Of a stretch of DNA of 36,391 bases, positions 1-36,391 are shown in pieces (the first letter of the stretch is position 1; the number at the start of each line of letters is the position of its first letter). The DNA is from Chloroflexota bacterium. Its GTDB lineage: Bacteria; Chloroflexota; Anaerolineae; J102. The notes beneath the pieces are model-generated. The model was not told the DNA's origin. It worked only from the letters and a program-made list of their open reading frames with translations, and made no database searches. The position numbers were made by a program, and so were the translations under genes. The stretch covers positions 1-36,391 of the forward strand of contig JAADII010000027.1 in NCBI GenBank assembly GCA_013151415.1, given 5' to 3'.

Positions 1-271
1 GTTGCGCAGGTAGATGCCCACGCCTGTCGCGTCGGGGAGTGCGGCTGCGGAGCGGGCCAGTGCAGACGTGCCGTTGGAGCGAATGCGGTTGCGCGTGATC
101 TGGGTCTCCCACGCGTCGTCCACCACTACACCCGCGCCGTTCTCGCTGATGGTGTTGTCCTTGATGGTTACCCAGGCGCCATCCGCGGTGCGGTTAGGTC
201 CCACGTAGATCCCATAGGACGCGTTTTGCAAGATCCGGTTTTGCAGCACCTGGCTGTTGTTCCACGTGGCG
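1..271 (-). pseudogene. Frameshifted continuation of the beta-helix protein, cut by window edge
   Basis: Read on the minus strand from about position 271 to 1, in a different frame from the gene at 194-1819, the DNA is fully open and codes for typical right-handed beta-helix repeats, for example QNASYGIYVGPN, VTIKDNTISENGAG and ITRNRIRSNG. These have the same N-rich, G-rich rhythm as the end of the upstream frame (NNNFYGIFF). The reading switches at about 268-272, where the sequence carries one base too many for the frame to continue. The natural protein is therefore longer than 541 residues and leaves the window at position 1. This could be a true inactivating frameshift, a phase-variable site or an assembly error; a single sequence cannot tell. 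Confidence 0.75.
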
Positions 272-1819
272 GAAGAAGATGCCGTAGAAGTTGTTGTTTA
301 TCTGCGTGTACTGAATCGTGATGTTGGTGAGGGGACGGAGGGCACTCTCACCCGCGGCGAGGATGCCCGCGGCGCCGTTGCCCGTGGCACCGGTGATGAT
401 CAGATTCTCTATCGTTGTGTTGCTGCGGGTGAGGGTGAAGGTGGGCTGGTCGGACTTTGCGGCCCGCACAGTAGCGCCCCCCCTGATGGTGATCACCCGC
501 ACGTTCTCCACAAATTCGCCGGGGCACAGTTCCAGGGTGTTGCCGTCCTGGGTCACGATCGCGTCCACCGCCGCCTGGATGGTGCCAAAGCCCTGTCGGG
601 GGAACGAGGTAATGTTCCACACGCGGGCAATGTAATGCATCGGCCCCAGGATAGGTTCGGGCGGAAGCATCTTGTACTGGGTGGCGCCGTTCAGGGGCAG
701 CGCCGAAAGGTTGTCTATCCCCGTCGTCGTCCGGTAGGTCTTGGCCAGTCTGTTGGCCTCGTTGTCCCACTCCATCTTATCCGGGTCCAGCACGTAGCGC
801 AGTTCCAGGCTGACGCTGCTCCCCGCGGGGATGGCGATGTCCACGTTGAAGGAGACGGTGCCGTTGTCCCGGTCGTAGGTGGCCCTGCCCAGGAGGGTGG
901 CGCCCCGGTAGAGTCGGGCCTCCTTGACGTGCCGCGCCTCGTCCCCCGTGCCCGAGGCGTCGAAACTGATGCGCGTGACCTTCCAGTCGGACACCTCGTT
1001 CACGGCGATGGTCACACTTTGGACACTCAATTCCTGTTCCTCGCCATCGTCCCCGCGCCTGACAGGCGGACAATCACGCGATTCATTCCCCCCGCCGCTC
1101 ATGGTGAGGACGGGAATGGCGGGCGTGGGGGTAGGCGTGGGGGTAGGCGTGGCGGTCTGGTAACGGATGATCAATTTAGGTTCGTATGTCGTTCCGCTTT
1201 CTTTGCTATACCATTCCTGGCTGTCCTCACCGGGTTGTTTGGCCCGAATCTGGATGGGCAGTGTGGCAGTGACAGTCTGCCGGCTCGATAGCGTCTTGCT
1301 TTGCTGACCAAGCGCATATTGGACCAATGGCGTGACATCCCATTCATCACTGGCTCCTTGCGCGTAATGTTCAAAAGAGATATCCACTTGCGGCGCGTCG
1401 GGGTCCACGTCGGGCTTGGTGTACCATGTCACCGAGTTTTCATCCCAGTTTGCATGCTCCAGCATCGATATCTGGCCCGTCTTGCCACCCAGATGGCTGT
1501 TGGGATGAATGCTCAGCGAAAGCGTGGCGGAGATAATCTGGGCGTTGGGTGGGAGCTGGTCCAGGGGAAACTGCAACAGCGCGTAGGAGGCGTCATAGAC
1601 CACCCAAAATGTCGATTCGCCGCCCATGGCGATATCAGGAAACCAGGAACTGACAAAGGTGTCGTCACTGGGAGCGATTTCGATGGTTTGTGTGTTCGAT
1701 GAGACGGCGTCGGCTGCGACTTGAGAAGCGCCTATCAGGCCGACGAATTCCACCCATAGCAAGATTGTTAGCGCAGAGAGCATGACAAGCAGACTTGTTG
1801 GGGGACGTTGACCGCTCAT
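194..1819 (-). CDS. Exported DNRLRE plus beta-helix protein (frameshifted C-terminus)
   Basis: The frame encodes 541 residues. Residues 1-37 form a signal peptide or membrane anchor with a hydrophobic stretch (LLVMLSALTILLWVEFVGLIG). Residues about 45-220 match the DNRLRE type of cell-surface domain (start DDTFV, then a W-rich middle, end YEPKLIIRY). A (TP)n linker follows, then a beta-sandwich-like stretch, then from about residue 415 a pectin-lyase-like beta-helix that begins with the characteristic FGTIQAAVDAI. The start ATG at 1817-1819 has a strong ribosome site, AGGAGGA, at 1828-1834. The last 20 or so residues (from RHVEQQ) are out-of-frame sequence caused by the frameshift near 270. 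It is divergent from the regulator at 2166. Function is probably surface binding or adhesion, by family only; no catalytic residues were recognised. Confidence 0.75.
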   Translation of the reverse strand: MSGQRPPTSLLVMLSALTILLWVEFVGLIGASQVAADAVSSNTQTIEIAPSDDTFVSSWFPDIAMGGESTFWVVYDASYALLQFPLDQLPPNAQIISATLSLSIHPNSHLGGKTGQISMLEHANWDENSVTWYTKPDVDPDAPQVDISFEHYAQGASDEWDVTPLVQYALGQQSKTLSSRQTVTATLPIQIRAKQPGEDSQEWYSKESGTTYEPKLIIRYQTATPTPTPTPTPAIPVLTMSGGGNESRDCPPVRRGDDGEEQELSVQSVTIAVNEVSDWKVTRISFDASGTGDEARHVKEARLYRGATLLGRATYDRDNGTVSFNVDIAIPAGSSVSLELRYVLDPDKMEWDNEANRLAKTYRTTTGIDNLSALPLNGATQYKMLPPEPILGPMHYIARVWNITSFPRQGFGTIQAAVDAIVTQDGNTLELCPGEFVENVRVITIRGGATVRAAKSDQPTFTLTRSNTTIENLIITGATGNGAAGILAAGESALRPLTNITIQYTQINNNFYGIFFRHVEQQPGAAKPDLAKRVLWDLRGT

Positions 1820-2165
1820 GACGATTCTCCTCCTTGAATTGTTGTGAAGCCTGGGAAGTTCTATGCAGGTGGAAGTTGTATTGGCGTGGCCAGGAAATTG
1901 TCGGTAGGGATAGGCGTGAGTATATCCGTCACCTCATTATCGACGGACATCTTCGAGCGCTAGGGTGCGAGGATACTCAGTTCACATGGGAATCATAAGC
2001 TCCAAGTGTTGAACAATCGTTGAAAACAACTTGAGAGAAGGGGGGAACAAGGAGTATAATCGCGGTGTGAGCTTGCGCCGCGAGGGAGATCACGTCGCTG
2101 GAAACAACTCTCGGTCGCTACGCTGCCCCGCTGTGTCGTTTTTGCATTTGATGTCAGAGAAACCC
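1820..2165. other. Divergent intergenic region
   Basis: This 346-base spacer separates the beta-helix gene from the regulator gene. It holds the ribosome site of the minus-strand gene (1828-1834), the plus-strand promoter at 2031-2060 and an imperfect inverted repeat (CAAGTGTT at 2003-2010 against AACAACTTG at 2025-2033) that touches the -35 box and could be an operator. No convincing minus-strand -35/-10 pair was found and no further coding sequence is visible. Confidence 0.5.
2031..2060 (+). promoter_or_regulatory. Sigma70-type promoter of the BTAD-AAA regulator gene
   Basis: TTGAGA at 2031-2036 and a perfect TATAAT at 2055-2060 are separated by 18 bases, close to the housekeeping consensus. 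Transcription would start near 2067. The TTG that could be taken as a start codon at 2031 is therefore the -35 box, so translation must begin further downstream (2151 or 2166). Confidence 0.7.
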
Positions 2166-5100
2166 ATGCTACAGATTCGTTTGCTAGGCGGACCCGAGAT
2201 CGCGCTCGACGGCCATCCCATCCATCTGGAGACCATCAAAACCCTGGCCCTGTTGGCCTATCTAATTGTCCGTCCGGGAGCTCACCAGCGCGACATGCTG
2301 GCCGACCTTCTGTGGGGCGACCAGGGGAAATCTCGGGCCGCGCGCAGCCTTCGCCGCGCGCTTTGGAATCTCCGCCAAACTTTGTGTTCCGGCGGGGAAG
2401 AGGCCTCTTGCCCTTTTCTCGAAATCACCCGGCGCACCGTGGCATTCCGCCGCGAAAGCCCATATACGCTGGATCTGAATGAGTTCACCCGGCGCTTGCA
2501 AGCGGCTCGCCATCTTTTGGCTTCCAAAAACGAGGCAGCATCCTCGCAACTCCTTGAGCATCTGCAGGCGTGCCACACCCTCTATCGGGGTGAGTTTCTG
2601 GAGGGGATTCAGATCGACGACGCGCCCGCTTTTGAATCCTGGCTTCTGGGCGAGCGGGCGTATTATCGGGAACAGGTTTTGCAGGCGTTGTCCCTCCTGA
2701 GTGAACAGTACATTGCGCAGGGAGCTTATGATGACGCCATGCTGGCGTTGAGACGGTTTCTCGCCTTGGACCCCTGGTCGGAGTGGGGATACCGTCAACT
2801 CATGTTCTGCTATGCTTTGGCCGGACGTCGTTCCGAAGCCCTGGCTTTGTATGACGAATGTCGTCGGGCGCTGAAAGAAAAGTTGGGCGTAGAACCCTTG
2901 CCCGAAACCCGCCACCTGGCCGAGCAGCTCCAAGATCCTGTTCGATATCATGCCCTGTTTCACTCCCGACGCGTGAGCGGAGACGAAAACACAGCCAGGA
3001 TGCCCACGCCTTTTGTAGGTCGGTCTCGGGAACATGCCTGGCTTCTGGACCAGTGGCGAAGAGGTGACGGCACCATCACCGCCATCGAGGGGGAAATGGG
3101 CGTGGGCAAAACCCGGTTGGCCGAAGAGGCGCTGCGCCATCTCGCAGCCCGAGGCTTCACTGTGCTCAAAGGTCGAAGCCACCAGTTCGGGGACACAGCC
3201 CCTTTTCAGCCCCTGGCCGAAGCCCTGCGCTCCGCGCTTCTTTCCGGCGCCCACAAGTCCCTCCTCGCCTCGCTGGAGCCGGTCTGGATTCAGGAGCTGG
3301 CGCGGTTGGTGCCCGAACTGCGCTCACAGACCCCATCCACCGACGATGCACGCGCGCTCCAGGAGCACAGTGCGCGTTTTAGCCTCCTGGAAGCCATGGC
3401 GCGTTTGTTGGAGGCGCTGCCCATGCCGGTGGTCATTTTTCTGGATGATTTGCACTGGGCCGACAAGCACACCCTGGACGCCGTGCGATATCTCGCGCCC
3501 CGGTTGGCCTCCCTGCCCATCTGGTGGCTCGTCGCTTACCGCGCGGAAGATATCGCGGCGGGTTCGCCCCTTTCCCTGTGGTTGCGGGAATTCATTCGGG
3601 ATGGCCGTCTTCAGACGCTCCATCTGGCCCCCATCTCCCGACATGCCGCGCGTCAATATCTGGAAGCTTTCACCGGCTTGCAAAGGGATGTTCAGCGGCG
3701 CCTGGCCGACGCCTTGTTCGAGGAATCCAGCGGGAATGCCTTCATGCTGGTGGAGCGAATTCGGGATTGGGTGGAAAGGGGCATGCTGGTGGAGCGCAAT
3801 GGCGCGTGGGAGATGGATTCCCAACTGATGGCATGGGCCCACGCCTATGAGCGAACTGGGGGGGAAACGGAGGATCATGACGCGGCCGCTCCTGTTCCTC
3901 CGCGAATTCGGGCCATGATCCTCATCCGGGTCGATCGCGTTTCGGACCCTGCACGGAACTGGTTGGATCTGGCCGCGGTCATGGTGGGAAATTTTTCGCC
4001 ACAGCTTTTGGCCCGGGCCGCCGCGGCGCCGGAGGACGAGATGATGCGCGCGGTGGATGAATGGGTGCGGCGAGGGTTGGTCCTGGTGCAGCCTGCATCC
4101 CGCCAACTCCAATATGATTTCAGCCATCCCCTGCTGCGTCAGGTGATCTATGAGGCCCTCCCTCCCGCCACCCGTCGGCATTTGCACGGCCGCATTGCCC
4201 GCGCGCTGGAGGCCGAAATCGGCTGGCAGCCTCCCGACGCCCAGACCGCAAAGACCCTGGCCTATCATTATTTGCAAAGCGGCCAACCCCGGATGGCCTT
4301 GCGGTGGTTGGTCGAGGCCGGTGAATTGATGCTCGCGCGCCATGCGCCGGAGCCCGCCATCCGGCTATTCACCCAGGCGTTGCGTTTCGCACCCGCAGAC
4401 GCCACCGCGTTTCGGTTTCGGGCGCTGAAAGGCAGGGAAAGAGCCTATCACCAATTGGCCCGACGAGAAGAACAAAAGGCGGATCTGGCCGCGATGATGG
4501 CTCTGGCGCGGCAGGAAGGGAACCCCGAATGGGAGGCCGAAACCTTGCAACGACGTGCGGAATGGGCCATGCGGGTGGCGCGATTTCAGCAGGGCTTAGA
4601 AGATGCGCGACGGGCCTATGCCCTGGCCCGACGACAGGATGCATATGGCCTCATGGCCCGGGCGCTTGGCGTCGAGGCCATGTGTCTCTTGCGCACCGGA
4701 GAGGCGGAAGCCGCGGTCCAGCGATGCGCCCAGGCCCTTCCCTTGAGCGAACAGGCCGGCGATCCCGCCCTGCGGGCGCTGATTTTGGGGATTTGGGGCG
4801 TGGCCGAGCTCGACTGTTGGCGCATTGAGTTCGCGCGGGAGCGTATGGAAGAAGCCCTGGCCTATTGGCGGCAGGTCCAAAACCTGTGGCGAGAGGCGAT
4901 CCTCTGCAACAACCTTTCGATGGCCTACCGTGCATTGGGAGAGCTGGATCGGGCCTTGGTTTTGCAACAACGCGCCCGCGAGCTCGTCCCCCAGATCCGC
5001 GACGTGGCATTCGACGCCCACAGCCTGACCTCATTGGGGTTGTTGTATTTCGACAAGCGGCAATATGAAGAAGCGTTGAATGCCTTCGATCAGGCCCTGG

Positions 5101-5558
5101 CCTTGAGTTCGGACATTCAGGACAAAGCATTCGAGGGATATACGCGGTCGTGTCGCGGGGATGCGCTTTTGGCCGCGGGGCGGCTGTCGGAAGCCCAGGA
5201 GGAATATATTCGCGGCCGAACCCTGGTCATAGAAGTCGGGGCTATCAGCTATCTACCCGCCATTCAAATGGGGCTGGCCCGTCATGCGTTGGCCGTGGGC
5301 AAGCCCCATCAGGCGCTGGCTTATCTGACAGAGTTTGAGGATGCTTTTCAGCAAGCCACCATCGAGGAGAAGGCGGGCGCCTTGCTCATCAAAGCCTGCG
5401 CGCTCGCCAGGCTGGGGCGAAGCGGGGAAGCGCGACAAGCCTGGGAAGCATATCTGGCCCAAAGAACGAAAATTCATTTCATCGACGCCTGGCTGCCGGA
5501 TATGGAGCAGGCCGTGACCGCCATGTTGTCACTGCCCGCGTCACACAGAGCCGCATGA
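2166..5558 (+). CDS. Large BTAD/AAA-ATPase/TPR transcriptional regulator
   Basis: The product has 1130 residues from the chosen ATG (protein start MLQIRLLGGPEIALDG, typical for this family). The first 90 or so residues are an OmpR-like winged helix, followed to about 260 by a BTAD domain (alpha-helical bacterial transcriptional activator domain). An AAA/STAND-type ATPase follows, with Walker A GEMGVGKT near residue 310 and Walker B VVIFLDDLHWAD near 425. The C-terminal third consists of TPR-like helical repeats (for example RALVLQQRARELVPQIRDVAFDAHSL). Such proteins are ATP-dependent one-component activators that sense a ligand or partner through the TPR part. The start is uncertain between 2151 and 2166; neither has a strong ribosome site, but 2166 gives the family-like N-terminus. 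It stands alone, divergent from the beta-helix gene, which is the most likely target. The ligand is unknown. Confidence 0.85.
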   Translation: MLQIRLLGGPEIALDGHPIHLETIKTLALLAYLIVRPGAHQRDMLADLLWGDQGKSRAARSLRRALWNLRQTLCSGGEEASCPFLEITRRTVAFRRESPYTLDLNEFTRRLQAARHLLASKNEAASSQLLEHLQACHTLYRGEFLEGIQIDDAPAFESWLLGERAYYREQVLQALSLLSEQYIAQGAYDDAMLALRRFLALDPWSEWGYRQLMFCYALAGRRSEALALYDECRRALKEKLGVEPLPETRHLAEQLQDPVRYHALFHSRRVSGDENTARMPTPFVGRSREHAWLLDQWRRGDGTITAIEGEMGVGKTRLAEEALRHLAARGFTVLKGRSHQFGDTAPFQPLAEALRSALLSGAHKSLLASLEPVWIQELARLVPELRSQTPSTDDARALQEHSARFSLLEAMARLLEALPMPVVIFLDDLHWADKHTLDAVRYLAPRLASLPIWWLVAYRAEDIAAGSPLSLWLREFIRDGRLQTLHLAPISRHAARQYLEAFTGLQRDVQRRLADALFEESSGNAFMLVERIRDWVERGMLVERNGAWEMDSQLMAWAHAYERTGGETEDHDAAAPVPPRIRAMILIRVDRVSDPARNWLDLAAVMVGNFSPQLLARAAAAPEDEMMRAVDEWVRRGLVLVQPASRQLQYDFSHPLLRQVIYEALPPATRRHLHGRIARALEAEIGWQPPDAQTAKTLAYHYLQSGQPRMALRWLVEAGELMLARHAPEPAIRLFTQALRFAPADATAFRFRALKGRERAYHQLARREEQKADLAAMMALARQEGNPEWEAETLQRRAEWAMRVARFQQGLEDARRAYALARRQDAYGLMARALGVEAMCLLRTGEAEAAVQRCAQALPLSEQAGDPALRALILGIWGVAELDCWRIEFARERMEEALAYWRQVQNLWREAILCNNLSMAYRALGELDRALVLQQRARELVPQIRDVAFDAHSLTSLGLLYFDKRQYEEALNAFDQALALSSDIQDKAFEGYTRSCRGDALLAAGRLSEAQEEYIRGRTLVIEVGAISYLPAIQMGLARHALAVGKPHQALAYLTEFEDAFQQATIEEKAGALLIKACALARLGRSGEARQAWEAYLAQRTKIHFIDAWLPDMEQAVTAMLSLPASHRAA

Positions 5559-5640
5559 AGCCGACATGTCATGTCTTTCCATCATCCCGTCAGGAAACGG
5601 CGACTGGACGCGACAAGTTGGACGGAATTATGGATTCGCA

Positions 5641-6144
5641 TCAAACGGCCATGACGCGCGCCAGTGACTCGATGCGCAGCGCGCGCAAACGTTCGCGAAT
5701 CACCTGGGCCACCCGCTGCATCATGAGGAAGCCGAACCGGCAATCTTTTTGGAACGCTTCTTTCAGCTCGTCGCAGTCAAAGGCGATGACGCGGCTGGCC
5801 GCCAGCGCCTTGGCCCCGGCCACGGCCTGATGCGGCGGCACCAAACCCGACCAGCCAAACACTTCGCCCGGCCCCACCGCGCTGACCACGACCTCCTCGG
5901 TCTGGTATGTGCGCGTGAGCTGGTCGGAAAGCGAATGCTCCACATTTTGCGCGGGCGCCTCCACCACAATGCCGATGGCGCCTTCCACCACAATGTAGAT
6001 ATGATGCAACTCATCGCCTTCGCGGAAGAAGACATAGCCTGCTTCCACGGTCATATCCTCCCCCGCGTTGGCCAGGGTGAGCAGGTTGTCTTCGGTGAGT
6101 CCGGCAAAGAATGGGTAGCGGCGAATCAGTTCGGGTGAGATCAT
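5641..6144 (-). CDS. Stand-alone cyclic-nucleotide-binding (Crp-like sensor) protein
   Basis: The product has 167 residues, starting MISPELIRRYPFFAGL. It has the Crp-type beta-roll (LITRRYPFF-like start, AGYVFFREGDELHHIYIVVEGAIGIVV, then GPGEVFGWSGLVPP) and a C-terminal helix ending RERLRALRIESLARVMAV. The helix-turn-helix that follows in Crp/FNR regulators is absent; the family is normally 200-240 residues long. It may be an allosteric or partner-binding sensor and not a DNA-binding factor. The phosphate-binding cassette is poorly preserved (GEVFGWSGLV where cAMP binders have GExxGExxLxxxxxRxA), so cAMP binding is doubtful. The start at 6144 is supported by GGAGAG a few bases upstream; a longer frame to 6252 has no ribosome site. 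It lies downstream of the hydrogenase operon across a 266-base gap, on the same strand. Confidence 0.8.
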   Translation of the reverse strand: MISPELIRRYPFFAGLTEDNLLTLANAGEDMTVEAGYVFFREGDELHHIYIVVEGAIGIVVEAPAQNVEHSLSDQLTRTYQTEEVVVSAVGPGEVFGWSGLVPPHQAVAGAKALAASRVIAFDCDELKEAFQKDCRFGFLMMQRVAQVIRERLRALRIESLARVMAV

Positions 6145-6410
6145 CGTTTCTCTCCGTAAAATCAAATGGGATTGATCGGCGTGGGGTTTGGCCGCAGGTC
6201 GAACCGCGGAACAATGGGTGGGGTCGATGACTCGTGAGAAGAACGCAATCATGTTGTTTGATTGGCGAGGGGGCTCATTCTCGAACCCGGGGCCTTTCCG
6301 GCCAAGAATTGACCATAAGACGATAGGACGATGGGACGATAGCTAACGCCAACCTCATCGTCCTATGGTCCATCGTCTTATCGTCTGTCTCCAGAACGGT
6401 GAATCTAGAA
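6145..6410. other. Spacer between maturation protease and cNMP-domain gene
   Basis: This 266-base gap has no coding sequence that I can support. Near the start codon side it carries ATCAA (6161-6165) and TTGAT (6172-6176), an inverted pair that could be a weak operator. Its other half is taken up by the GACGAT-type inverted repeat at 6311-6385 and a GAACTGTGAAC-type repeat at 6405-6426. Confidence 0.4.
6311..6385. repeat. Long imperfect inverted repeat built of GACGAT units
   Basis: The left arm (6311-6340) reads as GACCATAAGACGATAGGACG and continues in the same style. The right arm (6357-6385), when reverse-complemented, gives GACGATAAGACGATGGACCA and so on, nearly the same. The two arms can fold into a stem of about 29 pairs with a 16-base loop. 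The same unit occurs at 23315-23340 between two cytochrome genes. The structure lies downstream of the maturation protease gene and could end or stabilise the hydrogenase transcript. It lacks a T tract, so a classic terminator is not shown. Confidence 0.7.
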
Positions 6411-6890
6411 CTACGAACTGTGAACTATTTCATTTATCACAGCCTCGACCGCGCGTGGGATGGCCTGAGCGACCGCGGGTGTGGGCTGTTCGCCGAAATC
6501 CACGACGTTTTCGGCCGCGATCGCGTAGATGACGATGTCATCGGGCAAGGGCAAGCCCATGCGGCGGCCCGCTTCCAGTGCGGTGATGAGACTGGCGTCA
6601 TGCGCGGAGGCCGAGTGTTGGGTGGGGCTGATGGTCTCCAGTTCGGGCAGGGTCAGGCGACGCAGGGTTCCGGCCGGGTCGGGACCGAGCATGGCGTCGA
6701 TGAGAATGACGCGGCGATAGCCGGCCATCATTTCCATCAGGCGCAGGCCGCCCACCGCGGCCTCGGTCACGCGCACCTCATCGCGCAGGTGCGGGGGCAG
6801 TGCGTCTTCCACCGCGCGCGCGACTTGCACCCCCACGCCATCATCCGTGAGGATGGGATTTCCGAGACCGATGATGAGGGTGTGCGACAT
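6411..6890 (-). CDS. NiFe hydrogenase maturation protease (HycI/HyaD family)
   Basis: The product has 159 residues. The N-terminal motif GLGNPILTDDGVG (residues 8-20) is the signature of the endopeptidases that clip the C-terminus of the NiFe large subunit after nickel insertion. Aspartate in LIDAM (residue 65) and histidine in SAHDASL (residue 97) sit where the nickel-sensing acidic residue and histidine lie in this family; D16 or D17 supplies the first ligand. It starts 3 bases after the mvhA stop codon, in the same operon, and the large subunit it must process has a 33-residue tail. The last few codons (VHSS and the stop) fall in a GAACTGTGAAC-type repeat, so the original C-terminus may have been different. 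Confidence 0.9.
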   Translation of the reverse strand: MSHTLIIGLGNPILTDDGVGVQVARAVEDALPPHLRDEVRVTEAAVGGLRLMEMMAGYRRVILIDAMLGPDPAGTLRRLTLPELETISPTQHSASAHDASLITALEAGRRMGLPLPDDIVIYAIAAENVVDFGEQPTPAVAQAIPRAVEAVINEIVHSS

Positions 6891-6893
6891 GAG

Positions 6894-8399
6894 TTAGTCG
6901 TAAAGTCGCGAATCCACGTATTGCGTCAAACGTTGGACAACCGCGCCTTCGGCGTCGCGAATCACCACCTCCAGCGGCATTTGGCCGGGGAGCGAGTGGG
7001 TGGCGCACGACATGCAGGGGTCGTAAAGGCGAAAAGCCATCTCGATGCGGTTGAGCAGCCCATCGGTGATGACCGCGCCCTTGTGGATCAGCGATTGTGC
7101 GGCTTTTTTCACCGACATGGCGATGGGCGCGTAGTTGTTGGTGGTGCCCACGATGAGGTTGACCTTTGTCAACATGCCGTTTTCGTCGGTCTGATAATGG
7201 TGCGTGAGCGTGCCGCGCGGGGCCTCCACCGAACCGACGCCTTCATCGGGCGCGTTCTTCACCACGACGCGCACATTGGGATCCGTGATTTCGGGGTCTT
7301 GAGCCAGCTCCAACATGCGCTCGGCCGCGAAGAGCAACTCGATGAGCCGCGCCCAATGGGTGGCCAAACGATAATGCACCGGTTCGTAACGACCGTTGAT
7401 TTTCTTCGCGCCCAGGGTCTCGTAGAATTTCTCGAAAGCCTCCTGCGCGCGCGGGGTGGCCATGCCGTCGGCCGCGTTCAGCCTGGACAGAGGCGTCGCG
7501 CAATAGACGCCGCTCTCGCGACCGTCCACAAAGCCTTTCCAACCCACCACTTTCAGATAGGGGAACTTCAGGTAGGTCCAGGGTTCGACGCGTTCCGCGA
7601 TGTGTTGCGCGTAATCCCTGGGGTGATACTTCACGAACTCCTTGCCGTCGGGATCCACGACGCGGATCATGCCATCGTAGAAATTGACATGGTTGTTCGC
7701 GTCCACCGTGCCCATGTAGTAGGTGCGATGGGTGAACGCGTCCGAAAGCACCATGTCTACATATTGCTTGTTGGCCAACACGATGTCATCGAACACCTTG
7801 AGGCTGAAGAGCGCGAAGTCCACATTCTGGCGGGCGATGGCCTCGATTTCTTGCCGCTCCTCCTCGCCGACGGCCTTGGCCCAGCCGCCCGGCAGGCCGG
7901 CCACAGGATGAATGCCGCGGCCGCCCAACATCTGGATCACATGATGGTTGCGCATTCGGCAATCGATGACCTGCTTGCCCACCTCGACGCCGACTTTATG
8001 AATCACGCCCAGGATGTTGCGCTCGGCTTTGGGCGCGTCCGGCCCCACCACGAAATCCGGCCCGCCCAGCGCGTAGAAGTGGGTGGTGTGATCGGTGACA
8101 TAAAAGGCCATGTAGAACATCTCCCGCAGTTTCTTCACCGCGGACGACGGCTCGACATGGTAAAGCGCGTCCAGGGCTTTGGTCGCGGCCATGTGGTGAG
8201 CTTCGGGGCACACGCCGCAGATGCGGTTGGTGATGCGGGGCATCTCTTCGGCCGGTCGACCCAGGCAAAATTGCTCAAACCCGCGCAATTCAGGAATCTG
8301 GAAGTAGGCGTTGGCGACCTCGCCTTCCTCATCCAGGAAGATCTCGATCTTGCCGTGCCCTTCCAGGCGGGTGATGGGATCAATGGTGATGCGTTTCAT
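6894..8399 (-). CDS. mvhA: NiFe hydrogenase large subunit, MvhA/HoxH type (group 3)
   Basis: The product has 501 residues, starting MKRITIDPITRLEGHGKIEI. Both nickel-binding motifs are present: RICGVCP with C61 and C64, and DPCMSCATH at residues 460-468 with C462 and C465. The 33 residues after H468 are the tail expected to be removed by the neighbouring protease. The cytoplasmic subunit would hold the NiFe(CN)2CO centre and split or form H2. No Tat signal partner or membrane subunit accompanies it, which agrees with a soluble group 3 enzyme. The start at 8399 was preferred over an upstream start at 8483 because the N-terminus matches the family. It is separated from its small-subunit gene (8947-9969) by an oppositely oriented toxin-antitoxin remnant, although such genes normally abut, so its transcription may now need read-through or its own promoter. 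Confidence 0.93.
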   Translation of the reverse strand: MKRITIDPITRLEGHGKIEIFLDEEGEVANAYFQIPELRGFEQFCLGRPAEEMPRITNRICGVCPEAHHMAATKALDALYHVEPSSAVKKLREMFYMAFYVTDHTTHFYALGGPDFVVGPDAPKAERNILGVIHKVGVEVGKQVIDCRMRNHHVIQMLGGRGIHPVAGLPGGWAKAVGEEERQEIEAIARQNVDFALFSLKVFDDIVLANKQYVDMVLSDAFTHRTYYMGTVDANNHVNFYDGMIRVVDPDGKEFVKYHPRDYAQHIAERVEPWTYLKFPYLKVVGWKGFVDGRESGVYCATPLSRLNAADGMATPRAQEAFEKFYETLGAKKINGRYEPVHYRLATHWARLIELLFAAERMLELAQDPEITDPNVRVVVKNAPDEGVGSVEAPRGTLTHHYQTDENGMLTKVNLIVGTTNNYAPIAMSVKKAAQSLIHKGAVITDGLLNRIEMAFRLYDPCMSCATHSLPGQMPLEVVIRDAEGAVVQRLTQYVDSRLYD

Positions 8400-8465
8400 G
8401 GTTAAATCGCTCCAGAGTCGAACTGAAGTCGTTTTGTTGCTTGAGAAGAACCGGGTTTGATCGGA

Positions 8466-8494
8466 TTGACAAGCGTTCCTCAATAGACTACACT
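8466..8494 (+). promoter_or_regulatory. Sigma70-type promoter of the UPF0175 gene
   Basis: TTGACA at 8466-8471, a spacer of exactly 17 bases and TACACT at 8489-8494 form a near-consensus promoter reading to the right. Transcription would begin near 8501, 23 bases before the UPF0175 start codon. The promoter runs against the hydrogenase operon. Confidence 0.75.
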
Positions 8495-8523
8495 GTTCAT
8501 ATCATCTGAAATGGATCTCAATC

Positions 8524-8784
8524 ATGGACAAGCAAACGGTAGTTCTCGACATTCCAGAGAAGGTTTTACTGGCGGAAAAGGTGGATGCAGAAACCTTTGC
8601 ACGCGAACTCCGCATGCTTGCCGCGGTCAAGCTTTACGAAATGGAAAGATTGTCTTCCGGTCGGGCGGCGGAATTGGCGGGAATGCCACGCGTGGAATTT
8701 CTGTTGAATTTGGGACGATATCGCGTGTTCCCTCTAGAAGCCGAACTTCAAGAGTTGGAGAGGGAATATGAACAAGGCGATTAG
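8524..8784 (+). CDS. UPF0175 family protein (antitoxin-like)
   Basis: The product has 86 residues. It has the UPF0175 layout: a short strand (VVLDIPEKVL), a helix (ETFARELRMLAAVKLYEMERLSSGRAAELAGMPRVEFLLNLGRY in outline) and the closing tail ELQELEREYEQ. This family is the usual antitoxin partner of DUF3368/PIN-type ribonuclease toxins and resembles a small helix-turn-helix protein. It has a strong promoter at 8466-8494 and no clear ribosome site. The start of the next ORF overlaps its end by 17 bases, the usual arrangement with a toxin gene, but that toxin is only a remnant. The pair is inserted between mvhG and mvhA on the opposite strand, which indicates arrival by transfer or insertion. 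Confidence 0.85.
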   Translation: MDKQTVVLDIPEKVLLAEKVDAETFARELRMLAAVKLYEMERLSSGRAAELAGMPRVEFLLNLGRYRVFPLEAELQELEREYEQGD

Positions 8785-8965
8785 TAACACCTCTCAAGGC
8801 TGTGTCCTTCGTAATGACGGTAAGAATCGAGCCATGAACGTGATGTTCGAGAGCATTAAACAGGGGCTGATCGAGGCCATCAGATTCGCTCAAGGTGAAC
8901 GATCACAGGCCGTTGAGCACAAATTCGCCTCTCCAATACAACAGGATCAGACTTTGTCCGACTGA
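8768..8965 (+). pseudogene. Truncated toxin start fused to an antitoxin-like N-terminus
   Basis: The 65-residue frame begins MNKAISNTS, which resembles the first strand of DUF3368/PIN toxins (xxVSNTSPL), and overlaps the UPF0175 gene end as a partner toxin would. It then leaves that pattern at once. From residue 23 it reads MNVMFESIKQGLIEAIRFAQGE, similar to the first residues of short HTH or HigA-like antitoxins that start MFESIxxGLxEAI. The frame ends inside the mvhG 3' end. The simplest reading is a deletion that removed nearly the whole toxin and joined its first codons to the beginning of another small gene. No active ribonuclease can be made from it. Confidence 0.55.
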
Positions 8966-9969
8966 GAGTCATTCGCGCGGCGTAGGATCGAGTGCGCCAT
9001 GCTGAAGCGATAGAACGTCCCGGCCGGGTCGGGGATGGTGGCGACGGCCTCCTCGATGACGCGATCCAGTTCGGCCTCCTCCATGCCCGCCTCGCCCGCG
9101 TCGATAACCGAAGCAATGGCCGAGAGCATCTTCGCGCCCTGGTCTTCCACGCCGGGCAAGGGGCCATAACACCCGCGGCAGCCCATGCCCACTTGCGGAC
9201 AGAGCGCGCCGCATCCGCTGCGCGTGGCAGGACCCAGGCACACGAGGCCCTGTTCCAGCAGGCAAAGGCCGGGCTGAGGCGTGATTTCATAGGGCCGGTA
9301 GAAGCGGGTGATGGTCTTTTCGCGCTTCTCCAGCGGGCACTCCTCGCACACGGCCACATCGCCCGCGCCCACAATCGAGCCTTTGGGCGGCAAGGGCGCG
9401 CCATCGAGCAGCGCGGCCACCACCACCTGCAACACGGCCCACACCTGATGCGGCTCGGGCGGACAGCCGGGGATGTAATAATCCACATCCACAACCTGAT
9501 CCAGCGCCTTCACCGTATGATAGAATTCGGGGATTTCCAGTTCGCCTTCGGGGACCGAGTAAGCGGGTTGGGGCAGGACGCGGTCGGGATTGTCGATGGT
9601 GGGATTGTTCAGAAACACGGTCTCGAGGGTGGCTTCCTTCGAGGTGAGGTTGGCCAGGGCGGGGATGCAGCCTTCATAGGCGCAAGACCCATAAGCCACG
9701 AGAATTTTCGACTTCTTCCGCAGCAAACGGGCCATCTCCTCGTTTTCCGAATTGCGGATCGCGCCGTTGAACAGGCACACGTCGATATAGCCGTCGGGAT
9801 AGCCTCTAACATCGACGGTTTTGAAATCGGCGATGCAGGGGAAAAAGGCCAGGTCGAAGACCTCATCCACTGTCAGAATATGCTCACCGATATTGAGCAC
9901 CGATATTTCACAGCCGCCGCAGGCCGCGGCCCAATACATGGCCAGTTTGGGTTTGCCGTTGACGCTCAT
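8947..9969 (-). CDS. mvhG: NiFe hydrogenase small subunit, MvhG type
   Basis: The product has 340 residues. The proximal 4Fe-4S cluster ligands are visible in AACGGCE (residues 15-21), YGSCAYEGC and IPGCPPEP. The C-terminal half holds further cysteines (CEECPLEKREK, CLLEQGLVC, SGCGALCP and MGCRGCYGP) that bind two more clusters, as in the MvhG/FrhG group of cytoplasmic enzymes. It lacks the Tat signal of membrane-bound uptake hydrogenases. Its role is to carry electrons from the NiFe site of MvhA to MvhD. The start codon overlaps the mvhD stop by 4 bases (ATGA), so the two are translationally coupled. Its last codons overlap the toxin remnant ORF on the other strand. Confidence 0.92.
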   Translation of the reverse strand: MSVNGKPKLAMYWAAACGGCEISVLNIGEHILTVDEVFDLAFFPCIADFKTVDVRGYPDGYIDVCLFNGAIRNSENEEMARLLRKKSKILVAYGSCAYEGCIPALANLTSKEATLETVFLNNPTIDNPDRVLPQPAYSVPEGELEIPEFYHTVKALDQVVDVDYYIPGCPPEPHQVWAVLQVVVAALLDGAPLPPKGSIVGAGDVAVCEECPLEKREKTITRFYRPYEITPQPGLCLLEQGLVCLGPATRSGCGALCPQVGMGCRGCYGPLPGVEDQGAKMLSAIASVIDAGEAGMEEAELDRVIEEAVATIPDPAGTFYRFSMAHSILRRANDSQSDKV

Positions 9970-10463
9970 GCCGCCACCTCCTCGCGCGGTTCGATGGCCG
10001 AGACGAACGCCTCATGGCCGTTGGCCCCGCGTCCATCCTCGCCGAGCACGCGTTCGGGCCAGCGCAGCGGCCCCAATGCCCGCAACTGCTCGGTCATGCG
10101 GTCCACGGCCTCGGCCAATTGTTTGCCTTCGGAGGCCGACGCCCACACCAACTGCACCCGCTCCTCTTCGACGCCCAATTGCTTGAGCATCCGTTTGAGC
10201 AGGTGATAACGACGCAGGGTTTTGATGTTGCCGTTCACATAATGACACTCGCCGGGATGACAACCGGCTATCATCACACCGTCGGCGCCCTCGCGCAGGG
10301 CTTTGAGCACGAACTGCGGGTCCACGCGACCGCTGCACATGACCCGAATAGGGCGCATGTTGGGCGCATAATGGATGCGCGCGGTGCCCGCCAGATCGGC
10401 CGCTCGATACGAGCACCAGTTGCAAAGGAAACCGACGATGACGGGTTCGAATGATTCGGTCAT
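9966..10463 (-). CDS. mvhD: Hydrogenase iron-sulfur adaptor subunit MvhD
   Basis: The product has 165 residues from the ATG at 10463 (start MTESFEPVIVGFLCNWCSY), preceded by AGGAG. It shows the MvhD cysteine set: CNWCSYRAAD, VMCSGRVDP, and AGCHPGECHY. MvhD carries one 2Fe-2S cluster and links the hydrogenase MvhAG to the flavoprotein HdrA. A longer frame up to 10682 exists but runs into repeats and the hdrA end, so it was rejected. The gene follows hdrA after 40 bases of repeated sequence and overlaps mvhG by 4 bases. Confidence 0.92.
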   Translation of the reverse strand: MTESFEPVIVGFLCNWCSYRAADLAGTARIHYAPNMRPIRVMCSGRVDPQFVLKALREGADGVMIAGCHPGECHYVNGNIKTLRRYHLLKRMLKQLGVEEERVQLVWASASEGKQLAEAVDRMTEQLRALGPLRWPERVLGEDGRGANGHEAFVSAIEPREEVAA

Positions 10464-10480
10464 GGTTCCGACTCCTGGTG

Positions 10481-10571
10481 ATTCACGGTTCACGGTTCGC
10501 AGTTCACGGTTCGTTGACCGTTGGTTGTTGAACGTTGGCTGTTGACTGTTGAATGTTGACCGTTGGCTGTT
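10481..10571. repeat. Short direct repeats across the hdrA end and the hdrA-mvhD spacer
   Basis: Positions 10481-10513 hold three copies of a unit like TTCACGGTTC. Positions 10514-10571 hold about five degenerate copies of a unit like GTTGACCGTTGGCTGTT. The second block encodes the last 20 or so residues of HdrA (QPTVN, QQSTA, QQPTVNE), which are absent from the conserved fold. A relative of the first block (GAACTGTGAAC) occurs at the end of the maturation protease gene near 6411-6426. Confidence 0.75.
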
Positions 10572-12579
10572 TCCCGTTGCCGTTGCGCCGCACATCCCAG
10601 AGCACGCCTTCGATCTGCGACATGATCTGCTCATTGGTGAAGTGCGCGCCACTGATGACGCCGCTGGGACAGGCCGCCACACAGGTGCCGCAGCCCTGGC
10701 ACAACGCGGTGATCACCTCGGAAACCTGACGGTCTTCATGGAACACGATGGCGTTATAGGGGCAGAGCGTGTTGCAGATGCGGCAGCCCGAGCAAAGCTC
10801 CTCGTGGATATAGGCGCGCACCGGCTCCATCATCACCGTGCCCAGATGAATGAGCCCGGCCACGCGCGCGGCCGCGGCCGCGCCCTGCGCCACCGTGTCG
10901 GGGATGTCTTTGGGCCCTTGCGCGCAGCCGGCGATGAATATGCCCTCGGTCATGGTCGCGACCGGGTCCAGCTTGGGATGACGCTCCACGAAAAATCCGT
11001 CGAAATCGCAACCCATCTTGAAAAGCTGTGAGACTTCCCTGGAATCGTGGCGCGCCTCCAACCCCGCGCTGAGGATGACCATATCCACGGGGATGCGGCG
11101 CTGCTTGCCGATGAGCGTGTCCTCCACCTGCACGATGAGCTTGCCCTCCTCGCCCGGTTGCCGCGCGGCGTCGGTCACCTCGGCCACGCGGCCGCGGATG
11201 AAGTGCGTCCCCTCGTGCAGCAGGCGGTGGTAGAACTCCTCATATCCCTTGCCCGGCGCGCGGATGTCGATATAGAAATTATAGACCTCCGCGTCGGGCA
11301 GGCGTTCGTGAACCAGGTGCGCGAACTTCAGTGAATACATGCAGCACACCTTGGAGCAATACTCGTGATAATTTTTATCGCGCGAGCCGACGCAATGGAT
11401 GATGGCCACGCTCTTGGGTTCGGTCACGCCATCGCGCAGCACGATCTTGCCGCCGGTCGGCCCGGCCGCATTGACCATGCGCTCGAACTCCATGCTCGTA
11501 AACACATTGGCCAGCCGGCCATAACCGTATTGCGGGATGCGTCGCGCGTCGAACAGATCATAGCCCGTGGCCAGCACAATATTGCCCACCTGAAAGGTGA
11601 TGATCTCATCCTCTTGCTCGAAATCGATGGCCTTGGTGGGGCAGAAAATCTGGCAGGCCCGGCATTTGCCGCGCAAGAAATAGGTGCAATTTTCGCGGTC
11701 GATGACCGGATACTTGGGCACGGCTTGCGGAAATGGTCGATAGACCACCTTGCGATAGCCCAACCCGGCCTCGAACACATGATCCACCACCCTTTTAGGG
11801 CATTTTTCCTCACAAATGCCGCAGCCCGTGCACAGCTCCTCGTTGATATAACGCGCCTTCTTGCGCACGGTGATGGTGAAATTGCCGATATAGCCTTCGA
11901 CCTTCTCCACCTCGCTGTAACTGAGCAGGGTGATGTTAGGATGTTGGCCCACCTCCACCATCTTGGGGGTGAGAATGCAGGCCGAGCAGTCGAGGGTGGG
12001 GAAAGTCTTGTCCAGTTGGGCCATGTGGCCGCCGATGGAGGGCTCTCGCTCCACCAGATAGACATGATATCCGGCGTTGGCCAGCTCCAGCGCGGTGGTG
12101 ATGCCGGCAATGCCGCCGCCCACCACCAGCGTGTTGGGGTTGATCTCCACGGGCAGCGGCTCCAGGGGCGTGTGATGCGCGACGCGACGCACCGCGCCCT
12201 CGACCAGGGCCTTGGCCTTTTGCGTGGCCGCGGCGCGATCATCGGTGGCCCAGGAATCGTGCTCGCGGATGTTGGCCATCTCGAACATATAAGGGTTCAA
12301 ACCCGCGCGCTGGCACGCGCCGCGGAACGTTTTTTCGTGCATATGCGGCGAGCACGCGGCCACCACGATCCGCGTCAGCCCGCGCTCCTTGATATCGCTT
12401 TCGATCAAGTCTTGGCCCAGGCTCGAACACATGAATTTGTAATCGCGGGCCACGACCACATTTTCCTGCTCGCCAACCCAACGAGCGACCTCGGCCACGT
12501 CCACGGTTTTGGCGATATTGGTGCCGCAGTGGCATACATACACGCCGATGCGGGCTTCTTCCATCGGTTTGTGATTCAT
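10504..12579 (-). CDS. hdrA: HdrA, flavin-containing heterodisulfide reductase subunit A
   Basis: The product has 691 residues. The N-terminal part has C16 and C18 in VYVCHCGTN. An FAD-binding fold begins at GGGIAG (154-159). Iron-sulfur motifs are CTGCGICEEKCPK (250-262), C298 with CRACQIFCP (306-314), CSGCRICNTLCP (596-607) and CQGCGTCVAACP (627-638). The LDCSACILTPKM segment near 197-208 is also conserved. In methanogens HdrA bifurcates electrons from MvhADG to ferredoxin and HdrBC; homologues occur in many bacteria that do not make methane, where the acceptor is often unknown. The gene overlaps hdrB by 4 bases (ATGA) and has a G-rich ribosome site (GGGGGTGG). Its C-terminal 20 residues are encoded by short DNA repeats and look like a late addition. 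Confidence 0.95.
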   Translation of the reverse strand: MNHKPMEEARIGVYVCHCGTNIAKTVDVAEVARWVGEQENVVVARDYKFMCSSLGQDLIESDIKERGLTRIVVAACSPHMHEKTFRGACQRAGLNPYMFEMANIREHDSWATDDRAAATQKAKALVEGAVRRVAHHTPLEPLPVEINPNTLVVGGGIAGITTALELANAGYHVYLVEREPSIGGHMAQLDKTFPTLDCSACILTPKMVEVGQHPNITLLSYSEVEKVEGYIGNFTITVRKKARYINEELCTGCGICEEKCPKRVVDHVFEAGLGYRKVVYRPFPQAVPKYPVIDRENCTYFLRGKCRACQIFCPTKAIDFEQEDEIITFQVGNIVLATGYDLFDARRIPQYGYGRLANVFTSMEFERMVNAAGPTGGKIVLRDGVTEPKSVAIIHCVGSRDKNYHEYCSKVCCMYSLKFAHLVHERLPDAEVYNFYIDIRAPGKGYEEFYHRLLHEGTHFIRGRVAEVTDAARQPGEEGKLIVQVEDTLIGKQRRIPVDMVILSAGLEARHDSREVSQLFKMGCDFDGFFVERHPKLDPVATMTEGIFIAGCAQGPKDIPDTVAQGAAAAARVAGLIHLGTVMMEPVRAYIHEELCSGCRICNTLCPYNAIVFHEDRQVSEVITALCQGCGTCVAACPSGVISGAHFTNEQIMSQIEGVLWDVRRNGNGKQPTVNIQQSTANVQQPTVNEP

Positions 12580-13565
12580 TGTCCACCCCCTTTGTGATGA
12601 GACAACATCGAGGGCATGGGAAGCGCGCCTTTGGGCGGCCGCGAACGTTTCTGTTTGGCGTTTTGGGGCGGCTCCTCTTGAATTTTGGCCAGGGCCGGTC
12701 GAGCGTCCACAAACTCTTTGCCAATGCCCACTTCCTTGGGCGAAGCGCCAAAGGCCAGGCCCATGAGCTGCGTGAAGTAAAGCACGGGGATGTGATAATC
12801 GGCGCCGAAATGCTTGTTCACCTGTTCTTGATACGCATCCAAATTAAGCTGGCACATAGGGCACAGGGTGACGATGACATCGGCGCGGTAATCGGCCGCG
12901 CTTTTGAGCAGTCGTCGGATCATCTCCAACGCAGTCTCTTCGCTGATTTGGGTCATATGCCCGCCGCAGCAATGCGTTTTCACCGGATAATCCACCACTT
13001 CCGCGCCCAACACTTTTAACAAACCATCCATGCAAAGGGGATATTCCGGTTCGTCGTGAATATGCTGGTAATCAGGACGAACGACCAGGCATCCGTAATA
13101 AGGCGCCACGCGTAAGCCATAAAGGGGTTTTCGCACCTGTTCGGCCACGGTCATATAACCGATGTCGTCCACTATGACATCCAGAAGATGTCGCACGCGC
13201 ACACTGCCGGGTTCGTAGCTCAGGCCGCCCGCGGCCAAGGCCGAATTCACCTTCTCGGCCAGTTCGGGCGATTCGGCCATGTAATGGTCGGTCTTGCTAA
13301 GGTTGAGGAAGCAGGCGCTGCACGGAGCCACCAATTGATTGCCTTGACCGTTGAGCTTTTGCCGCGCAGCCAGCGCCAGATTGCGCCCAACCAGCGCATA
13401 TCCGGCCAATGCATTGATGGCGAAATATTCGGTCGCGCCGCAGCAGTTCCAATCGGGCGTCTCCTCGAACTCGATGCCCAGACGTTTTGCCACGACCAAC
13501 GCCGACTCATGATAAGCGCGAGCGTTTTTTTCCAACGAACAGCCGGGATAATAACCGTATTTCAT
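12576..13565 (-). CDS. hdrB: HdrB, CCG-domain heterodisulfide reductase subunit B
   Basis: The product has 329 residues. Two CCG repeats are complete: PGCSLEKNA, NCCGATEYF and PCSACF, then YYGCLVVRPDY, HCCGGHM and LCPMCQLN. In HdrB these cysteines hold two unusual non-cubane 4Fe-4S clusters that cleave the disulfide substrate. The last 45 residues (after VGIGKEFVDARPAL) are basic and low in complexity (PPQNAKQKRSRPPKG) and are not part of the fold. The gene overlaps hdrC and hdrA by 4 bases on each side, so the three are coupled. Since the window shows no CoM or CoB pathway, the bacterial substrate cannot be named. Confidence 0.95.
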   Translation of the reverse strand: MKYGYYPGCSLEKNARAYHESALVVAKRLGIEFEETPDWNCCGATEYFAINALAGYALVGRNLALAARQKLNGQGNQLVAPCSACFLNLSKTDHYMAESPELAEKVNSALAAGGLSYEPGSVRVRHLLDVIVDDIGYMTVAEQVRKPLYGLRVAPYYGCLVVRPDYQHIHDEPEYPLCMDGLLKVLGAEVVDYPVKTHCCGGHMTQISEETALEMIRRLLKSAADYRADVIVTLCPMCQLNLDAYQEQVNKHFGADYHIPVLYFTQLMGLAFGASPKEVGIGKEFVDARPALAKIQEEPPQNAKQKRSRPPKGALPMPSMLSHHKGGGQ

Positions 13566-14173
13566 GACGCGCCTCCCGGCTCGAATGAGCCATTGCTGAG
13601 TTCTTTGGCTTTGGTCAAAATTGCTTGAAGCTGGTCGATGTTTTGGATTTTGGTCGGTCTCAAATCCATGCGGCCGCGGGCGAGCATCCCCAGGCCAAAT
13701 CCGGCCATTTTAATGGCGCTGAGGGGATGATGCTTGAGATGATATCGGGTTGCCAGCCCCAACTCGAAGCTGCGTCCGTAGTTTTCCACGAAGTCGATAA
13801 ACGTCTCCGAGAAATCGGGCGCGTCCGCGGCCGTGGATTCTTGGTAATACCCCTCCTTGATGGCCATGCGTTTGAGGGTGTACATGATGTCGGTGATGTG
13901 AATCTCTTGCGGACAGCGCACCATGCAGTAATAACAAGAGACGCAGTACCAGGGCGTATTGCTTTTTAGCACCTCATCGCGCATCCCCGCTGCGATCATG
14001 GCGAATAACTGGCGTGGGGTGTGCTCCATGTCGCGGCCAGAAGGACAAGAGCCGCCGCATGTGCCGCATTGAAGACATAATTCGAGATGTGTGTCGCCTC
14101 CGGGCGTCGCCGCGACGACTTCTTGCATGAAGGTTTGCGGCGAGGCGCGAGACGCGCGGGTTAATGCGTTCAT
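13562..14173 (-). CDS. hdrC: HdrC, ferredoxin-like heterodisulfide reductase subunit C
   Basis: The product has 203 residues. Two 4Fe-4S motifs are present: CLQCGTCGGSCPSG (33-46) and CVSCYYCMVRCP (77-88). They pass electrons from HdrA to HdrB. The start at 14173 (MNALTRASR) is supported by GAGGAGG just upstream; an upstream start at 14230 would lie inside the predicted promoter's initial transcribed region and has no ribosome site. It is the first gene of the hdr-mvh operon. The promoter at 14226-14266 gives a leader of about 46 bases. Confidence 0.93.
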   Translation of the reverse strand: MNALTRASRASPQTFMQEVVAATPGGDTHLELCLQCGTCGGSCPSGRDMEHTPRQLFAMIAAGMRDEVLKSNTPWYCVSCYYCMVRCPQEIHITDIMYTLKRMAIKEGYYQESTAADAPDFSETFIDFVENYGRSFELGLATRYHLKHHPLSAIKMAGFGLGMLARGRMDLRPTKIQNIDQLQAILTKAKELSNGSFEPGGAS

Positions 14174-14225
14174 CGGTTTTCCTCCTCTGTGAGAACGCAA
14201 GAAGGCCCAATACAATCTTATCTTC

Positions 14226-14266
14226 ATCATAGTCGCCTCTTGAATGCGCGACTATGATCTTGATCA
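14226..14266 (-). promoter_or_regulatory. Predicted FNR-type class II promoter of the hdr-mvh operon
   Basis: The core TGAT-CTTG-ATCA lies at 14255-14266 and matches the inner bases of the FNR/ANR/DNR consensus TTGAT-N4-ATCAA. On the minus strand TATGAT (14226-14231, one base off TATAAT) would serve as the -10 box and set the start near 14219. The box centre (14260.5) is then at about -41.5, the class II activator position. A perfect 11-base inverted repeat, ATCATAGTCGC at 14226-14236 and GCGACTATGAT at 14248-14258, overlaps the promoter and could be a second operator or a DNA hairpin. Confidence 0.6.
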
Positions 14267-14272
14267 GTTTTG

Positions 14273-14286
14273 GTGAACATATTCAC
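14273..14286. promoter_or_regulatory. CRP-type palindrome GTGA-N6-TCAC
   Basis: GTGAACATATTCAC is the core of a Crp-family operator (GTGA-N6-TCAC) and a perfect palindrome at its outer five bases (GTGAA/TTCAC). It lies 54 bases upstream of the predicted hdr start point. It may bind a second Crp/FNR-family protein, but a short palindrome can occur by chance. Confidence 0.4.
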
Positions 14287-14297
14287 GACATTGTTGT

Positions 14298-14369
14298 TCA
14301 TTTGAGACGGGTGGCACAATTGGCCGCGCAGATGGTGCAGCCGATGCATTCCGCTGCACACTTACTCAT
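14298..14369 (-). CDS. Micro-ORF with a ferredoxin-type cysteine motif (23 residues)
   Basis: The frame starts at ATG 14369 and stops with TGA at 14298-14300. Residues C8, C11, C14 and C18 form CxxCxxCxxxC (segment ECIGCTICAANC), the exact spacing of a 4Fe-4S ferredoxin motif, with an additional C4. The proline that usually follows the last cysteine is alanine. The 70 bases are clearly richer in GC than the AT-rich sequence on both sides, which favours real coding DNA or the remnant of a ferredoxin-like gene. A stop codon lies two codons upstream, so no longer frame exists. No good ribosome site is seen. It is encoded on the same strand as hdrC. Confidence 0.4.
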   Translation of the reverse strand: MSKCAAECIGCTICAANCATRLK

Positions 14370-14421
14370 GTTCTATTCATTTTTCTCGAAAAAAAGTCCG
14401 AATTTTTATCCCATCTTTATC

Positions 14422-14462
14422 TGATCCAGATCATAGTAAGCGACCTTTAATCCTGGTATCAT
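14422..14462 (+). promoter_or_regulatory. Predicted FNR-type class II promoter of the cytochrome operon
   Basis: TGAT-CCAG-ATCA at 14422-14433 is an FNR-type core. TATCAT at 14457-14462 preceded by TGG forms an extended -10 box, and no good -35 box is visible, as expected for an activator-dependent promoter. The start would be near 14469, which puts the box centre (14427.5) at -41.5. The 18-haem cytochrome start codon follows about 190 bases later. Confidence 0.6.
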
Positions 14463-14558
14463 GTAAGCATACTGACAATTGTGGCGGCAAGTGGAGATGC
14501 AATTAGATAGACTTGATGCATCCTCTGCGCGTGTCCGCTCATCAAGAAGGAGGCGCCC

Positions 14559-14627
14559 ATGAGATAGATGAGAAGCAAACAATGGATTTCGAACCTGCCG
14601 TTTTGTGCGGCATTGTCGTGCGCGTAG
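14559..14627 (+). CDS. Possible leader peptide ORF ahead of the cytochrome operon
   Basis: AAGGAGG at 14547-14553 stands just before ATG-AGA-TAG (14559-14567), and one base behind that TAG a second ATG opens a 19-residue frame (14568-14627; start MRSKQWISNLPF, end CAALSCA). The good ribosome site with a two-codon frame next to a second start suggests termination and re-initiation, or a ribosome-stalling leader. The second frame ends inside the loop of the hairpin at 14615-14637. There is no family match that I know; it may be chance. Confidence 0.25.
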
Positions 14628-14637
14628 TTCGTACGAC
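14615..14637 (+). other. Leader hairpin before the 18-haem cytochrome start
   Basis: GTCGTGCG (14615-14622) can pair with CGTACGAC (14630-14637), eight pairs with one G-U, closing a seven-base loop. It sits ten bases upstream of the GAGGAGGAAGG ribosome site of the cytochrome gene. It could modulate translation, perhaps depending on ribosomes on the small leader ORF. Confidence 0.35.
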
Positions 14638-14657
14638 GTTTTGAATGAGGAGGAAGG

Positions 14658-17600
14658 ATGATGCAGAAACGCATATCCATATCTATTGTCACCCTACTCT
14701 TGCTCAGCCTGCTTCTGGTCTTGGCTGTGGGAAGCGTTTCAACGGCCGCACCGGTGGACCCCCCCGCCCAAACGGCGCCCGATCAGGGCAAGGCCGGATA
14801 CGTTGGATCAGGAGTTTGTAAAGGCTGTCATAACAATCAACACACTTCCTTTGTGGAGACGCTCCACCCCTGGAAAGTGCGCCCCAAGGAGGAGGCCACC
14901 ATTGTTGGCCAGTTTCCGGTCACCGATGTGAATGGCCAGGTATGGACGTTGGACGATGTGGATTGGGTCATTGGCGCCAAGCCCAAATGGAAACAACGTT
15001 ATATCAAGATCATGGATGATGGCGCCTGGCGCATTTTGCCCGTGCAGTGGAACATCGCCACTCAGGAATGGGTGCCGTATCATGCAGACACCTGGCAAGA
15101 GCGCGATTATCGCGATAGCTGCGCGGGCTGTCACACCACTGGCTATGACGTCAACACCAAGACATGGAAAGAGCCGGGCGTGTGGTGCGAGGCCTGCCAC
15201 GGTCCGGGGCAAGAGCATATCAGCGGCGGATTCTCTCAGCCGCCCGGACAGCGCAAGATTTATGCCAAGCCCGACGCCGAAGTTTGCGGCGCCTGTCATA
15301 CGCGGGGCAAGACCAAAGATGGGAAATGGAGTTGGCCTGAAGGCTATGTGCCGGGAGGGGATGTGCACATCGAAGACATCTACGACGTGACCACCGCCGC
15401 TTCGAAATGGTGGTATGACAACCCCGACGATCCCGATGATCCTTATCATGCCAAAGGCCACCATCAACAATATCCGGAGTGGCAAGCCTCGCGGCATAGC
15501 CAGGCTTTGGCCAATATTCAGAATCTCCCGTTCACCCAAGATTTTTGCCTTGGATGCCATTCGCAAGATTATCGCGAGGACCCCAACAACGTAACCGTGG
15601 CCACGGCCGAGTTTGGCGTCACCTGCCAGACCTGTCACACCAATCACGATAAAGGGGCGGCCGAGGGGCAATTGCGCAAGCCGGCATATCAGCTTTGCGT
15701 CGAGTGCCACAATGGCGGTTTGAATGCAGGACAGGATTTCACGCCAGGCGAGAAGGTCCACCATCCCATGCGAGAAGTGTTCGAAGGCTGGGGCTTCCCT
15801 GGCATCGACGACATCCCCTCGCCACATTTCCAGGCTGATGGCGGCGCGACTTGCAAGAGCTGCCATATGCCCAAGACCGCGAAGTCGGCTCTGCCCGGCG
15901 ACATCACCAGTCATCGCATGACGGTGGTCATGCCTGGCGATGCAAAAGAAGGACAGCCCGACTCCTGCACCGGTTGTCACACCCAAGCCGATAAAGCTGG
16001 GCTGCAAAAGCTCATTGATGATCGGCAGGGCGAGGTGAAGGCCCTGTTGATGGAGTTGAAACAGGTCGGTGCGGATAGCGGCTGCGGCGACTTCGACGGT
16101 AATCTGGCCGAAGATGCGTCGGACGCTTGTAAACTGGCGTACACCGGTTACAAGATGGTGAAGGAGGAGGGTAGCTTTGGCATTCATAACTACTTCTATG
16201 TCAAGGCCGTCCTCAAGGCCAGCTTTGAAGCGTTTGGCGGCCAGATTTACTCCAAACCCTATGTGGGTTCGGCCACATGCGCGGCCTGCCACGGCGCCAA
16301 GTACGCCAGCACATTGACAACCCTTCACCCCTGGAAAGTGCGCCCCAAGGAGGAGGCCACCATTGTTGGCCGGTTCCCGGTCACCGATGTGAATGGCCAG
16401 GTGTGGACGCTAGACGATGTGGATTGGGTCATTGGCGCCAAGCCCAAGTGGAAGCAACGCTATATCAAGATCATGGAGGACGGCGCCTGGCGCATCCTGC
16501 CTGTGCAATGGAACATCGAAACCCAGGAATGGGTCCCCTACCATGCAGACAACTGGCAGGAGCGAGACTATCGCGACAAGTGCGCGGGCTGTCACACCAC
16601 GGGTTATGATGTCGATCTGCAAGAGTGGAAAGAGCCGGGCGTGACTTGTGAATCGTGCCATGGCCCTGGCCAGGATCACGTGCTCGCGTCCGATAAAGCC
16701 AATGATCCCAAGATCTACGCATCCATTGATTCGGAGGTGTGCGGCGCGTGTCATACGCGTGGCAAGACCAAGGACGGCCAATGGGGTTGGCCTGAAGGCT
16801 ATGTGCCGGGTGGCGATGTCCATGTGAAGGACATCTTCGACTACGATCTTTCCAGCAAACGCTGGTGGTTCGATAACCCCAACGATCCCAATGATCCCGG
16901 TCATGCCAAGTCGCATCGCCAGCAATACATCGAATGGGAGCGCAGTAAACACTCGATGGCGTTGGACAGCATCAAGAGCAACGAGCATGCTCGCGACTTC
17001 TGTCTGGCTTGCCATTCGGAGGACTATCGCCGCGATCCCAGCAACGTGACTGTGGAGACCGCACAGTTCACCATCGAGTGCGTCACCTGCCATGCCACCC
17101 ATGATCCGGGAGCCGAGGGCACGTCGCAGCTGGTGAAGCCGCAATACGATCTGTGTGTGCAGTGCCACAATGGCACGGGCGGCGGCGCGCGGCCCATCCA
17201 GCCTGGCGACACCGTGCATCATCCCATGCAGGAGATGTACGAAGGCGTGGGTTTCCCTGGCGTGGCCGACAATCCCAGCACGCACTTCCAAGAAATGGAT
17301 GCGGAAGGCGGTCCGGTCTGCTCGAGCTGTCACTTCGCTCGCACCGCCAAGAGCGGGACCTGGGTTAAGTGGGACAACGGTTTGATCAAGAAGGGCGACA
17401 TCGCCACTCACTTGCTCAAGCCTCCGCTGCCCGGCGATGTGAAAGACGACGAGCCCAGCGCTTGCAGCACCTGCCACGATTGGGGCAACGATCCGCTCCA
17501 ATTGATCATCGACACCCGTCAGAACAGCACCGAGCAGAAGCTGCTGACGCTGCATAGCTGGCTGAAGCGCCTGGAGGGCGTGGACAACGACGACACCAAG

Positions 17601-17744
17601 TACGCGTACACGGCTGCTAGCTTCGTCGAAAGCGACGGCAGCATGGGCTTCCATAACTTCCCATACGCCAGCGCGATCCTCGATGCGGGCATCGACCGCG
17701 TGAACGACTACAAGTTCATCTACTTGCCAAGCTATCTCCACTGA
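14658..17744 (+). CDS. 18-haem c-type cytochrome made of two nine-haem modules
   Basis: The product has 1028 residues: a signal peptide (hydrophobic core SIVTLLLLSLLLVLAVGSV, residues 9-27), then 18 CxxCH motifs. The first nine (CKGCH to CTGCH) and the last nine (CAACH to CSTCH) occur in the same order and spacing, with a repeat period of 487 residues (1461 bases). Each module opens with the YVGSxxCxxCH signature of cytochrome c554-like proteins and contains a long haem-free segment (WKVRPKEEATIVG to YHADxWQERDYRD). At 14865-14910 and 16326-16371 the DNA is identical over 46 bases, a sign of recent duplication or gene conversion. The ribosome site is GAGGAGGAAGG; starts at 14658 and 14661 are both possible. 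It is the first gene of the cytochrome cluster. It is probably an exported electron carrier; an enzymatic role cannot be excluded. Confidence 0.93.
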   Translation: MMQKRISISIVTLLLLSLLLVLAVGSVSTAAPVDPPAQTAPDQGKAGYVGSGVCKGCHNNQHTSFVETLHPWKVRPKEEATIVGQFPVTDVNGQVWTLDDVDWVIGAKPKWKQRYIKIMDDGAWRILPVQWNIATQEWVPYHADTWQERDYRDSCAGCHTTGYDVNTKTWKEPGVWCEACHGPGQEHISGGFSQPPGQRKIYAKPDAEVCGACHTRGKTKDGKWSWPEGYVPGGDVHIEDIYDVTTAASKWWYDNPDDPDDPYHAKGHHQQYPEWQASRHSQALANIQNLPFTQDFCLGCHSQDYREDPNNVTVATAEFGVTCQTCHTNHDKGAAEGQLRKPAYQLCVECHNGGLNAGQDFTPGEKVHHPMREVFEGWGFPGIDDIPSPHFQADGGATCKSCHMPKTAKSALPGDITSHRMTVVMPGDAKEGQPDSCTGCHTQADKAGLQKLIDDRQGEVKALLMELKQVGADSGCGDFDGNLAEDASDACKLAYTGYKMVKEEGSFGIHNYFYVKAVLKASFEAFGGQIYSKPYVGSATCAACHGAKYASTLTTLHPWKVRPKEEATIVGRFPVTDVNGQVWTLDDVDWVIGAKPKWKQRYIKIMEDGAWRILPVQWNIETQEWVPYHADNWQERDYRDKCAGCHTTGYDVDLQEWKEPGVTCESCHGPGQDHVLASDKANDPKIYASIDSEVCGACHTRGKTKDGQWGWPEGYVPGGDVHVKDIFDYDLSSKRWWFDNPNDPNDPGHAKSHRQQYIEWERSKHSMALDSIKSNEHARDFCLACHSEDYRRDPSNVTVETAQFTIECVTCHATHDPGAEGTSQLVKPQYDLCVQCHNGTGGGARPIQPGDTVHHPMQEMYEGVGFPGVADNPSTHFQEMDAEGGPVCSSCHFARTAKSGTWVKWDNGLIKKGDIATHLLKPPLPGDVKDDEPSACSTCHDWGNDPLQLIIDTRQNSTEQKLLTLHSWLKRLEGVDNDDTKYAYTAASFVESDGSMGFHNFPYASAILDAGIDRVNDYKFIYLPSYLH

Positions 17745-17768
17745 TCCCCTTGCGTGGGGTCTAATACG

Positions 17769-17803
17769 AAGTGCGCTCTCGACGACCAGCCGAGAGCGCA
17801 CTT
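17769..17803 (+). terminator. Strong hairpin after the 18-haem cytochrome gene
   Basis: AAGTGCGCTCTCG (17769-17781) and CGAGAGCGCACTT (17791-17803) form a perfect 13-pair stem with a nine-base loop, 25 bases after the stop codon. Only three T follow the stem base, so full intrinsic termination is doubtful. It may act as a partial terminator or protect the 3' end of the 18-haem cytochrome mRNA and thus set its level above that of the genes behind. Confidence 0.7.
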
Positions 17804-17821
17804 TACTAACCCGCCTTTCCC

Positions 17822-19549
17822 ATGCATGGATTCCGGCATCGACGACGAACGGGTTGGCTTTTTCTTTGGATGAGCCTGCTGCTGGCGGGGCTTGCCCTGG
17901 TTGCATGCGGGCGTTTTCGCGTACAACCCACTCCCACCCCCACCCCCTCGCCCACCCCCTTCGTCGCTCCCACCCCTCCGCCTGTGGCGTCTGATGTTGG
18001 TCTGGGGCCGGCGCCTATCGAAAGTTTAAATTTCATTCACCGACCCTTTGACGAAGGCGCGTGCGGCGCTTGCCATGATCTTGATGGCAAAGACCCAAAG
18101 CAGTTATGGGGCGATATGGTCTCGGTGTGTCGCGAGTGTCATTGGCAGGATGTTCCTGATCCCGATATCGCGCTTGCTCAACCGCATAAGCCCTTTGCCG
18201 ATGGCAATTGCACCGATTGCCACGAACCGCACGCCGGCGCCTATCCTAAATTGTTGCGCGCGTCCATCACCGATCTTTGCAACGAGTGTCATGAAGAGCA
18301 TGGCGCGTCCATAGAACAACCACACCCCGAACTGGCCGCGGGCGAATGCAACCTTTGCCATCTCTCCCATGGCTCCAATTTCACGGCTATTTTGCGGCGT
18401 CCGCAACGCGACCTTTGCGGTTTATGTCACACCGATCAGATCGATCCTCTCATTAGCTTTGTGGAGCACGCGGCCAACGCCGCGGTCAAGTGCAGCGTTT
18501 GTCATGATCCGCATAAGCCGGCTGCTGAAACCGCCATCGAGCGCGACGCCTGTCTGACCTGCCACGACGCGCTGCCCGCCCCAGAACAGTTGGCCCATGT
18601 TCACGGACCCTACGCCGAGGGCAAATGCGGCGATTGTCATCCATCCTTTCATTTGAATCCGGACGCGCCCCTGTTGGCGACCACCCAGGCCGAGTCGTGC
18701 AACGCTTGTCACGAAGAACATGGCCAGGTGGTGAACCAGCCCCATCCTGAAATTGCCCAAAACGAATGTTTGCTTTGCCATGACGGGCATGGCAGCGCTT
18801 TTCCCAAATTTTTGAAATTATCTGAAGCCGATATTTGTCAGCGATGCCATGAGGAGCCCTTTGACCCCGCGTTGGCTTACGAACCTCATCTGGCCAGCGA
18901 ATTGCCGGCCTGCACCACATGTCATTCGCCGCATGAACCGCAAACCCAAGGGCCGCAGGTGAGCGAAGCCTGCGCTAACTGTCATGACGACGTTTTGATC
19001 CCGGTTGCAGTCAGCGCGCATGAACCGGTGACCAAAGGGCAATGTCGTGAATGTCACCAAGAGTTTCATGGCCATCAGTCCCAAGCTCTTGCTCCGGCGC
19101 CCATCGACAATTGCGAGGACTGTCATAAAACCGACGAATTGTTATCAGGGCGAATACAACATGAGCCGGTTGTCAAGGGCGAGTGCAACGAGTGTCATGT
19201 GCTCCACACCAGCGCTTTTCCTGCGCTGTTGTCGGCCTCGCCCCGCCGGGTTTGCAGCGAGTGTCACGCCGCACAAGCCGCGACTTTTGGCCGTAGTCGC
19301 CATGCCACCGAGACGCTGGAGCAATGCGCGGCTTGTCATGAATCGCATAGCAGCGATTACAACGCCCTTCTGTCCTCCAGCGTCAATGCGGTTTGTGAAT
19401 CTTGCCATACCGAGCCGCCACACCAATTCCATCCCGTCAGTGGTCGGAGCCTCACCTGCATCAGTTGCCATTCTCCGCACGGCAGCGTCAATCCGGCCGA
19501 CCTCCGTCGCCCCGGCGACGCGCTTTGTCTGGACTGTCATCGATTCTGA
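17822..19549 (+). CDS. 22-haem c-type cytochrome lipoprotein (doubled CxxCH type)
   Basis: The product has 575 residues. After a basic start and a hydrophobic stretch, LALVAC gives a lipobox with C29 as the anchor, followed by a PTPTPTPSPTP spacer. From residue 78 on there are 22 CxxCH motifs, about one per 23 residues. Many occur as the pair GxCxxCHxPH ... LCxxCH, the doubled-CxxCH arrangement of predicted nanowire-like multihaem proteins. There are few residues other than haem ligands and linkers, which suggests an elongated haem wire and not an enzyme. It is expected on the outer face of the membrane. No ribosome site is visible before ATG 17822; the start is chosen for the signal peptide. 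It stands 77 bases after the 18-haem gene, behind a hairpin. Confidence 0.9.
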   Translation: MHGFRHRRRTGWLFLWMSLLLAGLALVACGRFRVQPTPTPTPSPTPFVAPTPPPVASDVGLGPAPIESLNFIHRPFDEGACGACHDLDGKDPKQLWGDMVSVCRECHWQDVPDPDIALAQPHKPFADGNCTDCHEPHAGAYPKLLRASITDLCNECHEEHGASIEQPHPELAAGECNLCHLSHGSNFTAILRRPQRDLCGLCHTDQIDPLISFVEHAANAAVKCSVCHDPHKPAAETAIERDACLTCHDALPAPEQLAHVHGPYAEGKCGDCHPSFHLNPDAPLLATTQAESCNACHEEHGQVVNQPHPEIAQNECLLCHDGHGSAFPKFLKLSEADICQRCHEEPFDPALAYEPHLASELPACTTCHSPHEPQTQGPQVSEACANCHDDVLIPVAVSAHEPVTKGQCRECHQEFHGHQSQALAPAPIDNCEDCHKTDELLSGRIQHEPVVKGECNECHVLHTSAFPALLSASPRRVCSECHAAQAATFGRSRHATETLEQCAACHESHSSDYNALLSSSVNAVCESCHTEPPHQFHPVSGRSLTCISCHSPHGSVNPADLRRPGDALCLDCHRF

Positions 19550-19581
19550 CATTTGCACCTTTGTCGCTTTTTCTCTGAGAC

Positions 19582-22500
19582 GTGAAGCGCCTTATTTTCT
19601 TCTTCCTTCTTCTTTTCATCTTGCTCGTAAGCCTGAGCGGGGGTGACGCCGCGCAGATGGGCGTAGATGCTCAACAGGGCGCGAGGGTCAATCCCCACGG
19701 CAATTATAGCGCCAGCACCAGCAATTGCCTGGCCTGCCATCAGCCTCAATGGACGATCAATGAGGCTGAGCGAGCTTGTTTCTCCTGTCATACTGAACTG
19801 ACTCATGAGCAGGCGTCTTGCGCAACCTGTCATGAACCTCATGGCCAAACCGAAAATGCGGCATTGATCAAGGGGCGCGTGGCTGGCTTGCCTGTGCGTT
19901 TCGATGGGCGCTCTTTCGGCCAAACGCCTGATGGCATTTGTCGGGTTTGCCACGCGCAAACGCGTTATTATAGCGCTTCAGCCACGGCCACCCATTACGA
20001 AAACCAGAATTGCACCAATTGTCATCCGCATAGCAGCGGTTTTCAACCCGATCCAACAAGTTGCACCGCTTGCCATGGCAATCCCCCGGCCACGGGCGGT
20101 CATGCGCGTCATACGCAAAATGATATTGGTCTGAAACGTTGTGAGAGCTGTCATCCTGCGGTGCGCAACTGGCGGGATCCGGGTCATTACAATGGACGCG
20201 TCGATTTTGGCGACGGCCAAAATCTGCAAAACACGGGGGTGTGCGACGCCTGTCATGGCAGCCTCATTGGCGTGGAAGACGCGAAGCAAGCCTGGCTCGA
20301 AGGCGGTTCGATTCAGGATTGCACCGGATGCCATAACAGTGCGCAGCCAGGATGGCTGCATGGCCAGCCCGCGCCTGCGGTGGACGCGTATTGGACTGCG
20401 AACGGGCACGGCCAGGCCGCGGGCGCGTCTTGCCAAAGCTGCCACAATCCCGATTCGCCCCACTTCACTCCTGAATATGATCCTCGGCTATGGGATAGCT
20501 CTCCGGCGCTCTGTGCGCGTTGTCACTCGCTTCCCGATACGCCCGGCGTTGTGGTTAGCCCGCATGGCAACCAGAATTACGAGTTCGCCACCCAACCGGC
20601 GTTTGTCGTCAACTGCACCGATTGCCATAACCCGCATGGCAGTCGAAATTTGGCCGCAATTCGCGAAAAGGTGTGGGGCCGAGAAATCGCGTTTTTCAAT
20701 CGCACCGGGCAGGAAAGCTTCGATGAGCCGGATCAGGCGAACGATGATGACATCTGCGCCACCTGCCACACAACCACGGCCCACAATCGCAATCCAGCCA
20801 ATTGGCCAGAAAAGATTCATTATGAGGGCGGTGATTGCGCCTTCTGCCATCCACATGAGGGGGATGGCGATCCTTTCACCGATGATGGTTTCACGCCCCA
20901 GGTGACCTGCCTCGATTGTCATAATCAGCAACAAGACAATGGCGACGGCGCGCCGCCCGGTGGCCGGCGACCTGTGCAAGATGACTTCGTGAAACGTAGT
21001 CATCATCTGAAAGGCGAGCCAAGCCAGCAGAAATGCGTTGTTTGTCATGATCAATCCACGCATGGCGATGGCTATATCGATCTGCGCATGCCGGATGGCG
21101 GCCCTAGTTTGCGTTTTGTTCGGGCGCAAGACATTGATCTCAGTGAATTCTGCCAGGGTTGCCATGATAAAGATGGCAGCCAAAACGCGATGACGCCGAA
21201 CGGCAATAGTCGCGACCCCTTTGGCGAGGGGTCGAACCTGCTCGCCCTGCCCGCGGTTGGGGCTCATGGCAACCGCGATTTTCACAATGCGCAGGAGGAA
21301 CCCTTCCGCGAGACGTGCAACACCTGTCATGCAGGTCATGGAAGCGACAATTTGGCCTTGATCCAGACCACCATCAACGGCAATCCCGTCCGCTTCCTCT
21401 CGCGCACCGGCGCCGATAGCTTCGACGACCCCAACAAGGACGATCGCTACGATCTTTGTGCGACATGTCATCTTGGGCGAACCAGTGTTCATCCGGGCGG
21501 TGATCATCGGCCTGCCGGAGACCTGGACTTACGGGGGGCCGATTGCACAACCTGCCATCTGCACGATGCAGACAAGAACATCGACACCCTGGATGGCTTC
21601 ATGCCCTCTTGTCAGGGCTGTCATGGCTCGCCGCCCCCGCCCGCGAGTCGGGGAGATTATCCTCTGGATGAGACGCTCACCCCTCATGAAAAACATGCCG
21701 GATCAGGGCCAGGACAATATGGTCTGCCTTGCTCCACCTGCCATGACCGTTCGGCTCCGGGCTATGCTGGCCATGCAACCGAGCCGCCTACTTTTCAAGA
21801 TGTCTTTTTCGACGCGCGCAACCCCGCCGGCGTTTACGATGCAAACACCCGCACCTGCGCGAATTTGGGCTGCCACAGCAATGGTTCGCCCAGCACAGGC
21901 GCTCCTGTGTTCCAGCTGCCAAAATGGCATGAAAACAGTTTTCTTAACTGTTCTGGTTGTCATGGCGATCAGCTCACCTTGACTACAGGCAGTCATAGCA
22001 AGCATTTGCTCTCTATTTATAGCCAGCGCGGGCGCGACGCCATTGGTTGCTATGAGTGCCATGCAGACACGGCCCGCAACAACGACAACGCGGCCATCGC
22101 CAACACCAAGACTCATGTCGATCTGAAAAAACAGGTGCGCATCGATGTGCGCGACTTGTGGGGCCAGCCCGATTCGGCCGCTTTCAATCCCGCCGACCTC
22201 ACATGCGCCAACAGTTTGTGTCATTCAGATGGCGCGGCCAGTCGTGAGCAACCGGGAGCGCCCACGTTTGCGAACCCCCGTTGGGGCGATCGGGCCAGCG
22301 GCTCCTGCGGCGTTTGCCATCCGGTCAGCCCCCAGACGCTCACTACAGGCGCGCATGCTCGGCATTTCGATAGCTCGGAACAAGGGCCGGGCATTACAAA
22401 CTGCGACACCTGCCACAGCGCCTACATGAGCGGCAAACACGTGAATGGCCGCGTTGATTTCGCCGATGGTCAAACGTTATCGCAAACGACCGTATGCGAT

Positions 22501-23328
22501 GATTGTCATAGCCCGGGGGGCGCTGTTGATGGCGTGGCCGAGGCGCGGGCGGCCTGGCTTACGGGAGCCGCCTTGAGCTGCGAGGGCTGTCACGATAGCG
22601 AGCCTGCGGTGGTGAAAGGCGTGCAAGCGCCCGACATCGCCGGGGATGGCGTAAGTTACGGATTTGGAGTCACCGGCCACGGACGGGCCGGCATTCCGTG
22701 CGCGTTGTGCCATCAGAAAGGGCCGGATAGCGTGCACTTCGATGGCGCGGCCAATAGTTATCGCGCAGAAAAGGGCAATTATCGACAAACGCGTTGGCTT
22801 GTTTTTGGTGGTCTTGTTGCGCCCATTACTCAGGATCAATTCTATCAGGCTTCCAATTATGCTCAGTGCTTGGCTTGTCATAAAGAATCAGATGTGGTGG
22901 GTTTGGAGCCAGATTATAGCAACGCGCTTTTCACGCATACAGCGCCTCCGCCCGAAGGTTATCCCATCATCGTTGAACAGGTGGTTACGGCCTTTCGCAA
23001 TGAACGCGTCGAGGGCTTCAATCTTGGCAATGTCCCGGCCAATATCCATTGGGATCACCTCGATATGAACATGGTGAATTGGGACAGCGATCGGGACGGC
23101 GTCATGGATTCCAAACCGTCTTGCATCACCTGTCATGACCCGCATGGCGTGAAATCGGTTGATCAAGGCGAGGTGTATCCATCCATGACCTTTGCCGATA
23201 TGGGCGTCGTTCATCGCCAAGACGAACTCGGCGCTTACGGCGCGGTGACGCGCACCGATTATCTGACCCGCTGCAACACTTGCCATCCCGCCGCGGATAT
23301 TCGCTATTATCGGACGACAGGACGATAA
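19582..23328 (+). CDS. Giant exported c-type cytochrome with 34 predicted haems
   Basis: The product has 1248 residues and begins with GTG. Residues 1-24 are a signal peptide (MKRLIFFFLLLFILLVSL). I count 32 CxxCH motifs plus two CxxxxCH motifs, CANLGCH and CANSLCH. The latter belong to the C4xCH/C2xCH repeat type best known from Geobacter outer-surface cytochromes: a CxxxxCH followed some 30-40 residues later by CxxCH. Related repeats recur in the protein (for example GRVDFGDGQNLQ and GRVDFADGQTLS around residues 210 and 960), so it grew by internal duplication. The end (YYRTTGR and the stop) falls in GACGAT-type repeats. It lies 32 bases after the 22-haem gene, in one transcript. It has no membrane anchor beyond the signal peptide, and is probably a wall-spanning or extracellular electron conduit. 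Confidence 0.9.
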   Translation: MKRLIFFFLLLFILLVSLSGGDAAQMGVDAQQGARVNPHGNYSASTSNCLACHQPQWTINEAERACFSCHTELTHEQASCATCHEPHGQTENAALIKGRVAGLPVRFDGRSFGQTPDGICRVCHAQTRYYSASATATHYENQNCTNCHPHSSGFQPDPTSCTACHGNPPATGGHARHTQNDIGLKRCESCHPAVRNWRDPGHYNGRVDFGDGQNLQNTGVCDACHGSLIGVEDAKQAWLEGGSIQDCTGCHNSAQPGWLHGQPAPAVDAYWTANGHGQAAGASCQSCHNPDSPHFTPEYDPRLWDSSPALCARCHSLPDTPGVVVSPHGNQNYEFATQPAFVVNCTDCHNPHGSRNLAAIREKVWGREIAFFNRTGQESFDEPDQANDDDICATCHTTTAHNRNPANWPEKIHYEGGDCAFCHPHEGDGDPFTDDGFTPQVTCLDCHNQQQDNGDGAPPGGRRPVQDDFVKRSHHLKGEPSQQKCVVCHDQSTHGDGYIDLRMPDGGPSLRFVRAQDIDLSEFCQGCHDKDGSQNAMTPNGNSRDPFGEGSNLLALPAVGAHGNRDFHNAQEEPFRETCNTCHAGHGSDNLALIQTTINGNPVRFLSRTGADSFDDPNKDDRYDLCATCHLGRTSVHPGGDHRPAGDLDLRGADCTTCHLHDADKNIDTLDGFMPSCQGCHGSPPPPASRGDYPLDETLTPHEKHAGSGPGQYGLPCSTCHDRSAPGYAGHATEPPTFQDVFFDARNPAGVYDANTRTCANLGCHSNGSPSTGAPVFQLPKWHENSFLNCSGCHGDQLTLTTGSHSKHLLSIYSQRGRDAIGCYECHADTARNNDNAAIANTKTHVDLKKQVRIDVRDLWGQPDSAAFNPADLTCANSLCHSDGAASREQPGAPTFANPRWGDRASGSCGVCHPVSPQTLTTGAHARHFDSSEQGPGITNCDTCHSAYMSGKHVNGRVDFADGQTLSQTTVCDDCHSPGGAVDGVAEARAAWLTGAALSCEGCHDSEPAVVKGVQAPDIAGDGVSYGFGVTGHGRAGIPCALCHQKGPDSVHFDGAANSYRAEKGNYRQTRWLVFGGLVAPITQDQFYQASNYAQCLACHKESDVVGLEPDYSNALFTHTAPPPEGYPIIVEQVVTAFRNERVEGFNLGNVPANIHWDHLDMNMVNWDSDRDGVMDSKPSCITCHDPHGVKSVDQGEVYPSMTFADMGVVHRQDELGAYGAVTRTDYLTRCNTCHPAADIRYYRTTGR

Positions 23329-23340
23329 GACGATGGGACG
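23315..23340 (+). repeat. GACGAT-type repeat joining two cytochrome genes
   Basis: The sequence has the same units (GACGACAGGACGATAAGACG and onward) as the inverted repeat at 6311-6385. The stop codon of the 34-haem gene (23326-23328) and the start codon of the 9-haem gene (23333-23335) both lie within it, so the repeat has replaced or become the junction of two genes. Confidence 0.7.
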
Positions 23341-24499
23341 ATTGCAACATGGCTTGTGGATTATTCCGGTTTTGCTGGCGGTCTTGACCGTGGGCGTGTT
23401 TGCGCCCGCCAACATGCAAGCCGACGGCCATGCGCGCGTTTCTCCACAACCCACTCCGACGCCGACGCCTGAATATGATCCTAACGCGGCCTGTGTGGCT
23501 TGTCATAGCATTCCGGGCCGCACCTTGCCTTTGCCTAGCGGCGAAGCGCTCTCGTTGGTCATTGATTACGACGCGTACAAGCAGTCGGTTCACGGGCAAA
23601 AGGATATCCCCTGCACCGGTTGCCACACGAATATCATCGATTATCCTCATCCAGACATCACGGCCTACGATCACCGCGATTTCCAACTCGAGCGCTACAC
23701 CATCTGTCGCGAATGTCATCCTGACCAATATGAGGCCACCTTGGACTCAATGCACGCCACCGCGCTTGCGGGCGGCAATCGCGACGCAGCCATTTGCACC
23801 GACTGTCATGGTTCGCATGATATTTCCGACCCGCACACCCCGCGCCATCGCATTTCATTGACATGTAGTAAATGCCACGCGGCTATCTTTGCGCAATATA
23901 AGGAGAGCGTTCATGGCGCGGCCCTGCTGGAAGAGAGCAATCCCGATGTGCCCACGTGCATTGATTGTCATGGCGTCCATTCGATACATGATCCAACCAC
24001 AGCGCGATTTCGGCTGACCTCGCCAGAAATGTGCGGCAAATGCCACTCGGACGAGGAGCGTATGGCGAAATACGGCATTTCGACGCAGGTCTTCGACACT
24101 TACGTGGCCGAATTTCACGGCACCACCGTCACCTTATTCGAGCGCGAATCGCCCGACCAACCGGTGAACACGGCCGTTTGTTACGATTGCCATGGCATTC
24201 ATAACATCAAATTCGTGAATGATCCTGACGCAACCGTGGTGAAAGAACATCTTCTAGAGACCTGTCGGCGTTGCCACCCCGACGCCGACGCCAATTTCCC
24301 CACGGCCTGGGTGAGCCATTACATCCCGGATCCAGAGCACAATCCATTGGTCTATTACATTAATCTTTTTTACGCCATCGTCATTCCTCTCACCATCGGC
24401 GGCATGTTGGCTTTCAATTCGCTCGATCTGATTCACCGCATTGTTCGGCGGCGACGGAAGGGCCATGAGCCGGGGCAGGAGGTGAAGGACAATGAGTGA
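23333..24499 (+). CDS. Nine-haem membrane-anchored c-type cytochrome
   Basis: The product has 388 residues: an N-terminal signal or anchor (residues 8-25), a PTPTPTPEY linker, then nine CxxCH motifs from CVACH to CRRCH. Several histidines (SVHG, DSMHA, EFHG) are spaced as the second axial ligands of cytochrome c3/NrfH-like modules. A C-terminal transmembrane helix (YYINLFYAIVIPLTIGGMLAFNSL, in outline residues 342-365) and a basic tail (RRRRKG) fix it to the membrane with the haems outside. Its stop overlaps the start of the cytochrome b gene by 8 bases (24492-24499), so the two are coupled and probably form one quinol-linked complex. Its start codon lies in a repeat and has no clear ribosome site. 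Confidence 0.88.
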   Translation: MGRLQHGLWIIPVLLAVLTVGVFAPANMQADGHARVSPQPTPTPTPEYDPNAACVACHSIPGRTLPLPSGEALSLVIDYDAYKQSVHGQKDIPCTGCHTNIIDYPHPDITAYDHRDFQLERYTICRECHPDQYEATLDSMHATALAGGNRDAAICTDCHGSHDISDPHTPRHRISLTCSKCHAAIFAQYKESVHGAALLEESNPDVPTCIDCHGVHSIHDPTTARFRLTSPEMCGKCHSDEERMAKYGISTQVFDTYVAEFHGTTVTLFERESPDQPVNTAVCYDCHGIHNIKFVNDPDATVVKEHLLETCRRCHPDADANFPTAWVSHYIPDPEHNPLVYYINLFYAIVIPLTIGGMLAFNSLDLIHRIVRRRRKGHEPGQEVKDNE

Positions 24500-25553
24500 A
24501 CGCTCGACGTCGGCCCCCAAAAAAGAATATGTGCGGTTCGGGCTTTCGGATCGTATTGCACATTTCTTGGTCATGGTGTCCTTCACCATGTTGGTGATCA
24601 CTGGCATTCCACAAAAATATGTGCCCGCGAATTGGGCTGAAGTGATGGTTTTGTGGATGGGCGGCATCGAGCGCGTGCGCATTGTGCATCGCATTGCCGC
24701 ATTGGTGCTGATTGCCGCCAGCATCTATCATGTGTTGGTCGCGGGTTACAATCTCTATGTGCGTCGCGCGCCGCTTTCCATGCTGCCAAAATGGAAAGAT
24801 GTGACCGATGCGTTTGAGACTATCCAGCATTATTTGGGTTTGCGCGAGGAGCCTCCCAAATACGATCGTTATAATTTCGCCGAGAAACTGGAATATTGGG
24901 CCATGGTGTGGGGCACGCTGATCATGGCGGTTACGGGTTTCATGTTATGGAATCCCATCACCACCACCAAATTTCTTCCCGGCGAGTTTATCCCCGCGGC
25001 GTTGGCTGCGCACGGCGGCGAGGCTTTGTTGGCCTTTCTCTCCATTCTTGCCTGGCATGTGTATAACGTGCACTTGCGCACGTTCAATCGCAGCATGTTC
25101 ACGGGCAAGTTGACGCGTGAGGAGATGGAGGAGGAGCATTGGTTGGAGTTGGAGCGCATAGAGAAGGGCGAGACGCCCCCACTGATTCCCGATCCCAGAC
25201 GACGGATGATTTATATTCCTCTGGCGGTCGCATTCACACTGATTAGCCTATTTCTTCTCTATTTGTTTGTCACTTATGAAGAGACGGCCATCGCCACGGT
25301 TCCGCCTCAGCCTGTGGAAGTGGAAATATACACCCCCGCGACGCCCACGCCGACCCCGAAACCGGATTTGGTTCACATCTTTTACGAACGCAAGGTCGAG
25401 GCCAGGCCGGTCACGCATGACATTGTGGCGGAGCGGCGAGACTGCCTCTTTTGTCATGGTTTGGGTCGGCTGGATCCTTATAGTCCAATCCACGCCGAAC
25501 TCGGCCTGAACAACGCCAGCTGCCTGGATTGCCACGCGCCCGAGAAAAAGTAA
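24492..25553 (+). CDS. Cytochrome b561-like membrane protein with two C-terminal haem c motifs
   Basis: The product has 353 residues. The first 190 residues form the four-helix core of the b561 / formate dehydrogenase gamma type. Histidines in helices are visible in RIAHFLV, IVHRIA, SIYHVLV and LAWHVYNVH and would bind two haem b. After a charged loop (EEMEEEHWLELERIEKG) comes a fifth helix (IYIPLAVAFTLISLFLLYLF). A (TP)n linker follows, then two CxxCH motifs, CLFCH and CLDCH, near the end. The tail is expected on the outer side. The protein would oxidise or reduce quinone and hand electrons through its own haem c tail to the nine-haem partner. The fusion of a b-type core with a di-haem tail is not a common arrangement. 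Confidence 0.9.
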   Translation: MSERSTSAPKKEYVRFGLSDRIAHFLVMVSFTMLVITGIPQKYVPANWAEVMVLWMGGIERVRIVHRIAALVLIAASIYHVLVAGYNLYVRRAPLSMLPKWKDVTDAFETIQHYLGLREEPPKYDRYNFAEKLEYWAMVWGTLIMAVTGFMLWNPITTTKFLPGEFIPAALAAHGGEALLAFLSILAWHVYNVHLRTFNRSMFTGKLTREEMEEEHWLELERIEKGETPPLIPDPRRRMIYIPLAVAFTLISLFLLYLFVTYEETAIATVPPQPVEVEIYTPATPTPTPKPDLVHIFYERKVEARPVTHDIVAERRDCLFCHGLGRLDPYSPIHAELGLNNASCLDCHAPEKK

Positions 25554-25568
25554 AGCGTCTGGCCCTGA

Positions 25569-25598
25569 TTGCAAGAGATCATCAGACTTTTCTATACC
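25569..25598 (+). promoter_or_regulatory. Possible internal promoter before the NapC-like gene
   Basis: TTGCAA (25569-25574), an 18-base spacer and TATACC (25593-25598) resemble a weak sigma70 promoter in the 82-base gap after the cytochrome b gene. It could give the NapC-like gene extra transcription. This is a motif match only. Confidence 0.3.
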
Positions 25599-25635
25599 TT
25601 ATATATTCCCGGCTCCATTGAGGGAGATCGATGTC

Positions 25636-27231
25636 ATGATTCGAGAACTATTCATCTGGCTGCGACAACGATGGAAAGGGGTTTTTGTTGTGACGCTGAT
25701 TCTCATGGTGAGCGGCGCGGCTGTATTCACCGCGGGCGTCACGGTTTGGGAATACACCAACAGCACCGCATTTTGCGGCACCACATGTCACACCATGCCT
25801 CCCGAATATGTGGCCTACCAACAATCGCCTCATGCTCGCGTGCCTTGCGTCGATTGTCACCTGGGGCAAGAATCGGTGTTGCGAGCCATTCCTCGCAAGG
25901 CCATGGAAATACGTCATGTGGTCTACGCGCTGACCCAAGATTATGAAGTGCCGATTTATGTGCGCAGCCTGCGCCCCGCGCGTGAAACCTGCGAAAAATG
26001 CCACAATCCCGATAAGTTTTCTTATGACACCGTCAAAACCATTCGCCGCTTCGAAAACGATATGGAAAATACCGAAAAGCGTATCATCCTTAGTATGAAA
26101 ACCGGCGGCGGCAGCAAGCGCGAGGGCCTTGGCAAGGGCATCCACTGGCACATCGAGAACCAGGTGTGGTATCTTGCAACAGATAAGTTAAGACAAGAGA
26201 TTCCCTACGTGCGCCAGGTGGATCCTGAGAGCGGGGAAATGGTGGAGTATTTCGATTTAGAGTCGGACATCACACCCGAATATGTGGCGCAGCATGAAGA
26301 CCAGCTGCGTCTGATGGACTGCATCGATTGCCATAATCGGGTTTCACACCAGTTCAAGCATCCGGAGCGTTTGGTGGATGAGGCGTTGGCCAAGGGCCTT
26401 ATCGACCGTCGCATTCCCTTTATTCGCGCCTGGGCCGTGAGCATCCTCAAAGACCAGTTCGAGAGTCACGAGGAAGCCGCAGCCAAGGCCGAAAGTCTGG
26501 ACGCCTGGTATCAGCGAAATTATCCCGAGTTTTATCAAGAGAACCAGGCCCTGATCCGCGAAGCCATCGAGGAGATCAAGCAACTTTATCAAGAATCCAT
26601 TTTTCCTGAAATGGAAGTGGGTTGGGCCACGCATCCCGATAATTTGGGGCATAAGGAGTTTCCTGGCTGTTTCCGCTGCCATGATGGCAAACACACCAGC
26701 CCCCAGGGTCAGACTATTCGTCTGGAATGCAACATTTGCCACACGATTCCACGCGTCACCGGGCCGGGGCTGCCCTCGCCGGTGTTGGTGTTGGAGCCAA
26801 AGAACGAACCCGAATCTCACAAAGATAGCAACTGGCTGGCGCGCCATCGCGACGAATTCGATCAAACCTGTGTGGGCTGCCACAGCACCTACAATCGCGG
26901 GGGCGCGGACGACAGCTCGTTTTGCGCCAACAGCGCTTGTCATGGGGTTCAGTGGAAGTGGGCCGGACTGGACGCCCCCGGTTTGAGAGCGTATCTTCCC
27001 CCTCCGCCCGAGCAAGGCGAAGGCGTCGAGCTCGAACCCGAAGCGCCGCCCAGCTTTGTGCCGCGCATTCCCCATCCTCTCTCCGAAGACCGCATCGGCC
27101 AATGCCTCACCTGTCATGGTCCCGACGGTCTGAAACCGTATACGCCTTTTCACGAAGAGGAGCAGTTTCCGCTGGAAGCATGCACCGAATGCCATGAAAT
27201 GGCGCCGGTGTTGCACGAGATACCCGATTAG
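25636..27231 (+). CDS. NapC/NirT-like quinol-linked ten-haem cytochrome
   Basis: The product has 531 residues, starting MIRELFIWLRQRWKG with a membrane helix at 14-36. Then comes the NapC/NirT type opening in FCGTTCHTMPPEY. Its first haem motif is CGTTCH, with three residues between the cysteines instead of two; the methionine after it is as in NapC and NrfH. Eight CxxCH motifs follow (CVDCH, CEKCH, CIDCH, CFRCH, CNICH, CVGCH, CLTCH, CTECH) and one CxxxxCH (CANSACH), ten in total. NapC proteins have four; the C-terminal part is an extension. The start at 25636 is backed by GAGGGAG nine bases upstream; the upstream TTG at 25618 is rejected. It is the last cytochrome gene. Its role is probably a second quinol:cytochrome electron path. 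Confidence 0.9.
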   Translation: MIRELFIWLRQRWKGVFVVTLILMVSGAAVFTAGVTVWEYTNSTAFCGTTCHTMPPEYVAYQQSPHARVPCVDCHLGQESVLRAIPRKAMEIRHVVYALTQDYEVPIYVRSLRPARETCEKCHNPDKFSYDTVKTIRRFENDMENTEKRIILSMKTGGGSKREGLGKGIHWHIENQVWYLATDKLRQEIPYVRQVDPESGEMVEYFDLESDITPEYVAQHEDQLRLMDCIDCHNRVSHQFKHPERLVDEALAKGLIDRRIPFIRAWAVSILKDQFESHEEAAAKAESLDAWYQRNYPEFYQENQALIREAIEEIKQLYQESIFPEMEVGWATHPDNLGHKEFPGCFRCHDGKHTSPQGQTIRLECNICHTIPRVTGPGLPSPVLVLEPKNEPESHKDSNWLARHRDEFDQTCVGCHSTYNRGGADDSSFCANSACHGVQWKWAGLDAPGLRAYLPPPPEQGEGVELEPEAPPSFVPRIPHPLSEDRIGQCLTCHGPDGLKPYTPFHEEEQFPLEACTECHEMAPVLHEIPD

Positions 27232-27270
27232 AAAAGCAAATTCCTCTTCGTTTTTTGCTCAAGCAATTGC
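27232..27270. terminator. Weak bidirectional terminator between convergent genes
   Basis: In this short gap AGCAAA (27235-27240) and TTTGCT (27254-27259) can pair around a small loop, with a T6 run at 27251-27256. The palindrome AGCAATTGCT follows at 27262-27271. Either could end transcription from the left or the right. No stronger signal is seen. Confidence 0.35.
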
Positions 27271-28242
27271 TTAGCGTGAAAATTCGAGCTCGGTGCGGAC
27301 GGTCTTGAGCAAAGATTCCGCGCGCAGTTCGGGCAGATTGTAGCAGGGGCCGCCCAACGCGTCGGCCAATTGCTGAGCCAGACCGCGATCGAAGGCATGA
27401 TGCTCCATGTTGATGGTCACGGTGCGGATCTTGGCCTGCTTGAAGAGATCGGCCATGCGCAACGCCTCTTCTTGCGCGGGCATGCCTGTCATGCTCACGT
27501 TTCCCGCGCCATCTGTGAGAAGGATCATCAACGGGCGCGTTTCTGGGTCGCGGCGTCGCGCGGCCATGATCACATTATAGGCTGTGAGCAGGCCGGAGGA
27601 TAAGGGCGTCTTGCCGCCCACAGGCACGTTGACCAGAGCTTTCTGGGCCAGCTCCACACTGTTGGTGGGCGGCAGCGCGACCCGCGCCCGATCCTTTTGA
27701 AACACCACCATGCCCACCTGATCTCGGCGTTGATACGCATCCACCAGCAAAGACATGATCGCGCCTTTGGTGGCCTCCATGCGTTCGGCCGCGGCCATAG
27801 ACCAGGATGCATCCACCACAAAGAGGATGAGATTGGACGCTCGACGCACCCGCACTTTGCGCTGCAAATCTTGCCGCTCCACCGCGAAGGCCACATCGTC
27901 GCGACGACGATGAATCTGTTGTAGGGCCGCCTGACGGAAGGTCGCGTCGAAAGCGATGTCGTCGAGGCGGTCGCGCGCGGGCCGGGCGCGAATGTAACGC
28001 CCTCGTTTGCGTTCGGTGCGCGTGGACGAGCGTCGGCCGCCCTTGGCGCGCGTCAGCTTGTCCAGCGGCGTATCCAATCGCTTGGTCTTGAAAGTGTCGC
28101 CCACATCCACCAACCGGTGGGGCGCGTGTTTGTCGCCGGCCGTGGTTCCATCGGTGGGCGACTGTTGTTGGCTTTGTCCGGGCGGCCCCGCACTTTCGTC
28201 TGCGGCCGCGTCGTCGCCTTCTAGTTCATCCTGTTTTTTTTT
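27271..28242 (-). CDS. ChlD-type half (VWA domain) of a chelatase, read by frameshift
   Basis: This frame runs from the A9 tract down to the stop at 27271. It opens with a hydrophilic linker (QDELEGDDAAADE, then Q/P-rich), then VGDTFKTKRLD and the basic TRTERKRGRYIRARPA segment of ChlD proteins. A VWA domain follows with the MIDAS motif DASWS (DxSxS) and LLTDGAGN. The only in-frame start, TTG at 28113, has no ribosome site and lies within the linker, so an independent protein is unlikely. It would be made as a fusion to the ChlI half by a -1 shift at 28233-28239. ChlD holds the ATPase ring and contacts the large chelatase subunit (CobN or BchH/ChlH), not present here. Cobalt is more likely than magnesium, by the ChlI zinc motif and context. 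Confidence 0.75.
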   Translation of the reverse strand, partial: KKKQDELEGDDAAADESAGPPGQSQQQSPTDGTTAGDKHAPHRLVDVGDTFKTKRLDTPLDKLTRAKGGRRSSTRTERKRGRYIRARPARDRLDDIAFDATFRQAALQQIHRRRDDVAFAVERQDLQRKVRVRRASNLILFVVDASWSMAAAERMEATKGAIMSLLVDAYQRRDQVGMVVFQKDRARVALPPTNSVELAQKALVNVPVGGKTPLSSGLLTAYNVIMAARRRDPETRPLMILLTDGAGNVSMTGMPAQEEALRMADLFKQAKIRTVTINMEHHAFDRGLAQQLADALGGPCYNLPELRAESLLKTVRTELEFSR

Positions 28243-29321
28243 ACGTCGTCGGCCGCGGCCGCTTCGGCCCGCATGGCTTGCTCGGCGTCGGCCTGTTGTC
28301 TGGCCTCCTCCATGCGCTGCTGAAGTTGTTCGGGTTGCAGGCTGGCGTCCTGGAAGGGCTGACGTTTAAGACGATGGGGCAGCGCCAGCTCCGCACCGAT
28401 CATAATGTCGCGTTCGGTCACCTCCAACCGTCCTTCGAACGCGGCGTTGGCCTGCGCGGTCTTGAGGATCACGATATCGGCGCGATGGCCATCGACATTG
28501 AACGAAGCCGTAAGATGGGCGATGAGATAGATGTCGCGATCCGTATAACGCACCATCGGCAATCGGTAACGCGCCTGCTCGATCTCCTCAGACAAACGCT
28601 GCTCCTGTTCGGCCCATTGCGCGTAGAAGCCTTCGGGGTCTTGGTCGTAGGCCAGGCGGCGTCGCACGATCTCGACGCGAGCGTTGGCGTCGAGAATGCC
28701 TTCGATGTCCACCGCATGCGCGAAGCGATCTAGCAATTGCGGTCGCAGATCACCCTCTTCAGGATTCATGGTTCCCACCAGAATAAAATTGGCTGGGTGC
28801 TGGAAGCTGATCCCTTCGCGCTCCACCACATTCACGCCCATGGCCGCAGAATCTAACAATAGATCCACCACATGGTCGTCCAGCAAGTTCACTTCGTCTA
28901 CATAGAGCAACCCGCGGTTGGCCGCGGCCAGCACGCCGGGTTCGAAATGGCGTTCGCCCTTTTTGATGGCTTTTTCGATATCCAACGTGCCCACGACGCG
29001 GTCTTCGGTCGCGCTGACAGGCAGATCCACAAAACGAATGCGGCGTTTGGCTGTGGGCAACGCGCCCTCGCGTTGCAAACGCTCTTGACAATTGGTGCAC
29101 AAGAAAGCCGGTTGGTTGGGATCACAGCCGAATTCGCAGCTCTCCACCACCTCGATTTCGGGCAAGAGCGCGGCCAGGCCGCGGGCCGTGGTCGATTTGG
29201 CGGTGCCGCGCTCCCCGCGGATGAGCACGCCGCCGATCTGCGGATTGATGGCGTTGAGGATCAACGCCCGCTTCATGCGTTCCTGGCCGACAATGGCCGT
29301 AAAAGGATAGACGGTTGGCAT
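28221..29321 (-). CDS. ChlI-type AAA+ ATPase half of a metal chelatase
   Basis: The product has 366 residues from the ATG at 29321 (start MPTVYPFTAIVGQERMK). Walker A is GERGTAKST (residues 36-44). The insert CEFGCDPNQPAFLCTNC has four cysteines of the kind found in ChlI-ChlD fusion proteins linked to cobaltochelatase. The Walker B region is LLYVDEVNLLDDHVVD, and the sensor segment is ILVGTMNPEEGDLRPQLLDRFA. The frame stops with TAG at 28221-28223, five codons after a run of nine A. Stopping here would release a ChlI-like ATPase; a -1 shift would produce the ChlI-ChlD fusion of about 680 residues. The start has no clear ribosome site; the TTG at 29336 is a poorer choice. Confidence 0.85.
   Translation of the reverse strand: MPTVYPFTAIVGQERMKRALILNAINPQIGGVLIRGERGTAKSTTARGLAALLPEIEVVESCEFGCDPNQPAFLCTNCQERLQREGALPTAKRRIRFVDLPVSATEDRVVGTLDIEKAIKKGERHFEPGVLAAANRGLLYVDEVNLLDDHVVDLLLDSAAMGVNVVEREGISFQHPANFILVGTMNPEEGDLRPQLLDRFAHAVDIEGILDANARVEIVRRRLAYDQDPEGFYAQWAEQEQRLSEEIEQARYRLPMVRYTDRDIYLIAHLTASFNVDGHRADIVILKTAQANAAFEGRLEVTERDIMIGAELALPHRLKRQPFQDASLQPEQLQQRMEEARQQADAEQAMRAEAAAADDVKKNRMN
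28233..28239 (-). promoter_or_regulatory. Slippery heptamer A_AAA_AAC in chlI/chlD
   Basis: The mRNA reads GTA-AAA-AAA-AAC in the ChlI frame, with nine A in a row (28234-28242). The end of it, A_AAA_AAC, is a classic -1 slippery heptamer. After the slip, reading continues CAG-GAT-GAA-CTA into the ChlD half; without it the ribosome meets TAG four codons later. A GC-rich stem can form about 23 bases downstream (GCGGCC with GGCCGC around positions 28209 and 28187). A run of nine A can also provoke slippage of RNA polymerase. Confidence 0.6.
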
Positions 29322-29676
29322 AAGATGTGGTAACAATCGTGAATTTTGTTATGAAAATGGCGTTCGAGACGCAAATCCTAAGGCCGGTTGGTGAGAGGGC
29401 GGCCATTGAGACGACGAATGATAGAACAAATAGTCGCTTGATCGATGCAAGCGCTTTTCGTTGACCATGACTTCGACCACGCAATTATAACAACCCCGCG
29501 GCCGAAGAGGCCAATCGAGAGTGGGCGTTGGCTGGGTTACCCATTCTTGACGATTTGGTGTAGAATTCACCCTCGTTCGTTTTCACCCAAGTTTTTCATC
29601 TCTCAAGTCGCGCAAATGGATGGCGCGAGAGCGCCGTTCTCGTCATCGCATCACCGATCATTCTGTTCGTTTTTCT
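29322..29676. other. Divergent spacer between chelatase and antiporter genes
   Basis: This 355-base spacer carries no coding frame that I can support. Possible -10 elements for the right-hand gene are TATAAC near 29485 and TAGAAT near 29563, neither with a good -35 box. No ribosome site is seen for either flanking gene and no clear palindrome stands out. Confidence 0.35.
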
Positions 29677-31647
29677 ATGCAACTCATTCTTCAATTTCTG
29701 ACTCCTCTGTTCATCTTCACCCTCATTGCGCTGGCGGCAAAGGATATCGGCGCCTGGTTCCGTCGTTTTGGTCTTCCTCTTATCACTGGATTTCTTTTCG
29801 TGGGCATTTTGGTGGGGCCGTATGTGTTGGGCATTTTCGAGGAAACCACAGCCGAACGTTTACGCTTCATCGACGCCATCGCCCTAGCCTTCATCGCTTT
29901 TGCCGCCGGAAGCGAGCTGCACCTGGAGCAACTACGCGGAAGTTGGCGTCCGATCATCTTCATTATCGTTGGCCAGGTTGTTGGCATCTATATTTTGGGT
30001 GTGTTGGGTTACGTGTGGTTGGCTCCTTATATCCCATTTATGCAATCTCTGCCGCGCGCCGATGTGATCGCGATCGCGGTTTTGGGCGCCACGATCATGA
30101 TTGCTCGTTCGCCGGCCACGGCTTACGCGGTGATTAAAGAATTGCGCGCTCGCGGCCCTTTCACCCGCCTGAGTTTTGGCGTCACCGTACTCAAGGATAG
30201 CGTCATCATTTTTCTCTTCGCGGTGAGCATGTCTTTTGCTTTCGCACTCACCGAGGGAGAGGCGTTGGACACTTCGTTGGCGCTTGTGGTTGGCTTCGAT
30301 GTCTTGCTGGACATTGCTTTTGGTTTGGTGGTGGGCCTTCTACTGCGAGGCAGTCTGGCGCTGAAGGTCTCTTCACGATACAAGATTTTCCTCACTCTGG
30401 TGCTTGGCGCAAGCGTCTTCTTTCTTTCTGATTTATTGTCGGAAGTGCATTTGCCTTTTCTTTCGGTATCGTTTTTCTCCGAGCCGTTGCTCATTTGTTT
30501 GGTGGCTGGCTTCTACATAGCCAATTTCACCGAGTATAGCCTCCAATTTCAAGAAATCGTAGAGAAAGCCGCGCCCCCGATCTTTCTCTTTTTCTTTGTT
30601 CTGGTGGGCGTCAATATGGATCTGACGGTCTTGGCCGCGGCCTGGGTGGTGATCCTCATTTTATGGGCTGTGCGGCTTGCGGGCGTCATTGTGGGCACGG
30701 TGGTCGGAGGGATCGCGGCCGGACTGCCGCGCCAACATAACGCCTTCATGTGGATGGCTTTTATCACACAAGCCGGAGTGAGCATTGGCCTGGCGCAAGA
30801 GGTGGCCGATGAATTCAGCGTCTGGGGCGAGGGTTTCGCCACCCTGATCATCGCGGTCATTGTCATCAACCTGCTCATCGGCCCTCCATTCTTCAAATGG
30901 GCGCTAAACTTGGCGGGCGAAGCGCACCCGCCAGCCGAGCCGCCCGAATTCGATGGTGAACGCGACGCGCTCATCTTTGGCGTGGGGCCGGGCGCCAGAG
31001 CATTGGCCCGACAATTGAAACAGCATCAATGGAATGCTCTGCTGGTGGGGTTGCGCGGCCGCGACGAAAACACCCAGTTCGAGGCGGCGGATTGCGAGTT
31101 TCGTTTTGTGGAGGCTTTTTCACCGCAGGCATTGCAAACGCTTCAACCTGATCGAGCGGATGCCATTGTGGTGATGTTGCCCACCGACGAGGAGAACTAT
31201 CGCATTTGTGAATGGGTCTACGAGCAGGTGGGAACGCCCAATGTCGTGGTCTCGTTGCGCGATCCGGCCAACGCGCCTCGTTTTCAAGAACTAGATTGCG
31301 CGATCGTAGAGCCAACCACGGCCCAAGTCAGCCTCATCGAGGCCTATGTGCGTTCGCCCACGGCCGTGTCGCTGTTGCTGGGCCGCGAAGGACAACAAGA
31401 AGTGGCCGAGCTGGTGTTGCGCGACGAAAGTTTCGATGGCGTGGCCATTCGGGATCTTCCCCTTCCCACCGATGTGCTCATCCTTTCGGTGCGTCGCGGT
31501 CGCGAAACGCTGATTACTCATGGCCACACTCGATTGCGCCTTGGCGACCGCGTCTCTGTGCTCGGCTCGCCGGAGAGCATCGAAGAGGTGGAGCTCCGCT
31601 TCTCTGGCGTGCACTTGCCGCCCCATATGGTGAAGATTAACATATAA
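29677..31647 (+). CDS. CPA2 family cation/proton antiporter with TrkA-N/TrkA-C domains
   Basis: The product has 656 residues from ATG 29677. About twelve hydrophobic helices fill residues 5-405; they include the GFLFVGILVGPYVLG and GSELHLEQLRGSW segments of the CPA2 (KefB/RosB-like) exchangers. A TrkA-N (RCK) nucleotide-binding domain begins at DALIFGVGPGARALA (GxGxxA type, near 430). A TrkA-C domain closes the chain (VAELVLRDESFDGVAIRDLPLPTDV, in outline 575-645). The protein would exchange K+ or Na+ for protons and be gated by nucleotide bound to the RCK domain. A longer frame from ATG 29620 adds 19 basic residues; neither start has a ribosome site. It stands alone, divergent from the chelatase gene and not clearly tied to the redox genes. 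Confidence 0.88.
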   Translation: MQLILQFLTPLFIFTLIALAAKDIGAWFRRFGLPLITGFLFVGILVGPYVLGIFEETTAERLRFIDAIALAFIAFAAGSELHLEQLRGSWRPIIFIIVGQVVGIYILGVLGYVWLAPYIPFMQSLPRADVIAIAVLGATIMIARSPATAYAVIKELRARGPFTRLSFGVTVLKDSVIIFLFAVSMSFAFALTEGEALDTSLALVVGFDVLLDIAFGLVVGLLLRGSLALKVSSRYKIFLTLVLGASVFFLSDLLSEVHLPFLSVSFFSEPLLICLVAGFYIANFTEYSLQFQEIVEKAAPPIFLFFFVLVGVNMDLTVLAAAWVVILILWAVRLAGVIVGTVVGGIAAGLPRQHNAFMWMAFITQAGVSIGLAQEVADEFSVWGEGFATLIIAVIVINLLIGPPFFKWALNLAGEAHPPAEPPEFDGERDALIFGVGPGARALARQLKQHQWNALLVGLRGRDENTQFEAADCEFRFVEAFSPQALQTLQPDRADAIVVMLPTDEENYRICEWVYEQVGTPNVVVSLRDPANAPRFQELDCAIVEPTTAQVSLIEAYVRSPTAVSLLLGREGQQEVAELVLRDESFDGVAIRDLPLPTDVLILSVRRGRETLITHGHTRLRLGDRVSVLGSPESIEEVELRFSGVHLPPHMVKINI

Positions 31648-31652
31648 AGTAG

Positions 31653-31952
31653 AAGCGTTGCAATGATTGGCGGCCATCAGCGCCTGGCAGGCGACGGAGT
31701 TGCAAGTGGACGACTGTCCCTGCGATTGCGATTATTCCAACTGGTCAGGTGCGTTTTGGCTCCTACGCGGCCAATGTAATTCGCGATGGCCGTCTGATGA
31801 AGCAAGGCTCCTTCATCACCCGGTCGCCCGACGAGATACGCGTGGGCCAGATTCAGTGCACCGACGGGGACGGCGTCTCGCTCACCATTCACTGGGAGGA
31901 TGCGGCCGCAGATCCGGGCTGGTGCAAGCTCGATTGGGCGGAAAGCGCTTGA
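31653..31952 (+). other. Doubtful small ORF in the spacer after the antiporter gene
   Basis: The frame is open from 31653 to the stop at 31950-31952. A GTG at 31749 would give 67 residues (start MRFGSYAANVIRDGRL, end PGWCKLDWAESA) of balanced composition that looks like real protein. Upstream of 31749 the frame is basic and unconvincing, while a neighbouring frame from 31667 reads plausibly (WQATELQVDDCPCDCDYSNW). The two together suggest a small gene with a one-base frameshift near 31740, or a decayed fragment. No family was recognised. The remaining spacer up to 31998 shows nothing else. Confidence 0.3.
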
Positions 31953-31998
31953 GCCTGCGTCGCTTGATGATGGATGACCATTGAGTTAGTGGCCGCTT

Positions 31999-34900
31999 CT
32001 ACCGGCGCATCATGGGCAAATACATGTTCAATTGCTCGACCCGGACGAACACGGTATTGGATGCGCCGCCACCGGGACCGGGGTTGATCACCGTGACCCC
32101 GCGCGGGCCGGGTTGTTGCAGATGCGTTTGCGCGACCATGGCCCGCAACTCGTCCTTATCGATATAGGTCGTGGGCAGGGGCTCGTCATCCCAGTAAGCG
32201 GTCGCACCAACTGCGAAATCTGCTCCTTTGATCACGAGCGTGAAGCCGGGTTCGTTCATATAAGCGTGGTCTGGCGAGACCTCATCGATGCGGGGCGCGG
32301 GGTTGAGGATGGCGAAGGGTGACGAATCGGAAACGAAAGCGCTGTTCGGGGCTGCGCGCACAGCCACATCCACCACCCCGGCCCTGTTGAGCCGGCTCGC
32401 GACCACTTGCGCCTGGAGCGTGTTGGCGTCCACATAGGTGGTGGGCAGGGGCGCGCCGTCCCACAGCACCTGCGCCTGCGCGGTGAAGTTCGCGCCATGC
32501 ACCGTCAGCGTGAAGCCCGCATCGCCTACGGTGGCGCTGTTGGGGTCCAGCGAGTCGAGTTGGGGCAAGACGCCCAACGCCGTCGTTGCCCAGGTGTTGG
32601 GCCGCACCCAGCTTGCATTCTGCGGCTCGAAGGGCCAATGATAATCGTCGCCCTGATAGGCCACCCAATAATGACCCAAATCCAGGCCGATGAGATGATC
32701 CCAGCCATCCAGCACCTCTTTATCAATGCGCATCTCCATGCGCCAGCGATCATCGCCATACGTGGCCAACTGCGCCACCATGCCGCCCGGTCCGGGATTG
32801 CTGAAGCCGCCGGCGCCATTGCCCGATACGGTGTAGGCCGTGCCGTCTTCACTGATAAAGAAGCCATAATCATCTTGCTGCGCCAGCGCATCTCGGCTGT
32901 AATCCACATCCACCCGCAGCCCCGCGAAGCTCAGCGGCCCGCCGGTGGAGCGTTTCAGGCCGTCAAAGCAGGCCCAGAGATGATCGTTGGTGCGCAACAG
33001 ACGAACGACGCCCTGGCTTTTATCGGGGTATGGCGCGAGGGGTAGGCTCGCTGCCTGCGCGTAAACCGCGTCATCGCAAGAGCCATCCAGGGTGGGCGCG
33101 GCGCCGCTATAGGGGATGCTCAGCGTCTGCACGGTGAACGTGACGTCGGCCGAGCCGGTTTGATTGTTCGAATCGTTGGCCCTCAATTCGGCTTTGTGCT
33201 CACCGGGCGCCAGGCCGGCCGTTTGCAGCGCCTCACCTGCGCCTATGAATGCACCGTCGAGCCGCCAGCGCAATGCTTCACCACTGAGAGGGCCGTCCTC
33301 CGCGTCCATGGCCGCGCCGCTCAGCGTCACCAACTCACCGGCCGCGAAGCTCTGACCCTTCGTGGGCGAAGCAATATAGGCTTTGGGCTTGCGGTCGGTA
33401 AGGGTGAAGGCCGGTGAGACCGCCAAGCTGGTGTGAAATCCATCGCTGGCCAAAATGCGAATGCGCGCCTTGCCCGGTTCGCTGCCCGGCAAGCCGCTAA
33501 GATCATCCAACTTCAGCGTCACAGCGTCCGAAAAGCGGGGGTGGGGAATGTCGGTGGCGATGATGCGCCAGGTGCGGCCATCATCTGGGCTGTATTGCAC
33601 CTGATAGCGCGGCAGATCGCCATCCGGATCATGACCGCGCCAGGCAATGGTCATGTTGTCGTCATAGATTTCCCCGCCCTCTGGCTCTAGGATCTCCATC
33701 TGAGGCGCATTGGGGCCGATTTCGCGCGCGGCGATGACCTGCCCATTTTCCAGCAGCTCCAGTCGTTTCACCGTTCCGGCCGGCGCGGGAAACACCAACG
33801 TGAAAATCTGGGCTTGCCCGGCCGGAATCCCATCTATGGCTTCGGTCAGGCGGACGGTGCGATCGGTCAGCACAACGCCGTTGGGATCAACCAGCCGCAG
33901 ATGGTAGGGCGTGGGGCCGTTTTCCGCGTCGGCTGCCTTGACTTCGTCAAAGGCGAGCGTCATTTTGCGCAGCCATTTGCGGCGCATGCTCTCACTCATG
34001 GTCTGAGGCGAAATCGACCACGCATAGTTCAACTCGCCCTGATGCAAAGTGGGCGTGATGGCTCCGCTGGCGTAGACCAGCGCGCCACCCTCCCACTTAT
34101 CGGGCGCTGCGCCATTTCCTTGTCCGCTCTTTTCCACATCCGACGCGGAGCCCAGCCTGTTGAACAGCGCCTTCCAATTATAGTCACTGATCCAGCGGGG
34201 GCGGCAATAGCTCATCATGTCCGAGGCCGCATCGGGCGCGATGGGCGTGCGCGAGTTGATGTCGAATCCATAATGGCGGTCGGGTCCGGTGAAGTCGAGC
34301 TGGTTGGTGGGATAGGGATAATTGTTATCCACCCCTTCGGGCCCGCCGCAATTTACATGTTTGCGCCCCTTGTTGTGGGCCAACTCGTGGGCCAGGGTGA
34401 GACCGGCGCCGGGAAAGTTCCAATCGGCGGGCGAAGCGGGTTGCTCATCCTCACGCGGGAATTTGACCCAGGCCACATCATTGTATTCGGTCCAGGCCGT
34501 GCCCAAGACAGCGCCTCTATCCGTGCTGGTGTTCGTATGCGCATGAACCATGCCCACATAGTGCGTCGTGGCGCCATGATCATCGCATAAGTCGGGATCG
34601 TCGGTGAAAAAGTCGCGTGTGTCGAGGGAGAGGAGAATTTTCCAGGTGTCTTCCGGTATCTCATAGGGGCTGAACCAGAAGAGATGGAATTCGGCGATGT
34701 CTTCGCTCTGCTCCCATGTCCAATAAGCGAACGTAGGCCATAGGCGCTTGGCCAGATCAATCATAGGCGAGAAATTGGGATTGCTGGTCGAGGCTCTGGG
34801 CGCGTGGGTGCGCACGGGCACGAAAACGATGCAGACCGGCGCTTTCCTGGTGAAGGTGAAGGTTCCTTCGAGCGTGTCATTGTCGGGGTTATTGTCTGCA

Positions 34901-36336
34901 TAGACCCCTTCCGGATCGATCTCCGCTTGCAATTGCAGCTCTCCTTCTACGATCCAGGAAGCGGGCAGGCGGAACAACCACCCCGCTTGGCGCTGACTGC
35001 GGTCGATGTTCGCGCCTTGCTCCAAATATTGCCAAGCGTTGGCCACGGGATAGAGGGGAGAGCCGGAGAGCTCAACGCCGTTGCGAAAGCCGCGTAGAAC
35101 CGCTTCCGCCGCTGTGGCCCTGAGGCCGCTGTTGAGTCGGCCATAGACGCGCACATAGGTGGGCTTGGCCGCGACCAGGGGAACATCGTTGGCCGTGCTT
35201 TGGATGCCCTGCGTCACTTCCCATTTTTCCAGGGCCAGATCGCGGTAGACCGCGGAGGCGGAGAAGGGTAGTTTGTAGATGCGGTTTTGCGCCAGATCCG
35301 CGAAATAGATGTAGGCGTTGTCCGCGTATAGATAGTCGCCGGGCAAAAGGACATGGGCGATGATCGTCGCCTGTCCGCCAGAGAGGGGCATGCGCCGAAT
35401 GCGGCCCTCGCCCATGCGCCGTTCGGCCCAAAAGATGTATCCTCCGGCTATGTTGATGGCGTTAATGTCCCAATGCGATGGCGTGGTGTAGATCACCGTG
35501 TCGTTGCATCCGAAAAGATCGCATCTCAGACGATGGATCTCATCCCTCTTTGAGTCGGACACCTGTTTCACCCAATGAACTTCCCAAACGGGCAAGCCAA
35601 AGACCGAGTAAAAACGATACCAGATGATGCGAGCCGTGTCTGGCAGGTCGATATCGACCAAATGGTTTTTTGGGCACGGAAGCGATTCGCACGTAACCGA
35701 AGCGCTCCACAACCCTTCGGAATCCAACCAGTAGACGCCGTCGCCCGTGGCCCAAATAGCGGTCACGCCACCTACAGTTTGAGCCACAGTTTGCCGCTGG
35801 CCGCCCTCTTTGGGCGCGCGATAAATGTACTCTATTACGCCCCAATAGACATAGTCCTGATCCAAAGCCAGATCGGAAAGCGGCCTTGGCTCGCCGCTTT
35901 GCAGTTCATAAATGTTTTGCGCGACGTCGGGGTCATCCACCGTGCGACGCTTGATGACGCGGTGAGTCTCATCCACATAGTAGACGCCGCTGGCGTCGGC
36001 CGCAATGCCCTGAAAGGTGGTGCAATTGGTGGCGTTGACCTCCTCCAACGTGAGCGTCGCGTCGCCGTACAACGGTCGGCGTTTCAGAAAATAGTTTCCC
36101 GCCGGAAACTCCTCGTCCGAACAATCACTTTCCCAATAGAGCAACCCATTCCCCACGGTCCAGTCATTCAGGCCGGCCGCATCATGAAGCACCTCGATAG
36201 GCGTATCGACTGGCGAGAGGGTTGCTTCGCGGGCCGGCGTCGCGCTTGCGCTCGGCGATGCAACCAGGAAGATCAACGCCACGAGCAAGAAGACGTCGAA
36301 CAAGCGTCGCGAGAAAATGCGATGTCGCTTTTCCAT
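31999..36336 (-). CDS. Large exported multidomain protein with metzincin zinc motif
   Basis: The product has 1445 residues. A signal peptide (basic start MEKRHRIFSRR, then VFLLVALIFLVASPSASA) is followed by a beta-propeller-like region (to about 375), then a CARDB-like beta-sandwich (about 380-510; DLALEKWEVTQGIQ ... ADNNPDND). The protease-like region has HELAHNKGRKH at 650-660, the HExxHxxGxxH zinc motif of metzincins. Behind it come FN3/PKD-like domains (EILEPEGGEIYDDN; SPTKGQSFAAGELV), a CBM9-like segment (YSGAAPTLDGSCDDAVYAQA) and two IPT/TIG domains near the end. The chain finishes with MYLPMMRR, a C-terminal motif seen in many Chloroflexota exported proteins. The start is fixed by GGAGG 8 bases upstream of ATG 36336. 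It is probably a secreted metalloprotease of unknown substrate. Confidence 0.85.
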   Translation of the reverse strand: MEKRHRIFSRRLFDVFLLVALIFLVASPSASATPAREATLSPVDTPIEVLHDAAGLNDWTVGNGLLYWESDCSDEEFPAGNYFLKRRPLYGDATLTLEEVNATNCTTFQGIAADASGVYYVDETHRVIKRRTVDDPDVAQNIYELQSGEPRPLSDLALDQDYVYWGVIEYIYRAPKEGGQRQTVAQTVGGVTAIWATGDGVYWLDSEGLWSASVTCESLPCPKNHLVDIDLPDTARIIWYRFYSVFGLPVWEVHWVKQVSDSKRDEIHRLRCDLFGCNDTVIYTTPSHWDINAINIAGGYIFWAERRMGEGRIRRMPLSGGQATIIAHVLLPGDYLYADNAYIYFADLAQNRIYKLPFSASAVYRDLALEKWEVTQGIQSTANDVPLVAAKPTYVRVYGRLNSGLRATAAEAVLRGFRNGVELSGSPLYPVANAWQYLEQGANIDRSQRQAGWLFRLPASWIVEGELQLQAEIDPEGVYADNNPDNDTLEGTFTFTRKAPVCIVFVPVRTHAPRASTSNPNFSPMIDLAKRLWPTFAYWTWEQSEDIAEFHLFWFSPYEIPEDTWKILLSLDTRDFFTDDPDLCDDHGATTHYVGMVHAHTNTSTDRGAVLGTAWTEYNDVAWVKFPREDEQPASPADWNFPGAGLTLAHELAHNKGRKHVNCGGPEGVDNNYPYPTNQLDFTGPDRHYGFDINSRTPIAPDAASDMMSYCRPRWISDYNWKALFNRLGSASDVEKSGQGNGAAPDKWEGGALVYASGAITPTLHQGELNYAWSISPQTMSESMRRKWLRKMTLAFDEVKAADAENGPTPYHLRLVDPNGVVLTDRTVRLTEAIDGIPAGQAQIFTLVFPAPAGTVKRLELLENGQVIAAREIGPNAPQMEILEPEGGEIYDDNMTIAWRGHDPDGDLPRYQVQYSPDDGRTWRIIATDIPHPRFSDAVTLKLDDLSGLPGSEPGKARIRILASDGFHTSLAVSPAFTLTDRKPKAYIASPTKGQSFAAGELVTLSGAAMDAEDGPLSGEALRWRLDGAFIGAGEALQTAGLAPGEHKAELRANDSNNQTGSADVTFTVQTLSIPYSGAAPTLDGSCDDAVYAQAASLPLAPYPDKSQGVVRLLRTNDHLWACFDGLKRSTGGPLSFAGLRVDVDYSRDALAQQDDYGFFISEDGTAYTVSGNGAGGFSNPGPGGMVAQLATYGDDRWRMEMRIDKEVLDGWDHLIGLDLGHYWVAYQGDDYHWPFEPQNASWVRPNTWATTALGVLPQLDSLDPNSATVGDAGFTLTVHGANFTAQAQVLWDGAPLPTTYVDANTLQAQVVASRLNRAGVVDVAVRAAPNSAFVSDSSPFAILNPAPRIDEVSPDHAYMNEPGFTLVIKGADFAVGATAYWDDEPLPTTYIDKDELRAMVAQTHLQQPGPRGVTVINPGPGGGASNTVFVRVEQLNMYLPMMRR

Positions 36337-36391
36337 TTTTTGCCTCCTGCCTGGGAGATGCTTTACACACGAATCATGCAAAAAGGCAAAT
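36337..36391 (-). other. 5' leader of the metzincin-like gene at the window edge
   Basis: These last 55 bases contain the strong ribosome site (GGAGG on the minus strand, 36344-36348) of the gene that starts at 36336. The frame stays open upstream to a TTG/ATG-like start at 36381, but the ribosome site makes that unlikely. The promoter must lie outside the window. Confidence 0.5.

Follow-up and report, generated by a model that had tools for sequence, protein, structure and literature searches.

In single-membrane bacteria, the path of electrons through the wall has been partly worked out, in a few Firmicutes only, and the genes concerned are scattered. The chain proposed for Thermincola comprises ImdcA (10 haems), PdcA (10 haems), CwcA (6 haems) and OcwA (9 haems) (PMC7911101). 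OcwA, a cell-surface terminal reductase with which Thermincola reaches iron minerals and electrodes, is a member of the NrfA/c554/MccA superfamily with additional activity on nitrite and hydroxylamine (PMC6703420). OmhA, found on the surface of a Gram-positive bacterium that reduces iron, is a multihaem cytochrome with 11 haems and falls in a clade separate from OcwA (PMC7829351). Among quinol modules, CbcL of Geobacter combines nine haems with an FdnI-like domain (PMC6295460). The Chloroflexota are taken as monoderm (PMC5808234, PMC7399161).

Here we analyzed a window of 36,391 bases, which is an entire contig of a Chloroflexota draft genome (4.5 Mb, 97.7% complete), and describe in it a cluster of six cytochrome genes that probably provides a monoderm cell with a complete path for electrons from quinone to surface.

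Results

Six consecutive plus-strand ORFs, referred to as g1 to g6, carry 18, 22, 34, 9, 2 and 10 haem c motifs in their translations. The total of 95 comprises 91 CxxCH, one CxxxCH and three CxxxxCH motifs, and our recount of the ORFs agreed exactly with the per-gene counts and the motif split given in a first-pass annotation of this DNA. By chance, the amino acid composition of these proteins would yield only about 0.5 CxxCH motifs in all. Because the counts and positions recur in relatives (22 for g2, 32 + 2 for g3, nine for g4 and 8 + 2 for g6), the haem motifs are evidently under selection. The genes all lie on one strand with gaps of 77, 32, 4, −8 and ~80 bp, and this tight same-strand spacing, together with a gene order repeated across several genera, makes it likely that they form a single transcription unit. 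Scans for promoters and terminators yielded sites no more numerous than in shuffled sequence. No beta-barrel protein is encoded within or near the cluster.

The first gene, g1 (14658–17744, plus strand), encodes an 18-haem exported cytochrome with a signal peptide and no other predicted membrane segment. Its two halves (residues ~48–526 and 535–1020) are 58% identical to one another, and a PDB search matched the whole protein to 6i5b at E = 1e-66, the N-terminal half giving E = 4e-67 and the C-terminal half E = 1e-54. We take 6i5b to be OcwA of Thermincola potens. In chain length, its nine haems and its HH pairs it agrees with the published protein (PMC6703420). Each half of g1 aligns with OcwA over the full length with the nine haem motifs in register, and nearly all the aligned distal His columns are kept; on this alignment g1 is a tandem OcwA. 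The HH pairs at the five-coordinate haems 2 and 5 are both present in the N-terminal half, and the C-terminal half retains HH at haem 5 and has HR at haem 2 in the window, a position that is HH in two relatives (G210 and G176). Near haem 9, two columns that are candidates for the Met of its His-Met ligation (aligned chain positions 395 and 399) have Met in the N-terminal halves and Leu in all C-terminal halves examined. A distant relative, 6qvm (E = 2e-21 in the same kind of search), is probably OmhA of Carboxydothermus ferrireducens. The first-pass annotation had overlooked the OcwA identity of g1, the strongest functional anchor for the cluster.

Complete tandem forms with 18 motifs are found in two further genomes (G210, locus L075, and G648, locus L076) and a fragment in another (G176, locus L054). 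In a small tree with few rows, one fully supported group holds the C-terminal halves from three genera and another, at 93/99, the N-terminal halves from two, which, for a tree of this size, makes the duplication older than these genera.

The second gene, g2 (17822–19549, plus strand), encodes a predicted lipoprotein of MtrA/DmsE-like type with 22 haems. It has a lipobox (LVAC), a TP-rich linker and 11 paired-CXXCH repeats, and the protein stops directly after the last motif. Its density is 26 residues per haem, against 25.1 for MtrA (PMC7399161), and the PDB search matched it to an Mtr-complex-type chain (6r2q, 3e-15). The third gene, g3 (19582–23328, plus strand), encodes an exported cytochrome with 34 motifs (32 CxxCH and two CxxxxCH), for which phmmer found no relative in the PDB. 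A scan by two peptide patterns, the list from which is incomplete, returned whole-length relatives from Caldilineales only and weaker ones from two Desulfobacterota-type MAGs and one Methanosarcinales MAG; the named relatives bearing g3 are Chloroflexota MAGs, several of them labelled Caldilineales or Caldilineae. The C-terminal ~190–200 residues of g3 match a Methanosarcinales (archaeal) cytochrome at 42%. Self-BLAST revealed no internal repeats in g2 or g3 at E < 1e-4, and AlphaFold2 gave a usable model of neither (g2, six rows, mean pLDDT of 38; g3, eight rows, mean pLDDT of 28). No sequence match to an OmcS/OmcE/OmcZ-type filament cytochrome was obtained for g1, g2 or g3 by phmmer against the PDB, and an OmcS-like filament made of these proteins, lacking sequence support in that search, was dropped as a candidate. 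All parts of the cluster belong to known families except g3 as a whole.

The remaining three genes would make up the quinone side. The product of g4 (23333–24499, plus strand) is a nine-haem cytochrome with a signal peptide and a C-terminal transmembrane anchor; the nine motifs are invariant in 13 homologues, and the anchor is conserved. The product of g5 (24492–25553, plus strand) is an FdnI/HydC-type cytochrome b that matches FdnI chain 1kqf_C at 2e-14, has invariant His residues at 24, 66, 80, 174 and 189, and bears a haem c tail with two haems here and a very variable length among relatives. Nearly all loci inspected have g4 directly adjoining g5. Taken together, g4 and g5 resemble a split CbcL/CbcBA-like quinol module, CbcBA also being encoded by two genes. 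The last gene, g6 (25636–27231, plus strand), encodes a NapC/NrfH-type protein with one N-terminal transmembrane segment followed by a NapC/NirT haem domain (PF03264, 1e-11; NrfH 2j7a, 7e-8). Its ORF extends from a TTG at 25618, and alignment with homologues indicates that the start is probably the ATG at 25636. The 10 motifs are eight CxxCH, one CxxxCH and one CxxxxCH; haem 1 has the form CxxxCHxM and the CxxxxCH lies near residue 430, both being kept in homologues, and the final dihaem stretch is similar to the tail of g5.

To place the cluster in its cell, we examined the genome for envelope markers. A search for Omp85 found no match in the genome, and this absence is informative because the control was positive in seven further genomes, each of them diderm or diderm-like. 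MtrB (MtrB_PioB) also had no match in the genome, its control being weakly positive in one genome only. One sortase is encoded. Since the genome lacks Omp85 and MtrB matches and has a sortase, the cell is, on its gene content, monoderm, in agreement with the view held of the phylum, and a porin is not needed, as the first-pass annotation had held in describing a single membrane with no MtrB-like barrel. A porin-cytochrome complex (MtrCAB, Pcc) was ruled out, the genome having no MtrB_PioB or Omp85 match.

Upstream and divergent from the cluster, on the minus strand, lie HdrC, HdrB, HdrA, MvhD, MvhG and MvhA-like genes (6894–14230) for a [NiFe] group 3c-type hydrogenase and heterodisulfide reductase, and this Mvh-Hdr operon ends with a gene for a CRP-like cyclic-nucleotide-binding protein (5641–6252, minus strand). 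Locus L055 also has HdrC (79%) and HdrA (66%) divergent near its cytochrome cluster; no Mvh-Hdr-like genes were found near the cluster in L052 or near g1 in L075 and L076. It is possible that the conduit is linked through Mvh-Hdr to H2 or low-potential thiol metabolism.

The same gene order, which the first-pass annotation had suggested seeking in other Chloroflexota, recurs wholly or partly in Caldilineales MAGs. The order g1–g6 is seen in G014 (L053), where g1 is truncated by the contig start and frame-shifted, g1–g3 in L054, g2–g6 in L052 and L055, and g3–g6 in L056 and L057; in G210, g1 ends ~180 bp before the contig end, which is compatible with the same order. In L058, g6 directly follows g2–g3 with no g4–g5 between them, and a g5 homologue lies on another contig. 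A g1 query that was positive in the genome of the window found no g1 in the genomes of four Caldilineales (those of L052, L055, L057 and L058), and G648 has g1 with none of the other cluster genes nearby. Divergently upstream of the cluster in L052 and L055 is a Rieske/cytochrome b/16-haem operon. The genome of the window holds a second g4–g5 pair (51% for g5), flanked by a 10-haem protein on one side and an octahaem tetrathionate-reductase-type protein on the other. Because this pair adjoins the latter protein and g1 is optional, the quinol base seems to be modular and to serve different outlets.

The view that the cluster has few described relatives holds only for the whole set. It does not hold for the g5 module, homologues of which occur in 102 of the 249 genomes of the class, nor for its setting, as porin-free large multihaem cytochromes are already known in Anaerolineales (PMC7399161) and an electrode-active Chloroflexi isolate has been described (PMC5808234).

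Discussion

These data make a quinone-to-surface electron conduit the probable function of the cluster, with extracellular electron transfer as its most likely role. On family resemblance, g5 would oxidize menaquinol and pass electrons to the nine-haem anchored g4, and the NapC/NrfH-like g6 would oxidize menaquinol in parallel. The lipid-anchored, haem-dense g2, with its 22 haems, would then gather electrons at the outer face of the membrane, and the exported 34-haem g3 would take them across the wall layer, as has been proposed for Thermincola CwcA; we place these two proteins by their anchoring and size. Finally, the doubled OcwA of g1, whose homology is observed, may deliver electrons to Fe(III) or Mn(IV) oxides, electron shuttles, electrodes or partner cells. 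We infer both the order of the proteins and the direction of flow, the outward direction being favored by the parallel with Thermincola (PMC7911101). The assignment to Chloroflexota and most of this outline were anticipated by the first-pass annotation. Its b-type quinol module with a nine-haem anchored protein and a NapC-like protein is borne out by the FdnI and NrfH matches and the invariant haem motifs and His residues of g4 and g5, its lipoprotein wire and two large exported proteins by the g2 lipobox and the predicted export of g1 and g3, and the extracellular electron transfer that it had called possible gains support as the likely role from the match of both g1 halves to a surface reductase. 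Weighing against the conduit are the nitrite and hydroxylamine activity of OcwA, the missing g1 in the four Caldilineales, the g1 of G648 that stands apart from any such cluster, and the negative outcome of the sequence search for OmcS/OmcE/OmcZ-type filament proteins.

The main rival to an outward conduit is a respiratory reductase of soluble nitrogen or sulfur oxyanions, in which g1 would act outside the membrane as an NrfA/HAO/MccA-like enzyme fed from quinol, and g2 and g3 would store electrons. We consider this unlikely, even though the superfamily and side activities of OcwA fit it (PMC6703420) and the paralogous g4–g5 pair of the same genome adjoins an octahaem tetrathionate-reductase-type protein. 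The N-terminal half of g1 retains the HH pairs over two open haem sites, but the C-terminal half has HR in place of one of them in this genome; the 56 extra haems of g2 and g3 would be superfluous for a soluble substrate, and g2–g6 are retained in genomes that lack g1. The first-pass annotation had named homology to soluble enzymes of nitrogen or sulfur compounds as an argument against itself. Such kinship does exist at the level of family, through the NrfA/MccA superfamily (PMC6703420); it leaves extracellular electron transfer unrefuted, OcwA being a surface reductase in its own right.

Rather more doubtful is an inward conduit, in which g1 would take up electrons supplied by a partner cell, Fe(II) or a mineral for the reduction of menaquinone, the adjacent Mvh-Hdr using or making H2. 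CbcL/MtoC-type quinol modules have been implicated in both directions (PMC6295460), and a Chloroflexi isolate is both anodic and cathodic (PMC5808234). The divergent Mvh-Hdr genes here and HdrC/HdrA in L055 would suit such a scheme, but this adjacency is confined to two loci and is absent beside the cluster in L052 and beside g1 in L075 and L076; OcwA, moreover, is known as a reductase, while sequence does not fix direction. That the six genes are no single pathway, and are instead separate multihaem proteins collected together as capacitors or for different terminal reductases, is very improbable given a same-strand spacing of 77 to −8 bp and an order shared by several genera, although g4–g5 occurs alone as a pair across the class, L058 lacks g4–g5 in its cluster and has its g5 homologue elsewhere in the genome, and g1 is optional.

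Returning to the outward conduit, we tentatively suggest a more specific form of it, in which a doubled OcwA with functionally asymmetric halves, supplied by g2 and the wall protein g3 and resting on an exchangeable CbcL-like base, could constitute a self-contained trans-wall conduit, with different Chloroflexota using different terminal reductases. What is new here is the tandem OcwA, the OcwA type in Chloroflexota, and a whole monoderm route, as proposed, in one cluster. We found no literature joining OcwA with Chloroflexi or Caldilineae with multihaem cytochromes, which is weak evidence given the partial coverage of the search. The cluster offers a plausible candidate for the entire route within a single operon, in a phylum that is abundant and largely uncultured, and g1–g6 could be expressed heterologously and serve as markers in a search for Chloroflexota that respire minerals or feed partners.

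Comparison with known systems

The large multihaem cytochromes of Anaerolineales are from the same phylum and are likewise very large and porin-free; the accessible part of that report names neither an OcwA-type terminal reductase nor an ordered quinone-to-surface cluster, and the present locus is set apart from them by description (PMC7399161). With the MtrA/DmsE decahaem proteins g2 shares paired CXXCH repeats, ~26 residues per haem and the 6r2q match, but it has 22 haems and a predicted lipid anchor and occurs without an MtrB-like barrel. With CbcL and CbcBA of Geobacter (PMC6295460, PMC12307469), g4 and g5 share nine haem c motifs and an FdnI/HydC-type cytochrome b, a likeness of composition. 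They differ in being two separate genes where CbcL is one, and in the dihaem c tail that the b subunit g5 bears.

Each half of g1 shares with OcwA (6i5b) the nine motifs and almost all of the distal His residues in the alignment, and the N-terminal half also has both HH pairs; unlike OcwA, g1 is a tandem fusion, and the C-terminal half in the window has HR at haem 2 and Leu for Met near haem 9. OmhA is also multihaem and probably a distant relative of g1, with 11 haems and a position outside the OcwA clade. The closest overall parallel is with Thermincola (PMC7911101, PMC6703420), which is likewise monoderm and porin-free, with an anchored quinol-side decahaem protein, multihaem carriers and an OcwA-type surface reductase. 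There the locus tags are scattered, whereas here the genes form one cluster in which OcwA is doubled to 18 haems, the wires carry 22 and 34 haems as against 10 and 6 (g2, g3 and g6 being likened to PdcA, CwcA and ImdcA by role), and a b-type quinol module is present in addition.

Neighbourhood of the cytochrome cluster

The six-gene cytochrome cluster (g1-g6) and an upstream operon of the Mvh-Hdr type [NiFe] hydrogenase/heterodisulfide reductase with a CRP-like gene (window 5641-14230, minus strand) are divergent and separated by 427 bp, and in L055, a relative's locus with the g2-g6 order, HdrC/HdrA likewise lie close to the cytochrome cluster. Rieske/cytochrome b complex genes adjoin the g2-g6 cluster divergently in L055 (5856-9383) and in a second such locus, L052 (5718-9331), and are also found in the window's own genome, G000 (L096, contig C104, 3335-6640); a cytochrome c of 12 or 16 haems accompanies them in all three loci.

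Related multihaem loci

G000 holds a second, paralogous pair of g4-g5, the anchored nine-haem cytochrome and cytochrome b (L032, contig C197, 5450-10474), with a 10-haem protein on one side and an octahaem cytochrome of the tetrathionate-reductase type on the other, an arrangement found again in L034 (genome G210) and L050 and in part in L051. The third multihaem locus of this genome (L095, contig C42, 1941-12543) encodes a response regulator, a NapC-type 10-haem protein (38% to g6), two proteins with six haems each, and TPR and NHL proteins. It also encodes a 1013-residue protein with DUF11 repeats and five haem motifs, possibly a haem-bearing surface protein. Longer g6 homologues, with 16-19 haem motifs, occur in other families of the same class (L038, 11187-13562; L044, 14726-17209; L049, 11305-13539); g4-g5 adjoin them in each locus, as do single OcwA-like proteins in L038 and L044.

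Internal and archaeal similarities

The two halves of g1 (window 14658-17744) are far more similar across the first ~120 aligned residues than over the remainder, which suggests either gene conversion between them or strong constraint on this segment. The C terminus of g3, the 34-haem exported cytochrome, matches the N-terminal part of a Methanosarcinales MAG cytochrome (L061, 1930-4389; 16 CxxCH plus other motifs) at 42% over about 200 residues and, judged by sequence, is a module common to the Chloroflexota and archaeal cytochromes.
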